Shown here piece after piece: positions 1 through 64,000 of a stretch of DNA of 64,000 nucleotides; position 1 is the first letter of the stretch, and each line of letters begins with the position of its first letter. The stretch covers positions 62,001-126,000 of the forward strand of contig JADEWQ010000001.1 of NCBI GenBank assembly GCA_015207585.1, written 5' to 3'. The notes under the pieces were generated by a model, which did not search any database, was not told the origin of the DNA, and saw nothing but the letters and a program-made list of their open reading frames with translations. Source of the DNA: Pleurocapsales cyanobacterium LEGE 06147. GTDB taxonomy: Bacteria > Cyanobacteriota > Cyanobacteriia > Cyanobacteriales > Xenococcaceae. Position numbers and translations under genes: made by a program.

Positions 1-2
1 GT

Positions 3-752
3 CACGAATCCAATAACCCATGCCATGGCAAAGCTCCAGACAAATTGGTACCAATGTAAAGGGGTTTTTACTGCCCAAAAGAAGTTTATCAGAAATGCTA
101 TAGATAGTCCAAAAAAAATAAATATGATTGTATAAAGAAGAACTGATACTAAAATTCGACCAATATTAAAATAATTTAAACGGGATTTTAGCCAACCCTG
201 AATGGGCAATAAAAAATAAGCAGCAATTCCTAAGATTAAAACTACAGGAACAGTTATAAGTAAAACTACAATAATTCTAGTTAAATTTATACTTGATAAA
301 ACAAATAAAATATTATCTCCAAAAATATTACTAAATAGAAATCCAGTTACAGCAACAGCCAGTCCTGTTATAGCAATAATAAGTGTTTCTACCCCTGTAC
401 TTAGGATGATTGCTTCTGTAGGTATTCCATATTGACGTCCCAAAATTAAGCGACCAGCATAGTGAAAGATATTTCCAGGCAAGTACTTTCCTATTTGAGA
501 TTTTCCGATAATAATATATGCTTGTTTGAAGGGAATTTTAATATCTCCTCCTCTAATCAATATTTGCCAAGCTACACTGATGATTGCTGTTACACCAGCA
601 CAGAAAAACGTGGCTACGACCAAACCTATAACTGCTTTATAATTAAAATTAAAACTAGGTATACTTTTAAAATTAGTGACAAGACTAGAAGCCAGAAATA
701 GTAAAGATACAGTAACGAAAAAGTAGCCAATAAAACTAATAGTTTTTTTCAC
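3..752 (-). CDS. Flippase-like polytopic membrane protein (LPG-synthase TM / UPF0104 family), 3' end cut by window
   Basis: The reverse strand is open for 250 codons from a GTG at 752 to the window edge; an in-frame TGA just upstream (762-764) leaves little choice of start. The product is very hydrophobic, with several membrane spans. It carries SQIGKYLPGNIFHYAGR, the typical signature of the lysylphosphatidylglycerol-synthase transmembrane domain/AglD-like family. No soluble catalytic domain is visible in this part. Members next to polyprenyl-phosphate GT2 genes are usually thought to move or support lipid-linked sugars; that role is inferred here from the two neighbouring genes (799-4243). 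The C-terminus lies outside the window. Confidence 0.75.
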   Translation of the reverse strand, partial: MKKTISFIGYFFVTVSLLFLASSLVTNFKSIPSFNFNYKAVIGLVVATFFCAGVTAIISVAWQILIRGGDIKIPFKQAYIIIGKSQIGKYLPGNIFHYAGRLILGRQYGIPTEAIILSTGVETLIIAITGLAVAVTGFLFSNIFGDNILFVLSSINLTRIIVVLLITVPVVLILGIAAYFLLPIQGWLKSRLNYFNIGRILVSVLLYTIIFIFFGLSIAFLINFFWAVKTPLHWYQFVWSFAMAWVIGFV

Positions 753-798
753 TATTAAAATTCATCTTCAATAATTAAGTTTTTTTCAGGACTTATAT

Positions 799-1776
799 TT
801 ACTTATATATCTGCGATCGCTCCTCAATAGCTTTAAGTATCTCTTCCAATTTCTGAACGCGCCAGTTTAATTTTTCTAGTAATTTTCTATTAATAGAAAT
901 TATATCTGCTATTAGTCCAAAGATAATTATTAAAAAACCTATTCCTAATAGAATAGCTGCTAAGATAAGAGATTGGATTTTTCCTTGACCCTCACCTATT
1001 AAATAGAAATATAAAAAACGCAAGTTTATTAGGATTCCAAAACCAACTAAAATTGTTCCTAAACTAACAAAAAATCTAAAAGGTTTATAAGCTACGAAGA
1101 TACGGATAATAGTGAGAGCTGAACGTTTTAAATAGCTTGGTATACTTTTGACTAAACGCGATGGACGAGTCTGCTTATTAACGCGTACTGGGACAGAAGT
1201 AATCGCAATTCCATTTTGACCTGCTTGAATAATAGTTTCTAACGTATAGGTATAGTCATTAAATACATTGAGTTGCATAGCTACATTCCGAGTCATTGCT
1301 CGGAATCCACTAGGGGCATCAAGGGTATCAGTATTACTAACTAGACGTACTACCCAGCTACCTAATTTTTGTAAAAGTTTTTTAGTCGGGGAAAAATGAT
1401 TAATTCTTTTAATTGGTCGTGCCCCAATCACCATCTCCGCTTTTCCTTTCAAAATTGGCTCAATGAGCTTTGGGATATCATCAGCACAATACTGGTTGTC
1501 TGCATCTGTGTTAACGATGATATCTGCTCCTGCAGCAACGCAAGCTTCTAATCCGGCGACAAACGCTTTGGCTAGCCCAAGGTTTCTGGGAAATCGGATG
1601 ATATGGTCAACTTGGTAAGCCTTCGCTATCTCAACTGTTCTGTCAGTACTTCCATCATCAACGATCAACCACTCTACTGTGTCAACACCAGGAAGCTGGC
1701 GCGGTAAGTCAGAAAGAGTAATACCAAGGGTTTTTTCTTCGTTGTAGCAAGGTATTTGAATGATTAGCTTAGTCAA
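799..1776 (-). CDS. Membrane-anchored family 2 glycosyltransferase (polyprenyl-phosphate hexose synthase type)
   Basis: 325 aa. The GT-A fold starts at the N-terminus with IPCYNEE, DDGST (about 40-44) and the metal-binding DAD (91-93). Two hydrophobic segments follow at about 235-260 and 275-300, the layout of GtrB/DPM1-like enzymes. These transfer a sugar from a nucleotide sugar to undecaprenyl phosphate on the cytoplasmic face; the particular sugar cannot be read from sequence. It starts 13 bp downstream of the 817-aa membrane protein gene and is followed by the flippase-like gene. The three probably form a charge-flip-transfer module for a lipid-linked sugar. Confidence 0.85.
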   Translation of the reverse strand: MTKLIIQIPCYNEEKTLGITLSDLPRQLPGVDTVEWLIVDDGSTDRTVEIAKAYQVDHIIRFPRNLGLAKAFVAGLEACVAAGADIIVNTDADNQYCADDIPKLIEPILKGKAEMVIGARPIKRINHFSPTKKLLQKLGSWVVRLVSNTDTLDAPSGFRAMTRNVAMQLNVFNDYTYTLETIIQAGQNGIAITSVPVRVNKQTRPSRLVKSIPSYLKRSALTIIRIFVAYKPFRFFVSLGTILVGFGILINLRFLYFYLIGEGQGKIQSLILAAILLGIGFLIIIFGLIADIISINRKLLEKLNWRVQKLEEILKAIEERSQIYK

Positions 1777-1789
1777 TAAGCCACCTCAT

Positions 1790-4243
1790 TTAATATTTAT
1801 TTGAGTCATTATATAGCTTTTCCAAGACTATTCTGTGCAGAGTCAGTTTAATATCTGAATTAACATAGAGACGATATTCTAAATCCTTGACTGGCTTGTC
1901 TAGAGAAAAACTAATTTTTGCCACAGTTCCCTGTAACCCAAGGGTTTTTTCCCCAAGAATTAAAGGCTTTTGTTTAATCGAGGTTGAACCTTTGTCACTT
2001 GTTACATCTACAAAACCATAATTTCCCTCACTACTTACTTCAGAAAAAGTACCATACCAAGATACGCTATACTTACCTGCTGGTAAATCTATATGGGGTC
2101 CAAACTGAACAAACCCTTTATTTCCTTGAGTTTCTAGTATTCCTTGTTCTATGTCTCGCTTTGCTATTTGAGTTCCAAAGTACTCGGATGAAGCGGGCAA
2201 ATCTATGGTGAAGCTTTTCCCACTATTTTTATTTTCCACAGGAGATATAATGCTGATGTCATAGCATCTGTCGTACACTTTATTGGGTTTAATCTTTTCT
2301 ACTTTTTGAAGAAAAGGTCCGCATATTTCATGGTATCCTTCAATTTGCCGTTTTCCTGGATTTTTAAATAGTCCATCTAGGATGATATAGAAATCATCAA
2401 AATATCCATCATTTTGAAGCAACAAAGGATCTATATTGTTAACTATTACTGTTTCCTTGCTATAAATGTAAGTTAATACTGAGGCAATTTCAGGATTAGA
2501 AGTTAAGTAGATTTGCTGAGAGGGTAATTGTTCAACCAATTCTTTGTAAGCATTCAAGTAATCTCCTAACATGGCTTTGAAAAGATATGGTCTTGCAAAA
2601 CTAACAGCAGAAGATAGATAAATTAAAAAAATAGCAGTGGCTATTCCTAAAGTTGTTAAGCGTAGTAATTTCTTGTATTTAACAGAAGAAGCTAATACAT
2701 ATAGATAAAAAATGGCATAAGTAGAAAATAAGATTAGAGAAGGAATTACTTGGGGCACCCAACGACGAGATGCCCATATGTGATCCGGTGTAATACTAGG
2801 TTTCCAAGTATAGATAAAGACTGTGACTCCCGCTAGAAAAAGCATGGGCAGCCATTTATTCCGTTCTTTTGGCTGAAGAATTACTAAGCTAGATCCGATC
2901 GCGAAGAGGATAAATGATAAAGGAGTAACGTACCAACCTAATTCCCGCAATGCACGAGCATCAAAACTATCAAATAAAAAAGGTCTTATTAGATAGGCAA
3001 ATAGAAGCCATAGGGTAATAGCGATCGTAGCAGCTAACGCGAACACGAACAGGTTATGAGAAGTTAATTTGGCTTTTTGTAGTTTTGGATAAGGTATTAA
3101 CAATATCGCCAAAGATAAAATAATTGAAAAATAATTAATAAAAATTAAGCCTTTCAAACTTCCCAAGATCCATAAATCGTATATATAAGGATAGCTCCAT
3201 AAGTAGCCATCAAGAAAACCAACTGTGCTTGTTACCAAATATCCTAGTACTGAAAATAAGGCTATCTTTTGAGACTTTTTATCTCTAGCTACGATTCCTG
3301 AATAAATAGCAAAGCCGACGATTACTAGAACATTAAAGGCAGAGTCTATACGATTTAGCACGCCAACGCCTAGGATTAGACCAGCTAAAATACCCCATCC
3401 TATAGAATTTCGCTCCTTGGCAATTACAAGTAAGTAAAAGCCAAAGAAAAGAATAGTTAATGCCAGCATCTCTGTCAGGGTAATGCGAACATTCCAGACA
3501 ACAGCTGGATTTATACCTAGTGCTATAGTTGCCAACCATGCGGGCCAAAATGGCATCAAGTAACGACCTACCATAAAAAATGACCAGAGTCCCATGACCG
3601 AAATCAAGGCATTGGCACGCACAACTCCTTCTATACCCCAAAAAGCAGAAAAATTAGCTGCAAAAGCAGGAAATAATTGCATAAATTGAGGTATTAGTGT
3701 TCCGGGATCTTCACTTAGTCCTCGTACAAAAGCACTGTAAATTCCTGGATAACCTAATTGAATGACTTCACCATATTGCTTATATAACTGCCCTAAGAAT
3801 GGTAAATCTAGATTGAGACCACCTGTCTTGGCAATATAACCAGAGAAGATAAGATATAAACCAGGATCTCTAACACCTAACATGTAATAAGTGGGATAGG
3901 CAGCATAAATTACACCAAAGAAAAATAGGACAGCAAATAAAAGTAACGTTTGTAATAAGTCACTTTTAGTATTAGTTTTGTTTTTACTCTTCAGTTCTTT
4001 GTTGGCAATTTTTCTAGAGCTGATTAAGTAGATGAAAGCAGAAATACAAAAAAATATAATAGTAATAAGCCAAGGAGAATAGTTTCCAACTCTAACAAGG
4101 ACTAAACTAACAATAGCAAGCAGCAAAAATGTAAATATAGATGATAAAAACCAACTACTTTGAAAAAATCCCTGTTTCAATAAGTAAAACCGCAAATTAC
4201 ATAATATTAAAATAATTGAACCCAGGAAAAATGCTAGCGTCAT
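1790..4243 (-). CDS. Large polytopic membrane protein, GT-C (ArnT/PMT-like) glycosyltransferase candidate
   Basis: 817 aa. About a dozen membrane spans fill the first ~560 residues and a soluble, probably periplasmic, beta-rich region fills the last ~250. The first large loop carries VRDPGLY (Asp126), placed like the catalytic acidic residue of GT-C transferases that use polyprenyl-phosphate sugars. I infer that it takes the sugar made by the adjacent GT2 enzyme and adds it to an acceptor outside the cytoplasm. The acceptor is unknown and the family assignment is general. It lies 95 bp downstream of the DUF4214-methyltransferase gene, so it may share its transcript. Confidence 0.65.
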   Translation of the reverse strand: MTLAFFLGSIILILCNLRFYLLKQGFFQSSWFLSSIFTFLLLAIVSLVLVRVGNYSPWLITIIFFCISAFIYLISSRKIANKELKSKNKTNTKSDLLQTLLLFAVLFFFGVIYAAYPTYYMLGVRDPGLYLIFSGYIAKTGGLNLDLPFLGQLYKQYGEVIQLGYPGIYSAFVRGLSEDPGTLIPQFMQLFPAFAANFSAFWGIEGVVRANALISVMGLWSFFMVGRYLMPFWPAWLATIALGINPAVVWNVRITLTEMLALTILFFGFYLLVIAKERNSIGWGILAGLILGVGVLNRIDSAFNVLVIVGFAIYSGIVARDKKSQKIALFSVLGYLVTSTVGFLDGYLWSYPYIYDLWILGSLKGLIFINYFSIILSLAILLIPYPKLQKAKLTSHNLFVFALAATIAITLWLLFAYLIRPFLFDSFDARALRELGWYVTPLSFILFAIGSSLVILQPKERNKWLPMLFLAGVTVFIYTWKPSITPDHIWASRRWVPQVIPSLILFSTYAIFYLYVLASSVKYKKLLRLTTLGIATAIFLIYLSSAVSFARPYLFKAMLGDYLNAYKELVEQLPSQQIYLTSNPEIASVLTYIYSKETVIVNNIDPLLLQNDGYFDDFYIILDGLFKNPGKRQIEGYHEICGPFLQKVEKIKPNKVYDRCYDISIISPVENKNSGKSFTIDLPASSEYFGTQIAKRDIEQGILETQGNKGFVQFGPHIDLPAGKYSVSWYGTFSEVSSEGNYGFVDVTSDKGSTSIKQKPLILGEKTLGLQGTVAKISFSLDKPVKDLEYRLYVNSDIKLTLHRIVLEKLYNDSNKY

Positions 4244-4338
4244 TGCCTTTATTTTAGGTTGTTACTCAAAGTTTATTTTATATAATCTATAGCACTGAAC
4301 TATAAAAGTAACTCGCGTAAAATTAAATTGGAAAAGTT

Positions 4339-5469
4339 TTAAATTTTGGGTTTAGTTGAATTTATGCGTTCTATGATTGATTCATTTTTTTGTGCATTCT
4401 GATTTTTAGAAAAAACATAATATGACTTTCTGGCTATGGAGATTTGGTTCATGTAAGTATCATACTTTTCGTGAAGTGCTTTCTCAATATCTATCTGTCG
4501 ATGAAAATTATGTTGTTCAAATTGTTTCACCCACCATTGAGAATCAGCCCAAATCAGATGACCGTGCATTGGATACCCATCTTTATCGACATGAAGCTTT
4601 GAAAAGTTTTTTCCCCGATCTATATCTTCCTGCCAATCTTGAATATAAACAGGAAAAATTGTTCCAAAAACTAAATCTTCACCAAAAGCTGGAATATTAC
4701 AAAATAAATAACCGCCCTCACTCATTATTTTGTAAATTTTAGCAAGATAATCGTGAAGCTTATTAATATTCAAATGTTCAAAAATATCTAAGCCAAAAAC
4801 TAAATCATATTTTTTTGTAAATTCTAATTCTAATAAATCTCCTTTATAAATATTATTTTTTATTTGAGGAAAAGCTTTGTTTATAGCCAGTCGACTGATT
4901 TCAACTCCTTCACAAAATATATTAAGCTCATGAAGGCACTGTAGAATTGCACCATTAGCACAACCTATTTCTAAAGCTATATCAGGTTTAAAAACTGACA
5001 TGATTTCTGCCATTATTCTTTTATCTATATCGATATCAAAACTCCATACTCCAGGTTTTTCATAGTAACCATGTTCTAAAATCATTCTTTCTAGCCAATC
5101 AAAATCTTCTGGATTTTTTGCATCAAATACTAAGATTTGGTTTGTATTTGAAATATCATTTAATAAATGATATTTAGATGGCTGTAACTCTTTTAAATTT
5201 TGGATTGAATAATTTTCAAGTAAAATTTTATTAATAAATTCATTCGATTTAACGAGGCTTATTAGCACATCTGTTCGGCTATATCCAGAATTTAGAAGTT
5301 TTGTGTAACTGTTCAACCCATTTACATCTATATCTCGACCAAGAATTTCTTTATAAGCCTTTTTCAAAAAACTTCGATCGGATTCAAATTTTTCATGATT
5401 ACGATTATTATTAATTTTTGTTTTTATGACTTGTTTTAAAGTAAAAAATAAATTATTTATATAATTCAT
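4339..5469 (-). CDS. DUF4214 - class I SAM methyltransferase fusion
   Basis: 376 aa. Residues about 32-82 form a DUF4214 module (KAYKEILGRDIDVNGLNSY then LVKSNEF), a helical domain otherwise found in secreted or repeat proteins. A Rossmann methyltransferase follows with SAM motif ALEIGCANG (about 165-173) and a DLVFGLDIFEHL-type motif. It probably methylates a sugar or glycan intermediate. Its start overlaps the end of the upstream glycosyltransferase gene by 17 bp, which points to translational coupling and a shared pathway with the Wzm/Wzt operon. What DUF4214 does on a cytoplasmic methyltransferase is not known to me; glycan or partner binding is a guess. Confidence 0.75.
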   Translation of the reverse strand: MNYINNLFFTLKQVIKTKINNNRNHEKFESDRSFLKKAYKEILGRDIDVNGLNSYTKLLNSGYSRTDVLISLVKSNEFINKILLENYSIQNLKELQPSKYHLLNDISNTNQILVFDAKNPEDFDWLERMILEHGYYEKPGVWSFDIDIDKRIMAEIMSVFKPDIALEIGCANGAILQCLHELNIFCEGVEISRLAINKAFPQIKNNIYKGDLLELEFTKKYDLVFGLDIFEHLNINKLHDYLAKIYKIMSEGGYLFCNIPAFGEDLVFGTIFPVYIQDWQEDIDRGKNFSKLHVDKDGYPMHGHLIWADSQWWVKQFEQHNFHRQIDIEKALHEKYDTYMNQISIARKSYYVFSKNQNAQKNESIIERINSTKPKI

Positions 5470-7801
5470 TGTGCAGTGTTTTCTCCATCATGAGAATTAA
5501 ATTATCTAACTTTTGAATTACTGCCGTAGTAAAAAAAGTTTCTCGTCTTTTTCGCTGTGCAGATATTACCTTTGACTTTAATGATTCATCTTTTACCAAC
5601 AACTTTGCTAATGCTGCAACCTTAACTAAATCATTTTTGGTATTAAACATCAAACCCGCTTCACCTAATGTTTCTGGCACGGCAGTGCTTTTATAAGCCA
5701 AAACAGGAACATCAAACCACATAGCCTCAACCAGTGGTACACAAAAACCTTCATGCTCGCTCATTGACCATAAAAGGTGTGCAGTCCGATAATATGCTAA
5801 TAGTTGGGTATCGTTTACCTGACCGGCAAGCATGACAAAATCTGCCAAATTTAACTTTTGAATAGTATTTATCAGGTGATGATAATAAGGATCGCCAGAC
5901 TCACCAGCTCCTACTAAAATTAGTCGCGCCTGCAGATCCATTGTGAGGTAATGGGCAAAAGCTTCTAACAAATCATCTTGACATTTATTTGGTGCTAAAC
6001 GACCTACAAATAACAGATTTGTTTTGCCATCTTGGAGTTGTCGCATTAATTCAGCATCCGCAGACATATCCCATTTACTAGGGTCTACAGCTATTGGTAA
6101 TACGCCAGGGTTACGAAATCCAGATGCTATAAGATCGGAAGCATTATAAGCAGAATCTCCAACTGAGAGAGGAAAATGCTGGGCTAGTTGAGGTAGTTCT
6201 GCCCGACCTTTTTCTAAAATCTTGGCAAATTCCGGTCGATAAGGTAAAAAAAACTCAGCTGGGGTAATGTTGTGATAAATTAAGCATTTAGTATTGGGAT
6301 GGGCGATCGCATAGTCTGTAAGTTCAGTACCAATTGAATGATGATAGATTAGACCTGCTTTATGACTAATAGCATTGGGTTGAAATAACTTAACTTCACG
6401 AGCAACACGCTCATCTAAATAGCGAACAAAAATATCTGATTTATAACCGCATTTACGTAAATAATTTCTGATGGTTAAGGCATGATTGGAAATAGCATCC
6501 CCATAAGCAAGATTAGGCAGTAGTTGATGAATTTCTTTTAGTTTTCCCAAGCTAGGCTCGATCGTTACTGCTGTTGATTGTTGAGATAAGCCTAATACAG
6601 CTTCGTAACGTTCCATAATTTTATCCCATACGGCATTTTCTTTGGCATAACTGTGACCATTTATTCCGTATGCTATTAGTGCTGTTTCTTCTATGCGCTC
6701 GACTTGAGCGAATAATTCGGTCCATTCAATTTCTGTTTCTGCTAGCCAACCACCTTTCGCAGACTCGACGGCCATTGCAGTAGCCAAACAATTTCGATGA
6801 GCGGCAACAGGCTTATTATAGAACCACGCTTCCATGATGACGCGGGAATAACTTTCATTTTGACTCGGTTGAAATAAAGCCAAACAGTTAGCTAATAAGG
6901 CTGCTTTTTCAATTTCTGTAACTAAACCTAGATCGACTAATCCCTCTATAGGTTTAAGAAAGGGTGGATTGCCAGGACCGACAATAACTAGCTTTAGATT
7001 AGAGTGTGGATGTTTTTGTTTAAAAGCAGTATAAGCCCTAATTAATAAATCGGTATTTTTTGTTGAATCTCGGCGACCCAAGCAAAGAATAAACCGTTCT
7101 TGTGTTACTTGGAAGTCTTTAATTTGGAGAATTTCTTTATTGTGGTAGTTATAATCAACTTCTACTCCTGCACCTGCTACGAGGCTTTTAATAATAATCC
7201 CAGGACCATATAACTGTCTGGCTAGTTGAGCTTCCCCTTCACTTATAAACAATAACCCTTTTGCTGAGTGGAAAATATTAGCAACCTGAGGTAAATAGGC
7301 ATAAGCTTCATCGTGTAGACAAGGCTGTAGAAATGCACGATTAGAAACAATTGGCAAACCCTTCAGAATAATTCCATAAAGATAGGGAAGAAATATAAAT
7401 GCTTGATAATGTTCTTGATGTTTTTTTAGATAATTCAGTAAATCAGTCGAATTAATATTTTCATTACAAAAAATAGTTGCATCTTCTAAACTAACCGGGC
7501 TAACTCCTGGTTTTAAGACTGAAGGTGGTAAGCTCAATATTAAAGAATTAATGCGATCGAACTTAGGGCGATCGCGATTATCAACTTTAAAGCGACGAAT
7601 CTTTATACCATCTTCTTGGCTCAATCCAGGTTTAAAATGATTGACAGACCAATCATCCTGAAAAGCACGACAACAAGTGGTTAAAACCTCAACGTGATGT
7701 CTTCGCTGTGCTAGACGAGTGGCTACTTGCCATGCTTGCTGTTCGGCTCCTCCTTTTAAATTTTTACCAAACCAGGGAGTAACTATAGCTATAGACTTCA
7801 T
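5453..7801 (-). CDS. Tandem two-domain GT4 glycosyltransferase
   Basis: 782 aa, about twice the usual GT4 length. The N-terminal GT-B enzyme (about 1-405) opens with TPWFGKNLKGGAEQQAW and has an ESYSRVIMEAW donor-site motif. The second (about 425-775) opens with LAYGDAISNHA and has EGFCVPLVEAMW. Both E-x7-E donor motifs look intact, so both halves may be active and add successive sugars. The start overlaps the stop of the coiled-coil methyltransferase gene by 4 bp and its own end overlaps the next gene by 17 bp, placing it firmly in the Wzm-Wzt operon. Substrates cannot be inferred. Confidence 0.85.
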   Translation of the reverse strand: MKSIAIVTPWFGKNLKGGAEQQAWQVATRLAQRRHHVEVLTTCCRAFQDDWSVNHFKPGLSQEDGIKIRRFKVDNRDRPKFDRINSLILSLPPSVLKPGVSPVSLEDATIFCNENINSTDLLNYLKKHQEHYQAFIFLPYLYGIILKGLPIVSNRAFLQPCLHDEAYAYLPQVANIFHSAKGLLFISEGEAQLARQLYGPGIIIKSLVAGAGVEVDYNYHNKEILQIKDFQVTQERFILCLGRRDSTKNTDLLIRAYTAFKQKHPHSNLKLVIVGPGNPPFLKPIEGLVDLGLVTEIEKAALLANCLALFQPSQNESYSRVIMEAWFYNKPVAAHRNCLATAMAVESAKGGWLAETEIEWTELFAQVERIEETALIAYGINGHSYAKENAVWDKIMERYEAVLGLSQQSTAVTIEPSLGKLKEIHQLLPNLAYGDAISNHALTIRNYLRKCGYKSDIFVRYLDERVAREVKLFQPNAISHKAGLIYHHSIGTELTDYAIAHPNTKCLIYHNITPAEFFLPYRPEFAKILEKGRAELPQLAQHFPLSVGDSAYNASDLIASGFRNPGVLPIAVDPSKWDMSADAELMRQLQDGKTNLLFVGRLAPNKCQDDLLEAFAHYLTMDLQARLILVGAGESGDPYYHHLINTIQKLNLADFVMLAGQVNDTQLLAYYRTAHLLWSMSEHEGFCVPLVEAMWFDVPVLAYKSTAVPETLGEAGLMFNTKNDLVKVAALAKLLVKDESLKSKVISAQRKRRETFFTTAVIQKLDNLILMMEKTLHNELYK

Positions 7802-9432
7802 TTCTTATATCCAACTACTGCATAATCACGAGGACCAAAAAACCAGTTATTAAGAGTTTGCTTGACTAAATCATCTCGAGCAAACGGACTGTTCTCTACT
7901 GGATTTAAATACAATAGTTGAACATCTAACAAACCTTGATATTTCAGACAAAATTGTATTGTTTCAGGAAAAATGGGATTGTTATGAGTTAAATCTGAAT
8001 AAAAATTGCAAGCTCCAACTACTAAGTTCTTGGGATTTGGCGTTTCAAAAATAGCCATTCCTCCTGGTTGCAATACTCTAAATACTTCTTCTATTAACTT
8101 GATTAACACCGGAAATTGCAAATGCTCGATAATGTGAAAACCCGTAACTGCACCCAAACTAGCGTCTGCTAAAGATTGTAAGTAAGCAATAACATCAGCT
8201 TCGAGTACATCAAGTTTTTTAGTTGAACATCGCTCCAGCATGACCCTGTTATTATCTATACCTTTCGCTGTGTATCCAGACTCTTTCAGCAACTCAAGCC
8301 ACTCACCTCTACCACAACCCACATCTAAAATTGGCGATTCAGGCTTGCCTATCTCTGCTTGCTCGATCAATGGCAAATAAACTTTTAACCGATTGAGAAT
8401 ATCTTCACGACTTCCTCGAAACTCGTCTTCAAAAGCGGCATAAAAAGCATCAAGTGCGTGTTTATCTTCATTAATAAAGGTTTGTAATTGCTCGCGATCG
8501 AACGGTTCTGGTAAGCGTTTTCGTGCCTCTTCTAAAAATAAAGCAATCAAACGCTTCTGCTGAATGAGATCGTTTATAAGGTAACTATTATTGGTCAGGT
8601 AATTTTCAGACAGCTTTTGTATATGGCTATTTATGCTACCTAAGCTTTCATCTACTGCATGAGTGCGATGTTCTAGTGCTCCAAGTCGTTGCTCTACGCT
8701 GTTGGCGAGTCGTTCGTCTACTGCATGAGTGCGATGTTCTAGTGCTCCGAGTCGTTGCTCTACGCTGTTGGCGAGTCGTTCGTCTACTGCATGAGTGCGA
8801 TGTTCTAGTGCTCCGAATCGTTGCTCTACGCTGTTGGCGAGTCGTTCGTCTACTGCATGAGTGCGATGCTCTAATGCTCTCAGGCGTTCATCCATGTTTG
8901 TTGCGAGCGACTCTAGTTGTTCGTCTATTACTTGAGTATGATTTTCTAACGCCCTCAGACGTTCATCAACGCTTTGGGTGCGGCTAGCAACATTTCCCAA
9001 ACGTTCATCAACGCTTTGGGTACGGCTAGCAACATTTCCCAAACGCTTATCTAGTTGCGATCGCAATACTTCTATTTCTGTAATTAATTGGCGATTAATA
9101 CTTATAGATTGCTTAAAAGCACTGGTTAAATTGTAGTTTACTTCTCTTTGATCTCTAAAAAGTAAATTAAATGTTTTTAAAATAAATTTTTCTAGCTTTT
9201 CTGCTAATGGTAACTTGTAATATTTTGCAGGTAGCTTAGTACGAGTCAAACTGCGAGACTCCGCATTTTTAAGTAAAGCCTCAATCTGGTTAAGATGATT
9301 ACTGAGTGAGGAAATTGACAAAGATGACTTTGTTTGAGATGGTCGATAATCTGTTTTGCGTTTAGCAACTTCTTCCCTAATTTTCTCCATTAATTCATCG
9401 ACGTTGATTTCCGGATTATTTGATTCAATCAT
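7798..9432 (-). CDS. Methyltransferase with N-terminal coiled-coil repeats (WbdD-like chain terminator candidate)
   Basis: 544 aa. The N-terminus has the NVDELMEKIREEV motif common in O-antigen-cluster proteins. Residues about 128-265 are a repetitive coiled coil: two 14-residue units (129-156), then three and a half 22-residue units beginning ALEHRTHAVDERL (187-262). The SAM domain follows (ILDVGCGRGEW, about 368-378; FHIIEHL; FETPNP). It ends 8 bp before the next start and directly follows wzt. In E. coli O9a, WbdD methylates the growing end of the glycan and its coiled coil acts as a length ruler; the same role here is inferred from architecture and context. Domain order is reversed relative to WbdD and no kinase domain is seen. 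Confidence 0.8.
   Translation of the reverse strand: MIESNNPEINVDELMEKIREEVAKRKTDYRPSQTKSSLSISSLSNHLNQIEALLKNAESRSLTRTKLPAKYYKLPLAEKLEKFILKTFNLLFRDQREVNYNLTSAFKQSISINRQLITEIEVLRSQLDKRLGNVASRTQSVDERLGNVASRTQSVDERLRALENHTQVIDEQLESLATNMDERLRALEHRTHAVDERLANSVEQRFGALEHRTHAVDERLANSVEQRLGALEHRTHAVDERLANSVEQRLGALEHRTHAVDESLGSINSHIQKLSENYLTNNSYLINDLIQQKRLIALFLEEARKRLPEPFDREQLQTFINEDKHALDAFYAAFEDEFRGSREDILNRLKVYLPLIEQAEIGKPESPILDVGCGRGEWLELLKESGYTAKGIDNNRVMLERCSTKKLDVLEADVIAYLQSLADASLGAVTGFHIIEHLQFPVLIKLIEEVFRVLQPGGMAIFETPNPKNLVVGACNFYSDLTHNNPIFPETIQFCLKYQGLLDVQLLYLNPVENSPFARDDLVKQTLNNWFFGPRDYAVVGYKK
8647..8874 (-). repeat. 66-bp coding tandem repeat, about 3.5 copies
   Basis: Near-identical 66-bp units encode 22 residues each in the coiled coil of the methyltransferase. 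The copies match at nucleotide level, including synonymous positions, so duplication is recent. Twenty-two residues equal two hendecads, which would suit a coiled coil with little supercoiling. A change in copy number keeps the reading frame. Confidence 0.9.
8965..9048 (-). repeat. 42-bp coding tandem repeat, 2 copies
   Basis: Two adjacent 42-bp units encode RLGNVASRTQSVDE-type 14-residue blocks (two heptads). They lie just N-terminal to the 22-residue repeats of the same protein, so the rod grew by at least two independent duplications. Confidence 0.85.
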
Positions 9433-9440
9433 ATTTTCTT

Positions 9441-10736
9441 TTACTTTTTATGGGAATATACGGCATCTTTTTTATCAATTCTTACAACAGATTTTAAATC
9501 TACAATTCCTTCACAAAAACTATTATTAATTACTTCCATTACTATTAATTCATCAATCCAGTCATAGCTGATACCTTCTTCTGAGTGTACGCCTACTGTA
9601 AATGTATAAACACCTTTATTTAGATGGCAGGGAATTTGAAAACCTACAGTTAGTTGTTCGCCAGCTTGTAAGCATGGTAAATCAGCCTCCATTAAATAAG
9701 TATTGGTGCCATAAATTACCATACCCATCAAGTTTCTTAAAGAAATGCCTACAACTAAATCTGAGAGTTCTGCTTTTGCTGTTAAAGAAACTAAAATTTG
9801 AAAAATTGACCCGGTTTCTACTTTAGTAATTTCTTTATTATCTAAGTCGGTAAGTTTAACATTATCAATTTTGACTAATTGGTTTCCATGTCGATGCAAA
9901 GCTTTTTGTTGATGATTATCAATGACAAAATCATCATGATTTTCAATCTCTCTAATTTCTTCGCTGGGTTGAGATTGGTTTACTTGATATTGTTCGGGAT
10001 TATCGGAACTCAATAAAGCAATATAATGATTGACGACTTCTTTTGGTTCGCCAATTTCTAATATTTTTCCTTGATTCATTAATACTGCGCTTTTACACAG
10101 CATTTTGACGCTGGAAGAATCATGAGAAACAAACAAAATCGTAACTCCCTGCTGTTTCATTTCCCTAATGCGCTTCATACAGCGAGCTTGGAATTTGGCA
10201 TCACCTACGGCTAATGCTTCATCTACTATTAATATGCTCGGTTCTGAATTAGCAATGACAGCAAATGCTAATCTTACCACCATCCCGCTAGAGTAAGTTT
10301 TGACAGGCTGATCGATAAAATCTCCTATTTCCGCAAAAGCAGCAATCTCATCAAATTTAGCCTCTATTACTTCACGGCTTAATCCCAAAATCTGTCCATT
10401 AAAAAATACATTTTGCCTTCCAGTAAACTCTGGATTAAAGCCGCTGCCTAACTCTAGTAGTGCAGAGATTCGACCATTTACATATACTTCACCTGTAGTT
10501 GGCATTAGTGTACCCGCAATGATCTGCAACAAAGTGCTTTTGCCCGAACCATTTTGACCGATAATCCCAACAGTTTCTCCTCGATAAATTTCTAGGTTGA
10601 TATCTTGCAAGGCACAAAATTCTTGGGCACGACTTTTTCCAGGTAGTAGAATTTCTTTGAGGCGATCTACTGGACGAGCATACCGTTTGTAATGTTTGGA
10701 GACATTTTTTATCGAGATAGCAATATCCTGCCCCAT
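9441..10736 (-). CDS. wzt: Polysaccharide ABC transporter ATPase with C-terminal cargo-binding domain (Wzt)
   Basis: 431 aa from the ATG at 10736. GAGGAG lies 12 bases upstream; a TTG 42 bp further out is a poorer start because the conserved MGQDIAISIKNVSKHY begins at the ATG. The ATPase domain has Walker A GQNGSGKST (about 60-68), signature YSSGMVVR (148-155) and Walker B SILIVDEA (167-174), as in KpsT/Wzt. Residues about 280-430 form a beta-rich Wzt-type C-terminal domain, which in known systems recognises the capped glycan end. Next to Wzm and the candidate capping methyltransferase it completes an ABC-dependent O-antigen export set. Confidence 0.92.
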   Translation of the reverse strand: MGQDIAISIKNVSKHYKRYARPVDRLKEILLPGKSRAQEFCALQDINLEIYRGETVGIIGQNGSGKSTLLQIIAGTLMPTTGEVYVNGRISALLELGSGFNPEFTGRQNVFFNGQILGLSREVIEAKFDEIAAFAEIGDFIDQPVKTYSSGMVVRLAFAVIANSEPSILIVDEALAVGDAKFQARCMKRIREMKQQGVTILFVSHDSSSVKMLCKSAVLMNQGKILEIGEPKEVVNHYIALLSSDNPEQYQVNQSQPSEEIREIENHDDFVIDNHQQKALHRHGNQLVKIDNVKLTDLDNKEITKVETGSIFQILVSLTAKAELSDLVVGISLRNLMGMVIYGTNTYLMEADLPCLQAGEQLTVGFQIPCHLNKGVYTFTVGVHSEEGISYDWIDELIVMEVINNSFCEGIVDLKSVVRIDKKDAVYSHKK

Positions 10737-10832
10737 GCTTTTTTCTAACTCCTCAAAATTTCCACACTTAAACACCAAAAAAACTACATCTTGTTTACTG
10801 AGTTACAACATCTAGATTAAATGAGAATCAGA

Positions 10833-11696
10833 TTACAAAACATCAGCAAAAGCTGGGCGTAAAGCACGATAAAAGGATAAACCGACCCAAAACACAAATA
10901 CAGAAGTAATTATGGCATATCCCCATTCTTGCCAATGAATTATCTGCCCTTCCAAAACTATGTCACGGTAAACTTCAGCGATTACAGCCATAGGATTGAG
11001 CCAAAATAGCAAACTCCGAAATTGCTCGGGAATGATTGAAACTGGATAAACAATAGGAGTCAAGTAGAACCAAAGATTAAGAATTACTGCCAAGCTTTGA
11101 GTAGTATCCCGCAAAAATACTGTTAATCCTGCTGCTATGTATCCTAAGCCAACCGTAAAAAGCAACTGGGTTAACCAGATTAATGGCAACCAAGCTAAAG
11201 TTTCATGAAGGTTGCCTGACAAAGCCGCCGTCATCACAATTAAAATAGCCAACCCAACCGCACTCTCGATAAAAGCCGACAAAATTGGTACTAATGGCAA
11301 TAAAGACAGAGGAAAAACTACTTTTTTAACCAAATTTGACTGTCCGACTACAGAATTGCCCGCCTCTACTAAGCCAGTGGTAAATGCAATCCAAGGTAAT
11401 AAACCAGCAAACAACCACAGTCCAAAGGCAAGATTGTCGTCTGCTGACAAACCTTTGAGACTTAATCTGACCTTGAGTACAATAGAGAAGACATAGGTAT
11501 AAATTAGCAATTGAGACAATTGATTAATTAGAGGCCACAAATTGCCTAGTATCGAACCTTTGTATTTAGCTTCTAAATACCGTCGCACTAGCATTCTCAG
11601 CAAGTTAAAATTCGACCACCATACCTGGTTCACGGGTAGCAGAGAGCCAATCATATAAAGTCTATGTCTAATTTTTTTACCCAGCATCAACATCAA
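10833..11696 (-). CDS. wzm: Polysaccharide ABC-2 type permease (Wzm)
   Basis: 287 aa with about six membrane spans. The N-terminal amphipathic region has LVRRYLEAKYKGSILGNLWP, typical of Wzm/KpsM/TagG permeases. It pairs with the ATPase gene 96 bp downstream to export a lipid-linked polysaccharide across the inner membrane. It is the first gene of the operon running down to about 4339, so the promoter should lie in 11697-12122. The N-terminus MMLMLGKK offers two ATGs within four codons, which I cannot separate. Confidence 0.9.
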   Translation of the reverse strand: MMLMLGKKIRHRLYMIGSLLPVNQVWWSNFNLLRMLVRRYLEAKYKGSILGNLWPLINQLSQLLIYTYVFSIVLKVRLSLKGLSADDNLAFGLWLFAGLLPWIAFTTGLVEAGNSVVGQSNLVKKVVFPLSLLPLVPILSAFIESAVGLAILIVMTAALSGNLHETLAWLPLIWLTQLLFTVGLGYIAAGLTVFLRDTTQSLAVILNLWFYLTPIVYPVSIIPEQFRSLLFWLNPMAVIAEVYRDIVLEGQIIHWQEWGYAIITSVFVFWVGLSFYRALRPAFADVL

Positions 11697-12122
11697 ATAA
11701 ATTCAAGCAGGTATTTAAAAATTATTATTTAATAAATGACCAAGAACAGACAACTAACCTAAAAGTAGGGCAAATTCTACCAATTACTAAGGGTTCATCA
11801 TCTCGATCGCTATTGGTTGTAGCTATGAACATAAGTTAGAGCTAAGTCTAAATTATCGGTGAGATTAAATAAAATTTGACCCAGTCATCAAACTGCTCGT
11901 TTATTGGCAGGATGTTTCTCAGTTTCCTTACCTTACTTACAAAGCCTTCCATGGTTTGCAATAGTCCCGGGTTCCTCACTCGATAACCATAAATGTAACC
12001 TTTCTCTATCAAGCTCAACAGCTATAAAATTTAAACATAATATTTAAAAATAAATATCAAGATAACTCAAAAATAAATTTTCCTAGTAATTACCGTAAAT
12101 ACTTAATATATATTATGACAGC
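11697..12122. other. Intergenic, likely holds the wzm operon promoter
   Basis: AT-rich, with no confident gene. On the minus strand 11848-12021 is open for 58 codons without a usable start (it includes LIEKGYIYGYRVRNPG). It may be a degraded coding scrap, but I do not recognise it. No clear terminator or operator was seen. Confidence 0.4.
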
Positions 12123-13310
12123 TTACTTTTGAGGAACTTGAGAGGCGATCGCCCGACCAATTTCGAGAGAAGAGGTAGCGGCTGGAGAGGGCGCATTACA
12201 TACGTGCAAAGCTTTGGGACGGTTAATAATCAAAAAATCATCAACTAACTTGCCGTTGTTGCTTAAAGCCTGTGCTCTTACCCCTGCATGAGTAGGCACG
12301 ACATCTTCCGATCGAACTTCAGGAATCAATCGCTGCAAGCTGCGGACAAAAGCAGCTTTACTCCAAGAGCGAATCATCTCCTGTAAACCAGAGTTGGCAT
12401 GTTGAGCTGATAGTCTCCAGAAACCAGGATAAGTCATCGTTTCCATAAAATCCCTGAAGTCAAAATCAGTTTTGAGATAGCCTTCTCGTTTGAGGCTGAG
12501 GACGGCATTGGGTCCGGCATGGACGCTACCGTCTATCATACGAGTGAAGTGAACGCCCAAAAAAGGAAAATTAGGATTGGGTACGGGATAAATGAGATTT
12601 TTGACCAAATAGCGTTTTTCTGGGGTTAACTCGTAATACTCTCCGCGAAAGGGAACGATTTTAGCAGGGGGATTGATTCCAGCGAGTTTGGCGATGCGAT
12701 CGCTAAAAAGTCCGGCACAGTTGATTAGAAATCGAGTAGCCAATTCTCCTCGATTAGTTTCTATGACATAACCTTCCTCAATTTCTTTAATCTCTTCAAC
12801 TTTTCGATTCAAATATAGTTCTGTACCTTGAACTTTAGCCAGTTCGGCATATTTTGCACATACTTGTTTGTAGTTGACAATACCCGTAGACTTAACGAGA
12901 ATTCCTCCCAAGCAACTAACATGAGGCTCTATTTCTCGTACCTCTTCTCTGCTTAACTTGGCAATTTCGATCTCGTTATCCAAACCTCTCTGATAAAGAT
13001 TATCTAATAAAGGAAGTTCTTCTGAGTCGGTAGCAACAATTACTTTGCCGCAAACTTCATAATCGATACCATGTTCTTGGCAAAATGCCACCATCGAGCG
13101 ATTGCCTTCCCGGCAAAATTTGGCTTTAAAACTGCCTGGCTTGTAGTATATACCGGAGTGAATTACGCCGCTATTATTACCAGTTTGATGAGCGGCTAAA
13201 AGGTTTTCTTTTTCCAATAAAATAATTTTGGCAGCAGGAAAGCGTTTACTCAAAGCCATAGCCGTGGACAAGCCAACAATTCCACCGCCAACAATAGCAA
13301 AGTCGTACAT
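12123..13310 (-). CDS. lhgO: L-2-hydroxyglutarate oxidase (FAD-dependent, LhgO family)
   Basis: 395 aa, normal length for the family. The Rossmann FAD motif VGGGIVGLS is at about 7-15, followed by NNSGVIHSGIYY and the C-terminal VPTHAGVRAQAL typical of LhgO. Family members oxidise L-2-hydroxyglutarate to 2-oxoglutarate and pass electrons to the quinone pool at the membrane. In cyanobacteria the gene is often found near sugar-modification clusters, so a different 2-hydroxy-acid substrate is possible. The start at 13310 has only a weak ribosome site. Upstream 13311-13577 holds a dispersed hairpin repeat and no gene. Confidence 0.85.
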   Translation of the reverse strand: MYDFAIVGGGIVGLSTAMALSKRFPAAKIILLEKENLLAAHQTGNNSGVIHSGIYYKPGSFKAKFCREGNRSMVAFCQEHGIDYEVCGKVIVATDSEELPLLDNLYQRGLDNEIEIAKLSREEVREIEPHVSCLGGILVKSTGIVNYKQVCAKYAELAKVQGTELYLNRKVEEIKEIEEGYVIETNRGELATRFLINCAGLFSDRIAKLAGINPPAKIVPFRGEYYELTPEKRYLVKNLIYPVPNPNFPFLGVHFTRMIDGSVHAGPNAVLSLKREGYLKTDFDFRDFMETMTYPGFWRLSAQHANSGLQEMIRSWSKAAFVRSLQRLIPEVRSEDVVPTHAGVRAQALSNNGKLVDDFLIINRPKALHVCNAPSPAATSSLEIGRAIASQVPQK

Positions 13311-13333
13311 AAGTCATATCAATTTGTTTTTTT

Positions 13334-13363
13334 TGTAGGGACGCATGGTTATGCGCCCTTACA
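13334..13363. repeat. Dispersed hairpin repeat (GTAGGG.CGCAT type)
   Basis: A 13-base arm TGTAGGGACGCAT and its near-complement ATGCGCCCTTACA flank a 4-base loop, with two mismatched or wobble pairs. This matches the common intergenic hairpin scattered through many cyanobacterial genomes. It lies upstream of lhgO on the coding strand. Confidence 0.75.
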
Positions 13364-13577
13364 GAGATTAATTTATAGCAGAAATTTAGGAATTTGGTAT
13401 CAGAAATGAAAGCGTTGTTGTATCTAGCTTTTAGTCTTGCTAACTGTACCTCACCGATTCGAGAAAAGCTATATAACTTCTTTAAAATATAATGTGTTTA
13501 TATAAATGAGATAAATGAGGAGCAATGGTTTTTGATTTCTTGGTAACTGCTCCTCATCTTGCGATTTTCTCTGACTT

Positions 13578-14855
13578 TTACAAAGGTATTAATTCGGTTT
13601 CTACTCCCATTTTTTTAAGCATTTGCCCAATTTCATCGCAGTAAATGGCGTTCATCACAATAACTTTATCCGGCCGATACTCTTTGAGAAATTCCGGTGG
13701 CATAATTTCTTTGCCTACTCCAGGAATAAATTTACCGTGACGGTGAGGATTGATATCGACTACGTATTCAATCTTGTCAATGGTATCGAGAGTTGTCAGA
13801 AAAGCAACGCATTTAGAACCAGAACCCCAAACAACTACCCGCTGATTTTCTGCTTTCCATTGCTCGAGATTTCGCCGCCAATTATCGAGCTTGCTTTGAA
13901 TATTGCTGGCAAAATGCCGAACATCTTCGGCTACTTGTGCTACGGTTTCTTCAAGAGGATGTACCTTGTCTGAAGGAGCATCTACGGGTTGAGCTTCAAT
14001 CAGCAAATATTGATCGCCGTAGTCAAGATATAGATCGCTGACTTCAAAATTACAAGCGCGGAACAGACGAGCTAGAGTGCCAGGGGAAAAGTAAGAACAG
14101 TGTTCGTAATAGATATCTTCAAAAGCTAAATTCTGTAAAACTCTGGTATTGTCAGGTATTTCCAAGAAAAAATTAACCTTATGGCGAGAGGTTCGCTCCC
14201 TTCGCGCGTAGTGCGGCAGCACTCGCTGCGCGGAATCGCCAATCGATTTACGCACGGTACTGATAAATTCGGCGGTTGGCTGAATATGTTCTAGGGTATG
14301 GCGGCAACAGATAAAATCGCCTACATAGCGAGCGTGTTTTTCGCCGTAGTAGTCTTGAATAAAGGTAACGCGATCGGCAGCTTCACTCTTGACTCTACCG
14401 GGAACTACACTAGGATCGATACCTACACCAGTATTATTTCCTAATTCGCATAGCAATAGCAGAAAATCTCCCTTGCTACAGCCAATTTCGACAATATGTT
14501 TGTTATGTAAATCGTATTTTTCAATCAGTTTATTAGCTAAATCGAGAGCGAATTTATTAAAAGTCGGAGAAAAACTTTGCTGATCTTCGTAGTTAGGAGC
14601 ATAAGCCGACCATTTTGGGTCAAACTCTACGTTGGTGATAAAACCGCAATGGTCGCAAAAAGCGAGAACGACATCACCGCAAGGAAAATCCAAGGCTTCC
14701 TCTTTGGTAGACATCATCAGACAACTATGTACCGGTACGTTACGTACTTCGTAAAAGATTGATAATCCTTTGTGAGAGCAGTTGGGACAGATGTGTTCTG
14801 TAAGATAACCGTTTGATTCTGGTTTGGTTTGAATGGAGATAGGGTTTTGTACCAT
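13578..14855 (-). CDS. Class I SAM C-methyltransferase-like protein with zinc motif and C-terminal Rossmann domain
   Basis: 425 aa. An N-terminal zinc-binding motif (CPNCSHKG and a later CDHCG) leads into a SAM domain (IVEIGCSKGDF; CRHTLEHIQPT). A C-terminal second Rossmann-like domain with VVWGSGSKCVAF follows. This order matches sugar C-methyltransferases of the Methyltransf_13/23/14 group. An in-frame run of about 18 residues including RVLPHYARRERT, between the SAM domain and FFLEIPDN, is encoded by a palindromic repeat (14184-14240) and looks foreign to the family. Whether the enzyme tolerates it is unknown. Confidence 0.8.
   Translation of the reverse strand: MVQNPISIQTKPESNGYLTEHICPNCSHKGLSIFYEVRNVPVHSCLMMSTKEEALDFPCGDVVLAFCDHCGFITNVEFDPKWSAYAPNYEDQQSFSPTFNKFALDLANKLIEKYDLHNKHIVEIGCSKGDFLLLLCELGNNTGVGIDPSVVPGRVKSEAADRVTFIQDYYGEKHARYVGDFICCRHTLEHIQPTAEFISTVRKSIGDSAQRVLPHYARRERTSRHKVNFFLEIPDNTRVLQNLAFEDIYYEHCSYFSPGTLARLFRACNFEVSDLYLDYGDQYLLIEAQPVDAPSDKVHPLEETVAQVAEDVRHFASNIQSKLDNWRRNLEQWKAENQRVVVWGSGSKCVAFLTTLDTIDKIEYVVDINPHRHGKFIPGVGKEIMPPEFLKEYRPDKVIVMNAIYCDEIGQMLKKMGVETELIPL
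14184..14240 (-). repeat. Palindromic dispersed element inserted in frame in a methyltransferase gene
   Basis: It contains AGTGCGGCAGCACT (a hairpin), then CGCTGCGCGG and ATCGCC, the same core found at 41344, 42941, 46953 and 61564. A further GCGAGAGGTTCGC palindrome lies on its left. On the coding strand it reads RVLPH without a stop. Confidence 0.8.
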
Positions 14856-14909
14856 GTTAATTTTTGGCAGGTTTTAAGCTAACTAAGCAAGATAAAAGAG
14901 AAGTCAAAT

Positions 14910-15788
14910 TTATGGATTAGATTTAACAGTTTTTAGCGGAAAGGCGATCGCGTGTCCTACTTTCCAGGTAATTCCCGGATAACAATTTTCTATAGGCTGA
15001 ATTTGGTAAGATTGAGATTGCAAGAAATCTGCTACCGCTTGTTGTTTGCGTTCAAAAGATGCTTCTTGTTTAGCGTCAATTTCATAAATCACCAGCGGCT
15101 GGTATTGAGCTAAAGTTTGTTTCATTCCTTGCAGTACATCTAATTCTGCCCCTTCAACATCGATTTTGACCAAAGTGGGTGGAGTTAACTCTTCCCGAGC
15201 AATTAGCTCGTCAATAGAGACTAGAGCTACCGCCATCGAGCCTTGTACATCCGGTGGTCTATCTACGCTAGCAAGAGTATGACCGCCAATATTTCTGGTG
15301 AGTAAGAGTTGACCTTCCCCCATGCTTCCAGAAACAGCTTTTTCGATAACTGTAATTTGGGAGAAATTGTTGAGTCGAGCATTATGGTGAATTTTGGCTG
15401 CATTATCCGGTACTGGCTCAAAGGCATATACTTTTCCCGTATGTCCTACTAATTTGGCTCCTAGGATGCTAAAAAAGCCAATATTAGCACCAATATCATA
15501 AAAAACTCCTCCTGGCTTCAGATGGCTGGCTAAAGCTTCTTGCAGGGGTAATTCATAGTCTCCCAAAGCGAAATCAGGATTTGCCGAGCCACCATTAAAC
15601 TTCAATCCCGCACCAATGCCTCGAACGATCTTGACATCTCGATCGCTAACACTCAACCGCATTAAATTATTAATAAAGGAATTAGAAGGTAGCGCTCGCT
15701 GTATTCCTCCAAGTAATTGAGTAGGCAATAACTTTACCAGATAAGTTAGTGATTGTTTTTTGAAGGAGGTAAAAACGGTAAAAATCAT
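14910..15788 (-). CDS. FkbM-family SAM methyltransferase
   Basis: 292 aa. It has DIGANIGFFSILGA, AFEPVPDNA, and KIDVEGAELDVLQGM, the standard FkbM signatures. The family mostly O-methylates sugars and natural products. It lies in a row of methyltransferases and deoxysugar genes, so a role in methylating a polysaccharide sugar is likely; the exact position and donor sugar are not shown. Gaps to both neighbours are short (54 bp downstream, 158 bp upstream) and all run the same way. Confidence 0.88.
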   Translation of the reverse strand: MIFTVFTSFKKQSLTYLVKLLPTQLLGGIQRALPSNSFINNLMRLSVSDRDVKIVRGIGAGLKFNGGSANPDFALGDYELPLQEALASHLKPGGVFYDIGANIGFFSILGAKLVGHTGKVYAFEPVPDNAAKIHHNARLNNFSQITVIEKAVSGSMGEGQLLLTRNIGGHTLASVDRPPDVQGSMAVALVSIDELIAREELTPPTLVKIDVEGAELDVLQGMKQTLAQYQPLVIYEIDAKQEASFERKQQAVADFLQSQSYQIQPIENCYPGITWKVGHAIAFPLKTVKSNP

Positions 15789-15946
15789 CTTAATTTAGGT
15801 CTCCTAACTTTAGATTAGTAAGGGATTGATGATACCGCGCCTTTTAAAAATTGTCTGTGTTTGCCTGGCGATATTTGAACCCCAACACGATGGCAATCCC
15901 CCGATCTCATCTCGCAGCAAGTGACGGCGACTGGAAGCCAAAAATT

Positions 15947-17179
15947 TTACTCGATTATTCTGGGTTCGGGAATCGGCACGATAAACTTGCCTCCTTGTTG
16001 TCGATAAGCTTCTTGCTGCTGTACGATCTCCTCTGCAAAATTCCAAGCCAAAATTAAAACATAATCTGGTTTATCTTCTAGCAGCTTGCTCGGAGGAAAA
16101 ATAGGTAGATGATTAATCCCCATATAACGACCGTGTTTAAACTTATTTAAATCGACTATGTAATCGAGTAGAGTTTTATTAATTCCCAAGTAACTGAGCA
16201 TGGTTGTCGCTTTAGCAGCTGCACCGTAGCCGACAACTCTTGTATCCTGTTTTTTCAAATCCCACAAAAGATCGAGTAAGGAGTATTTAAAGGCAACGAC
16301 GCGATCGGCAAATTCTCGATAGTAATCGATGCGATCGATTCCTTTTTCTCGTTCCTCTTGCAGCAATGATTTGACCGATTCTGTTACTGCTTCTTTGGGT
16401 TCGACAAAGAGGCGCAAGGAACCGCCATGAATTGCCGTCTGCTCGATATGATTGAGATAGAGAGAATGTCTTCTAAATAACTTGTCTAAAGCAGTAACAG
16501 AGAAGTAGCACAGGTGCTGATGATAGATAGTGTCAAATTCACAACGATCTACTAAGTCAACCACATAGGGAGCTTCAATGACTGCTACACCAGTTTCTTT
16601 TAAAAGAATTGCGATCCCTTCGACAAAGCCATTAAGATCTGGTACGTGAGCTAAGACATTATTAGCCAAAAACAGGTCAGCTTGTTTGCCTTCTGCTTTT
16701 AATTGTTTAGCTAATTCTTTGGTAAAGAAAGTACAAACCGTAGGAACTCCTGCTTTTTGTGCTGTCTCTGCCGGTCCGGAAGCGGGGTCGATTCCCAACA
16801 CGGGAATTCCTCGCTCGACGAAGTTTTTCAGCATATAGCCGTCATTGCTGGCAGCTTCAATAACAAAACTATTGCTGTCTAAATTTCTCGTTTCAATCAA
16901 GTTTTTGGCACTGTCACCAAAATGTCTTAGTAGAGAAGGAGAGACAGAAGAAAAGTAGGGATAGTCCCGACAAAAAAGAATCTCGGGAGGAACTGTTTCG
17001 GTTATTTGAACTAAACCACAATCTGGGCAAAAAGCGAGGTCAAGAGGAGCAGTATATTCTGGTAAATCTAGTTTTTCTTTTGTCAGTAATCCATCTGCCA
17101 AGGGTGTATAGCCGAAGGAAATAATTAAATCTAGTTCCCGATTACCACAGGAACGACAAGCAACTTGCTCTTTATCCAT
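15947..17179 (-). CDS. NDP-hexose C-methyltransferase-like protein (TylCIII/NovU type)
   Basis: 410 aa. The N-terminal zinc motif ACRSCGN (Cys8, Cys11) is paired with FCPDCGLVQ. The SAM domain has [13 protein letters not shown] and VLAHVPDL, and the C-terminal domain has [14 protein letters not shown]. This is the classic three-part layout of sugar C-3 methyltransferases making branched deoxysugars. It follows the epimerase and rfbF genes on the same strand, so it probably acts on a CDP-activated sugar made by that set. 100 bp separate it from the epimerase stop. Confidence 0.85.
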
Positions 17180-17279
17180 ATTTATCTTAGTTATTACATA
17201 TTTTCTCTGTTTTCTTTTTTAGGGCAACCTTAACTAGATTGCCCCAAAGTGCTAGTTCAAATATTTTTATTCCTTTTTT

Positions 17280-18326
17280 TTAAGGGGCGATCGCTAGGGT
17301 TTCTCGCCTCCAACGCAGATCTTCTTCCAACTGTCCGCTACTAATTAAATATTTAATGTGAGCAATACGTTGGTATTTTGGACCTTCAAATTCTTCTAGA
17401 GTTAACCCAACTTTTTGATAGGCTTCGTACAATTCAGCTGCTCCCTTACGAGCGCTCCACTGAGGCTCGAAAGCAGGCAAGACTCGAGTAACTTTACTAC
17501 AATTTACTCGATAGCAACGTTTATCCGGTCCTGCATCGGGGGCATATTCAATCTTACAGTTAGGCACTACTTCTTTAACAATTTCTGCAAGATCGCGAAT
17601 TTGGTAATTATCTTCGTTTCGCCCTATATTAAATGCCTCATTGTGGACTAACTCTCTGGGTGCTTCTAGTACGGCGATAAACGCCCTAGAAATATCTTCA
17701 ATATGCACTATTGGTCGCCAAGGAGTACCGTCACTTTTAATGTAAATTTGTCCTGTTGTAAAAGCCCAAGCAACTAAATTATTGAGAACTAGATCGAAAC
17801 GCAGGCGAGGAGAAACACCGTAAGCAGTAGCATTACGCAAAAAGGTAGGAGTGAAACTATCGTCTGCCAGTTGACCGAGATCTTGTTCTACTTTTACCTT
17901 AGAAACGCCATAAGGAGTAACCGGATTAAAAGCTGATTCTTCATCAAGCCAATCGGCACCTCCAGCACCATAATTGCTACAGGAAGAGGAAAAGATAAAG
18001 CGAGTAATGCCCGCTTGTTTAGCTAGTTTAGCTAGCTGTACGGAGGCCAAATAATTAATTTCGTGAGTCAGATTAGGATTGAGATTGCCGAGAGGATCGT
18101 TAGAGAGTCCCGCTAAATGCAATACCGCTTCAAATCCTTCTAAATCTTTTAGTTCAACATCTCGGATATCTTTTCGCAGTTCGGGAATTTCAACAATTCC
18201 GTCTCCAAAGGTACTGCGCTGATATAAATCGCTATCTAAACCAACAACTTCATATCCCTTCTTTAGTAACATTGGCACCATTACCGTGCCGATATATCCT
18301 TTGTGACCAGTTACTAAGATTCTCAT
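17280..18326 (-). CDS. Extended SDR nucleotide-sugar epimerase/dehydratase linked to rfbF
   Basis: 348 aa from the ATG at 18326, chosen because MRILVTGHKGYIG begins the Rossmann fold there and a strong GGGAGGAT lies 4 bases upstream. NAD motif TGHKGYIG is at about 6-13, and the catalytic YGVSK follows FSSSCSNYG. It overlaps the end of rfbF by 77 bp. With rfbF and the C-methyltransferase it probably converts a CDP-hexose toward a modified sugar; whether it epimerises, reduces or dehydrates cannot be told from sequence. Confidence 0.85.
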   Translation of the reverse strand: MRILVTGHKGYIGTVMVPMLLKKGYEVVGLDSDLYQRSTFGDGIVEIPELRKDIRDVELKDLEGFEAVLHLAGLSNDPLGNLNPNLTHEINYLASVQLAKLAKQAGITRFIFSSSCSNYGAGGADWLDEESAFNPVTPYGVSKVKVEQDLGQLADDSFTPTFLRNATAYGVSPRLRFDLVLNNLVAWAFTTGQIYIKSDGTPWRPIVHIEDISRAFIAVLEAPRELVHNEAFNIGRNEDNYQIRDLAEIVKEVVPNCKIEYAPDAGPDKRCYRVNCSKVTRVLPAFEPQWSARKGAAELYEAYQKVGLTLEEFEGPKYQRIAHIKYLISSGQLEEDLRWRRETLAIAP

Positions 18327-19098
18327 TTGGATCCTCCCATGTTTTCCAAGGTGCATTACCGCTTGCCCAAAGGCTTTCTAAACGTCGCTTGTCGCGCAAT
18401 GTATCCATACATTGCCAGAAAGAATCATGTTTATAAGCCATTAACTGTCCGTCTCTGGCCAATCTTTCTAGCGGTTCTTTTTCCCACTGAGTTTCATCTC
18501 CGTCAATGTAATCAAACACCTCTGGTTCTAACACGAAGAAAGCACCATTAATCCAGCCTTCTTTAGTTTGGGGTTTTTCAGAGAATTCTACAATTTGGTC
18601 ACCATCTAGTTCTAAATGACCAAAACGGGCTGGGGGACGAACGGCAGTTAAGGTTGCTAGTTTACCGTGAGATCGATGGAAAGCTAACAATTTCTGTAAA
18701 TTGATATCGGAGACTCCATCGCCCCAAGTAAGCATAAAGGTTTCATTAATGTAAGGGGCTAAACGCTTAATCCGACCGCCTGTATTGGTCGTTAGTCCAG
18801 TTTCGATCAACTCTACCGTCCAATCTAGTTGATAGCCAGCGTGGGTTTTTACTTCGCCATTACGTAATGCTACGGTGAGATTACTGTTAAGAGCGCAGTA
18901 ATCTACCATGTATTTTTTGATTACGGCTCCCTTATAGCCGAGAGCAATGATAAAATCCTTAAAACCGTAGTTGTGATAGTGCATCATAATATGCCAAAGA
19001 ATTGGCTGTCCGCCTATCTCCACCATCGGTTTGGGTTTATTCTCCGTTTCTTCGGATATTCGAGTTCCCAGACCTCCAGCAAGAATTGCTACTTTCAT
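18250..19098 (-). CDS. rfbF: Glucose-1-phosphate cytidylyltransferase
   Basis: 282 aa. LAGGLGTRISEET, KPKPMVEIGG, TWGDGVSD and INGAFFVLEPEVFDYI are specific for RfbF, which makes CDP-glucose from glucose-1-phosphate and CTP, the entry to CDP-deoxysugars. Family members are about 257 aa and end close to the APWKTW segment seen here. This one runs on about 24 residues through the ribosome site and start of the epimerase gene, so a normal stop seems to have been lost. No CDP-glucose 4,6-dehydratase (rfbG) is seen in the window. Confidence 0.92.
   Translation of the reverse strand: MKVAILAGGLGTRISEETENKPKPMVEIGGQPILWHIMMHYHNYGFKDFIIALGYKGAVIKKYMVDYCALNSNLTVALRNGEVKTHAGYQLDWTVELIETGLTTNTGGRIKRLAPYINETFMLTWGDGVSDINLQKLLAFHRSHGKLATLTAVRPPARFGHLELDGDQIVEFSEKPQTKEGWINGAFFVLEPEVFDYIDGDETQWEKEPLERLARDGQLMAYKHDSFWQCMDTLRDKRRLESLWASGNAPWKTWEDPNENLSNWSQRIYRHGNGANVTKEGI
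18331..18338 (-). promoter_or_regulatory. Ribosome binding site that fixes the epimerase start
   Basis: GGGAGGAT on the minus strand, 4 bases before the ATG at 18326. It lies inside the rfbF coding sequence, so the two genes are probably translationally coupled. Confidence 0.75.
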
Positions 19099-19366
19099 AA
19101 TCGTTCCTCAATTGACTTATTTGACCGAGTAAACGGGTAAATTTACTAATATATCAGCATCAGCATAATTGTAAAGATAGCGAAGCTGTTTTTTTTTAAA
19201 GTTTTAGTGAAAAATTAAAAGGCGATGTAAAATGCTTGTAAAATCTAACTCATGTAGATTAGGCATATTTTAATATATTGAATTTTAAGCGATCGCCTTT
19301 AGGGATTTTAGCTATGTTTCTCGAAGTCCAGATGGGACAGTAAAGCGAGTCTTGAACCAATTTTTA

Positions 19367-20974
19367 TTAATGTTTAGTAGTTAATTTTTTAAACATTTTG
19401 TCATTTTTTCGGCATAATTTAACTGCTTCGACAACTAAAAACATAGTTACAGAAATTAGTACAAAACTTATAAAAACAATTGCTAGACTTAGGAGTAAAT
19501 TTTCTAAACTTATACTTCTGTCAGTCCCGCTCGACAAAATAACTTCTAAGAGTAAAGCTGGCCATAAGATTCCACTTCCTATTAGTAATAAATTCACGAA
19601 GAATTTCCCCTGGATAATGAAGTTAATTATTCCTAATAATAGACCTAAAGGTACAAAAATTATTCCATAGTATAAGACTCGAGAAAAAATATCTAAATTA
19701 TAGGTTGTAAGAGGAAAAAGATAATTAGCAATTAGGATTGCTGGGGTTAACTCTACATAATGTAAATTAGTTAATTTGTCTACATAGATTTGAAGCAGGG
19801 AATTAGCATAAGTAATAATCAATTGATGCCATTGGAAATCTTTAAAAACATCGGGTACGACCAGTTCGGGAATTGCGCCATTTTCTCCAGTAATGGGCGA
19901 TCGCACTCGTAAAACTAGGTCGGATTTTTCCTGAGCGAGAGTAAAATTGCGCTGGTAAGGACCGCCTGAAAGAGAAATAATGCGAGCAGGACCGGATTGA
20001 TGAATGTCAGCGGTTGCAACGGTAGTAATTATCGTAAATTGTGAAGTTTGACGGATTTGCGCGATCGCTGGAGCAGCAGGCAGTTCAGTTGTCAACCAGC
20101 GATCCCCAGACAGAAAAACTGGGTTAGCTCGGGCAAAATTTGTGGCTTTTCCCTGCCAAAATAGGTCGGGCAAATAACCCGTTCGATCCGAGAAACGCTC
20201 TTGGGTTCCATCTTTTAACTGATAGGAAGCGACTAAAGAATTTCCTAGCTCAACTGAAGCAATTTGCCGAGAAAAAACTTTTGCTACTTCTGCTCTTGAA
20301 ATTGCTCGATCGGCTATGTGAACTTCAGCCAGATAACCCTGCCAGGGACGGTCTCCTGTGGCTTCATTGCCTAAGATTAGAGGGAAATTAGAGTCCCAAG
20401 AAGCGAGATTGGATAGATGCGGTACGGGCAAGGAGATCGTCAAGGCTAAGATAGTATAGCCGAGGAAGTAAGCAGTGAAAGCTTTCAGTGAAAGAAAATT
20501 GTGGAACTGTCTTAGGGCGATCGCTCTTAATAAATAAAAACCAAAATAACCAACAATCCCCCCAAAGCTATTTGACAAAATATCAGTCAGAGTAGAAGAG
20601 CGCGAAGGAATAAATGCCTGTAAAACTTCAACGGTAAAAGATAAAACAAAAGAAGCAAGCAATACTACTATTAAAGTTCCTATTGCTCTTAGTTTTTGCC
20701 TGGGTAGTAAATAGGTTAAGCTAAAGCCAAAAGGAATAAAAAAAATAATATTGACTAAAAAATCCTCAAGATAGCTTTCATGATAAAAACTTTGGTATAT
20801 ATATTCGAGAGAAAAATTATCGGGAAAAGAAAAATCAAAGGGAAAAAGAGTCAAGAAAAACACTAATACTAGGCTGCTGATTAATATTCCAACCCCCATT
20901 AATTTTTCTATCGATTTAGACAGTTTACGAGATTTATTTTTAGAAATTTTCTTCATATTTTTAGGCGAAATCAC
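19367..20974 (-). CDS. VanZ-like membrane protein with an internal LamG-like domain
   Basis: 535 aa. The first VanZ-type membrane part (about 25-160) has LTLFPFDF and DFLVNIIFFIPFGF. A soluble LamG/concanavalin-like region follows (about 190-390; GYLAEVHIADRAISRAEV). The second VanZ-like membrane half (about 410-515) has YYGIIFVPLGLLLGI and FPALL-like helices. The lectin-like insert would face the periplasm. This combination suggests a surface glycan-sensing or anchoring role, but no function is established. Start is uncertain: GTG at 20974 or ATG at 20956, neither with a good ribosome site. 268 bp without features separate it from rfbF. Confidence 0.7.
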   Translation of the reverse strand: MISPKNMKKISKNKSRKLSKSIEKLMGVGILISSLVLVFFLTLFPFDFSFPDNFSLEYIYQSFYHESYLEDFLVNIIFFIPFGFSLTYLLPRQKLRAIGTLIVVLLASFVLSFTVEVLQAFIPSRSSTLTDILSNSFGGIVGYFGFYLLRAIALRQFHNFLSLKAFTAYFLGYTILALTISLPVPHLSNLASWDSNFPLILGNEATGDRPWQGYLAEVHIADRAISRAEVAKVFSRQIASVELGNSLVASYQLKDGTQERFSDRTGYLPDLFWQGKATNFARANPVFLSGDRWLTTELPAAPAIAQIRQTSQFTIITTVATADIHQSGPARIISLSGGPYQRNFTLAQEKSDLVLRVRSPITGENGAIPELVVPDVFKDFQWHQLIITYANSLLQIYVDKLTNLHYVELTPAILIANYLFPLTTYNLDIFSRVLYYGIIFVPLGLLLGIINFIIQGKFFVNLLLIGSGILWPALLLEVILSSGTDRSISLENLLLSLAIVFISFVLISVTMFLVVEAVKLCRKNDKMFKKLTTKH

Positions 20975-21084
20975 TATTTTATTTATTTTTTACCCTACTT
21001 GAGGAAATAAAAAAAATATTCACCTGAGAAACTACGACATTAAATCGGTCTTTTTGGCTCTCTTCTGTTAATCGGATAAGAATT

Positions 21085-21250
21085 GTGTGCGAGCCTCTCT
21101 ATTCTAACTTGGTGCTTTATCAAAAGAGAGCAGATATCGAAGCCATGTTCCGCGATTATAATAGTGGGGGTTATAATCTTGAAGGTAGTAAAACCAATAA
21201 TATTTTGAGGATCAAATCTCTAATTCCCTCTTTCTTATATCTTTTGTTTG
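21085..21250 (+). pseudogene. IS4-family-like transposase fragment
   Basis: The plus strand encodes KRADIEAMFRDYNSGGYNLEG, very close to the [YK]R..IE.MFRD.KSGGYNLE motif around the catalytic Glu of IS4-type transposases. The reading then degenerates into an unrelated tail. Only about 50 recognisable codons remain, with no terminal repeats in view. It marks the left side of the decayed segment. Confidence 0.7.
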
Positions 21251-22427
21251 CTAACCAAGATGCATTTTACTTCTCAGCTAGGAAAGATTATCAATCATAA
21301 ATATCGCCTCATTGAAGTTTTGGGTGAGGGAGGATGGGGAGTTACTTATCTAGCAGAAGATATTCAAAACCATCAGAAATTAGCTTTAAAAGTTTTGGCT
21401 CTTAAAGGTTTAAAAGATTGGAAACAAATCTCCAGAGTTATCTACTGATGGCTTACAAATTGAATTTCGCTCTCGCGTAAATATAAGTACTAGTTTTGCC
21501 GACTGGCTAGAAATTATGGTTGAGCCAGAAATAGAGAAGAGATTTAAGGATGCTCAAGAAGCTTTAGCTGTATTGAAAGAAAAGAAAAAAAATAATGGTA
21601 GTCTAAATTCTTCTGGTTCAAAAAGTATATTAATCGGAGTACCAATTATTATCTTTGGAATATTAATCTGGACTAATTCTAATAAATGGAGAATCTTAAG
21701 TAATCTAGGAGTAGTTCCCGAAAATATTTGTGAACCAAAAATCATGACAAATTATTTAATAAAAGGAGGGAATCCTAATGCAAGAAGAACTCCGTTTTTG
21801 GATAAGTCATATTCTCTATCAGACTGTTTTGATAATATTGAAGACTTAAAGCTTTTTGAACTGTTTATTAATAAAGGTGGGATACCAAATCAAAAGCAGA
21901 TCCTGAAGGATAAAGCAATATCTCCAGAAATTGCTTTGGTTTTATATAAAAACCGAATTAGCCTCAATAATACTCAACAAAAAGAATTCACTTGGCAACT
22001 TTTCAATACATCAAAAGGAATTGCTTCAATTTTAATCGCTAATGGAGCAGATATCAAGACAAGAAATCGCGATGGTAACACACTATTACATATAACAAAA
22101 AATCAAGAAATTGCGCTTTTGGCAATTAAACAGGGCATTAACATTAATGCCACAGATAAAGATGGTAATACTCCATTACATTATGCAGAATCACCAGAGA
22201 TCGTTAAATTATTAATTAAGCAGGGAGCTAATATTAGTTATAGAAATATTCTGGGTAAAACGCCTTTACACTTAGCTGCTATTCATAAATCATATACTTA
22301 TTTTCTAGAAGAATTACTAGAAGCTGGAGCAAATATAAATATAAAAGATAATCAAGGTAAAACTCCTTTAGATTATGCAAGGAGCGGCAAAAATGAAAGA
22401 ATAATTAAATTTTTTAAGTTCTTCTAA
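21248..22427 (+). pseudogene. Serine/threonine kinase - ankyrin gene with catalytic core deleted
   Basis: 21260-21445 encodes a kinase N-lobe start (YRLIEVLGEGGWGVTYLAED, ALKVLALKG, DWKQI). It then jumps, out of frame, to the kinase end (LSTDGLQIEFRSRVNISTSFADWLEIM, about 21438-21518). HRD, DFG and APE motifs are missing, about 200 residues by comparison with the neighbouring kinase. The downstream frame (21516-22427) keeps a membrane span and about four ankyrin repeats (DKDGNTPLHYAE, LGKTPLHLAA) and could still be translated from 21516. As a kinase it is dead. Confidence 0.8.
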
Positions 22428-22449
22428 TTAGAGTTTTAATAATTAATGG

Positions 22450-23818
22450 ATGACAGTTTTTTATAATTATGGAGAAATAATAGCTAATCGCTATCAAATT
22501 ATTGCTACTTTAGGACAAGGTGGTATTGCTACAACTTATCGTGCTTTGGATACTAACAGTAATATAGAAGTTGCGATTAAAACTATTTCTTTAAAAGGAA
22601 TTAGCGATTGGAAACAAATAGAGTTATTTGAACGAGAAGCCAAAATCTTACAACAACTAGATCATCCTGGTATTCCTCAGTATATAGATTATTTTGAAAT
22701 TGATACTAAAGAAGACCGCTATTTTCATTTAGTACAACAATTAGCACCAGGAAAATCTCTGTATGATTTAATAAATGATGGTTGGTGTCCAGACGAACAA
22801 GAAGTTACCAATATTGCTAGTTTAATTTTAAAAATAATCATTTATTTGCAACAGCTATCACCACCGATTATTCACCGAGATATTAAACCACAAAATATTA
22901 TTCGACAAGAAAACGGTGAAGTCTTTTTAGTAGATTTTGGTGCGGTACCTGCTGTTTATCAAACTACTTTTAATGTACAGTAGTAGGAACTTTTGGTTAT
23001 ATGTCTCCTGAACAATTTCGGGGAAAGGCTACCCTAGCTACAGACATTTATGGTCTAGGAACTACTTTATTATTTTTATTAACTAAAAAATGTCCTGCGG
23101 AACTACCTCAACATCATCTAAACATTAATTTTCGTCCTTATCTTAAAGCTAATAACTATTTTGTTGATTGGTTAGAACAATGCATTTTACCTAATTGTAA
23201 TCAACGATTTTTCAATGCTTCAATAGCACTAGCTGCATTACAAGGAAAAATGCTCTTAAGAATATAAGTAAAACTTATTTACTTAAAGGAAGTCCAGTAA
23301 AATTAATCAATGAGCAGGATAGATTAACTCTTATAATTCCTCCCATTAAAGAATTTGGGAATCGTAATTTATTCTATTTTGCTTTATCTAATTTTTACTT
23401 GCTTTGGTACGGATTTTTTTTATTGATTTTCACCCTAATTTTATTCAATTCAGATTTTTCTTTGCTCTTGTATCTTATTTTTGTTAAGGGTCTTCTTGAA
23501 GGTTTATGGATTTTGATTCTTTTATTATTGGTAGCTCCCTTGTTTTTTATTCGTGCTTGGTCGTTTAAGAAAAAAATAACTATTTACCATTTTCAAAATC
23601 ATTTAGATAAAAACCCAAAAATAAACTCTGATATAATTGTTGACTATCCACTTAAAGCATACTTAAAACAATATAAGTTCCCCTTAATAAAAAAATATAT
23701 TACATACTTTCTTCTTGTCTCAAAACTACAGAAGTATAGTTTTGGATTTCTTTTAAGTTGTCGTGAAAATAAATGGTTAGTTCGAGAAATCAACTCTTTT
23801 TTAGCCAGTGAAGAGTGA
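22450..23818 (+). pseudogene. Serine/threonine kinase gene with two frameshifts
   Basis: It starts at 22450 with YQIIATLGQGGIATTYRALD, VAIKTISLKG, IIHRDIKPQN and FLVDFGAVPAVY. The frame breaks near 22970-22983 just before VVGTFGYMSPEQFRGKAT, which continues in another frame. It breaks again near 23250 at an A-rich run, after which a third frame encodes a membrane-spanning C-terminal domain ending at 23818. All motifs are present, so decay is recent or the indels are sequencing errors. It resembles the neighbouring broken kinase at the N-lobe (both have DWKQI), so the pair arose by duplication. Confidence 0.8.
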
Positions 23819-23856
23819 ACTACCTATCGCTTCCCTTGCGGGTAAGCGTAGGCTTC

Positions 23857-24476
23857 CTACCCAACAGACTGCCCAACAGTAGCTTTCTTTCGTCTACTAC
23901 TACGGGGTCTTACCTCTGGCAAACAGTAGGCTGTAGCTCCAGTTCCTGCAACTGAAGGCTCCCGAAGGGTAGCCAAAATTCGCAGTCCTTCGTCTCTTAT
24001 GTTCTTAGCTGCATTGATGTCTCTGTCATGGAGAGTTTTACAGCTAGGGCATTCCCAATGTCTTATATCAAGGGTCCAGGTACTCCGCCGTCTCACGGCG
24101 GAACGGGGCTTACAAGCTCCGGAGGTTTCCTCCGGAGACAGCCCCTCGCCTGCTTGGACTTCGTCAGGTCGCTTACTTGATATAAACAATTGTTGCAGGT
24201 TTTACTGGAGGCAAAGAAACGGTTTACTTCCAGGTAAACCTTACCTTCGTTTTCGGCTTTATACTTCAACATGGTGCAGAATTGTCCCCAACCTACCTGG
24301 CTAATAGCCTTTGACAGTTTGTGATTTCGTACCATGTTTCTTACTGCTAGATTTTCTACCACTATTACTTGGTTCTCGTTTACTATCCTGCGTGATAGCT
24401 TATGGTGAAAATCTTCACGGGCAAGAGTGATTTTATTATGGACTTTAGCTACTTTCTTTTTGGATTTATTCAGCAC
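23857..24476 (-). pseudogene. tnpB (IS200/IS605 OrfB) fragment, 5'-truncated and interrupted
   Basis: The C-terminal half of TnpB is in two frames. 24476 to about 24169 encodes VIVVENLAVRNMVRN (RuvC Glu) and SSKTCNNC (zinc finger). 24073 to 23857 encodes LDIRHWECPSCKTLHDRDINAAKNI (second zinc pair and RuvC Asp). A GC-rich insert of about 95 bp with hairpins splits them. About 200 N-terminal residues are missing, and the fragment begins within the last codons of the Wzy-like gene. No tnpA or intact ends are seen, so it cannot move by itself. A nearby run TLREPSVAG may be a second small insertion. Confidence 0.85.
24074..24168. repeat. Small hairpin-rich insertion element in tnpB
   Basis: About 95 bp, much richer in GC than its surroundings. 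It has perfect palindromes TCCGCCG/CGGCGGA (24084-24102) and CTCCGGAGG/CCTCCGGAG (24117-24137), the latter nested between GGGGCT and AGCCCC arms. Removing it restores the expected SDLPLDIRHWE-type reading of TnpB. No second copy was noticed in this window. Confidence 0.7.
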
Positions 24477-25857
24477 GCTTTTGCTGAAGAATAATGTTGC
24501 TTGATTCTAACTCGCGTTTTTTTCTCCAGGCTTTAGCTTGATATTCTTGCCAGCGAATACCAATTATGATAGCTATATAAACCATATAACCTGGCTCTTC
24601 CATCTGAGAAAAGATGAGACCAAAAACTAATACATTAAGTACTAAGAATTTAGAAAGATCGTCCAAGCAAAGCCTGTGCCACACTACATACCAAATATAT
24701 ATAAAAGATCCTAGTCCGAGCAATCCTAAATCTCCCCAGATACCTGCCCAGCCGAACAAGGGAGAGAACATACTGGATTGGTCGCCCAGCCAACTCGCTC
24801 TTACCGCACTCCAAACAGCTAAACTGGCAGGATGAATAGTAGCACCCAGTGGTGTTAGCAAATCCGAGTAACTATCTAACATCCAACCTCCTAAACGCCC
24901 TACAGTATGACCGGGACCGAGACCCAATAATGGATCGAGAAATGAATCGTAGAAAGTTGGCACGATCCTAAAGGTTGCAGTTTTAAGCAGGGTAGCTTCA
25001 CCATCAGGACCATAGATTTCGGGTCTTGCCCAAGTGAGAAACGCTCCGAAAGCAGACACGTTGTAGATAGCCCAGTATAGAGCACCGCCAAGCACTACTA
25101 AGCCTATTAGATATTTAAGAGCCTCGACCGTATCATTAAATTTAGTAAATAATAAAAGTCCTCCCGCTACTATAAAAACAAAGAGTACTTGCTTAGCATC
25201 AGCTACGTTCATTTGCCAAAAAGTAGCAAAAGCTACACTAGCCCGTAACCAAAGGGGACGATTTGTAGCAACTATAAAATAATAGACACCAAAGGTCATC
25301 GATACAGAAGACCCGACAACATGACCGGCTCCTGACTCGTAAAAAACTCCTTGAATATAGTCGGGATTCGAATCGCCATAGCCTAAAAAATATTGGGCAT
25401 AGGCTGCAAAAAGATTAGCAAAAGAAGCAAAAATTATAAATTTTTGGAGGCGTTTAAACTTATCTGGATTGGGAGGAACCAGAATCAGAGCCAGTAGCAT
25501 GAAAAAGTGCTCGCATAAAAGCAAAAAATTGAGAATGGCATTAATAAATCCGGCTCCATTCAAATAGGCACTGGCAATAGTAATGCCAAAAAAAACTGTT
25601 AAAGCAACAAACAATTCTCGAGCAGCTACAAGATTGGCACGTTCTTTAATTTTAGTTGTGGCTATAACGAGTAGACAAACACAAGGAATGATAATTAGAT
25701 GTAAGAGGTTAATAACCTCCGGAAATTTAAACCAGGTAAGGACACGGGGGAAGAAAGCTGAACTAAAAGCAAATAAAGTGAGGGTTGAAACGGGAATATA
25801 GCCCTTCGGTTTATTCGAGCGTCTAATTTTACTAACTGTCCCGATACTATTATTCAC
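24466..25857 (-). CDS. O-antigen polymerase/ligase-like membrane protein (Wzy/WaaL type)
   Basis: 463 aa with about 10-12 membrane spans and a large periplasmic loop late in the protein (about 275-360; PEIYGPDGEATLL to VRASWLGDQSS). This is the topology of Wzy polymerases and WaaL ligases. These families share little sequence, so the call rests on topology and neighbours: GT4 genes immediately upstream. Its last codons overlap the truncated tnpB, so the native C-terminus (about QQKRAE) may have been altered by the insertion. Confidence 0.7.
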   Translation of the reverse strand: MNNSIGTVSKIRRSNKPKGYIPVSTLTLFAFSSAFFPRVLTWFKFPEVINLLHLIIIPCVCLLVIATTKIKERANLVAARELFVALTVFFGITIASAYLNGAGFINAILNFLLLCEHFFMLLALILVPPNPDKFKRLQKFIIFASFANLFAAYAQYFLGYGDSNPDYIQGVFYESGAGHVVGSSVSMTFGVYYFIVATNRPLWLRASVAFATFWQMNVADAKQVLFVFIVAGGLLLFTKFNDTVEALKYLIGLVVLGGALYWAIYNVSAFGAFLTWARPEIYGPDGEATLLKTATFRIVPTFYDSFLDPLLGLGPGHTVGRLGGWMLDSYSDLLTPLGATIHPASLAVWSAVRASWLGDQSSMFSPLFGWAGIWGDLGLLGLGSFIYIWYVVWHRLCLDDLSKFLVLNVLVFGLIFSQMEEPGYMVYIAIIIGIRWQEYQAKAWRKKRELESSNIILQQKRAE

Positions 25858-25903
25858 AGAATAATTAAATTAATCGACTAGAATATTTTTTGGGGGCAAT
25901 TTT

Positions 25904-27067
25904 TTATATGCTACAAGCTAAAGCATAAATCTTCATTAGTTGCTCGTAATTTTTTGCTGCAGTGTATTTAGCTTCAAATTCGGCTCGTGCTGCCCGACGC
26001 ATCCGAGCTAGTTGTTCTGGATGTTGGAGAACCCATTCTACTCTCGCTACCAGATCGCGTGGATCGCCAGGACCGAAGTGAAGTCCAGTACGACCGTGGT
26101 CGACTAATTCTGCGATCGCCCCAATTTTAGATGCAATTACTGGAGTTCCCTTGGCGAAAGCTTCTACTGCCACTCTACCGAAGGTTTCATACCATTTTGA
26201 GGGAAAAATCAACACCATCGCTTCTCCCATTAGCTCGTAGACTTCCGCCATCGGTCTCCGTCCGAGCCACTTAACATCTGGAAGTCGCTTGGTGGCTTCT
26301 ACAACCTCGCTGGCTAGAGGTCCATCTCCTACTATTTTCAGAGGCATTTTTTGCCCTAGATGTTCCCAAGCTGCCAGTAGAGTATCGAGACCTTTTTCGA
26401 CGGAGAGTCTACCCACATAGAGCGCATAACCGCCACGTCCTTCACCGAGTCCGGGATCGGGATTGACAAAGTTGGGCTTGACCACAATTTTTTCTGCTGG
26501 AAGACCGCCCTCAACGATCTTTTCGCGGGCAAAATTAGTGAGTGCAACATACGAGTCTACCATCTGCGTCCAAGTACCCATGGCACGATGTACAGTAAGC
26601 ATGGTTGCCGTTGCCGCACTTGCTGCTCGATTATCTCGGTAACAGCCATGCCAAACGCCAGGATAAGGAATAAACTTGCCCGAACAATCTTCACAAACTT
26701 GCCCATCTCGAAAAAACAGAGCGTTAGGACACAGGAGACGGTAATTACGAAGAGTCTGTACTACAGGAATTCCTCTAGCTTTAGCTGCGTAATATACGGA
26801 GGGAGAAATTAGAGGAAAAAAGTTTTGAACGTGGATTAAATCGTAGGTTGATTCTGCTAGCTTGTGTTCGACTATTTTGTATGATTCTCTAGACCAAATA
26901 GTTCTCAATGCTATATTGAGCGGATTTAAGGTTGAAACTCGATCGTTGTGTTCCTCATACACGTCAACCTCGTGCCCCATTTCTCTGAGAAGTTGCTCCT
27001 CCGCTTTGCGAGATTCGTCTTCTCCACCACGGATTTGATAGTTATTATGTATACTTAATATTTTCAT
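25904..27067 (-). CDS. GT4 family glycosyltransferase
   Basis: 387 aa, full length. The N-terminal acceptor domain has HNNYQIRGGEDESRKAEE and QTLRNYRLLCPN. The donor domain has YVGRLSVEKGLDTLL and the E-x7-E motif in ETFGRVAVEAFAKG. It probably adds one sugar of the repeat unit at the cytoplasmic face. An odd CEDCSG pair (about 142) resembles a small metal site. It lies 46 bp upstream of the Wzy-like gene, in the same direction. Confidence 0.88.
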   Translation of the reverse strand: MKILSIHNNYQIRGGEDESRKAEEQLLREMGHEVDVYEEHNDRVSTLNPLNIALRTIWSRESYKIVEHKLAESTYDLIHVQNFFPLISPSVYYAAKARGIPVVQTLRNYRLLCPNALFFRDGQVCEDCSGKFIPYPGVWHGCYRDNRAASAATATMLTVHRAMGTWTQMVDSYVALTNFAREKIVEGGLPAEKIVVKPNFVNPDPGLGEGRGGYALYVGRLSVEKGLDTLLAAWEHLGQKMPLKIVGDGPLASEVVEATKRLPDVKWLGRRPMAEVYELMGEAMVLIFPSKWYETFGRVAVEAFAKGTPVIASKIGAIAELVDHGRTGLHFGPGDPRDLVARVEWVLQHPEQLARMRRAARAEFEAKYTAAKNYEQLMKIYALACSI

Positions 27068-27102
27068 TGGAGAAAGCCATAATTGTAAGTTTTTATCAAA
27101 GA

Positions 27103-27314
27103 AGGAGACAGGAGTCAGGAGTCAGAATTCAGAATATTAGAAGTAGGTATTCCTGTCTCCTTTGGGGTTTAAGACAAGGGGCTGTGGTTAGAGGTTTCCT
27201 TCAACCTATGCTCCGTCCCCATCAAGCTTCGCGTGATGGTTCTTGATTCCCTGGTAGGTCTGAATCCCCGAAGGAATTAAACCTAACGACTCCTATATTC
27301 TGACTCCTGATTCA
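27103..27314. repeat. GGAGTCA repeats in inverted orientation around a 160-bp segment
   Basis: GGAGACAGGAGTCAGGAGTC (27103-27122, then CAGAATTCAGAATA) on the left is matched by TATTCTGACTCCTGATTC (27296-27313) in reverse on the right. The segment between (27136-27295) has a CATCA/TGATG hairpin and GAATCCCCGAAGGAATTAAACC-type sequence reminiscent of IS200/IS605 ends. No gene is visible in it. The right copy forms the end of the next GT4 gene. Confidence 0.55.
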
Positions 27315-28478
27315 ATGCTCAAATTTATCCGTGCAAACAGATTGATAAATACCTTCCAAAATCTGTGTTTGCTTGGAGCGATCGAATTTCGTCTCCATAT
27401 GCTTTCTTGCTTGTTTGCTAAAATGCTCCCATAGTTGAGTATCTTGCAACAATCGCAATCCCAATTCGGCAAAACCTTCGTAGTCTCTTTCTGGAACGAG
27501 AAAGCCTGTTTCCCCATCAATGACAGCTTCTGGAATGCCAGCGTGAAATGTAGCGAGCACGGGAAGTGCCATGGCTTGAGCTTCAACGACGACGGTAGGC
27601 AGTCCTTCAGCATCTCCTTCCTCGGTAGTGACACTAGGTACTGCGAGCAAACGAGCGCGATTCATCCAACTTTTGACGACATTTAAAGGTTGAAATCCCA
27701 GAAATTGATATCGTTTGAGTAATTTTGCCGCTAATGCTTCCAATTCAGAGCGCAGGGAACCATCGCCAATAATTATTAATTCCACATCAGGCAAAACTGA
27801 CTGTATTCTAGCCATCGATTTAATCAAATACTCACACCCTTTTTTTCCTGTCAACCGCCCAACAAAAAGAACCACTGGTTCTCGCTCTACTGTTGGATTG
27901 GGCTGAAATTCTTTGGTATTTATACCGTCATAAAGGGTGATAACCTTTTCACTGGGAAAGCCTTGTTCGAGCAGCTTGGTTTTGATGAAGTTGGATACAG
28001 CAATAAATAGTCGTGTTTTGCGTTTAAGCGTCTCGCGACGACGATAGTAAATCCAGTGATTAAAAGAAGAATAACGAGCATACTCTTCTTTTACCGTGGC
28101 ATCAGCACCTCGAAAATGAACTAATAAGGGAATTCGTAATGCTCGCGCCAAAGGTAGTGCCAATACTCCACTTAGCCCAAATTGAGCATTAATTAATACA
28201 GGATTGATTTTCTGGATTTGTCGATATAGTCGAGGAGAAAAACCAAATAGTTTAAAATTGCCTTCTTCGACTTTACCCAAAAGATTGCCTCGATTGACGA
28301 CCAAGGTACGTTCTGAAGGCAAATCTAATCCTCGGACTCGACGCGAACCCACGTAATAAGGGGTAAAGTTTTGCAGACTCTCCCCTAGAGAGCGAACAAA
28401 AGTTTGAGAAGGAGGCAGTAAAAGACTATTAAACAGAATTATAGGAGGAGCAAAGCGATCGCCTTTGTTGTCTTGCAT
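27312..28478 (-). CDS. GT4 glycosyltransferase (WcaL/AmsK-like)
   Basis: 388 aa. FNSLLLPPSQTFVRS and NAQFGLSGVLALPLA match the colanic-acid WcaL-type subgroup. The donor domain has LFVGRLTGKKGCEYLI and EGLPTVVVEAQAM. It probably transfers a hexose onto the growing lipid-linked unit. The final residues overlap the inverted GGAGTCA repeat, so the very C-terminus (about TDKFEH) may be repeat-derived. Confidence 0.88.
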   Translation of the reverse strand: MQDNKGDRFAPPIILFNSLLLPPSQTFVRSLGESLQNFTPYYVGSRRVRGLDLPSERTLVVNRGNLLGKVEEGNFKLFGFSPRLYRQIQKINPVLINAQFGLSGVLALPLARALRIPLLVHFRGADATVKEEYARYSSFNHWIYYRRRETLKRKTRLFIAVSNFIKTKLLEQGFPSEKVITLYDGINTKEFQPNPTVEREPVVLFVGRLTGKKGCEYLIKSMARIQSVLPDVELIIIGDGSLRSELEALAAKLLKRYQFLGFQPLNVVKSWMNRARLLAVPSVTTEEGDAEGLPTVVVEAQAMALPVLATFHAGIPEAVIDGETGFLVPERDYEGFAELGLRLLQDTQLWEHFSKQARKHMETKFDRSKQTQILEGIYQSVCTDKFEH

Positions 28479-28579
28479 GAAATTTTATCTTGTGAGCGGG
28501 AAGACTCTCTCCTAGGCGTGAGAGATGAGAGCGAACTTTTGATATAATACTTCTTGCGTAAGGTGGAAAACAGAAAAAT

Positions 28580-29839
28580 TTAGTCTACTTCTGGCTCCTG
28601 ACTCCTGCCATAACTGACAATTTTGTCGTAAAGTCGAGCTAAGCGATCGCCTTTTACTTTCCACGCAAATTCTTCCTCGACTCGTTTTTGTCCTGCCTGT
28701 CCCATCTGTATTCTTAATTGGGGATCCTCGACTAATTTCTTCATTGCCTTGGCAAGATCGGACACTGCTTGCTCTGGAGTATCGGCAGCAATTTTTAAGC
28801 CAGTCGCTTCCGTTACCCCAATAGCAGGTCCTCCTAAATTTAAGCAGATGACCGGACAATGGGCTGCCATAGCTTCTAGACAAACCAATCCTCCAGACTC
28901 GTGGAGGCTCGGATGGATGAGAGCTATACATTCTCCCAGTTTATTTAAAGTATCTTGTCGCGATAGCTTATTCCAAAATTTTACCTGACGGCTAATTCCT
29001 AACTTTCCTGCGAGTAACTGAAGCCGCTTTTTTTCGGGACCGTCTCCTACAATCCAATATTCAGCATTTTCCGGGAAATCGGCTCGAGCAAAGGCATGCA
29101 ATCCTAAATGAAAGCCTTTCCAGTGTAAGAGCCGACCGATACTAATAAATTTAATTGAATTACGTTCATAACTGGCGTATTTGGCGAGTTGGGTAATTTC
29201 TTCCTCGGATAAACCCAATTGGGGAAAAACCTCTACGTTAGTCGCACCCAATTTACGCAAGCGCTTTGCTGTATCTTCTGTCGTGCCTCTAGCTAACACG
29301 CTTCTGCGGGCAGTAATGCGTACGAAAGGATCGAGTTCTCCCAAGCTGCGAGCCAAACTTCTCAAGATTTCATAAACTTTGCCGCGAAAACCAAAATCTT
29401 TCCAGAAAGCTGTTGGAGTTGACTCTCCACCTCCAACAGGTCCCCAAACAAAAGGAATTGGCAGCAGCGATAAAAAACTGGGTGACGAATACCTTACGTA
29501 AGTTACGTGATGTACCAAGTCAAAGCTTAAATTTTGATGTAATTTACGAGCAACAAAATAGGCTTTTAGCTGCCAAAAATAGTAGTGCAAATGAACTATT
29601 CGTTGGTTTCGATTTAATTTTTGTACCCAATGAGGTAGTTCGCAGTAGATAAACTCAAGTCCTGGAAGAGGATTGGTAGTTATTTCTTCTTCAATTGCCT
29701 GGCGATTATCCTCCCGAGTTATGACCCAAACTCGATGGTACTTGACCAACTCCTTAACCAAATTCCAACCTACCCCAGGTTCAGAACCCTCTCCAGGTCT
29801 ACAGGCATAGGCAGATATTAAAATCTTGAGATTTTTCAC
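28580..29839 (-). CDS. GT4 glycosyltransferase
   Basis: 419 aa. It begins ISAYACRPGEGSEPGVGW, a signature of a bacterial GT4 subgroup, and has FISIGRLLHWKGFHLGL and ESGGLVCLEAMAAH in the donor half. The last residues (YGRSQEPEVD) are encoded by a GGAGTCA-type dispersed repeat, so the native C-terminus has been replaced or extended. It is 8 bp downstream of another GT4 gene and is probably co-transcribed with it. Confidence 0.88.
   Translation of the reverse strand: MKNLKILISAYACRPGEGSEPGVGWNLVKELVKYHRVWVITREDNRQAIEEEITTNPLPGLEFIYCELPHWVQKLNRNQRIVHLHYYFWQLKAYFVARKLHQNLSFDLVHHVTYVRYSSPSFLSLLPIPFVWGPVGGGESTPTAFWKDFGFRGKVYEILRSLARSLGELDPFVRITARRSVLARGTTEDTAKRLRKLGATNVEVFPQLGLSEEEITQLAKYASYERNSIKFISIGRLLHWKGFHLGLHAFARADFPENAEYWIVGDGPEKKRLQLLAGKLGISRQVKFWNKLSRQDTLNKLGECIALIHPSLHESGGLVCLEAMAAHCPVICLNLGGPAIGVTEATGLKIAADTPEQAVSDLAKAMKKLVEDPQLRIQMGQAGQKRVEEEFAWKVKGDRLARLYDKIVSYGRSQEPEVD
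28593..28609. repeat. GGAGTCA-type repeat forming the 3' end of a GT4 gene
   Basis: GGCTCCTGACTCCTGCC on the plus strand; on the coding strand it encodes the terminal GRSQEP residues of the glycosyltransferase. Confidence 0.6.
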
Positions 29840-29847
29840 TTGCTATA

Positions 29848-30999
29848 CTATCGATCTTCCAAAACCAGAGATGTTACTTTAGCTAAAAACTGGGCTGCCG
29901 CTTCTGGAGTATATTGGCTCATCAACTTTTGGGAATTCTCGCCCAATCTAGCAGCTAGCTCGGGATTATCGATAAAATAGCGCATTAACTGAGCTAATCG
30001 TTCGGTTTCATATGGATCCAAACAATAGCCGTTGTCTCCATCAATTACTAGTTCCGATGCTCCCGCCCATTTAGAGCAAAGAATAGGTTTGCCCATAACC
30101 ATGGCTTCTAGTACCACCATGCCCCAAGTATCTTCCAGAGTAGGCAAAACAAAAACGTCAGCCAGAGCGAAATAAGCTCCTACAGAATCATAATCTACTC
30201 TTCCCACCCATTTGACGGAATCGGTCAAATCGTTTTGCTGAGAGTAATTTTGCAATTCTTCTTGCTGCAAACCATCGCCAACTATTAGTAAAGTGTAGTT
30301 ATTATATCCCTGCTGTTTGAGGAAAGTACAAGCTTGAAGGAGCAAATGTAGACCTTTTCTCGGTATTATGCCACCGACAAAGAGAAAAATTGGTCGCTTG
30401 AGCCGAGGAATATCCAATTTTATCTCGGTAATTTCTTTCGAGGGAGAATTGGTAGCAGGAACCTCATAAGGATGAGCAAAAACTCGCTCTGGTTTGGCTT
30501 TAAGAATTTCTAGCAAATAAGCTTTACCTGCTTGACTATTGGTAATACAAGCGTCTGAAGCTCTTACCATTGCTTGGCGTAAAGCTATGCGTAGGGCTGA
30601 ATTGCGATAGTCTACTCCAGGGGAACTGCCCTCGTAAGCAATAACTACTCTCCATTTGCCTAAAGGCTTAAACAAAAGTGCTAACAGGGTCCAAATCCCG
30701 AAAGAATTGGAAAAAATAATATCGGGTTGGAATTTAAGCAACCTACCAACAATATTTAAGGGTAGATAAGTGAAATTATTTCCGTAGCTCGTTGATGCTT
30801 TAGTGATGGCTATTACTTTTCTCTTGCCAACTACTTCGACCTTAAACGAGTTTTCCAACCCTGAAGCAAATCCAAACCAACAACTAGTGAAAACAGTAGT
30901 CTGGGGAAAGAGTTTGGTCAAACTACTCATGGTAGGTTGCCAGTAATAAAAAGCTGATGTTAGCAACCAAGCAATGCGGGAAGTATTTAAACTACTCAC
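29848..30999 (-). CDS. GT4 glycosyltransferase
   Basis: 383 aa. Acceptor domain with SNSFGIWTLLALLFKPLG; donor domain with FLFVGGIIPRKGLHLLL and EDTWGMVVLEAMVMGKP. It lies 9 bp downstream of the beta-helix lipoprotein gene and 8 bp upstream of the next GT4, so the three form a tight transcription unit. No sugar or linkage can be inferred. Confidence 0.87.
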   Translation of the reverse strand: MSSLNTSRIAWLLTSAFYYWQPTMSSLTKLFPQTTVFTSCWFGFASGLENSFKVEVVGKRKVIAITKASTSYGNNFTYLPLNIVGRLLKFQPDIIFSNSFGIWTLLALLFKPLGKWRVVIAYEGSSPGVDYRNSALRIALRQAMVRASDACITNSQAGKAYLLEILKAKPERVFAHPYEVPATNSPSKEITEIKLDIPRLKRPIFLFVGGIIPRKGLHLLLQACTFLKQQGYNNYTLLIVGDGLQQEELQNYSQQNDLTDSVKWVGRVDYDSVGAYFALADVFVLPTLEDTWGMVVLEAMVMGKPILCSKWAGASELVIDGDNGYCLDPYETERLAQLMRYFIDNPELAARLGENSQKLMSQYTPEAAAQFLAKVTSLVLEDR

Positions 31000-31008
31000 A
31001 ATAAAAAT

Positions 31009-32973
31009 TTAGTAACCTAAATAAGGAAAAAATCTGCCAATCTGTCGTCGGTTGGCATTAAGGATATCTTTGATCGTGCCGTTTTTAATTTCTCTCACCA
31101 AAACTTTGTATCCTTTCGCTGTAGGCATATAAGGACGAGTCAAGATTGCTACTTTGGATTCATTATTGATGTATTGAGCTTGAGGCGGATTAGTATTGGG
31201 AATATCTGTATTGATATAAATTAAACCACCGAGTACTTCAGTATAACCATTATTTTTGGTTTCAATGATAGTTCCCGCTCTTTCAGTTTTCAGACCCAAA
31301 ATCCAAAGGGAACCACCGTCGTTTAAAATTTTGGCTTCTGAATTGGGAGGAAGTTCTTCAACATTAAGACTTCGCGCCCAAGCATTTTGATTGCGGATTC
31401 TAATCAATCCCGAAACAATATCTTCAAAAAAGACATCTCCGGTTCCTGCTTGAGTGTTGTTGTAGGATTTGAGCAAAGATTTTTTGATAACGAGAGTACG
31501 CTGAGCATTATGCTCGATACTCGGATCTTCTAAATTTTCGAGAGAAACGATTGGTTCGTCACCATCTTCAAAACGAAACATTGGGTCTACTGATTTGCGA
31601 GCAAAATAAGCTCTCATGCCAATAATTTCCCTGACACTGCCGCGAATCAAGATAGGTTCATCTACCTGGTACATCCGATTAGGCAGAAATACCGTTTTGA
31701 CTCCAGGAGTATCAATTGCTCTTTGTATATCTGTTCCCGTACTTCCTTCAACTACGGCTACATTTTTGAAGTCTCGTTGAAGATAAGGAGTTTCCTTGTC
31801 TGACAGTCGTAAAAGTTTTGTTTGTCTGGATAAACCTCGCAATGGCTCTCCACACGCCCACTCTTTTATATTTCCTTTGAGTGTCGTCAGCTTGCCCGTA
31901 TCGCAGTTGTAAACTCGAGCAGTGGTTTGATATCCTTGTTGTTTAATGTCAGCAAGAAATGTGTTAATTGTCTTATTCTCACCTGGCGTTCCATCGCGAT
32001 CGCGGTTATATCTGGTTACAATTGCCGCTGTATTTTTGCTATTTGTTCCTTTTAGCTCAGCTCCTATTAAGGTAAGGTTAGAGTTGTGAGCGAAGACCAA
32101 AATAGCAGGTACTCGGTTGAGACTTTTTAAATTTCGGATGGTCAAAACCTGCATGGCATGTTCTATTCCTACTCTTTTTTGTCCTTCTAAAGTAATGTTT
32201 TCCATATGTACGGAGTTGGTCGTACCTCCGCCAACTCTAATACCACTGTTAAAACCCTTAACTAAAACATCCTTGACTAGCAAAGGTCCTAATTCGGCAT
32301 CGGCTAAGCCTATACCATGAGAGCCTTGTCCATCACCGGAAATAACAGAGACATTAAAAATACCGCCACCATTGTTGGAGTTAAGTTTTATTCCAATAGC
32401 ATTGGTATTTCCCGAACCCGTATTAATAGTTAAATTTTCAACTCGATTGCGAAAGCCATTGGCTCGGTTCTCTTTTGTATCGATCACTGGTTTACTTTGT
32501 TTTCCAGAAAAGCCAGGGGCATTATCTTTGAGCTTAATAACAGTTTCTTGGCGACTTTCACCCAGAAGAGTCGTGCGCTTATAGTAATGTCCACCGTGAA
32601 CACCTCTTGGCCAGTTAATTGTATCGCTTACAAGATAGGTTCCTTTAGGGACATAAATTATTTTTCCACTATTAGCAATTTCATCTCGTTCAATTGCTTT
32701 TTTAAAAGCCTGAGTATCGTCAGTTACACCATCACCTTTGGCTCCATAATCTTTTACGTTAATCACTCCTCCTCGATCTTCAGGCAAATCGGGAAAGATT
32801 TCTCGGTGTTCAAAAAGTTGTTTTTGCCGTTGTTCCTTAGTTTGAGGTAAGTATTGTTCTTGTTGCCGACTGTTGGTTTGAGCTAGATATTGTCTTTGAG
32901 CCTGAGTTTCAGCTAGAGAACACGAACCGATGACAGAAATCAATAATATTATTATAAATCGCTTGTAAACCAT
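31009..32973 (-). CDS. Exported right-handed beta-helix protein (pectate-lyase-3 like), probable lipoprotein
   Basis: 654 aa. An N-terminal signal (IIILLISVIGSCSL) ends in a plausible lipobox with Cys at about 18. Next is the Pectate_lyase_3 start INVKDYGAKGDGVTDDTQAF, followed by parallel beta-helix turns rich in Asn and Gly (VENLTINTGSGN, GIRVGGGTTNSVHMEN). A second IQRAID-type helix start appears at about 420. Such proteins cleave or bind acidic polysaccharides outside the cytoplasm. Inside a polysaccharide operon it may trim, remodel or hold the polymer. No catalytic residues can be assigned with certainty. Confidence 0.8.
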   Translation of the reverse strand: MVYKRFIIILLISVIGSCSLAETQAQRQYLAQTNSRQQEQYLPQTKEQRQKQLFEHREIFPDLPEDRGGVINVKDYGAKGDGVTDDTQAFKKAIERDEIANSGKIIYVPKGTYLVSDTINWPRGVHGGHYYKRTTLLGESRQETVIKLKDNAPGFSGKQSKPVIDTKENRANGFRNRVENLTINTGSGNTNAIGIKLNSNNGGGIFNVSVISGDGQGSHGIGLADAELGPLLVKDVLVKGFNSGIRVGGGTTNSVHMENITLEGQKRVGIEHAMQVLTIRNLKSLNRVPAILVFAHNSNLTLIGAELKGTNSKNTAAIVTRYNRDRDGTPGENKTINTFLADIKQQGYQTTARVYNCDTGKLTTLKGNIKEWACGEPLRGLSRQTKLLRLSDKETPYLQRDFKNVAVVEGSTGTDIQRAIDTPGVKTVFLPNRMYQVDEPILIRGSVREIIGMRAYFARKSVDPMFRFEDGDEPIVSLENLEDPSIEHNAQRTLVIKKSLLKSYNNTQAGTGDVFFEDIVSGLIRIRNQNAWARSLNVEELPPNSEAKILNDGGSLWILGLKTERAGTIIETKNNGYTEVLGGLIYINTDIPNTNPPQAQYINNESKVAILTRPYMPTAKGYKVLVREIKNGTIKDILNANRRQIGRFFPYLGY

Positions 32974-33189
32974 ATTTTTACGCTCAATAAAAGTTATGTT
33001 CTAAACTAAATTTGTAAGTCAGATTTAATCTATTTGTAATATTCAAAATATCGAAATAATAATAAGTTGATAAGATAAATAATTTTATTAATTAAAATCC
33101 AGATTTTTTTTTAGCTAAGCTTTAAATATAAAAAAATATCTCGTTTGATTATCCGAGATAATAAGTTGAAGCTAGATTCGGACAAAATT

Positions 33190-34122
33190 TTAGAAATTAA
33201 AATAAATGCGATCTTCTGAACTTACATATTTTTCAAGAAAGTTTGTTTTCCATTCCTTAGTAAGATTTCTGATTAAGACAAGCTCATCCTCAGTATAAAT
33301 TGCTTTACTGAAAAATTTCTTTTCTATAACAGTAAACTTATTGACAACAGGATTTTGTTTAATTATATCGGGTATTATGCCGCGCAAAGTTTTTCTAAGA
33401 GAGCCTCGCGAACCTAGTTTATCTTCGAGTAAATTTAGTAACTTAATTAATGCTATTTTAGTATCGGATGGCGAAACATTTTCTCGCTGAGAATCGAACA
33501 GGTACTGCTTAAACTTTTCTGGATCGAGTTTGAGGGTATTTAACAGGTCTATTTCTAATCCGGGATTGCGTTTTAATTTATCGTATAGTTTAATTTCTAC
33601 CCGATCGCGTCCGAATACGTCAATCCATTTTGTCAATAGGCTATCGTAGTCACAAAAATAAATATTTTCTGTTATAAACTGTTGAAATGAACCCTTATAC
33701 ATAGTAGATTTGACGCACTCTTTATACCACGAAATCATAAAATCAAATTGATTGCGCAAGTAAATAATAACTTTGACATCAAAATCGGCGAAGTATTCTC
33801 TTAGTTGAATAATTTGTTCTTGAGAACAAGAGCCAAAAGCCTCAGAACTAATGACTGTCGTTTTTGCCTTAACTGTATGTATTTCCTCAAGGACATCCAA
33901 CCAGTCTTGCTTGCGCTTAACGAAACCGAAACTTTTCATTTTGGTTGCCGACCATCCTAGTAGATGATGTCCATATTGGTGCGTACCTGTAGCTTTAGGT
34001 CTTCCTGCGGTAGGATATAGGATGCCCTCCGAGAGCAATTGTTCTTGAACTGAAGCTAAAAACCTTTGAATAAAAGTGGTACCTGTTTTGTGCGTGCCTA
34101 TATGTAAAATAAGCCGTTGCAT
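33190..34122 (-). CDS. Sulfotransferase-family protein
   Basis: 310 aa. The PAPS 5'-phosphate loop HIGTHKTGTTFIQ (Lys10-Thr14 region) is at the N-terminus. VIIYLRNQFDFMISWYKE, about residue 115, matches the 3'-phosphate binding motif (Arg and Ser). It would transfer sulfate from PAPS to a sugar hydroxyl, making a sulfated polysaccharide, which is common in cyanobacteria. It stands alone, with gaps of 216 and 187 bp that show no other gene. A non-sulfating family member is possible. Confidence 0.82.
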   Translation of the reverse strand: MQRLILHIGTHKTGTTFIQRFLASVQEQLLSEGILYPTAGRPKATGTHQYGHHLLGWSATKMKSFGFVKRKQDWLDVLEEIHTVKAKTTVISSEAFGSCSQEQIIQLREYFADFDVKVIIYLRNQFDFMISWYKECVKSTMYKGSFQQFITENIYFCDYDSLLTKWIDVFGRDRVEIKLYDKLKRNPGLEIDLLNTLKLDPEKFKQYLFDSQRENVSPSDTKIALIKLLNLLEDKLGSRGSLRKTLRGIIPDIIKQNPVVNKFTVIEKKFFSKAIYTEDELVLIRNLTKEWKTNFLEKYVSSEDRIYFNF

Positions 34123-34309
34123 AAGTTCCTAGAATGACAGAATTTCTGTAAAGCTTTAAATTTGTGAAAACTTAATATTTTGCATCTTATTAAAATAAAA
34201 GAAAAAATCAGTAAAGACTATTAATAAAATCAACAAAAACTCTAGTTCGATCGCACTACAAGAAAATTAACTTGGAATGACTAAAAAATCCTTATAAAAA
34301 AGCTTGAGT

Positions 34310-35557
34310 TTACTTATTAGCTAAGCTCGTGTAAAGAGAAAGATGCCGATGTGCCTGCAATTTTAAGTCGAATTCTCGTTTGGCTTTTTCACGAGCGCAA
34401 AGACGTAAATTTTGGTAGCGGCTATTATCCTCGATAACCCAAGCAATTCCTCTAGCCAGATCCTCAACCTCAAACGGTTTGGCTAAGTAACCATTTTGTT
34501 GATGATCGACAATATCGCATAACCCAGTTGCCGCAAAGGCAACTACTGGCGTACCGCAAGCTAGAGCCTCTGAGGCAATCTGTCCAAAAGCTTCTTGTAC
34601 GGAAGGGACTACCACTACATCGGCAGCCGAATAAACGAGAGCGAGTGAGGTATCATCTTGAAACGAACCGAGATAGTTGGCTTTAAAACCTACATCAGCA
34701 GGGTTTTCAGGTTTAGAAGCTCCAAAAATGACAAGCTCTAATTTCTCTTGCCAGCCAGATTTACTGAGGTTTTGCAATGCTGGTTGAAGAAACTGATAAC
34801 CTTTCCTCGAATTTCCAGTCGTTCCAGGGGATGCCCCAAAAAGGACGAGCTTTTTATCTTGAGGTAAATTTAGTACTTCTCGCGCTAAATAGCGATCGAG
34901 GGGTTTGTAGATTTCCAGATTAAGTCCATGGGGAATTACTTTAACTAGCCTTTCTTTAAAAAGAAAACTTGACTTAGAGCATTCAGCTAACCAATAGCTT
35001 GGACTAACAATGGTTAAATTGAGTTTTTGCCAGGCTTTAGCTTTGCGCTGCCAAACCCATCGGGATAGATCCCAGTTGCGATTGCTGTACAGTTGGGGAC
35101 AAGAACCGCAAAACTCAGTATAGCGTTTACAATCTTCGGCATAGTGGCAGCCACCTGTAAACGGCCACATATCGTGAAGAGTCCAGACTATTGGCTTATT
35201 AAACTTAGCAAGAGTCTCAATGTTGACAAATCCATTACATATCCAGTGCAAATGGATAATATCTGGATTAAACCGTGCTACGTTGGGAGCGATCGCATCG
35301 GGAATCAATTGAGGTGAAAACATGCCCGAGTTGCGTTTAGGGTATAGCTTCAGGGGTAAATTAGATAATTGAGGACCCGCCTTAGTCAATAAGGATTTTT
35401 CAGCTATTACTGTCTTATCGACACTAAACTTGGCTCGCACCAACATTTGAGAATCTACACCAATGCTCTGCAATCCTTTATTGAGGCGATAGGCAGCCCT
35501 TGCTCCTCCATTATCAATATCAGACGTGCTCAGATGCAGAACTGTTATTTTTGTCAT
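34310..35557 (-). CDS. GT4 glycosyltransferase
   Basis: 415 aa from the ATG at 35557; the fold begins MTKITVLHLSTSDIDNGGA, so an upstream ATG at 35596 would only add a non-conserved leader. The acceptor half has WTLHDMWPFTGGCHYAEDC with several Cys (also CGSCP), typical of one GT4 subgroup. The donor half has LFGASPGTTGNSRKGYQFL and EAFGQIASEALACG. It lies just downstream of the SDR epimerase gene, whose coding direction it shares. Confidence 0.87.
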   Translation of the reverse strand: MTKITVLHLSTSDIDNGGARAAYRLNKGLQSIGVDSQMLVRAKFSVDKTVIAEKSLLTKAGPQLSNLPLKLYPKRNSGMFSPQLIPDAIAPNVARFNPDIIHLHWICNGFVNIETLAKFNKPIVWTLHDMWPFTGGCHYAEDCKRYTEFCGSCPQLYSNRNWDLSRWVWQRKAKAWQKLNLTIVSPSYWLAECSKSSFLFKERLVKVIPHGLNLEIYKPLDRYLAREVLNLPQDKKLVLFGASPGTTGNSRKGYQFLQPALQNLSKSGWQEKLELVIFGASKPENPADVGFKANYLGSFQDDTSLALVYSAADVVVVPSVQEAFGQIASEALACGTPVVAFAATGLCDIVDHQQNGYLAKPFEVEDLARGIAWVIEDNSRYQNLRLCAREKAKREFDLKLQAHRHLSLYTSLANK

Positions 35558-35577
35558 AAGTGGTAGGTATAACTTAG

Positions 35578-35600
35578 CCTCACGCAAAGGACGCAAAGGG
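35578..35600. repeat. Dispersed repeat CCTCACGCAAAGGACGCAAAG
   Basis: A short intergenic repeat of the CTCACGCAAAGACGCAAAGG type that is frequent in cyanobacterial genomes. It lies between the GT4 gene and the SDR gene. Confidence 0.6.
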
Positions 35601-35644
35601 TTTGAGAAACGATAGCGAATTACGTTTTTGAAGGCAACTTAATC

Positions 35645-36772
35645 TCAGCTATGCTTGCTTATTAATAGACCTTTCTGCTCCATTTCTGCTAGAGATAGCT
35701 CAAAAGCAGTTTTATCGACGGGTGACTGGGTTAGATACCAGTCTAGATACTGAGCTAATCCTTCCTTTAGAGGAGTTGGAGTCCATTCTCCAAAGATATT
35801 GGCAAAAGTGTTCGTGTCTGCAACCGCATGGCGAATATCTCCCACCCTAAATCGTCCGGATACTGTCACTTTTGCTTCTTTCCCCGTAAGTTGGGCGAGG
35901 GTTTGGACTAATTCTAATAGGGTTACTGCCTTACCACTACCAATATTAATCGTCGCTGCCAAAGGCTTGTCATAAAATGCACATTTGACAACTGCCTCGG
36001 CTACATCTTTAACAAAGACAAAATCTCTTGTCATGAGACCGTCTTCAAATAGTTCAACGGTATTTCCTTGAACTACGGCGTTGGTAAAAATGCCAATGAT
36101 TCCTGTATAAGGATTTCCCAATTCCTGTTTGGGACCATAAACATTCTGAAACCGTAGAATAGCTAAATCGATATTTTGGCTTTCACAATAGTTTTGAAGT
36201 AATTGCTCTTGCCAGAGTTTGGTCAAACCATATACTGACGTGGGTTTGGGAAGCTGAGTCTCTCTCATGGGTAGTACTGACAGCTTTTCGCCGCGAGTGC
36301 TATAAACTTCCCATTTGTCTTGTTTTAAGTCGTGTAAGTTACGTCCTTTTGGGTAGTAGACTGTTTGTCCATCAGTGTACGCACCTTCACCATATATCGC
36401 TCTGCTCGATGAGAGAATAATTCTGCCAGGTCGATGGTTGAGGGTTGAAATCAATTCTAATAGCTTTGCAGTGCCATTAGCATTGTGTTCAACATACTTG
36501 CTTACTTCATACATGGATTGACCCGTACCTGTCTGGGATGCCAGATGAATGACAATATCCGTTCCTTCGACAATATCTCGATAGGTCTCAATATTCCGAA
36601 CGTCATCTTTTATACATACTGCTCTTGCTTTTAATTCGGGAGCAAAATTCTGCGAGGTTTTATGAACCTGAGGATCGAGGGAATCAATAATTACAATTTC
36701 AGTGTCGGAAGGTAAGCTGTCAATAACCCATTTTCCAATGAAGCCCGCCCCACCAGTAACAAGAATTTTCAT
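35645..36772 (-). CDS. Extended SDR nucleotide-sugar 4-epimerase-like protein
   Basis: 375 aa. NAD-binding VTGGAGFIG is at about 5-13; the active site YGLTK follows TSVYGLTKLW; the substrate region has YGPKQELGNPYTGIIGIF. An insert before the active Tyr (NLHDLKQDKWEVYS to MRETQLPKPTS) is typical of dTDP-L-rhamnose/UDP-sugar 4-epimerases of the WbiB kind. It would supply an epimerised sugar nucleotide for the surrounding transferases. Exact substrate is uncertain. Confidence 0.83.
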   Translation of the reverse strand: MKILVTGGAGFIGKWVIDSLPSDTEIVIIDSLDPQVHKTSQNFAPELKARAVCIKDDVRNIETYRDIVEGTDIVIHLASQTGTGQSMYEVSKYVEHNANGTAKLLELISTLNHRPGRIILSSSRAIYGEGAYTDGQTVYYPKGRNLHDLKQDKWEVYSTRGEKLSVLPMRETQLPKPTSVYGLTKLWQEQLLQNYCESQNIDLAILRFQNVYGPKQELGNPYTGIIGIFTNAVVQGNTVELFEDGLMTRDFVFVKDVAEAVVKCAFYDKPLAATINIGSGKAVTLLELVQTLAQLTGKEAKVTVSGRFRVGDIRHAVADTNTFANIFGEWTPTPLKEGLAQYLDWYLTQSPVDKTAFELSLAEMEQKGLLISKHS

Positions 36773-36886
36773 AGATATTGATACTCTTTGTTTAATCGTA
36801 TATAACAGTTTTTATTGGTAGGAAATAAAGTTCCCTCATTCAGCCGAGATAGGAATATTTTGGATTCAAGTGAAATCTCTATATCT

Positions 36887-37768
36887 CTATACAGATTTGT
36901 ACTGCTTAACCTTGAAGCGGCTGATATTAATATCATTAAGCTTGTGAGATTTAATTCTCAAAAAGGCTTTTCTAAATACCGAATAGGGTAGAAAAAGCAA
37001 TATTCTCGCTTGTTCTAGCAAAAAGGGTACCAATTTTTCGTTGCGATCGAGAGCTTCCGAATCGATGCAAAAATCATTTAATACTTTCGTTGCTGGCATT
37101 CTCACTCCCTTTCGATAAACATTCATCCAATTAGTATCGTGAACGACTTCTAACCAACAAGGTTTACTAATAATTTTTTGAGCGGAATTACATACTTCAT
37201 AAAGTTCTTTATGTGGTCTACAGAGACATGTGTTGAAAGATGAAGGCTCGTATTTTTCTACCAAGCTGATAAAATGATTGGCAAATTCATAATCTAAATA
37301 TACTTTGCCCTGATTTAACTGATAGCCAAAGATAAAATTAATGGTTTCACCGTCTTGTTGTTCGAAGTTATCTTGAATCATTTGGATATAATCTTTGCAG
37401 ATAGCATCATCGTTATCAAGCCAGGTTGTAATGAGATATTCACAATCATCCGTGACAAATTTACTAACTAACTCCCTCATCTGTTCGGGAAATTGACCGT
37501 ATGGAAGTACGCAATCTACATACAGGGGGATAAAGTTTTCCCACTCGGCATATTTGGCAATTTTTTGTTTAAAAAACTCGGGAGTGTTGATATCAAAAAA
37601 AACTAACCATTTGAAGTTTTGATTTACTTGATTGCGAACTGATGGATAACAAAAGCGATCGAATAAGTCAAATCTTTTTTCAAGCCAGGTCGGATCGGTT
37701 CCTTTTCCTCCATTTTGGAAGCTTTTAGTATTAAACTTAGTCAGTACAAAATGATTAAAAATTCCCAT
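36887..37768 (-). CDS. Putative rhamnosyl-transferase family protein (PF11316-like)
   Basis: 293 aa. FNHFVLTKFNTKSF, RFDLFDRFCYPSVRNQ and the acidic WLDNDDAICKDYIQM (a DxD-like metal site) match the putative rhamnosyl transferase family. It is soluble, with no membrane spans. Adjacent to the 4-epimerase, it could use that product. Activity in this family is mostly inferred. It is followed upstream by a 712-bp gap, so its promoter should lie there. Confidence 0.7.
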   Translation of the reverse strand: MGIFNHFVLTKFNTKSFQNGGKGTDPTWLEKRFDLFDRFCYPSVRNQVNQNFKWLVFFDINTPEFFKQKIAKYAEWENFIPLYVDCVLPYGQFPEQMRELVSKFVTDDCEYLITTWLDNDDAICKDYIQMIQDNFEQQDGETINFIFGYQLNQGKVYLDYEFANHFISLVEKYEPSSFNTCLCRPHKELYEVCNSAQKIISKPCWLEVVHDTNWMNVYRKGVRMPATKVLNDFCIDSEALDRNEKLVPFLLEQARILLFLPYSVFRKAFLRIKSHKLNDINISRFKVKQYKSV

Positions 37769-38480
37769 AATCTTACGTAACTAAACTTTTTAATTTGAAT
37801 ATTTAGCATTTAAATTATTCAGTTTTTCCTAGAGTTTAAAGATATTAAACTCTCTAAGAAAAAAAACGTATTAAGTAAAAAAAATGACGATAAACCCCCA
37901 TACCTTGAAAATTTATTAGCAAGCTTTTCGCTGTTCCCCACCACTTAATTAAATTTTAGTCAATCAAATGTTTACTTATTACTGTAGCATTTTTTTGAAT
38001 TTACTTGAGGAAAAAAAATAATTTTTAGCTTCTGATGATCGACTGTCAAATTTAATAAAATAACTAGAAAAATTTCGGTTCTTAAAACAAAAAATACTAA
38101 AATAGGCTTTTCTAAAACGCGACCATTTTGGTCAGTCCATATCCAAAACTTCTGTTTTTTAATACTTGATTAGTCCGATCGTTGTGATGGATGACATTTA
38201 CGTCATACTGCTTTTATCACCTCAGCTAAAGAAAAAGAGGCATCAACCAGTAGACAAATTAGAACATTTCCTAAAAATACCTTGTGCTAGCGCAGCATTC
38301 TTTAGCAAATCGATAATCTTTTTTATAGCAGGCTATGATAATACCAAAATTTTCCATACTTTTTCCCATAGTAAAAAGAGTTAATAGCAATCTGGCTGAA
38401 AGCGAGGCGTTTCAAGGTTGCACTCTTAGCATTATTACTTGTAGGTAATTTTTTTTTGCTTCCGACAAGAAGATTTAACT
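37769..38480. other. 712-bp region without a recognised gene
   Basis: AT-rich. The minus strand is open for about 67 codons at 37972-38175 (including KQKFWIWTDQNGRVLEKP) with no start, and a 72-codon frame with an ATG lies at 38166-38384 on plus. Neither resembles a family I know. They could be degraded gene scraps. It probably also holds the promoter of the upstream-reading 36887-37768 gene. Confidence 0.35.
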
Positions 38481-39341
38481 TTACTTTATCCCTATTACCG
38501 TCATACCTCTAAACAGTATGGGCAGACTTGCTATTTTTCTTCTTAAAAAGTAAGGTAGTATGTCTAGAAAATTTTCACAAACTCTAAAAATAGGTAATGT
38601 AGCTGAATTTAGGGGTATTTCTAAGTTAGTTCTTTGATAGCTTTTATATAAGCTTATTTTTACAAATCCAGCTCTTCGAAAAAGTTCGGCAAGCTCTGTA
38701 ACTGTATATTCCTTCAGATGAAATCCCGTTGCTATCTCATCGAAATACTTCGAAATATCATGGGGTCCGGACAAACGATTGGGTGTAATGCAGATATAAA
38801 TACCGTTAGGAACCAAAGCTCTATATATGTTCTGAAGTTGAATAAAAGCATCATCGGGATGTAAATGTTCCATTAGCTGATGACTATAAGCAATATTGAT
38901 GCTGTTTTCAGGAACGGGGATATTACAATTTTCAGAGAGCAGAAATTTAAAGTTTTGTGGAAAAATTATATTTTTGGCAATTTCATTAGAAACATCAACT
39001 GCATATACTTTTTTGACATATTTAGCTACTTCTATAGAGAGACTACAATCTCCAGGACCTACTTCTAAAAAAGTTGTATTGAGATTTAAAAAATGACTGA
39101 GCAATTGCATCCGTTGGCTGACTACCCAAGCCGTAATTTTCGAATTAGATTTTCGAGTTAATTGCGGATGTAAGGGAACTTTTTTAAATAGTTCATCGTA
39201 AAGAGCAGTGTATAAGTACTGTCTTTCTTTCTCACTAGAATTTCTCAGCCTGCTCGCCAATTCTTTTTCAATTTCATAATGCTCTCTAATTTGTTCTATA
39301 TTTCTTTTTTCGTTTTTATCAATTTTTATCTTTATAAACAT
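38481..39341 (-). CDS. Class I SAM methyltransferase
   Basis: 286 aa. A helical N-terminus (about 1-85) precedes motif I FLEVGPGDCSLSIEVA (about 91-106), AVDVSNE, YSHQLMEHLHPDDA and ICITPNR. The YSHQLMEH motif is frequent in polysaccharide-cluster methyltransferases. It stands alone between two gene-free gaps. The acceptor is unknown; a sugar or lipid-linked glycan is likely from context. Confidence 0.82.
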   Translation of the reverse strand: MFIKIKIDKNEKRNIEQIREHYEIEKELASRLRNSSEKERQYLYTALYDELFKKVPLHPQLTRKSNSKITAWVVSQRMQLLSHFLNLNTTFLEVGPGDCSLSIEVAKYVKKVYAVDVSNEIAKNIIFPQNFKFLLSENCNIPVPENSINIAYSHQLMEHLHPDDAFIQLQNIYRALVPNGIYICITPNRLSGPHDISKYFDEIATGFHLKEYTVTELAELFRRAGFVKISLYKSYQRTNLEIPLNSATLPIFRVCENFLDILPYFLRRKIASLPILFRGMTVIGIK

Positions 39342-39701
39342 TGACTTTACCTCTAATTGGTATCTGCCTTTTTAGATTAATTAAAAAAATAAAAAGGTAG
39401 ATAGCAAAATGGATATTTTTTAGTCAAAAGATAGATAATGGACAACGAACGGCAAATAGCGAACGATGTCCGAGTAAGAAGTAATTAAGAACTGGAGATA
39501 TAGCAGTTTTGATTTGGATAAGGTACAAATTCAAACAATAATTCCAAAAATAAAAAAAAAAGAATAGTTCTTTATGCCCAAACTTTAAACTGAGATATGT
39601 ACCTTACTTAATAAGAATTGCTATAATTATTTCCTCTTTTTCCCTTACTTTTATCTGCGATCGACTCTTAATAGCATCCATAATTGTCTATCTATTTTTA
39701 T
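39342..39701. other. 360-bp gap, no gene seen
   Basis: Low-complexity, A/T-rich sequence with long A runs (about 39543-39560). I see no open frame, hairpin terminator or repeat that I can support. Confidence 0.4.
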
Positions 39702-40859
39702 TTAAAATGAAAGTTGAGTAGATTTATCTAATTGGTTAGGAATGTCACATAAATCTAAATATTGTTTTGTTGCTGTTTCCAAGCTAAATTGGTCGAGCCA
39801 GGATGAATCAACTTCTTTGTGTTTGCTATCTATTGCTGCCAGGATCGCTTTTGCTAAAGCTGTACTATCGCCGACTGGGGTTAACCAGCCGTATTTACCA
39901 TTATCTAAAATTTCAGCAGGTCCACTCGAGCAGTCTGTAGAAACTACTGGAGTTCCCACAGCCATCGCTTCAATCAATACGGTAGGTAATCCCTCCCAGG
40001 CTGAAGAGAGTACAAACACTGCTGCACGAGCCATATAGGCATAGGGATTATCCACATAGCCGAGTAAAGCAACATCTTCCTCTAAGCCTAACTCTTGAAT
40101 TAAAGCTTGAAGCTTGGGTTGGTCAGGTCCCCAACCCAAGATCGCTAACCGCGCCGCTCGCACTTTTCGTACCCAAGCAAAGGCTAGAATTAAAGTTGGA
40201 AAATCCTTTTGGGCTTCCAATTTTCCTACTCCTAAAATGACTGGCGGCTCTTGGGGAAGAAACCAGGGATGTTCCAAAGGTGCTCGTGCCTTTTCTAAAA
40301 GTTCGGAGTTGATTACTGGGTTGTAAATTGACTGGATGCGTTCTACGGGTAGACCAGTGAATTGAGCTAGTTCCTCGGCTGCTTTTTGGGAAACCGTTAC
40401 GATTCGATCTGCTTTGGGATAAAAATATTTTATAAAAAGAGGGATTAAATATTTCCTGGTTGGGGTCATATGTTGAAGAGAGTGGAAAAGGATATTGTGC
40501 TCTGTTACTACTATCCGCGTAGGTACTTTGGCAATACACTTAGCCCACAAAGCAATCTCGTTGGCATAGTGCATGGCAGAAATCAAAACATAAGGCTGCT
40601 CCCTTCGAAGATAGCTCGCTAAAGCAAAAACAGTTGCCAAAACTCCTGAAACTTTTAGATCTACAAGCCGCACTCCAGATGGCACTTTTTGCAGATGAGG
40701 TCCCCATGCTTTGCCAAGAACTAAATCTACTTTTATGCCCCGTTGAATAAAACCAGAGGCTAAATTAAGCATAACCCTCTCTGCTCCACCACCCCCAAGA
40801 CTGCAGAAAAAAAGGGCAATATGAAATGAAGCATCAGTTGAAGGAAAATTGGATTTCAT
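39702..40859 (-). CDS. GT4 glycosyltransferase
   Basis: 385 aa. The N-terminus FCSLGGGGAERVMLNLASGF is the common GT4 acceptor start; the donor half has LGVGKLEAQKDFPTLI and EGLPTVLIEAMAVG. It begins 84 bp downstream of the C-PCP-TE gene on the same strand and is probably co-transcribed. It may therefore glycosylate the product of that pathway rather than the main polysaccharide; this is inference from position. Confidence 0.86.
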   Translation of the reverse strand: MKSNFPSTDASFHIALFFCSLGGGGAERVMLNLASGFIQRGIKVDLVLGKAWGPHLQKVPSGVRLVDLKVSGVLATVFALASYLRREQPYVLISAMHYANEIALWAKCIAKVPTRIVVTEHNILFHSLQHMTPTRKYLIPLFIKYFYPKADRIVTVSQKAAEELAQFTGLPVERIQSIYNPVINSELLEKARAPLEHPWFLPQEPPVILGVGKLEAQKDFPTLILAFAWVRKVRAARLAILGWGPDQPKLQALIQELGLEEDVALLGYVDNPYAYMARAAVFVLSSAWEGLPTVLIEAMAVGTPVVSTDCSSGPAEILDNGKYGWLTPVGDSTALAKAILAAIDSKHKEVDSSWLDQFSLETATKQYLDLCDIPNQLDKSTQLSF

Positions 40860-40943
40860 TTATATAGTTATTTAGAAAAATAAGTGGATAAAATCAACAT
40901 AAAAAATTATAATCTTACCCCGTCCAACGTCTTCTCAGTCTTA

Positions 40944-43775
40944 TTATTTTGTTTGAATTCGATCTAAACAAATCTTTAATTTTTCGGCTAGGATGGGCGA
41001 TGTGACGATGGAACTATGATGACCGGGAATCTGGTAGGTTTCTATTTCTTCGGTAGCTATTGCACCCCAACCTAATTGGGGGTCGACGTAATATCCGGGA
41101 GGTTGTTTGCTGGCGCGGAAGAAAGTGATACGACCTGAATAGAGCTTAGGTTGATATTTTCCCTGGGCATAGGTGATAGTTTCTCTAACCTGTTCCAGGG
41201 CACGGTCTATTGAAGCCGCCGTATTTGCTTGTAGAAACCGATCGCTCAAGTAATTCCAAGGAGAAGACCTCAAGACAAATAAGGTTAAATTATTAATCCA
41301 TCGCTCCAGATAATTCATCTCGTTGCGAGAGAGTTTTAGATTAGTGCGGTGCGGCAGCACCCGCAAAGTGGGATCGCATCTCTTCTGGCTTTCGACTTGT
41401 TTGACTCTTACCTCATCTTTTTGCTCGGTCTCTATCTTCTCGATCGCCTTTGCTTTACTGTTAATTTTAGCCATTATGGCTTTCGGACCCAGTTGTATTA
41501 TCTTGTTGACAAAGCGAGGGAAGAGGTCTTTTAGAATATAACCCGACAGGGAAAACAGTCGCGGTATGGGGGGCATGATTTTGGGATAGCCGGGATAATA
41601 AGTCTCGAACATGGCTAGCAAGGCTACTTCCTGCCCTTGCGCCAGAAGCTGCTGAGCCATTTCAAAGGCGATCGCACCTCCAGCAGATAAACCCGCTAGG
41701 CAATAAGGTCCTTCTGGTTGGACGGTACGTATCAACTTGATATAGTCAGTCGCCATCTCCTCAAATATATTGGGCAGAGTCTGTTTTGCTTCGTCATCAT
41801 ACATTCCCTTGGCTTGCACTCCATAAACTGGCTGATCCGACCCCAGATAACCCGACAATTCGCGATAGCAAAGAACGTTACCCCCCATGCCATGAATGCA
41901 AAAAAGTGGTGGTTTGGAACCTTTAGGCTGAATTGTCACCAAGGGAGACCAAAGCCACGACTCTCCTTGCTGGCGGATAATATCAGCTAGCTGTTCTACT
42001 GTTGGAGCTTGGATTAAAGTAGCAAGGGGCAAATTTTTGCCAAAGGCTTTCTCGATTTGAGCGAACAAGCGTACGGCTAGCAGGGATTGTCCTCCCAGTT
42101 CAAAGTAGTTATCCCTAATGCCTATAGGCTCAACACCCAAAACTTTTTCCCAAATTTTGATTAGCTGGAGTTCTACATCATCCCGAGGAGGAGCAAAGGT
42201 TTGTGACGAATTTCTGTTAGTTTGGTCAGCTGTCGAGATTGCCTTCTTCTCTAGCAAATGCTGTCGTTCTGCCTCACTCAATGACAACAGAGAAGATATG
42301 GATTGTTCTGGGTCAGCAACAATATTTTCTAGCACTACTTTAAAGTGGTCTAGTAGCCGCGCGATCGTTGTTTCCTCAAATAAATCGGTGTTGTACTTCA
42401 ACAGGCAGTTAATGATTCCGCCTTCCTCGGTCAAGGATAAAAATAAATCGAAATCAGCAGTTCCGTTGTCAGTCTCCAAAGGTTTTACAGTTAAGCCAGA
42501 TAGTTGCAAAATTTGTCTGGGAGTATTTTGGAAGGCAAACATCACTTGAGACAGAGATACTTGACTTAACTCCAGACTCCTAACCACCTCCTGCATCGGT
42601 AAATCTTGATGAGCATAAGCTCCCGATACTACCTGACGCACTCGGCTCAGGAAGTCTCGGAAACTGGGATTGCCAGAAAGGTCGCTGCGCAGAATCAGTA
42701 GATTGACAAAGTAACCGATGAGTTCCTTTAGCTCCTTGCGGTTGCGGTTGGCAACGGGACTACATACAAATAGGTCATCCTGCTCTGTATAGGTATGCAA
42801 GAGAACTTTAAAAGCTGCCAGTAAAGTCGCAAATAGGGTAGCTCCTTCCTTACGACTCAAAGTTTTGAGGGAATCTACTAGTTCTTGAGAAAGCTGTAGC
42901 TTTTGGCAAGCACTGCGGCGAACTTGAATAGCCGCTCTGGGGCGGTGCGGCAGCACCCGCTGCGCGGGAGCGCTCGGTAACTGTAATTCGCGGAGGTTAT
43001 TGTCTAGCTGCTGTTTCCAATAATCTAGTAATGCCTCTCGAAACTCTCCTTGAAGCCATTGATGCTGCCAAGCGGCAAAATCGGCATACTGTATTGGTAA
43101 ATCTGTTAGTGGAGAAGATTCCCCAGTAGAGAAAGCTTCATAAAGGGTTGCCAATTCGGCAAACAAAAGACCTTCAGACCAGCCATCAAAAACAATGTGG
43201 TGGACTGTTAGGAGAAATACCCATTCCTCTTCATTTAACCGCACTAAGGAAACCCGTAACAGTGGCTTTTTGCTCAGATCGAAGGGTCTTTCGGCTTCCT
43301 CGATAACCATCTGCCTGACTCGAGTTTCCCTTTCAGCTTCGGTCAATTGCCGGAGATCGCTCAGTGGTAGAGTCAAAGTCTCATTTGGAGCGATAATTTG
43401 GACTGGTTTTCCCTCTACTGCTGAAAAAGTTGTTCGCAAAGCTTCGTGACGTTGTACGATTTCATTGAGACTTTGCTGTAGTGCAGAGACATTGAGCGAA
43501 CCCACAAGCCGAAAGGCAAAGGGAATATTATAGGCGGAATTACTACCCCCCAACCGATCGAGTAACCACAACCTTTCTTGAGGAAAAGATAACTTAAGAT
43601 GGTCGTCTCGCGAGACCCTAAGTAGAGGTGGAGCTTGATTTTGCAAGCTAATGATGGTTCTAATCGCTTGCCAAAGATCTGCTGGGGCGCTGCTCGATTT
43701 GGTCTGGCTTTTTTGTACTTTTTCCTTTAATTCTGATTGAGATAGGCTGAGATTTTCTGTATTTGGGGGATTCAT
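40944..43775 (-). CDS. NRPS-like protein: condensation - carrier - thioesterase, no adenylation domain
   Basis: 943 aa. The C domain (about 55-500) has the active-site VHHIVFDGW (His193, Asp197). The carrier (about 535-602) has the phosphopantetheine Ser564 in NYFELGGQSLLAV. The thioesterase (about 620-940) has GLSAGG with Ser697 and a C-terminal GHHSS His. No A domain is present, so a partner must load it; the stand-alone ligase (45576-47132) and free carrier (44830-45099) are obvious candidates. Two copies of a palindromic repeat are read in frame, giving RVLPH at about 273-277 in the C domain and 805-809 in the thioesterase. Divergent from the hydrolase gene 59 bp away. Confidence 0.9.
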   Translation of the reverse strand: MNPPNTENLSLSQSELKEKVQKSQTKSSSAPADLWQAIRTIISLQNQAPPLLRVSRDDHLKLSFPQERLWLLDRLGGSNSAYNIPFAFRLVGSLNVSALQQSLNEIVQRHEALRTTFSAVEGKPVQIIAPNETLTLPLSDLRQLTEAERETRVRQMVIEEAERPFDLSKKPLLRVSLVRLNEEEWVFLLTVHHIVFDGWSEGLLFAELATLYEAFSTGESSPLTDLPIQYADFAAWQHQWLQGEFREALLDYWKQQLDNNLRELQLPSAPAQRVLPHRPRAAIQVRRSACQKLQLSQELVDSLKTLSRKEGATLFATLLAAFKVLLHTYTEQDDLFVCSPVANRNRKELKELIGYFVNLLILRSDLSGNPSFRDFLSRVRQVVSGAYAHQDLPMQEVVRSLELSQVSLSQVMFAFQNTPRQILQLSGLTVKPLETDNGTADFDLFLSLTEEGGIINCLLKYNTDLFEETTIARLLDHFKVVLENIVADPEQSISSLLSLSEAERQHLLEKKAISTADQTNRNSSQTFAPPRDDVELQLIKIWEKVLGVEPIGIRDNYFELGGQSLLAVRLFAQIEKAFGKNLPLATLIQAPTVEQLADIIRQQGESWLWSPLVTIQPKGSKPPLFCIHGMGGNVLCYRELSGYLGSDQPVYGVQAKGMYDDEAKQTLPNIFEEMATDYIKLIRTVQPEGPYCLAGLSAGGAIAFEMAQQLLAQGQEVALLAMFETYYPGYPKIMPPIPRLFSLSGYILKDLFPRFVNKIIQLGPKAIMAKINSKAKAIEKIETEQKDEVRVKQVESQKRCDPTLRVLPHRTNLKLSRNEMNYLERWINNLTLFVLRSSPWNYLSDRFLQANTAASIDRALEQVRETITYAQGKYQPKLYSGRITFFRASKQPPGYYVDPQLGWGAIATEEIETYQIPGHHSSIVTSPILAEKLKICLDRIQTK
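41344..41377. repeat. Palindromic dispersed element in the thioesterase region
   Basis: GTGCGGTGCGGCAGCACCCG followed by CAAAGTGGGATCGC. It has a GGTGC/GCACC hairpin with GGCA loop. The minus strand reads RVLPHR in frame. Confidence 0.85.
42941..42975. repeat. Palindromic dispersed element in the condensation domain
   Basis: GGCGGTGCGGCAGCACCCGC then TGCGCGGGAGCGCTC, with two hairpins (GGTGC/GCACC and CCCGC/GCGGG). The minus strand reads AQRVLPHRPR in frame between LQLPSAP and the next C-domain segment. Confidence 0.85.
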
Positions 43776-43834
43776 TGTTTGTTCGTAATCTAGAAATTAT
43801 GTTTTACTAAAAGCGTTCTAAACAGCGTCTTCAG

Positions 43835-44722
43835 ATGAAACAAAATTGGAAGATGATGCTAAGAAGGCTGAAAGCATTTGCTACGACAACAACAGAGCGA
43901 CTACAAATCTTTACCAATTTGGTTTATCTACGCGAGATCGAGTATGGTCGGGGGGGAGAGCGCATTCTCAAGATAGATATTTTACACCGTAGAAACTTGC
44001 CAGAAGAGGCAATGCCTGTTCTGGTATGGATACACGGTGGAGGTTGGTGTCAGGGTAGAAAGGAGGAGGGAATTAAGTGGTTAATTCCTTTTGCCAATCG
44101 GGGCTATTTTTGCGCGAGTATTGAATATCGCCTGAGTCAGGAAGCTCATTTTCCAGCTCAGATAGAAGACTGCAAATGCGCCATTCGCTTTTTAGGGGCT
44201 CATGCTAAGAAGTTTCACCTCAAAGAAGAATGTATTGGAGTCTGGGGCATTTCGGCAGGGGGTCATTTAGCAGCACTTTTGGGAACTACTTCTCATGTTA
44301 AAAAATTAGAGGGACAGGGAGGTTGGCATCAATTTTCCAGCCGAGTACGAGCTGTTTGCGATTGGTTCGGACCGACTGATTTCCTGAGAATGAATGACTT
44401 TCCCAGTAAAATCGACCACGATGCTGCCGATTCTCCCGAAGGAATGCCGATCGGCGGAGCAATTCAGGAAAACCAGGAAAAAGCAGCTAGAGCCAATCCA
44501 ATTACTTACCTAACTGGCGAGGCTTCGCCCTTTCCGATCGTGCACGCAGACAACGATCGCCTCGTACCTTTTAATCAGAGCCAATTATTATATGAGGCAC
44601 TCAAGCAAGCAGGAGTAGAGGTGACATTAGAAATGGTTAAAGGTGGCGGACATGGAGAAAAATTTAATGCTTCTATTGTCCTAAAAAAAGTAGAGAAATT
44701 TTTTAACAAACACCTTCAATAG
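43835..44722 (+). CDS. Alpha/beta hydrolase, BD-FAE (feruloyl-esterase-like) family
   Basis: 295 aa. HGGGW oxyanion motif (about 69-73), nucleophile elbow GISAGG (about 141-146), catalytic Asp in HADNDRLVP and His in GGGHGEKF are all present. The fold matches acetyl-xylan/feruloyl esterase-like BD-FAE hydrolases, which cut ester bonds of acyl or hydroxycinnamoyl groups on sugars. It is the only sizeable plus-strand gene between 24 and 57 kb and is divergent from the NRPS-like gene with only 59 bp between. A role in releasing or editing an aromatic ester is an attractive inference. No signal peptide is evident, so it acts in the cytoplasm. Confidence 0.85.
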   Translation: MKQNWKMMLRRLKAFATTTTERLQIFTNLVYLREIEYGRGGERILKIDILHRRNLPEEAMPVLVWIHGGGWCQGRKEEGIKWLIPFANRGYFCASIEYRLSQEAHFPAQIEDCKCAIRFLGAHAKKFHLKEECIGVWGISAGGHLAALLGTTSHVKKLEGQGGWHQFSSRVRAVCDWFGPTDFLRMNDFPSKIDHDAADSPEGMPIGGAIQENQEKAARANPITYLTGEASPFPIVHADNDRLVPFNQSQLLYEALKQAGVEVTLEMVKGGGHGEKFNASIVLKKVEKFFNKHLQ

Positions 44723-44829
44723 ACCTTTTGCATAAGTTTCCAAAACCCGGATTGAATCATGAATTAAAAACTAATAACTCTAAATTTAAAATTCATAACT
44801 CTTTAAAACTAATGGATAAAAGCTTTCAA

Positions 44830-45099
44830 TTAAGAAACTGTCTGCTCATAAATATTTTTCTTTGTCTTTATCAACTCCACGATATCTGCTACAGTCCGAA
44901 AATTTTCAAAGCTAATTTCATTTGATTCAAACTGAATATCGAAGGCATCTTGCAAGTTAAAAACAAGGGTCATTGCATTGATAGAATCTAGTCCCAAGCC
45001 AAAAATATCAGTATCTTCTGTCAGCTCTTCACTACTAATATCTGGCAAAAGATTTAAAACAACATCTTTAGTTTTCTGCTTTATTTCTTCAATCGTCAT
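44830..45099 (-). CDS. Free-standing acyl/peptidyl carrier protein
   Basis: 89 aa, the right size. FGLGLDSINAM carries the phosphopantetheine Ser39; acidic helices before and after fit the four-helix carrier fold. It lies between the NRPS-like gene and the AMP ligase on the same strand, so it is likely the partner that the ligase loads and the C domain uses as donor. It ends a few dozen bases from the convergent hydrolase gene. Confidence 0.88.
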   Translation of the reverse strand: MTIEEIKQKTKDVVLNLLPDISSEELTEDTDIFGLGLDSINAMTLVFNLQDAFDIQFESNEISFENFRTVADIVELIKTKKNIYEQTVS

Positions 45100-45132
45100 A
45101 ACTTGAAAATTAATATTTTTCTACAGTGTATG

Positions 45133-45167
45133 GGAGAATCAGGAGTTAGGAGTCAGGAGTCAGGAGA
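45133..45167. repeat. GGAGTCA repeat, left copy around the four-helix-bundle gene
   Basis: GGAGAATCAGGAGTTAGGAG followed by TCAGGAGTCAGGAG. It is the inverse of the copy at 45550-45568. On the minus strand it forms the end of the four-helix-bundle reading frame. Confidence 0.7.
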
Positions 45168-45533
45168 ATAATTCCGTTGCTCGATTTTGCTGGCATAGGA
45201 ATCTAGTAGCTTACTAACTTCTTCTAGGTGCAGCATCAGTCCCGTACTATCGCCGTAGTTAAGATCCTGCGCCAGAATTAAGTAATATCTACATTCTTCT
45301 CACGATCCTTGTGCTATGTTCAAAAATCGGACTTTATCAGCTAAAGTTCTCTTTTTGAAGCCCTCTGCTATGTTGGCAGGGACAGAAACAGACGCTCTTC
45401 TTAATTGTGAAGTTAATTCATAGGTTTCTGAAGCAGGAAAATTACGACTAAAACTATAGACTGATAAAACGAAGCGATGAGCTTTTTGCCAAACTATCAA
45501 ATCTCGAAAGCTTTTAGCTGGTTGATTTGACAT
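45153..45533 (-). pseudogene. Four-helix-bundle (S23/IVP-like) protein gene with an in-frame stop
   Basis: The frame starts FRDLIVWQKAHRFVLSVYSF, RRASVSVPANIAEGFKKR, the hallmark of the TIGR02436/four helix bundle family. It reaches a TGA at 45300-45302 after LNIAQGS. The same frame then continues EECRYYLILAQDLNYGD and ends at 45153, total about 126 codons, close to the family size of about 120. A Leu codon has probably become TGA. Family members occur in rRNA intervening sequences and as free genes; function is unclear. It sits between the ligase and the carrier gene and is bracketed by inverted GGAGTCA repeats. Confidence 0.82.
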
Positions 45534-45549
45534 TAATTTAAATTTAATT

Positions 45550-45568
45550 CCTCCTGACTCCTGACTCC
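45550..45568. repeat. GGAGTCA repeat, right copy, doubles as ribosome-binding region
   Basis: On the minus strand it reads AGGAGTCAGGAGTCAGGAGG, ending 12 bases before the ATG of the four-helix-bundle gene, so it supplies a strong ribosome site. It is inverted relative to the copy at 45133-45167. Confidence 0.65.
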
Positions 45569-45575
45569 TTTCTTT

Positions 45576-47132
45576 TTATACCAACGCTTTTCGCAAAATT
45601 TTACCTAGAGGACTTTTAGGAATTTCATCGCGAAATTCGATAATTTTGGGCACTTTAAATTCTGCTAGTCTTTCTTTGCAGTAGGCGGTAATTTCTTGTT
45701 CTTGGCAGTCTTGGGCATTTTTGAGAACGATAACTGCCTTAACTATCTCTCCGGCAAAGGGACCTTTAACGCCGACAACAACCGCTTCCTTTACTTTGGG
45801 ATGACCGATTAAAACGTCCTCGATTTCGATGGGATCAACTTTGCGACCTCCAGTATCGATCAAGATTTTCTTTCTGCCAGTAATGTAAAGACGACCTTCC
45901 TCATCAATCTTGCCTAAATCGCCAGTAAAAAACATACCATCGCGAAATGCTTGTTGATTGAGTTCTGGCAGATCGTGATACCCATTGGTAAGAGCCTGGC
46001 TGGCGATCGCTACCTCACCGCTCGTTCCATTAGGTAGTTCTTTGTCCCCGTCATCAATAATTTTAATTTCTACATTTTTCATGGGTACACCGACGCAATT
46101 CCAAGTCTTTTCTGGCTGTTCGTCCAGATTAATCGATACGGAACCAGCTTCCGTGCATCCATATAGTTGTCTGACAGAAACGCCAAAGCGATCGCGGAAT
46201 TTATCAAAAATATCTTTTGAGAGAAAGTTACCCGCACTAAAGCAAAGTCTGAGAGTAGATAAATCTGCTGGAGTTTCTGGGGGAGTTTCGGCTAGGGTAT
46301 TAAAGATATAAGGCACGGCAGGTAAAATAGTAATCTGCTCCTGCTCGATTAACTCCAGTACTCTCGTTCGTCTGAACACAAAGGGAATTTCTACTGGCAT
46401 TCCCCGCTGCCAAACTTGCTCTAGGATAACCAGAGTTGCCCCGTTACAAAGAGCAGCCAGCAGACAATTGCCCAAACCGTGAGCGTGATAGAGGGGAACG
46501 AGGCAGAGAATGCGATCCGAGGAAGTAACCCGAGCAGTTTCAGTAAAATTGGTTACTTCATGATATAAATTCTCTTGAGTTCTACCCACTCTTTTGGGTC
46601 TTCCCGTAGATCCGGATGAATATTGATAAATAACCTCTCCTGTAAAAGTAGTTGAACTTTCATTACTCGGACTTTCTATAGGAGTAATTAAGTCGTAAAA
46701 ATAAGTTGCCGAGGATTGCTCTTCATCAACGACAATTAATTCTATTGGTTGCCCTCTTTCTAAGATAATCTCGCGACACATTTTAGCCCGTTTGCCATCA
46801 GTCACGATCGCCTTTACATTACTGTCGCTGACGTAGTAACTAATTTCCTCTGCCTTAAAAAGATGGTTCAGGGGAACGGCGATCGCTTTTAACTTAGCAA
46901 TGGCAAAAAAACTGAAAACAAATTCGGGACAATTGGGCAAAATTAGTGCTACGCGATCTCGCTTTGCGGGTGCTGCCGCACCGCCTTGACCAATTCCGAG
47001 CGCACTCAAGCCTTTGCTCAAACCTGTAATCTTACGATAAAGCTCATCATAACTAATTCTCAAATTGTCATAGACAATAGCAGTATGTTCGGGATACTTT
47101 TTTACCGCTTTAACCAGTAGGTCTTCTAGCAT
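45576..47132 (-). CDS. Stand-alone AMP-forming acyl/aryl-acid ligase (ANL superfamily)
   Basis: 518 aa. Core motifs are present: A3 YSSGSTGRPK (171-180), A5 YGCTEAG, A7 FTGDLG, A8 GRKK, and A10 PKSPLGKILRK with catalytic Lys511. The enzyme activates a carboxylic acid as an adenylate and transfers it to CoA or a carrier. Next to a chorismate-lyase family gene (12 bp upstream) and a carrier gene, an aryl acid such as 4-hydroxybenzoate is a reasonable guess, as in mycobacterial FadD22. Residues about 49-58 (QGGAAAPAKR) are about eight longer than the usual GIGKGDRVAL and come from a palindromic repeat (46953-46985). Confidence 0.87.
   Translation of the reverse strand: MLEDLLVKAVKKYPEHTAIVYDNLRISYDELYRKITGLSKGLSALGIGQGGAAAPAKRDRVALILPNCPEFVFSFFAIAKLKAIAVPLNHLFKAEEISYYVSDSNVKAIVTDGKRAKMCREIILERGQPIELIVVDEEQSSATYFYDLITPIESPSNESSTTFTGEVIYQYSSGSTGRPKRVGRTQENLYHEVTNFTETARVTSSDRILCLVPLYHAHGLGNCLLAALCNGATLVILEQVWQRGMPVEIPFVFRRTRVLELIEQEQITILPAVPYIFNTLAETPPETPADLSTLRLCFSAGNFLSKDIFDKFRDRFGVSVRQLYGCTEAGSVSINLDEQPEKTWNCVGVPMKNVEIKIIDDGDKELPNGTSGEVAIASQALTNGYHDLPELNQQAFRDGMFFTGDLGKIDEEGRLYITGRKKILIDTGGRKVDPIEIEDVLIGHPKVKEAVVVGVKGPFAGEIVKAVIVLKNAQDCQEQEITAYCKERLAEFKVPKIIEFRDEIPKSPLGKILRKALV
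46953..46985. repeat. Palindromic dispersed element in the AMP ligase gene (opposite orientation)
   Basis: GCGATCTCGCTTTGCGGGTG then CTGCCGCACCGCC on plus. The coding strand therefore reads GGCGGTGCGGCAGCACCCGC, translated GGAAAPA. This is reversed with respect to the gene compared with the copies in the methyltransferase and NRPS-like genes. Confidence 0.85.
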
Positions 47133-47144
47133 TTTTTTCAGCGT

Positions 47145-47759
47145 TTAAAATTGTTTGAGAAAATAGCTTTCAGGAAATTTTTCAGTAATCATCATTGTTG
47201 GTTTGCGATTGGAATATACACAGTAAGTACGAAATAAAACGTTTTCGTCGGTTTCAATTTGAAAATAATTTGCTAGATCGCCAGCTTCTTCTTTTCCCGA
47301 ATCTACAATTTCTTTAAAAGTTTCTACTCTATGATCGAACCAAATTTTTCCGATAGGAGTCTTGGTGTGGAGTAACTCTTTTCTAAATTGTTCATCTAAT
47401 CTATCTGGAATAATAATTGATTCGGCATAAATATAATTTTTACGACTTATTCTTCCTCGCAACAAAATTTTTCTAGCAATTACTTCAGTTCCTTTTTTAA
47501 CTTGCATTACGGGAAGATTGTGAGCTAAAACTACTAAACCTTCTGCTAGTTTAGCCACCTGAATTTGTTCAAATAAATATGCTTCCAATATATGAGTTAA
47601 TGTTCCATCGGTTGTCAGTAAAATTCTTTGAAAAGTACTCAAAGCAGCTGGATCGATATGACTTCTATTAAGAGAGCGTTGTAAATCGACTCTCATTGTT
47701 TCATCTTTTCCTTTGATTGTGGGAATGGATGATTCTGAAAACATTGACTGTACCTTCAT
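47145..47759 (-). CDS. Chorismate-pyruvate-lyase family protein (DUF98/Rv2949c-like)
   Basis: 204 aa. FQRILLTTDGTLTHILEAYL, VIARKILLRGR, YIYAESIIIPDRL and TPIGKIWFDHRVE fit the family that converts chorismate to 4-hydroxybenzoate and pyruvate. Cyanobacteria need such an enzyme for plastoquinone, so this could be the housekeeping copy; its place 12 bp upstream of an aryl-acid-type ligase suggests a dedicated pathway instead. Start at 47759 is followed by a variable leader of about 40 residues before the conserved core; a later ATG (DETMRV) is possible. Confidence 0.82.
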   Translation of the reverse strand: MKVQSMFSESSIPTIKGKDETMRVDLQRSLNRSHIDPAALSTFQRILLTTDGTLTHILEAYLFEQIQVAKLAEGLVVLAHNLPVMQVKKGTEVIARKILLRGRISRKNYIYAESIIIPDRLDEQFRKELLHTKTPIGKIWFDHRVETFKEIVDSGKEEAGDLANYFQIETDENVLFRTYCVYSNRKPTMMITEKFPESYFLKQF

Positions 47760-47832
47760 CTAATTAAGTTAACAGCAAAATAGCGGATGGACGAACAAAC
47801 TAATAAAAATTGTCCCGAACCAACTCATTTCA

Positions 47833-48138
47833 TTATAAAGAAATAAAAATTTTAGACAAACCTGGCAACATCCTAGTTAGTTTTCTTTCTCCGACACTTA
47901 TTGTCAATTGCCAATTAGGAGGTTGTTTGAGCTGATTCTTATAACCCAAAATTATTAACAACAGAGCAATTCGAGTTTTCATGTATACTTTAGCCGGATA
48001 GTATCCCGACTGAATCGAAATCCTCTTAATTTCTGTTTTGCTTGCTACATTTTTATGCCAACAGCGACTAGCCTTTCCCGCTTCTATAGTATTAAAAGCG
48101 ATTAATCGCTCTAGTTTGTAATTATTTTTCTCACTATA
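47833..48138 (-). other. Open frame of 101 codons without a start, possible 5'-truncated gene remnant
   Basis: Within the 426-bp gap 47760-48185, the minus strand is open from an upstream TAA at 48139 to a TAA at 47833, e.g. IEAGKASRCWHKNVASKTEI and LGYKNQLKQPPNWQLTISVG. The only ATG gives 49 residues (MKTRIALLLIILGYKNQ). The length is unlikely in sequence this rich in A and T unless it is or was coding. I do not recognise the family. Confidence 0.35.
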
Positions 48139-48185
48139 TTAGCCAATTGCTCGTTACTTGCTATGCCAAAAATTCAAAAAATGTT

Positions 48186-49268
48186 TTAGATTAATTTCCA
48201 ACGGGATACTAATTGTCTTTTAAGTGAGATAGATGTAAGCATCCAGCTTATCAAAAAAGTAAGAGTAACCACAATTAATAAACTGAACAGAGATGGTTGT
48301 GTCAGCAGAATAGGATACACTCTCTTGCTCACCATTTGAAAAATCTCAACTATAAGCAAATGTATTAAATAAATTCCAAACGAACATACGCCTAAGTTGA
48401 GAATCATTAGACTCTCTGGCAAAATAACTGAAAGGTAAATAGCGGATAACAAGGCAGCATAGCCTATGATGACTTCCTCTATCCCTTGTGGCAGAAAATA
48501 ATTCCCAAAGATATTCAAAGTTAAAAAGATTAAAAGCAATGCAATCGCATTTTTTCGGTTAAACCTTGGTAAATATTGACTGAGTCGGGGATGATTGAGA
48601 AGCAAAGCCAAAAAGATATATGGCAAACATCTGATCGTCCAGGCAAATACCACTAGTATTAATCTAAGCAGTGGGTTGAAGTTGCCACTAGGTAAGATTG
48701 AGTTTAACAATGATTGAAAAGCAACGCCCGATATATTACTAAAGTTGTTATCAGAAACGATCAGTATTTCATAACCAATTAAACTCAAAACAAATAAAGA
48801 AGTTAATACCTTTAACTCAATCTTGTTTTTAATCCATATTTCTACAAATTTGATTAATATTGTTCCGGTGATTAATAAAGATAAAAAATACAGATGAAAA
48901 GCTGCTCCTCCACAAAAAATTAGTGCAAAAGGATCTTGCGATAAGACATATAATCTTTCTGGTTGATTACTAACTAAATATTTAGCTGCTTTGTAGCACA
49001 GATAAAATACCGACCAGAAGGCATAAGGAATGAGTAATCGTTGTAGTCTCAAATTTAACTGAAATCTTCCAGAAGCATAAATTTTAGCGATCGCCAAGTA
49101 AAAAGAGGTAGCTAAAAAAAAGGGCACGGCAAAGCAAGAGAACTCCAATATCTGTGCCCAGCCGGCTGGAAGAACAGGAATTCCTTCATCTGAGTGGAGA
49201 ATAATGACAGCGTAGACGGCAATTCCTCTAAATAAATCTACGCCTGTCAATCTTTGTTGTTTTAGCAT
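48186..49268 (-). CDS. Acyltransferase-3 family membrane protein
   Basis: 360 aa with about ten membrane spans. It starts TGVDLFRGIAVYAVIILHS, the family's R/H active region, then CFAVPFFLATSFYL. Family members O-acetylate or otherwise acylate surface polysaccharides (OafA-like). It lies 13 bp downstream of the ABC transporter gene, in the same operon, so it may modify the same exported molecule. No SGNH domain is attached. Confidence 0.85.
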   Translation of the reverse strand: MLKQQRLTGVDLFRGIAVYAVIILHSDEGIPVLPAGWAQILEFSCFAVPFFLATSFYLAIAKIYASGRFQLNLRLQRLLIPYAFWSVFYLCYKAAKYLVSNQPERLYVLSQDPFALIFCGGAAFHLYFLSLLITGTILIKFVEIWIKNKIELKVLTSLFVLSLIGYEILIVSDNNFSNISGVAFQSLLNSILPSGNFNPLLRLILVVFAWTIRCLPYIFLALLLNHPRLSQYLPRFNRKNAIALLLIFLTLNIFGNYFLPQGIEEVIIGYAALLSAIYLSVILPESLMILNLGVCSFGIYLIHLLIVEIFQMVSKRVYPILLTQPSLFSLLIVVTLTFLISWMLTSISLKRQLVSRWKLI

Positions 49269-49281
49269 AATTGTTCGATAT

Positions 49282-51120
49282 TTATCCCGTTCTTTCCAAA
49301 GCAGAATTATGAAAATATTGTTGCTCCAAAACTACCTCTTTGTAAGTGCCAGATTTGACGATCCGACCCTCATACATCATATAAATGCGATCGCAATGTT
49401 CGACTGTTGTCAGGCGATGGGCAATAATAATCATCGTTTTTGTACCACTCAAGGATTTAATTGCCTCTGTTACCAGACTTTCTGTTTCATTATCTAAAGC
49501 AGCCGTGGCTTCATCGAGAACTAAAATCTCTCTTTCGTGATAAAGTGCCCGTGCAATTCCCACTCGCTGCCGTTGACCCCCAGATAAGCGTACTCCCCGT
49601 TCGCCTACCATTGTTTTAAGACCATCGGGTAGAGCTTCAATTACTTCTGCAAGCTGTGCTGCTTTTATGGCTTTATTTAACTTTTGTTGGTCAATTAAAT
49701 GTTCGGGAACGCCAAAAGCAATATTTTTTTCAATTGTGTTGTCGGTTAAATAAATTGATTGCGGTATGTAGCCAATTAAATTTTGCCAAGAACGTAGATT
49801 ATCGTATACCGAGCGACCATCAACAATAATATTTCCTGTTTGAGGAATTAAAAGACCGAGAATTACATCAACTAAGGTAGTTTTACCCGCACCCGATTTA
49901 CCGATCAAAGCAATAGACTGACCTTTAGGGATTGTTAGCGATATACTGTCTAAAGCTATTCCTGTAGTATTCGGGTAGGAGTAGCTGACTCGATCTAAAA
50001 CAATTTTGGTAGTAAAAGTTATTTCTGGATCGCTGTTGCTATTATTGATAAATTTATTGGTCGAGTTCGACTGTATCAGCAACTCTGAAAACCGATTTTT
50101 TTCTATTGCTTCTAAATCTTTTAGCTCGAAGTAAATCTTATTAATTGCGTAGCTAGAACTACGTAGTTGGTTAATGCCATTGGCAAGATTAGTAAAGGCT
50201 GGAATTAACCGGAAAGAAGCCAAGGCAAAAATACTTAAAACAGAAGTTAGTTCTCCTACATCCTGCTGCGTAAAAATCAAAAAAACTGATGTAAAACCAA
50301 CTAAAAAAATAACCAAAATGGTTTCAATTAAGATTCGGGGAGAAAGCTTAAAAGAATAAAATGCCCCTGATGCATTTGAATATATTTCTGCTTGTTTGGC
50401 AATTTGATTTTCAAAATGTAATCCACAGCCAATAATCTGAGTTTCTTTAATTCCTCCTAAACCATGATTGACTTGACGAATAATTTCTTCGTTAGACTCA
50501 GATAATTCTTTTCCCCAAAGCAAAACTTTGGATTTAAAATGATCGAGAAGCCAGAACAAAGGAATTGTCAAAAATAGTAAAACTATGAGAGCAATTGAAT
50601 TTGTCAAAAAAAGCAAAACAGCTAAACAAAAAATAACAATAGTGTTAGAAGCTGCTGTCAGTAATGTACTCAGACTAGTAAAAAAATGGTTAGTTTCGTT
50701 AATGACATTTTGAATTATACTGGAACTATTTTTGCTCAAATGAAAGGTATAAGGAGCAAATAAGTAAGCATGAACTAATTTTGTTGTTAGTTTGACTTTT
50801 TGTTTAGAGCTAAAGATAAAGACATAGCTCTGGACGCGCCAGCTAACGTATGACTTAACACAAAATAAAATAACAATTACAAAACCGATTAAAGCGATAA
50901 ACTGACTTTCTACCTTTAAACCCGAATACACATAAATCCAATTTAACCAAGCTTTTTGATAAATAATATTCGGATCGCTAGCTAAATTAATAAATGGTCC
51001 GATTAGTCCAATGCCAAAGGTTTCCAACAAAGAAACGGAAACAAACAGAAGAGTCAAAATAATTAAACTGCTTCTTTTTGCAGGAAGTACATAAAGAAAC
51101 TTAGACAGATATCTAAGCAT
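49282..51120 (-). CDS. ABC transporter, fused permease-ATPase (MsbA/PglK-type flippase)
   Basis: 612 aa. Six membrane spans occupy about 1-320. The nucleotide-binding domain has Walker A GKSGAGKTT (407-415), signature LSGGQ (513-517 region) and Walker B EILVLDEATA (531-540). PglK-like proteins flip lipid-linked oligosaccharides. This is the second ABC exporter of the window beside Wzm/Wzt. The neighbouring acyltransferase and GT2 gene suggest a lipid-linked glycan substrate, but a lipid or peptide substrate is also possible. 171 bp separate it from the GT2 gene. Confidence 0.87.
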   Translation of the reverse strand: MLRYLSKFLYVLPAKRSSLIILTLLFVSVSLLETFGIGLIGPFINLASDPNIIYQKAWLNWIYVYSGLKVESQFIALIGFVIVILFCVKSYVSWRVQSYVFIFSSKQKVKLTTKLVHAYLFAPYTFHLSKNSSSIIQNVINETNHFFTSLSTLLTAASNTIVIFCLAVLLFLTNSIALIVLLFLTIPLFWLLDHFKSKVLLWGKELSESNEEIIRQVNHGLGGIKETQIIGCGLHFENQIAKQAEIYSNASGAFYSFKLSPRILIETILVIFLVGFTSVFLIFTQQDVGELTSVLSIFALASFRLIPAFTNLANGINQLRSSSYAINKIYFELKDLEAIEKNRFSELLIQSNSTNKFINNSNSDPEITFTTKIVLDRVSYSYPNTTGIALDSISLTIPKGQSIALIGKSGAGKTTLVDVILGLLIPQTGNIIVDGRSVYDNLRSWQNLIGYIPQSIYLTDNTIEKNIAFGVPEHLIDQQKLNKAIKAAQLAEVIEALPDGLKTMVGERGVRLSGGQRQRVGIARALYHEREILVLDEATAALDNETESLVTEAIKSLSGTKTMIIIAHRLTTVEHCDRIYMMYEGRIVKSGTYKEVVLEQQYFHNSALERTG

Positions 51121-51291
51121 ATTTGTAACTCATTTAAACTAAATTAAAGTCTGTTTTTTATTAGTTTACCTATTTATGGTCGGGAAAATCTCGCAATTTC
51201 CGTTATTTCGGGACGAAGCTTGAATTAAAACGGCTTTTTTGAATTTTTTAACTTCCTCACGAGCATACTGTGTGTTTAAAATTCCCGAAGT

Positions 51292-52320
51292 TTACCATTG
51301 AGTAGGAATTTTTTTTCTATAACCGAGGAAAGAAACAGTTTGTATGTTTAGAGCGATCGCTAAATTAATCCCTAATTCTTTAACTAATCTTTGCCGCATC
51401 CACAAAAGCCATCTTGCCATCAGCATATAGCAAGCTATTCTTTCATACCAATTTAACTGCACTCGTTTTATAGCAATAAGGTATTCCATAAACCATTTCC
51501 ACAAAGGCAACACCATCTTTTTCTTGCCTTTATTGTTCGGATCGAACCAGACATTAAACTCGTAGTAGCCATTATTTTTGCGTCCCGACGCTTGCGCATG
51601 ATCTCTATAAAAAAATAGATACTCGGAAATCTCATAAAACTCACCGAGTAGAGCAAGTTGTCCCAGCAAAATCATATCAGAGTTGACGTAACTAGCGATT
51701 AAGGGCGTTTTAGCAAGAGCGTTGGTTCGAATTACGCCAAAGATGGGAAGCCAGCAATCGCCTCCAGGATGTTTATCTATTTTGTCTCGATCGGATTCTG
51801 TTGGCGATCTTGAAGATCTTTTTTTCTTACTACTGCCAAAGATCGACTCTTGGTAGTGCTTAAATCGTTGATGGGGTTGCGGCGAACTTAGGTTAAGCAG
51901 GTTGGAGGAAGATTTTCTAAGTTGCTTTTGTCGTTCATCAATGAAAATAACTCTGGAGTAACATAAAACTAATGCCGGATTGCGATCGAGTACTTCAACA
52001 CATCGTTCTAAGTATTCTGGAGCCAACAGATCGTCATGAGCAGTCCATTTAAAATACTCGCCTTTAGCTAACTCAAAAACGCGATTGTAATTGCGCGCAG
52101 GACCTAGATTTTGTTCGTTACGGTAATAACGAATGCGTCGATCCTTGGTGGCATATGCCTTGCAAATCTCTGCCGTTCTGTCTGTCGAAGCATTATCTGA
52201 GATAATTAGCTCGAAGTCTTCAAAAGTCTGAGCCACAATGGATTTAAGAGTTTCTTCTATATAATTTTCACCATTGTATACAGGCATGCCAATGCTGACA
52301 CGGGGATGTTTATTACTCAT
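51292..52320 (-). CDS. GT2 glycosyltransferase
   Basis: 342 aa. VSIGMPVYNGENYIEETLKSI, SDNASTDRT and the TAHDDLL acidic motif define a GT-A family 2 enzyme. A charged stretch at about 160-185 (SSKKKRSSRSPTESDRDKID) looks like an insertion in a surface loop. It is soluble with no membrane segment. It is followed downstream by the ABC flippase and acyltransferase genes. Confidence 0.87.
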   Translation of the reverse strand: MSNKHPRVSIGMPVYNGENYIEETLKSIVAQTFEDFELIISDNASTDRTAEICKAYATKDRRIRYYRNEQNLGPARNYNRVFELAKGEYFKWTAHDDLLAPEYLERCVEVLDRNPALVLCYSRVIFIDERQKQLRKSSSNLLNLSSPQPHQRFKHYQESIFGSSKKKRSSRSPTESDRDKIDKHPGGDCWLPIFGVIRTNALAKTPLIASYVNSDMILLGQLALLGEFYEISEYLFFYRDHAQASGRKNNGYYEFNVWFDPNNKGKKKMVLPLWKWFMEYLIAIKRVQLNWYERIACYMLMARWLLWMRQRLVKELGINLAIALNIQTVSFLGYRKKIPTQW

Positions 52321-52382
52321 CTAGACTTTTTTTACCTTTTAGGATTTTGATAATTAAAGTTTTAAAAGATTTATCTTTATAC

Positions 52383-53675
52383 TTAAGCGCGATCGCTAGT
52401 TACATTAATTTGTTCCCTTGGACAAAGATTTTTGTACTGGTACAACAGATTCTCTACAACCTTGTCGTAGGTAAAGAGTGCCACTACCCGTTCTCTTCCC
52501 GCCTTTGCCATTGTTTTTCTGGTTTGTTCGTCTGCAAGTAGTTGTAAGATTGCTTCGGCTAATGCATCAGCATCATCCCGTTCGACAATTAAACCCGTTT
52601 TACCCTCTTCGACAACTTCCTCAAAAGCACCACTACGACTGACTACTACGGGAACTTCCGTAGCCATAGCCTCAATAATTGGAATTCCAAATGCTTCGTT
52701 GACTACGGATGGGAAGACAAAAACGTCTGCATTTTGATAGCGATCTACCAATTCAGAATTGGGAACAGAACCGATAAAAGATATTTGATTGGCTATAGAA
52801 GAATTTTGCCACTGGGAAAGATAACTCATCCATTTATCTGGATAAAATGAGGCTAATTTGGTAACTAGAGGATCGTCGCTCAAAGCAACGATTAATTCAT
52901 AGGGTATTAACTGGGTAAAACCAACAAGTTCGAGCTGCGTTTCCGGATAACGCTCGATAACTTTTTCAAAAGCTTCTAATAATATATGTATCCCTTTCTC
53001 TGGCGAAATTCTGCCTACAAATAGCAATTTTTTTGTTTTATTTGTTTTATTTTTTATCTGCTCATCCGTGGGGCAAAACTTTTTGATATCTACGCCGTTA
53101 TAAACTGTCTGGCAACGGTCGGCAAATTTAGGAAATGTTTGACGAATTTTTCCACTAATATATTCGCTGCAACTAAGTACTAAATCGGCTTGATTAAGTC
53201 TGTTGGCAATCATTGTGCGCTCGAGTTGACTCAACCACTCGCAGTGCATGTGTAAGACAATTTTAATGTTGGGATTAAAACTCCGAATAATAGGAATAAA
53301 CTGAGAAGAGTTAAAAATATGAACGATATCGCATTGCTGCTTCCTCAAATCTTTGGCGATTTGTAAGGCATATACTGAGTAATACAATCTTGAGGAAAAA
53401 AGAGGTTGTTTAGGATTATGATTACCTGATAATTGCTCTAGTAATTTAAGCAGCTTAACTAAGCGTTCATCAATACTAATCGAAATATATCGATAACACA
53501 CGCTCGCGTCATAATTTTGTTTAACCCAGCCTTTTTTTGGATATTTTGCATAAACAATAACATCGGCAAACTGAGCCAAACGTCGTGCAACTTCGTAAGT
53601 CCATATCGCAATCGAGCTTTCTAGCTTCGGTGGAGCAATTATATCCCCTGGCTGGCTAACAAAAGCAATTTTCAT
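52383..53675 (-). CDS. GT4 glycosyltransferase
   Basis: 430 aa from the ATG at 53675, which has AGGAAATAAA just upstream and starts the fold (MKIAFVSQPGD); an ATG at 53696 is less likely. Acceptor half IAIWTYEVARRLAQF; donor half LFVGRISPEKGIHILL and EAFGIPIIEAMATEVP. It matches a cyanobacterial GT4 type that starts with PPxxxSIAIW. Its coding direction and 62-bp gap link it to the GT2 gene downstream. Confidence 0.88.
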   Translation of the reverse strand: MKIAFVSQPGDIIAPPKLESSIAIWTYEVARRLAQFADVIVYAKYPKKGWVKQNYDASVCYRYISISIDERLVKLLKLLEQLSGNHNPKQPLFSSRLYYSVYALQIAKDLRKQQCDIVHIFNSSQFIPIIRSFNPNIKIVLHMHCEWLSQLERTMIANRLNQADLVLSCSEYISGKIRQTFPKFADRCQTVYNGVDIKKFCPTDEQIKNKTNKTKKLLFVGRISPEKGIHILLEAFEKVIERYPETQLELVGFTQLIPYELIVALSDDPLVTKLASFYPDKWMSYLSQWQNSSIANQISFIGSVPNSELVDRYQNADVFVFPSVVNEAFGIPIIEAMATEVPVVVSRSGAFEEVVEEGKTGLIVERDDADALAEAILQLLADEQTRKTMAKAGRERVVALFTYDKVVENLLYQYKNLCPREQINVTSDRA

Positions 53676-53868
53676 TTTATTTCCTGATTCAATCATTATG
53701 CCAAGATCGCGTAAAGCTTTCGCTCTCTCAGTGCCGATGTTTTAAAGTAAATTTTGTCGAATGCTTTCGCTGTAATTGTGGTGAACGATCTTTAGGATGA
53801 TAGCGATCGCTTTTTTGGGCTTTTGGTGATATTGCTTTATTTAACTGGATTTATTGCTGCCCACATAC

Positions 53869-54792
53869 TTAAAAACCAAATTTTGGGATTAAATGCAGCA
53901 TTTTCTGCTGAACTTTTTTGATAAGCGGCTGCTTTCCTCTTTTTCTTTCCATATACTTTCTATCAAAGTAGCGATCTATTCTTACAGAGTCATTATGTTT
54001 GAGTGGAAACTGAAGAGAATAAAGAGGAGAGTTAGCGTCTACTGAATGGGACGATTTTAGATGAGTAGCATTCGAACCGAAGCCAATATTTGAAATCAAA
54101 TTCACAGATGGCAGAATAGTCAGACCCGAATTTGCCATGACGGCAAAAAACCATTGATAACCCCAAAAATCATAACCTTTTTCTTTTCGATAAGCTTTTT
54201 CAAAATTCTTTGCCATTTCTCGATACTGAAAATCGTTAGCAATAAATTTTTTTAATTGTTGTTTAACTTCTCGATCGGCCCAAGCTTTGATATCGTAGTC
54301 AAAATAACGCCATGCTCTCGACCACGAAGCCCAACCCCATGGAACGGGGCAAAAAGAGAAATGATAACTCTGTTTATTCGATTTCCATTTTCCCAGTCCA
54401 TTGTATCCACCAATTGTCATGATACGCTCATCATCTTGGTATTTTTCTAATAACTCATCACAAAATCTGAAAAAACTCGGAGCGGGCAAACAGTCATCTT
54501 CAAGAATAATAGCTTGCTCTACTTGTTCAAACACCCACGAAAGACCGCTCGCTATACGCCTTCCACATCCCAAGTTGATATCTGAATAGTTCTCGATCAC
54601 TTCGCAATCCCAATCAACGCGCTTAATAATGGCGCGGCTTGCAGCACACTTTTCTGCTTCTTTTGGTCGGTCGACACGAGGTCCGTCTGCAATTACAAAG
54701 AGTTTGGGAGGCTTAGCTCGACGAATAGCTTCAAATACTTTCTCGGTAGTATCGGGTCGGTTGAAGATCACCAAAGCAACAGGAGTTTTCAT
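53869..54792 (-). CDS. GT-A glycosyltransferase-like protein (family 2 related)
   Basis: 307 aa from the ATG at 54792, preceded by GAGGCAGCAA; the fold begins KTPVALVIFNRPDTTEKVF. IADGPRVDRPKEAEKCAASR and AIILEDDCLPAP (DxD-like) are typical of a GT2-related group often labelled hemolytic-protein HlpA-like or sugar transferase. A C-terminal YQWFFAVMANSGL follows. Substrate unknown. It lies 130 bp downstream of the WecG-like gene. Confidence 0.78.
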   Translation of the reverse strand: MKTPVALVIFNRPDTTEKVFEAIRRAKPPKLFVIADGPRVDRPKEAEKCAASRAIIKRVDWDCEVIENYSDINLGCGRRIASGLSWVFEQVEQAIILEDDCLPAPSFFRFCDELLEKYQDDERIMTIGGYNGLGKWKSNKQSYHFSFCPVPWGWASWSRAWRYFDYDIKAWADREVKQQLKKFIANDFQYREMAKNFEKAYRKEKGYDFWGYQWFFAVMANSGLTILPSVNLISNIGFGSNATHLKSSHSVDANSPLYSLQFPLKHNDSVRIDRYFDRKYMERKRGKQPLIKKVQQKMLHLIPKFGF

Positions 54793-54922
54793 TTGCTGCC
54801 TCACGAAGCATTTTTTTATCACTATAGAAAAACTTCCCAGCAGCGCAACCCAGAATTTTTAGCAATTTGTCAAGATTAGTTGACATGATCGGGAGTCAAT
54901 TTATATAAACTTTTGTTTCGAG

Positions 54923-56206
54923 CTAGCTAGCAAGAATATCATCTACCAAAATCTGATCTTTGGTTTCTTGAGCCTTGACATTCAACCACCAGCCCTGTCT
55001 GCGCCAATACTGTTCTAGCAAAACTAATCTAAGTTGCTCGTAAGAAATGAGTTTTTGCTCTAGCATAATTTCTCCTAATTTTTTGTTTGTTTGTTTCTGT
55101 TGCTGTAGTAGTTTGTCTAGTTTTCTTGGCAAAAGTAGTTTTTTGTTAACTAAAATTTCCCCAAATTTTATCCTTTGATTTTTAAGATGGTACTTGAGTT
55201 CGGGGAGAGAAAGATATCCTTCTTCGAGCAGAATCTCTCCTAATTTGAGTTGAGGATAAACGCTCTGTTTCTTTAAAGCTTTTTCTAAACTTTCCTCAGT
55301 TAATAAATTTTGCCGGATTAAAATCTGACCAATTTTGCTTGGTTTAGGTTCAAAAGATTGAACATTAAATAATGTATTGTGACTTGGTAAAAGAAACTGA
55401 GCATATTCGGTTAAATTAAGCTTATAAAAAGGCTTGGGCTTTGTTATTATTTGTTTAAGAGCTAAATAAACGAAGGGTGGAATAGTCTGACTGTAACGAT
55501 TCCAAAGACGACTGGGTTCTTGAAATAACCGATATAACCATTCCAAACCTAACTCTCGAATATATTGGGGAGCGCGCCTATAAATACCAGCATAAGTTGG
55601 AAAAACTGCTCCCAAACCAATCATGACTGCTTTAATCTTTCCTTGATGTCGGGAGATCCAGAATTCTTGCTTGGGACAACCCAGACAAACGAATAATAAT
55701 CCCGCTCCGCTTTGATTTATTTTTTGGATCAATTCTTCATCTTCTGTTTTAATTACGTCGGCTAGAGTACGAAAAGGTAAAGCTTCCATGCCAGCAACTT
55801 TCAGTACTGGAAATTCCTGTTCCAATCTTTTCTTAATTTTTTGAAGTATTGCGTTATGGGAACCTACAAAAAATACACTTATTTGACTCTGTTGGGCTAG
55901 CTCACATAAATTAAGAAAAACATCCATTCCCGCAACTCGATTTTGGTTATAAATTCCCAGCTTTCTTAGCATCCAAACTAAAGGCATGCCATCGGGACTA
56001 ACCAGATCGGCACTTTCTAATACGCGAGCAAAACTTTGATTCCAATAAGCCTCCATGATCATATGAACATTAGCCAGACAGACGCTCCTACTTTCTCGTA
56101 TTCTTGCCCACTTAAGCATTAAAAAAATTTGCTCTTCAAGACACAAGCTAGTAATAGGAGATTTAAGCACCCATGTAGTTGGAATAGTTGGAATGTGAGA
56201 TTTCAT
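54923..56206 (-). CDS. WecG/TagA/CpsF (GT26) glycosyltransferase fused to four MshEN-type motifs
   Basis: 427 aa; the usual family length is about 240-250. The GT26 domain (about 15-240) has VCLANVHMI, SADLVSPDGMPLVW, VAGMDVF, FFVGSHNAI and LGCPKQEFWI. After a linker come four 24-residue units at 291-314, 321-344, 347-370 and 376-399, each of the form [K][ILF]G.I[LM][LIV]..x[LY][LI]....L...L..Q. This is the pattern of MshEN/GspE N-terminal c-di-GMP binding motifs. All four have Lys where the consensus has Arg, and only unit 2 keeps the second Gly, so ligand binding is unproven. GT26 enzymes add the second sugar to a polyprenyl-linked acceptor at the membrane. Confidence 0.85.
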   Translation of the reverse strand: MKSHIPTIPTTWVLKSPITSLCLEEQIFLMLKWARIRESRSVCLANVHMIMEAYWNQSFARVLESADLVSPDGMPLVWMLRKLGIYNQNRVAGMDVFLNLCELAQQSQISVFFVGSHNAILQKIKKRLEQEFPVLKVAGMEALPFRTLADVIKTEDEELIQKINQSGAGLLFVCLGCPKQEFWISRHQGKIKAVMIGLGAVFPTYAGIYRRAPQYIRELGLEWLYRLFQEPSRLWNRYSQTIPPFVYLALKQIITKPKPFYKLNLTEYAQFLLPSHNTLFNVQSFEPKPSKIGQILIRQNLLTEESLEKALKKQSVYPQLKLGEILLEEGYLSLPELKYHLKNQRIKFGEILVNKKLLLPRKLDKLLQQQKQTNKKLGEIMLEQKLISYEQLRLVLLEQYWRRQGWWLNVKAQETKDQILVDDILAS

Positions 56207-56454
56207 TTTTACCCAGTTTCTTTCCTCTATATTTAGTTGTGGAGGACGAGTTTAGTGGGCGATTTACCTCTAGCAATAAGCAACAGCCAAAAAGCAAGTA
56301 AGAATTTGTATTTACTTTTAATAACAATATTTAAAGAAATACAATTCAAAATAGTGCAGGTAGTGCAGATAATTACTAATAATCCCAAAGTCATTTAACT
56401 ACAAACAATTACTACTATTTTTCTTATTTTGCTTTGGAAACTACCTAGCTATAA

Positions 56455-56862
56455 TTATGCTTGGTATCCATAATAAACTTTGCGACTCATGCGATACGTA
56501 AATTCGCTCACTGATGGATTAGGTTTAGTCGGATTTATTGTTTTATTAGTCTGCTTCCAATCTTCTTTTTTTGCTGGTCGATATACAATGTTTCCATCAC
56601 TCTGACGAGAAAGAAGCAGCCATATTCTACCGTGTTCGGTACAAAAAAATTCTTCTATCCATGAATTGCGATCGATATAAGCTGAATTTTGAGTTGCTAA
56701 AAAACTTGCTTTCTTAGCGGATATTTTTAGATTTTGGCGAATCTCAGCTGCGTTTTGATAAAAAAGATAATATTTAGTACTGCCTAAACGCCACAATCTC
56801 ATTCCACACAATGGACAAAAAAAATGCTGAACTCTTTTTCTTTTGCTTCTTTTGTTAGGCAT
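56455..56862 (-). CDS. Small zinc-ribbon protein of unknown function
   Basis: 135 aa. A basic N-terminus (PNKRSKRKRVQHFF) precedes a CPLCG pair (Cys16, Cys19); a second possible metal pair is CTEH (about 73-76). The middle is helical and the C-terminus is polar. I do not recognise the family beyond similar cyanobacterial hypothetical proteins. It might bind nucleic acid. It is divergent from the Wzc-like gene across a 666-bp regulatory region, so a regulatory link is possible but not shown. Confidence 0.6.
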   Translation of the reverse strand: MPNKRSKRKRVQHFFCPLCGMRLWRLGSTKYYLFYQNAAEIRQNLKISAKKASFLATQNSAYIDRNSWIEEFFCTEHGRIWLLLSRQSDGNIVYRPAKKEDWKQTNKTINPTKPNPSVSEFTYRMSRKVYYGYQA

Positions 56863-57169
56863 GTTTTTCTCGGTTATTTTTTGATTTTCCTACAACTAAC
56901 ATTTTTTAGTTTTGACTTTTATTTATAATAGTTATTTTTTCTTTCTGGTTAACCTTCATTTTTTTAAAACTAAGTGATGGGCAAACTAAGTCATTTTTTT
57001 CTTGTTTAAGTTATTGACTTACATGTAGTTACTTATATTCTGTTTTTACAATAGTTAATAATAGGCACGAGAATTCTCTTAATTCGGAACTACTAAAGTG
57101 CACTCTCGGTGTCTTCTTTTAGTAATTCGCAGTAACAATCTACTGGAGGCTCAGTAGACTCAATGAGGG

Positions 57170-57197
57170 TTGTCCTTAGTTATGTATGCTTTATAAT
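57170..57197 (+). promoter_or_regulatory. Candidate sigma-70 promoter of the Wzc-like gene
   Basis: TTGTCC at 57170-57175 and TATAAT at 57192-57197 are 16 bases apart. A second GCTTTATAATT lies exactly 20 bases further on (57208-57218), so there may be two start sites or an overlapping binding site. Confidence 0.45.
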
Positions 57198-57370
57198 TTT
57201 TATGCAGGCTTTATAATTACTTAGTAGATATTACTGAAATTGTAATTTATAAGTCAATAGTAAAGGGGATAATTTTGCAAAATGAATAAATAATTAGTAA
57301 ATCGACCTAGACACTTCAATTTATTTTATTATCAACTATTTTTGGTATCAACATGAACAATTGCCATAAG

Positions 57371-57434
57371 CTTGATAAAAACTTTAAGTAAACTTGATAA
57401 AAACTTTAAGTAAACTTGATAGAAACTTTAAATA
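57371..57434 (+). repeat. 22-bp tandem repeat, about 2.9 copies, upstream of the Wzc-like gene
   Basis: Two perfect copies of CTTGATAAAAACTTTAAGTA (plus AA) at 57371-57392 and 57393-57414 and a third diverged copy at 57415-57434. The period is near two helical turns. It lies about 95 bases before the start codon, inside the inferred leader. Confidence 0.85.
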
Positions 57435-57528
57435 CTTATCGAAATCTTTATAAAGACTCGGTGAATCGGTTAATTCTAATATTTAAATTTCTTACCTAAA
57501 ATATAAAGTTAATGACAAGGTCAAAAAA

Positions 57529-59685
57529 ATGAAGATCAACCACAACTCCCAGATACTAAACATTACTCAAAAACCTCAACTTTATGAAAATGATGAAGGA
57601 GGTTTTAATTTAGTTGAAGTAAAAGAGATAATCTTCCGACAAATATATTTAATAGCTGGAATTACGACGGCAGTGGCTTCTCTAGCTTTACTAAAAGCTT
57701 TAATTCGCCCTCCAATGTACGTGGGGAATTTTGAGATTCTCGCAGAATCTGTCACTATTCAAACTTCTTTTACTGCTTCGGGTGCTCGTTCTCAACAAAC
57801 TCAAGAATCAGAAGTTGCAGCGGATTTAAATGAAACGCAGCTTAAAGAATTAACAAGTCCTAAAATGATTCTTCCTATAGTTGACCAGCTTAAAGAGCGA
57901 TATCCTGATATTAATTATAATTCGATTATTAGTAGCTTACAGCTTGAAACCAACCAACAGCAAAACATTTTAGTCGCTACTTATCAAAATTCCGACCAAA
58001 ACCAAGTTCAAGATGTGTTGGAGGCACTGACCACAACATACTTAAATTATAGCCTCGAAAGACGACAGGCAGGTGTCAACCGAGGTATGGAATTTCTAGA
58101 CCAGCAAATACCAAAGGCACAAGCGGACGTTAATGCTCTAAACCAGCAATTACAATTTCTTCGAGACAAATATAACTTTATCGACCCTCAAATTCAAGCT
58201 AATCAATTATCAGGTCAACTACAAAACTTAGCCAACAAAAAACTCGATATTAAATCGCAACTAAATGAAACTCAAATCCGAGCCGGCGATCTCAGCGCAG
58301 AATTAAGTCGCCAACAGTCAACCACATCGGCACCAGCGATAGAATTCGGTACTTCACGCTACGAGCAATTACACAGCGATCTTAGAGCAATAGAGGTTGA
58401 AATTGCCCAAAAATCGGCTATTTTTTCGGACTCATCTGTAGAAATGCAGACTTTACGAGAACAGAGAGATCGATTAGAGGCTCTATTGGCTCAAGAAGGA
58501 AAAACAGTTCAAAAAAATGCTAGTGACAAAATTAATATACTGACCGAGAGCGATCGCATTATAGGGCAAGAAATAAGCAACATCCAGCAAGAAATGAAAC
58601 AATGGACGGCGATCGCACGTAATTATGAAGAGATCGCACAGGAATTAGAAATTGCCAAAGAAAGGCTCCGTTCACTGCTCCTTGAGAAAGAAGCTCTGAG
58701 TATTGATATTGCTCAAAAAGAAGCCCCTTGGCGAATACTCACTCCTGTTGGCGAGCCTACTACTGATTCTGCCAGCTTATTTAACGATGTAGTTTTAGGA
58801 GCGACTTTTGGTTTATTGTTAGGTATGGGAGTGGCGTTTGCCCTAGATAAATATCAAAACATTCTTTATACCTCAGCTCAAATTCAAGAAATAACCCATT
58901 TGCCCATACTGGGAATTATTCCTTTCGATCCCTCTCACAAACAATTATCTTTACCCGACAAAACATCATCCTTAGCTAAATCGCCCCAAACACAAGAGGA
59001 GGACTTTGAATCGTTATTGGAAGAGCAGGGATTACAACTATACGATAAATATCTCTTATCCTCGAACCTATTATCTCCATCAGCAGAAGCTTTTCGTTTT
59101 TTTGGTGCCAATCTTAATCTGTTTGATGCAAATAATCCTATTCGTTCTCTGATGATTACTTCAGCCATATCTGGAGAAGGTAAATCTACGGTTGCTATCA
59201 ATATAGCTAAGACTGCGGCAGCCCTCGGTCGCCGAGTATTAGTCGTCGATACTGATATGCGCAGTGCCCATGACTTGAGTGCTCCTCAAGCACCCACCCA
59301 TCGTGGCTTAAGTAATCTTTTATTAAACAAAAATCTTAATTTTGATGAGGTAATCCAACAATCACCACTGGAAGATAACCTATTTATCATGTCTTCTGGT
59401 AATTACAGTTCGATTATTGACGATCCTAGTCGACTTTTGGCATCGCCAAAAATGTGGAATTTGATGGAAGAATTAAAAGCTCATTTCGATCTAATTATCT
59501 ATGATTCGTCGCCAATGATTAAATTTGCCGATGTCAGTTTATTAGCTCCTAAAACTGATGGAGTCGTTCTAGTTACTGGTTTGGGTAAGCTACAAACTAT
59601 AAAATTCAAGGAAGCGTTAGATAAGTTAAGTCTATCCAATACTCCTGTTTTAGGAATACTGATTAACAAGGTAACGGCTAAATAA
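57529..59685 (+). CDS. Polysaccharide chain-length/BY-kinase family protein (Wzc-GumC like) without Tyr tail
   Basis: 718 aa. Membrane span at about 36-58, Wzz-type periplasmic region with coiled coils (about 180-400), and second span at about 418-438. The cytoplasmic BY-kinase domain has Walker A SGEGKST (548-554), Walker A' VLVVDTDMRS and Walker B LIIYDSSP (655-662). The usual Walker B end is DTPP or DSPP. The protein stops at NKVTAK, with no Tyr cluster, so it cannot autophosphorylate in the common way. It controls polymer length and export in Wzy-type systems. Start has AAGG eight bases upstream. Confidence 0.88.
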   Translation: MKINHNSQILNITQKPQLYENDEGGFNLVEVKEIIFRQIYLIAGITTAVASLALLKALIRPPMYVGNFEILAESVTIQTSFTASGARSQQTQESEVAADLNETQLKELTSPKMILPIVDQLKERYPDINYNSIISSLQLETNQQQNILVATYQNSDQNQVQDVLEALTTTYLNYSLERRQAGVNRGMEFLDQQIPKAQADVNALNQQLQFLRDKYNFIDPQIQANQLSGQLQNLANKKLDIKSQLNETQIRAGDLSAELSRQQSTTSAPAIEFGTSRYEQLHSDLRAIEVEIAQKSAIFSDSSVEMQTLREQRDRLEALLAQEGKTVQKNASDKINILTESDRIIGQEISNIQQEMKQWTAIARNYEEIAQELEIAKERLRSLLLEKEALSIDIAQKEAPWRILTPVGEPTTDSASLFNDVVLGATFGLLLGMGVAFALDKYQNILYTSAQIQEITHLPILGIIPFDPSHKQLSLPDKTSSLAKSPQTQEEDFESLLEEQGLQLYDKYLLSSNLLSPSAEAFRFFGANLNLFDANNPIRSLMITSAISGEGKSTVAINIAKTAAALGRRVLVVDTDMRSAHDLSAPQAPTHRGLSNLLLNKNLNFDEVIQQSPLEDNLFIMSSGNYSSIIDDPSRLLASPKMWNLMEELKAHFDLIIYDSSPMIKFADVSLLAPKTDGVVLVTGLGKLQTIKFKEALDKLSLSNTPVLGILINKVTAK

Positions 59686-59693
59686 TCTTTCTT

Positions 59694-61457
59694 TTAGAGA
59701 AGGAAACTATCGAACTCGATCGCTGCCGATCCTGGTTGTCGGATATCGTAGCGATAACTAGTTATGGTTCCCGTTGCGGTATCTAAAATACTAAAAACAG
59801 TAATATCATTACTGGCTATGTAGGGTAACTCATGGCCGAGATCGTCTTGTAAAGGAGCAATAGTCGGCATGACTGGTTCCAAGCCGTTGGGATCTCCTAT
59901 CTGGACATAGTTTAGGTCTGGATTATCTTTTGGTACTGGTCGCTTATTATCTCCCACATGAGCCCCGTAAGTATTGCCCACATTAGAAGTTTCTAAAAAA
60001 TGCATGCCACTAGGACTAACAAAGCGATTCCACAGATGAGAATGACCGTAAAATACCAACTGAACTCCTGCTGATTCGAGTAGGGGAATTAAATCGCGAA
60101 TGATGTAGTCATTGGCTTGAGGATATTCGTAACGAATCGATCTAAGGGTGCCATCTGCTGCATAATCGAATCGAGGCAGGGGATCGGTATAGGGTGGAAC
60201 GATGTTACCGCCGAGAGTGTGGGGTGGATGATGAAACATCACTATTTTATATTTCGCCTGTTGAAAAGCTTCGCTTTGTAGTTCTGTTTCCAACCAACGA
60301 TATTGAGGACTACCCTTAGCAATCGGTTCAAAAATATGTTGCCCATAACCCCAATTTTCCGGACGCTCTAAGTCTGAAGTTCGTTCTTGATATCTACCCT
60401 TAACTTCGGGGTCGAGATCGGGCGATCGCCAGATGTTAGTCACGTACAATACTACTAAGCGAATATCGCCAAAAGTGACAGCATAGTAATGTTTTCCTCC
60501 AGGAATACTTTGGGGCGGGGTAAAAATTTCTTCGTAGGTGTCGGTGTTAAAAGAATTAGCTTTGAGCCAAGCTGCCTTGACTTGGGGATCGTCTGAGGAA
60601 TTGATTTGCTCGGCTACTCGTTGGTAGTGTTTTTCTGCCCGAACTCTGGGAATCGCATCGTCAAATTGCTCTTTGAGGGAATTAGTTTGAGAAAATCTTC
60701 CCATAACCTCATGATTACCGATCGCCGTAAATAAAGGGGCGTGTTGAATTAGTTCTCCACCGCGATAAACTGTTTTTACGCCATCCTTTTCTATCTCGTA
60801 GCGAGCGCGACCTTGCAGACAGGGGAAAAACGCACCGCCACGACGATCGTCAAACCATTCAGAAGCGCGATCGCTTATATTGACTAAATCCCCTGCAAAA
60901 AAAACGGCATCCACCTTACCCACGGTTTCTTCTACTTTTTGTAAGTTGGCAGCCGTCATGGGCATTAGTTGATGATCGGAAGTTAACAGAATTTTAAGTG
61001 GTGTTTCTGGTGAGGGTTGGCTGGCTAAAGTAAATACCCGACTGCGAATTTCTACTCCATCGCGCACGCTAACTACCTGATAGGGGATGCGTCGATCGGG
61101 AATTAGATCGCTCACTATTGCTTCATGTCGCCAAATATCCCGCCAAGTTGGCTGTTGATAGTCTTTATTTAATTCTGACTTTTGGTCTTCTCGTACCCGC
61201 GTTAGTTTAGTCGTAACTGCTTCAACCGTTTTATCTAATTTTTGCTCGTAGTTAACCCGGTGGTGATCGCCAGCAAAATCTGTAAACCAAATTACTCGTA
61301 CGGAAGTTGCCGTCGGCAACTGCAGAAAAGGATCGCTCAACAACGAAGAAGTCGATTGGGTAAATGATTGGGTTGGAGACAAATTCATAACTGATAAGAG
61401 CAAAAGCGACAGAAAAAATCCTACAAGAGTTAAAAACGGGAAATGGGAGAGCTTCAT
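59694..61457 (-). CDS. Secreted metallophosphoesterase with purple-acid-phosphatase-like N-domain
   Basis: 587 aa. A signal peptide-like N-terminus (FPFLTLVGFFLSLLLLSV) is followed by a fibronectin-like region (about 45-155; ATSVRVIWFTDF). The phosphoesterase domain has LLTSDHQ, FFAGDLVN, AIGNHEVMG, MFHHPPHT and YGHSHLW, the full set of metal ligands. It probably removes phosphate from exported substrates. It is convergent with the Wzc-like gene, eight bases between the stops, and marks the change to ordinary genome. Confidence 0.86.
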   Translation of the reverse strand: MKLSHFPFLTLVGFFLSLLLLSVMNLSPTQSFTQSTSSLLSDPFLQLPTATSVRVIWFTDFAGDHHRVNYEQKLDKTVEAVTTKLTRVREDQKSELNKDYQQPTWRDIWRHEAIVSDLIPDRRIPYQVVSVRDGVEIRSRVFTLASQPSPETPLKILLTSDHQLMPMTAANLQKVEETVGKVDAVFFAGDLVNISDRASEWFDDRRGGAFFPCLQGRARYEIEKDGVKTVYRGGELIQHAPLFTAIGNHEVMGRFSQTNSLKEQFDDAIPRVRAEKHYQRVAEQINSSDDPQVKAAWLKANSFNTDTYEEIFTPPQSIPGGKHYYAVTFGDIRLVVLYVTNIWRSPDLDPEVKGRYQERTSDLERPENWGYGQHIFEPIAKGSPQYRWLETELQSEAFQQAKYKIVMFHHPPHTLGGNIVPPYTDPLPRFDYAADGTLRSIRYEYPQANDYIIRDLIPLLESAGVQLVFYGHSHLWNRFVSPSGMHFLETSNVGNTYGAHVGDNKRPVPKDNPDLNYVQIGDPNGLEPVMPTIAPLQDDLGHELPYIASNDITVFSILDTATGTITSYRYDIRQPGSAAIEFDSFLL

Positions 61458-61563
61458 CTCTTTTTTTCTTCCCCAACTATCTAGATATAATCTTTATTGT
61501 AAAGTTTTGTTGCAAAGACAAATAACCAACAAGTATATCAATTACAGGCTGAGGGAGTTAGAA

Positions 61564-61598
61564 GCGCGGTGCGGCAGCACCCGCATTCGCGGGATCGC
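61564..61598. repeat. Palindromic dispersed element, intergenic copy
   Basis: GCGCGGTGCGGCAGCACCCG then CATTCGCGGGATCGC, the cleanest copy in the window. It shows both hairpins (GGTGC/GCACC and CCCGC/GCGGG) and the HIP1-like end. It lies between the phosphoesterase and ftrV genes. Confidence 0.85.
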
Positions 61599-61633
61599 TT
61601 CAATTATCGTCACGAAATATTAAAGCAATAATA

Positions 61634-61855
61634 TTAAATAACTTCCAGCTCATTTTCGCGAAAGTGAGCTTTAAACTTTTTGTCAAATCGAACTACCACT
61701 GGCAAATTTGGGCTTATCGGTCTTCCTTGCCAATCCGTATAGATATTAATTATTTCTCCTTCCATACCCTTGAGATCGAAAGGCTTTTTTTTATTTTGGG
61801 GATGATGATATACCACTACAGATTCAATGACACGGACGCGATCGCCAATTTTCAT
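61634..61855 (-). CDS. ftrV: Ferredoxin-thioredoxin reductase, variable chain
   Basis: 73 aa from the ATG at 61855, the normal FtrV size; an upstream ATG at 61900 adds a non-conserved leader. MKIGDRVRVIESVVVYHHP, EGEIINIYTDWQGRPISPNLP and KKFKAHFRENELEVI are strong family matches. It pairs with the catalytic chain (not in the window) to pass electrons from ferredoxin to thioredoxin, linking light to enzyme activation. It identifies the host as an oxygenic phototroph. Confidence 0.95.
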   Translation of the reverse strand: MKIGDRVRVIESVVVYHHPQNKKKPFDLKGMEGEIINIYTDWQGRPISPNLPVVVRFDKKFKAHFRENELEVI

Positions 61856-61997
61856 CTCTTGTTCTCTCTCTCTCTTCACTCCCAAGTTGAATGAATTCAA
61901 AGTTGGGTAAGCAACCTTACTATTTTTGCATAGGAAGGTACTTTCAAGGTTACATATCCCTTATCCACCGATAGCTCTTAGTAATCGATTAATAGGA

Positions 61998-62028
61998 AGA
62001 CTATCATGGAGGATGAATAGTCTTTTTT
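61998..62028 (+). terminator. Terminator-like hairpin just before nfeD
   Basis: AGACTAT (61998-62004) pairs with ATAGTCT (62017-62023) around a 12-base loop, followed by a run of T to 62028. The loop contains GGAGGA. It ends 15 bases before the nfeD ATG, an odd place for a simple terminator; it may act as an attenuator or end a short upstream transcript. Confidence 0.45.
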
Positions 62029-62043
62029 TGTTAAGACTAACTA

Positions 62044-62475
62044 ATGCTAAATCCGACTCTTGTCTGGCTTATTGCTGGAGCAATTCTGTGTTTGATGGAA
62101 TTGATTTTCCCTACTGCTTTTGTTGAGTTTATGATGGGCATTGCCGCTTTACTAGTAGCAGTAGTCTCCTTGATATTACCAAATCATACCTTGTTGGTAG
62201 CGCTGTGGTTAATTTTTTCCACTTTGCTGATTATTTTCTCGCGACGTTTTTTTACTCCTAAACGCAGAATTACTGAGTTTGGGGACGATAGGGAAGGGGA
62301 AACCATCACGGCAATTTCTCCAGGTAAAACGGGAAGAGTTTTATATGAAGGTAATTCCTGGCGCGCTAAATGTGCCGACCAAATTTTAGAAATCGCCCCC
62401 AATCAAAAAGTTTACGTTGTCGGCAAAGAGGGCAACACGCTGATTGTTCTACCAGAAAACTTACTCGATCCTTAG
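62044..62475 (+). CDS. NfeD-like membrane protein
   Basis: 143 aa. Two to three N-terminal spans (WLIAGAILCLMELIFPTAF, GIAALLVAVVSLILP) precede a small OB-fold domain (about 85-140; GKTGRVLYEGNSWRAKC). This is the short NfeD type that pairs with SPFH/stomatin proteins. The next gene is such a protein, 99 bp downstream in the same direction. The start lacks a clear ribosome site near it. Confidence 0.88.
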   Translation: MLNPTLVWLIAGAILCLMELIFPTAFVEFMMGIAALLVAVVSLILPNHTLLVALWLIFSTLLIIFSRRFFTPKRRITEFGDDREGETITAISPGKTGRVLYEGNSWRAKCADQILEIAPNQKVYVVGKEGNTLIVLPENLLDP

Positions 62476-62574
62476 TTAGCAAGTTATCTCTCTGTCTGGC
62501 ATAAAGCTTGTTTGTAGCTTGGCGATAAAGTTTGAGCGACCAATTAATGTAGATAGCTATTGAGGAAACTTGAA

Positions 62575-63585
62575 ATGGGACAATTTTTAACTTTAGTATT
62601 TTTAGCACTTATTGGTTCTGGAGTAGCAGGTTCGGTCAAAATCGTCAAAGAAAAAGAAGAATATTTAATTGAAAGTCTTGGCAGCTATAAAAAGAAACTC
62701 GAACCGGGGTTGAATTTTGTCGTTCCCTTTATTGACAAAATAGTTTACAAAGAAACTATTCGCGAAAAAGTTCTCGATATTCCCGCTCAATCCTGTATTA
62801 CTCGCGATAATGTTTCTATTTCCGTCGATGCAGTGGTCTATTGGCGGATTATGGATATGTACAAAGCTTACTACAAGGTAGAAAATCTACGAGATGCGAT
62901 CGTCAATATGGTATTGACCCAAATTAGAGCAGAAATGGGCAAATTAGAGTTAGATCAGACTTTTACTGCCCGTACGGAAATCAACGAAATTTTGCTGAGA
63001 GAATTAGATTTGGCTACCGATCCGTGGGGTGTAAAAGTAACTAGGGTAGAATTGCGAGATATCGTTCCTTCTAAAGCCGTGCAAGATTCAATGGAATTAC
63101 AAATGGCAGCCGAACGAAAAAAACGGGCAGCTATTTTAACTTCTGAAGGGGAAAGAGACTCGGCCATCAATTCCGCTAAAGGCAAAGCTCAAGCAAGAAT
63201 CCTCGAAGCAGAAGCAATGAAACAAGCAGCAATATTAGAGGCTGAGGCACAGAAAGAGGCAATCGTCCTCACTGCCGAAGCACAACGACAGCAACAAGTA
63301 CTAAAAGCACAAGCAACTGCTCGAGCAATGGAGATCGTTACCGAGAAGCTTAAAAGCGGTTCTAATGCCCGTGAAGCTCTTCAATTTCTCCTCGCTCAAA
63401 ACTATCTCGACATGGGTAAAGAAATCGGTAGTAGTCAAAGCAGCAAGGTTATGTTTATGGACCCGCGCAGTATGATTTCTACCATTGAAGGGATGCGCTC
63501 GGTAATTACTGGTAATAGCAACGGCGATTATTCTCCCCTAGAGCTGGATTTAGATAACATCGACAAAAAGGATGCTAAATTCTGA
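62575..63585 (+). CDS. SPFH/Band-7 (stomatin/QmcA-like) membrane protein
   Basis: 336 aa from the ATG at 62575 with GAGGAAAC upstream; the TTG at 62560 would add five residues only. One N-terminal membrane span, the SPFH domain (about 25-195; [39 protein letters not shown]), then an Ala/Glu-rich coiled coil (about 195-255). These proteins form membrane microdomains and usually work with NfeD-type partners such as the gene just upstream. Confidence 0.9.
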
Positions 63586-63618
63586 TCTTTTTTGACTTTA
63601 ACTTCCGCATGACAATAT

Positions 63619-64000
63619 CTAAGCTTCTTGGGATAGTTGGCAGCGATTGCAAAGTCCAAAAAACTCCAAAGTGTGATAATAGACCTTGAATTGATGAGAG
63701 TTCTCTAGTCGCTCTTCTAACTGGTGAACGGGGCATTCTTCAATCGGAATCGAGGTACCGCAATTGACGCAGGTAAGGTGATGTTGATCTCTATGAATTG
63801 AACCGTAGAGAGATTCACCATTAGGTAACGTTCGTACCTGTACTTCTCCTTGGAGTTTGAGGGCTTCTAGAGAACGATAAACCGTTGCCAATCCCATATT
63901 TTGGTTGCGTTTGCGCAGTTCTATATAGAGCTCCTGAGCAGAAATTGCTTTTTTGAGAGTTTTGAGTACTTGCATAATTCGCTCTTGAGAACGAGTGCGT
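63619..64000 (-). CDS. zur: Fur-family zinc/metal regulator, Zur/FurB type (5' end outside window)
   Basis: The minus strand is open to the window edge; the in-frame run RTRSQERIMQVLKTL shows that the gene starts further out than the ATG at 63975. The winged helix (ISAQELYIELRKRN, GLATVYRSLEALK), DQHHLTCVNCG and CNRC metal motifs and FKVYYHTLEFFGLC match cyanobacterial Zur (FurB). It represses zinc uptake genes in the presence of zinc. Zur is preferred over PerR or Fur from the overall match, but that is not certain. Confidence 0.85.
   Translation of the reverse strand, partial: RTRSQERIMQVLKTLKKAISAQELYIELRKRNQNMGLATVYRSLEALKLQGEVQVRTLPNGESLYGSIHRDQHHLTCVNCGTSIPIEECPVHQLEERLENSHQFKVYYHTLEFFGLCNRCQLSQEA

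What the first reader, a model, noticed from the sequence alone, without database searches (positions are those of the whole stretch)
54923..56206. GT26 glycosyltransferase fused to four MshEN-type 24-residue motifs: possible c-di-GMP-controlled sugar transfer
After a complete WecG/TagA/CpsF domain, residues 291-399 hold four units that each fit the 24-residue MshEN spacing (G at 3, hydrophobic 6-7, hydrophobic 11-12, L at 17 and 21, Q at 24). MshEN domains are known as high-affinity c-di-GMP receptors on GspE/MshE ATPases. If the fold binds c-di-GMP here, second-messenger level would act directly on a polysaccharide glycosyltransferase. Caution: Arg1 is Lys in all units and Gly10 survives only in unit 2; the unit 1-2 and 2-3 spacers are 6 and 2 instead of 5. 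Family knowledge supports the pattern; regulation is inference.
Basis: partly seen in the sequence, partly recalled or inferred. Interest (0 to 1): 0.85.

Follow-up and report, generated by a model that had tools for sequence, protein, structure and literature searches.

The report
Sugar transferase with c-di-GMP sensor tail
A cyanobacterial enzyme that adds an early sugar to a slime polysaccharide carries a built-in tail that looks like a sensor for the bacterial signal molecule cyclic di-GMP, so the signal may switch slime building directly at that step.

Summary
Window 54923-56206 (-) encodes 427 aa: a GT26 (WecG/TagA/CpsF) domain followed by four 24-residue MshEN-type units (residues 291-399, spacers 6, 2, 5). 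The tail matches NCBIfam's c-di-GMP motif model (78.6 bits, cut-off 38); Pfam's MshEN model misses it. The AlphaFold2 model of its first module superposes on c-di-GMP-bound MshE (1.4 A over 60 residues) and PilF GSPII-B (1.1-1.4 A). Across 27 genes with this tail type (window included) the published ligand-contact positions are conserved beyond the hydrophobic core. GT26+MshEN fusions occur in at least 24 of 120 sampled genomes of the order; the fused GT26s do not form one clade, and a second tail type (G2) has lost part of the motif. In one genome the module also sits on a phosphoglycosyl transferase and a GT4. Best reading: a c-di-GMP-gated second-step glycosyltransferase of lipid-linked polysaccharide assembly. 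Binding and regulation are inferred, not shown. E. coli NfrB (GT2-MshEN) is the precedent, so this is a new variant of a known kind.

The parts
54923..56206 (-). GT26-MshEN fusion gene, 427 aa
   Evidence: ORF
55493..56011 (-). GT26 domain, residues 66-238; general base D72 (TagA D65)
   Evidence: Pfam PF03808 E 1.6e-59; fold = TagA, Z 24.4; D72 invariant in 41 of 41 aligned sequences
55439..55588 (-). C-terminal appendage of GT26, about residues 207-256, with R226, R233, R237 (TagA R214, R221, R224)
   Evidence: alignment to TagA chain 7mpk; the three Arg invariant in 41 of 41 sequences
55337..55438 (-). variable linker, residues 257-290
   Evidence: pLDDT 52-79 in the blocks 251-290; most variable of the parts measured, entropy 1.88 bits
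55265..55336 (-). MshEN unit 1, residues 291-314 (module 1)
   Evidence: pattern, profile, model
55175..55246 (-). MshEN unit 2, residues 321-344 (module 1)
   Evidence: pattern, profile, model
55097..55168 (-). MshEN unit 3, residues 347-370 (module 2)
   Evidence: pattern, profile, model
55010..55081 (-). MshEN unit 4, residues 376-399 (module 2)
   Evidence: pattern, profile, model
54977..55009 (-). conserved basic-aromatic C-terminal segment YWRRQGWWLNV, residues 400-410; possible membrane contact (inference)
   Evidence: R402 invariant, G405 and L408 at 90% or more in 19 sequences, window included
57529..59685 (+). neighbour: Wzc-type polysaccharide tyrosine autokinase / chain-length protein, divergent from the GT26 gene
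   Evidence: TIGR01007 123.1 bits, cut-off 108.05; a homologue within 8 kb in 19 of 26 distinct G1 loci, window included
56455..56862 (-). neighbour: 135-aa Cys-containing protein of unknown family lying between the two
   Evidence: no Pfam or NCBIfam match; homologues in 9 of 18 neighbourhoods, window included

Best explanation
The protein is a membrane-associated GT26 glycosyltransferase that adds a sugar to a polyprenyl-PP-linked first sugar in a Wzc-associated extracellular polysaccharide pathway, and its C-terminal tail is a double MshEN receptor that binds c-di-GMP (module 1 most likely with high affinity, module 2 probably weaker). Binding is proposed to change how the tail packs on the GT domain and its C-terminal appendage, which in TagA is thought to fold at the membrane to complete the active site, and so to shift the enzyme between inactive and active states; activation by c-di-GMP is more likely than inhibition, by analogy with NfrB. 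SHOWN by computation: domain make-up, predicted fold, conservation of ligand-contact positions, gene context, GGDEF domains in the genome. INFERRED: ligand binding, affinity, acceptor and step, the docking switch, the direction of the effect.
For: NF053729 78.6 bits. AF2 full-length pLDDT 89.9, pTM 0.90, the twelve 10-residue blocks of 291-410 at 89-98; tail alone pLDDT 88.6. Module 1 on c-di-GMP-bound MshE 5htl: rmsd 1.4 A over 60, Z 8.8; on five PilF GSPII-B crystal structures 1.1-1.4 A over 57-58; the seven best rows are all c-di-GMP-bound MshE or GSPII-B, though the seventh, an NMR model, fits at 4.3 A. In 27 G1 genes contact positions (1, 2, 3, 17, 21, 24 of each unit) have mean entropy 0.60 bits against 1.39 (core) and 1.72 (rest), p 3e-4 and 9e-8; Q24 is kept in 26, 27, 23 and 23 of 27. 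Lys at position 1 goes with KD 6 nM in PilF GSPII-B (PMC11731258, passages). Position 1, both Q24 and G3 are motif residues that the non-binding GSPII-A had to be given (PMC12002112, passages); all are present here. GT catalytic Asp and three appendage Arg are kept; GT fold = TagA Z 24.4. 22 GGDEF matches in the genome. NfrB is a c-di-GMP-binding GT-MshEN: GT-site changes abolish and MshEN changes reduce N4 phage plating (PMC8669469, passages). GT26 HfsJ is inhibited by HfiA, and lesions near the HfsJ C-terminus relieve it (PMC3900383, passages).
Against: Pfam MshEN does not match. NF053729 also passes its cut-off on G2-tailed GT26s (57.6-81.2 bits in 5 of 5 tested), whose Q24 is lost in even units (0 of 18 in unit 2, 2 of 18 in unit 4), so a profile hit on a GT26 does not by itself mean c-di-GMP. 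An intact motif is not sufficient either: restoring the consensus in GSPII-A did not restore binding until the N-cap of helix 1 and the C-subdomain contacts were removed as well (PMC12002112, passages). Foldseek gave no hit at E <= 0.001 for the tail; Z 8.8 is modest for a helical bundle, and an unrelated aspartase scores 5.7. Gly10 is missing in 3 of 4 units; the spacer of module 1 is 6, not 5. Module 2 is less conserved; one relative lacks unit 3 (L070 = L114) and in L115 units 3-4 have largely lost the motif. No ligand docking or assay was possible.
Confidence: 0.65

Rival explanations
1. The tail is an MshEN-fold scaffold: it does not sense c-di-GMP but docks the transferase to partners (Wzc, phosphoglycosyl transferase, other GTs, a PilZ protein), as the PilB N-domain docks PilZ.
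For: Module 2's structural matches include the Xanthomonas PilB N-domain from PilB-PilZ complexes (7lko, rmsd 1.9 A over 56, Z 5.3). G2 tails are kept on GT26, GT4 and a phosphoglycosyl transferase although part of the binding motif is gone.
Against: In G1 tails, the window's type, contact positions are conserved beyond the core (p 3e-4); in 18 G2 tails they are not (0.72 against 0.73 bits, p 0.47). A pure scaffold does not explain Gln24 and Lys/Arg1 in all four units.
Confidence: 0.22
2. The tail binds c-di-GMP, but as a targeting device or sink, without changing catalysis by its own GT domain.
For: The linker is long and variable.
Against: pTM 0.90 for the full-length model suggests a defined tail-GT arrangement (my inference, PAE not seen); NfrB needs its GT residues and is weakened by MshEN changes (PMC8669469, passages).
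Confidence: 0.1
3. The tail is a decaying remnant with no present function.
For: Non-consensus Gly10 and spacers; loss of a unit in one relative and of motif residues in another.
Against: Contact positions are more conserved than the GT domain average (0.56 against 0.90 bits in 19 sequences); most of the 27 G1 genes keep them in all units.
Confidence: 0.03

Closest known systems
NfrB of E. coli (GT2-MshEN exopolysaccharide synthase)
   Same: Glycosyltransferase with a C-terminal MshEN domain; c-di-GMP binding tied to polysaccharide output (PMC8669469, passages).
   Different: NfrB is a GT2 synthase with two predicted transmembrane helices; here a GT26 expected to act on a lipid-linked intermediate, with two MshEN modules, beside a Wzc-type gene.
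MshE N-terminal domain (V. cholerae) / NF053729
   Same: 24-residue motif pairs, helix layout, contact residues.
   Different: Lys for Arg at position 1, no Gly10 in 3 of 4 units, spacer 6 in module 1, no room for the MshEN_C subdomain, two modules joined by a 2-residue spacer.
PilF GSPII-B (T. thermophilus)
   Same: Lys at position 1 of its first motif, c-di-GMP at 6 nM; module 1 superposes at 1.1-1.4 A on its crystal structures.
   Different: Part of a pilus ATPase; has a C-terminal subdomain.
TagA/TarA (GT26)
   Same: Fold (Z 24.4), general base Asp, appendage Arg residues.
   Different: Thr37, which may orient ManNAc, is Leu44 here (invariant in 19 G1 sequences); no MshEN tail.
HfsJ of Caulobacter (GT26 inhibited by HfiA)
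   Same: GT26 as a post-translational control point; residues near the C-terminus mediate it (PMC3900383, passages).
   Different: Control by a separate inhibitor protein, not a fused nucleotide receptor.

Membership tests
GT26 (WecG/TagA/CpsF) | Profile match over the whole domain | tested here: met
   PF03808 200.9 bits, cut-off 27.4; TIGR00696 175.4 bits, cut-off 69
GT26 (WecG/TagA/CpsF) | TagA-like fold | tested here: met
   Z 24.4, rmsd 1.9 over 196 to 7mpk
GT26 (WecG/TagA/CpsF) | General base Asp65 and appendage Arg214/221/224 | tested here: met
   D72, R226, R233, R237
GT26 (WecG/TagA/CpsF) | Thr37 (possible ManNAc-orienting residue of TagA) | tested here: not met
   Leu44; taken as a donor feature of TagA, not as defining the family, so ManNAc transfer is not claimed
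GT26 (WecG/TagA/CpsF) | Transfers a sugar to a polyprenyl-PP-linked acceptor | not testable with these tools
   needs an enzyme assay
MshEN c-di-GMP domain | Two 24-residue motifs with a 5-residue spacer | tested here: met
   two pairs, spacers 6 (module 1) and 5 (module 2)
MshEN c-di-GMP domain | Curated profile NF053729 | tested here: met
   78.6 bits, cut-off 38; not discriminating, as G2 tails pass too
MshEN c-di-GMP domain | Curated profile PF05157 (90 positions) | tested here: inconclusive
   no match at E <= 10; the 53-residue N part is what binds (PMC5013675, section 12)
MshEN c-di-GMP domain | Contact residues [RKL]1, hydrophobic 2, G3, L17, L21, Q24 | tested here: met
   all four units; Ile at position 2 in unit 1 and Phe in unit 3
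MshEN c-di-GMP domain | Gly10 (or Ala/Ser) in each motif, part of the published consensus | tested here: not met
   only unit 2 of 4; described as a turn residue, not a contact. So the tail is filed as an MshEN-related variant, not as a perfect MshEN
MshEN c-di-GMP domain | Four-helix MshEN_N fold | tested here: met
   AF2 tail, 1.4 A over 60 to 5htl, Z 8.8; Foldseek E values weak
MshEN c-di-GMP domain | Binds c-di-GMP | not testable with these tools
   needs ITC or DRaCALA
NfrB-type synthase | GT2 catalytic domain | tested here: not met
   GT26 instead; it may work like NfrB but is not an NfrB

The most novel reading that the evidence does not exclude
A mobile four-unit MshEN cassette has been bolted repeatedly onto successive enzymes of lipid-linked polysaccharide assembly in cyanobacteria (initiating phosphoglycosyl transferase, second-step GT26 of two far-apart subfamilies, GT4), so that one second messenger, or in the G2 type another ligand or a shared docking partner, sets the flux at several committed steps of the same pathway at once.
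Probability: 0.35. Interest if true: 0.8.

Novelty: new variant of a known kind. Interest (0 to 1): 0.6.

Why it matters
To my knowledge, how c-di-GMP reaches exopolysaccharide output in cyanobacteria is thinly explained by known receptors. A receptor fused to an early committed step of lipid-linked assembly would give a direct, transcription-free valve that can be tested with one purified protein. It would also widen NfrB from a GT2 example to GT26 (and perhaps to a phosphoglycosyl transferase and a GT4), and it supplies a natural contrast set (G1 with intact sites, G2 with degraded ones) for what the module does.

Tried and rejected
Chance repeat: rejected. Pfam DUF4388 hit: bit score at threshold and a range (159-328) spanning the GT domain and linker, so not used. 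FumaraseC_C hits: under cut-off. One fusion event shared by all fused GT26s as a single clade: rejected, holding the 37 fused rows of 82 together costs 350 log-likelihood units, AU p 2.4e-30 (4 of the 86 rows were dropped first: one exact duplicate, which I had fetched again and which one search counted as unfused, and three long branches). Gain and repeated loss cannot be told apart by this test. Origin of the G1 tail from a neighbouring stand-alone gene: a GT26 profile found no GT26 in the seven regions read around stand-alone genes (L230-L235, L238), so not supported; Wzc genes were not searched for there. A c-di-GMP riboswitch or other Rfam RNA nearby: none at gathering scores in 44000-64000. 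Foldseek on the full-length model gave only TagA chains at E <= 0.001; the tail had to be folded alone. What cce_1044, used as a query by Wang et al. 2016, is: not resolved; that paper's supplementary tables could not be read, so a GT26-MshEN protein may be listed there. Coordinates and PAE were not available, so the tail-GT docking could not be examined.

Full report
OBSERVATION. The ORF at 54923-56206 (-) is 427 aa. Residues 66-238 are GT26 (PF03808, E 1.6e-59). The four units are KIGQILIRQNLLTEESLEKALKKQ (291), KLGEILLEEGYLSLPELKYHLKNQ (321), KFGEILVNKKLLLPRKLDKLLQQQ (347) and KLGEIMLEQKLISYEQLRLVLLEQ (376), with spacers 6, 2, 5. A relaxed motif pattern finds no unit in 19,999 of 20,000 shuffled tails.

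PROFILES. NCBIfam NF053729 (c-di-GMP motif, MshE-related) matches with 78.6 bits against a cut-off of 38, two stretches. Pfam MshEN does not match the protein, nor does it hit this place when searched over the genome. PDB sequence search with the tail lists 12 chains, all of them PilF, PilB or MshE. In this genome NF053729 passes its cut-off at four places in two genes: this one and a 725-aa MshEN-TPR protein. The profile is not a test of binding: it also passes on G2-tailed GT26s (57.6-81.2 bits, 5 of 5 tested), see below.

STRUCTURE. The full-length AF2 model (41 sequences) has pLDDT 89.9 and pTM 0.90. The GT part is TagA-like (7mpk Z 24.4, rmsd 1.9 over 196). In the model each unit is a 7-residue helix followed by one of 11-16, the helix-linker-helix layout described for MshE. 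The tail folded alone (23 sequences, pLDDT 88.6, pTM 0.73) gives only weak Foldseek E values (best 0.88). VIA-align, a second look at 46 Foldseek chains, places module 1 on c-di-GMP-bound MshE 5htl at 1.4 A over 60 residues (Z 8.8), on five PilF GSPII-B crystal structures at 1.1-1.4 A over 57-58 (Z 7.7-8.2) and on its NMR model at 4.3 A (Z 6.1); the best unrelated row, an aspartase, has Z 5.7; module 2 matches PilB N-domains at 1.9-2.7 A over 56-58 (Z 5.0-5.3). The tool warns that Z under about 13 is common for helical bundles. A pTM of 0.90 over two domains suggests that AF2 places the tail on the GT domain in a fixed way; this is my inference, as PAE was not shown.

LIGAND SITE. By Wang et al. 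2016 (PMC5013675; passages, section 12 and part 1 of section 13 seen) contacts come from Arg1, Leu2, Gly3, Leu17, Leu21 and Gln24; Gly10 makes a turn; the isolated N subdomain binds c-di-GMP slightly better than the whole domain; perfect conservation may not be needed. The PilF GSPII-B study (PMC11731258, passages) found Lys at motif 1 and Leu at motif 2, KD 6 nM, K167R 150 nM, and widens the consensus to (R/K/L)LG. The GSPII-A study (PMC12002112, passages) found that position 1 of motif II and both Gln24 had to be restored for measurable binding and Gly3 for high affinity; it also found that the restored motif alone was not enough, because a helix-1 N-cap and contacts of the C-subdomain had to go as well. 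The window's tail has the motif residues in all four units; whether helix 1 carries a blocking cap was not tested. In 27 G1 genes (window included) the contact positions have mean entropy 0.60 bits against 1.39 for core and 1.72 for the rest (p 3.4e-4, 9.2e-8; the sequences are related, so p values are only a guide). With 19 sequences of the window's family the values were 0.56, 1.24 and 1.48, module 1 being tighter (0.38) than module 2 (0.75); the GT domain averaged 0.90.

TWO TAIL TYPES. G1 (the window's): 2-residue gap between units 2 and 3 in most members, and a conserved basic-aromatic segment after unit 4. G2: a longer gap after unit 2, Gln24 absent in unit 2 (0 of 18) and nearly so in unit 4 (2 of 18); its contact positions are no more conserved than its core (0.72 against 0.73 bits, p 0.47), though more than the rest (1.42) (18 G2 sequences that I picked from those at hand, near-duplicates and a truncated tail left out). 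By the published rules G1 should bind and G2 should bind poorly, or bind something else. G2 tails occur on two GT26 subfamilies. Those on the subfamily near the window (44-54% identical to the window's protein) and those on the far one (27-32%) have tails 34-59% identical to each other, against 19-31% between G1 and G2 tails. So tails seem to move as modules. All fused GT26s as one clade are rejected (AU p 2.4e-30), and starred branches force at least 3 changes of the unfused label; gains cannot be told from losses there. G1 alone lies on one side of a branch, weakly supported (37 and 55).

DISTRIBUTION. Family of the window's genome: 27 genomes searched, 17 with a match at E <= 1e-60; 19 G1 genes including the window's lie in 15 of the 27. 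Collection of 84,980 species genomes: patterns taken from the GT part found 298 relatives; 79 loci (best 80) were shown; 22 of 79 carry a tail (18 G1, 4 G2), 57 do not. Order: the tail profile matches in 68 of 120 genomes; among the loci whose ORFs I read, GT26+MshEN fusions occur in 24 of 120 genomes from 11 families by the tool's codes, a lower bound because only part of the listed matches was read. Genome G159 carries the G2-type module on two GT26s (L050, where only units 1-2 remain, and L053), on a phosphoglycosyl transferase (PF02397, L236) and on a GT4 that is followed by a Wzc-like gene (L237).

CONTEXT. A homologue of the window's Wzc-type gene lies within 8 kb of the G1 gene in 18 of 25 distinct loci besides the window (19 of 26 with it), in 13 of the 18 on the opposite strand and under 1.5 kb away, against 3 of 57 unfused loci (10 duplicate loci removed by hand; some contigs end early). 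G2 loci: 2 of 11, which are one gene seen twice. The contrast is confounded with lineage: the unfused loci are mostly Nostocales by their titles, and of four G1 loci from Nostocales (L100, L102, L103, L109) only one has the neighbour. The window's neighbour passes the cut-off of TIGR01007, polysaccharide biosynthesis tyrosine autokinase. Downstream of the GT26 gene lie a gene without Pfam match, then GT4-like, GT2 and ABC-transporter genes. In L247 the order is Wzc-like, GT26-MshEN (G2), phosphoglycosyl transferase, which fits a second-step role. The genome has 22 GGDEF matches, catalytic residues not checked, and two other GT26 genes in open frames of 279 and 292 codons, too short to carry the tail.

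MECHANISM. TagA is proposed to be an inactive soluble dimer whose C-terminal appendage folds on membrane contact and supplies a catalytic Arg (PMC6493773, passages). The matching residues are intact here (D72, R226, R233, R237), and the MshEN tail starts about 35 residues after that appendage, so ligand-driven repacking of the tail is well placed to favour or block the active state. Lys at position 1 suggests high affinity, so module 1 could respond at low c-di-GMP and module 2 at higher levels; PilF has two sites of unequal affinity (12 and 324 nM). The conserved basic-aromatic end (YWRRQGWWL) may touch the membrane. TagA Thr37 is Leu44 here, so the donor sugar may not be ManNAc. All of this paragraph beyond the residues is inference.

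LITERATURE. Searches for MshEN with glycosyltransferase and c-di-GMP, cyanobacteria, WecG and glycosyltransferase and undecaprenyl, and GT26 with c-di-GMP, listed no paper whose title or abstract start is about a GT26-MshEN protein. I read passages of six papers and only listings of the others; only open-licence papers are held; and Wang et al. state that MshEN can be fused with glycosyltransferases, with tables that I could not read.

VERDICT. Observation confirmed; interpretation supported as far as sequence and predicted structure can go; a new variant of a known kind.

Noticed in passing
L236 1891-2970 and L237 603-2141 (genome G159): MshEN (G2-type) module fused to a phosphoglycosyl transferase (PF02397) and to a GT4 transferase that is followed by a Wzc-like gene; the same genome has two GT26-MshEN genes.
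   Followed up: partly
L232 2989-3384, L231 5764-6159, L230 6155-6550, L233 6093-6488, L238 5718-6113: Stand-alone 131-aa proteins made of a G1-type four-unit module plus a YWQKxGFWLI end; no GT26 gene nearby by profile, an epimerase-like gene (by eye) beside two of them; possibly free c-di-GMP adaptors.
   Followed up: partly
own genome L016 5967-8144: 725-aa protein: G2-like four-unit MshEN module at the N-terminus, TPR repeats at the C-terminus.
   Followed up: partly
window 56455-56862 (-): 135-aa Cys-containing protein (FFCPLCG ... FFCTEHG) of no known family, between the GT26-MshEN and Wzc-type genes and kept beside the fusion gene in several relatives.
   Followed up: partly
window 40944-49268: NRPS-like condensation/carrier/thioesterase protein, AMP-binding enzyme, Rv2949c-like chorismate pyruvate-lyase and acyltransferase near the sugar genes: perhaps a hydroxybenzoate or acyl decoration of the glycan.
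   Followed up: no
L094 4603-5844 and 14245-15360: Two GT26-MshEN paralogues about 8.4 kb apart; the second lacks unit 3.
   Followed up: no
L243 1495-2439; L239 1273-2373; L228 220-1194: MshEN modules fused to an M23 peptidase, to a hydrophobic (apparently multi-pass) protein of no Pfam family, and to what look like pentapeptide repeats (the last two by eye).
   Followed up: no
L101: Contig labelled Candidatus Gracilibacteria carries a typical cyanobacterial GT26-MshEN gene; probably a mis-binned or mislabelled MAG.
   Followed up: no
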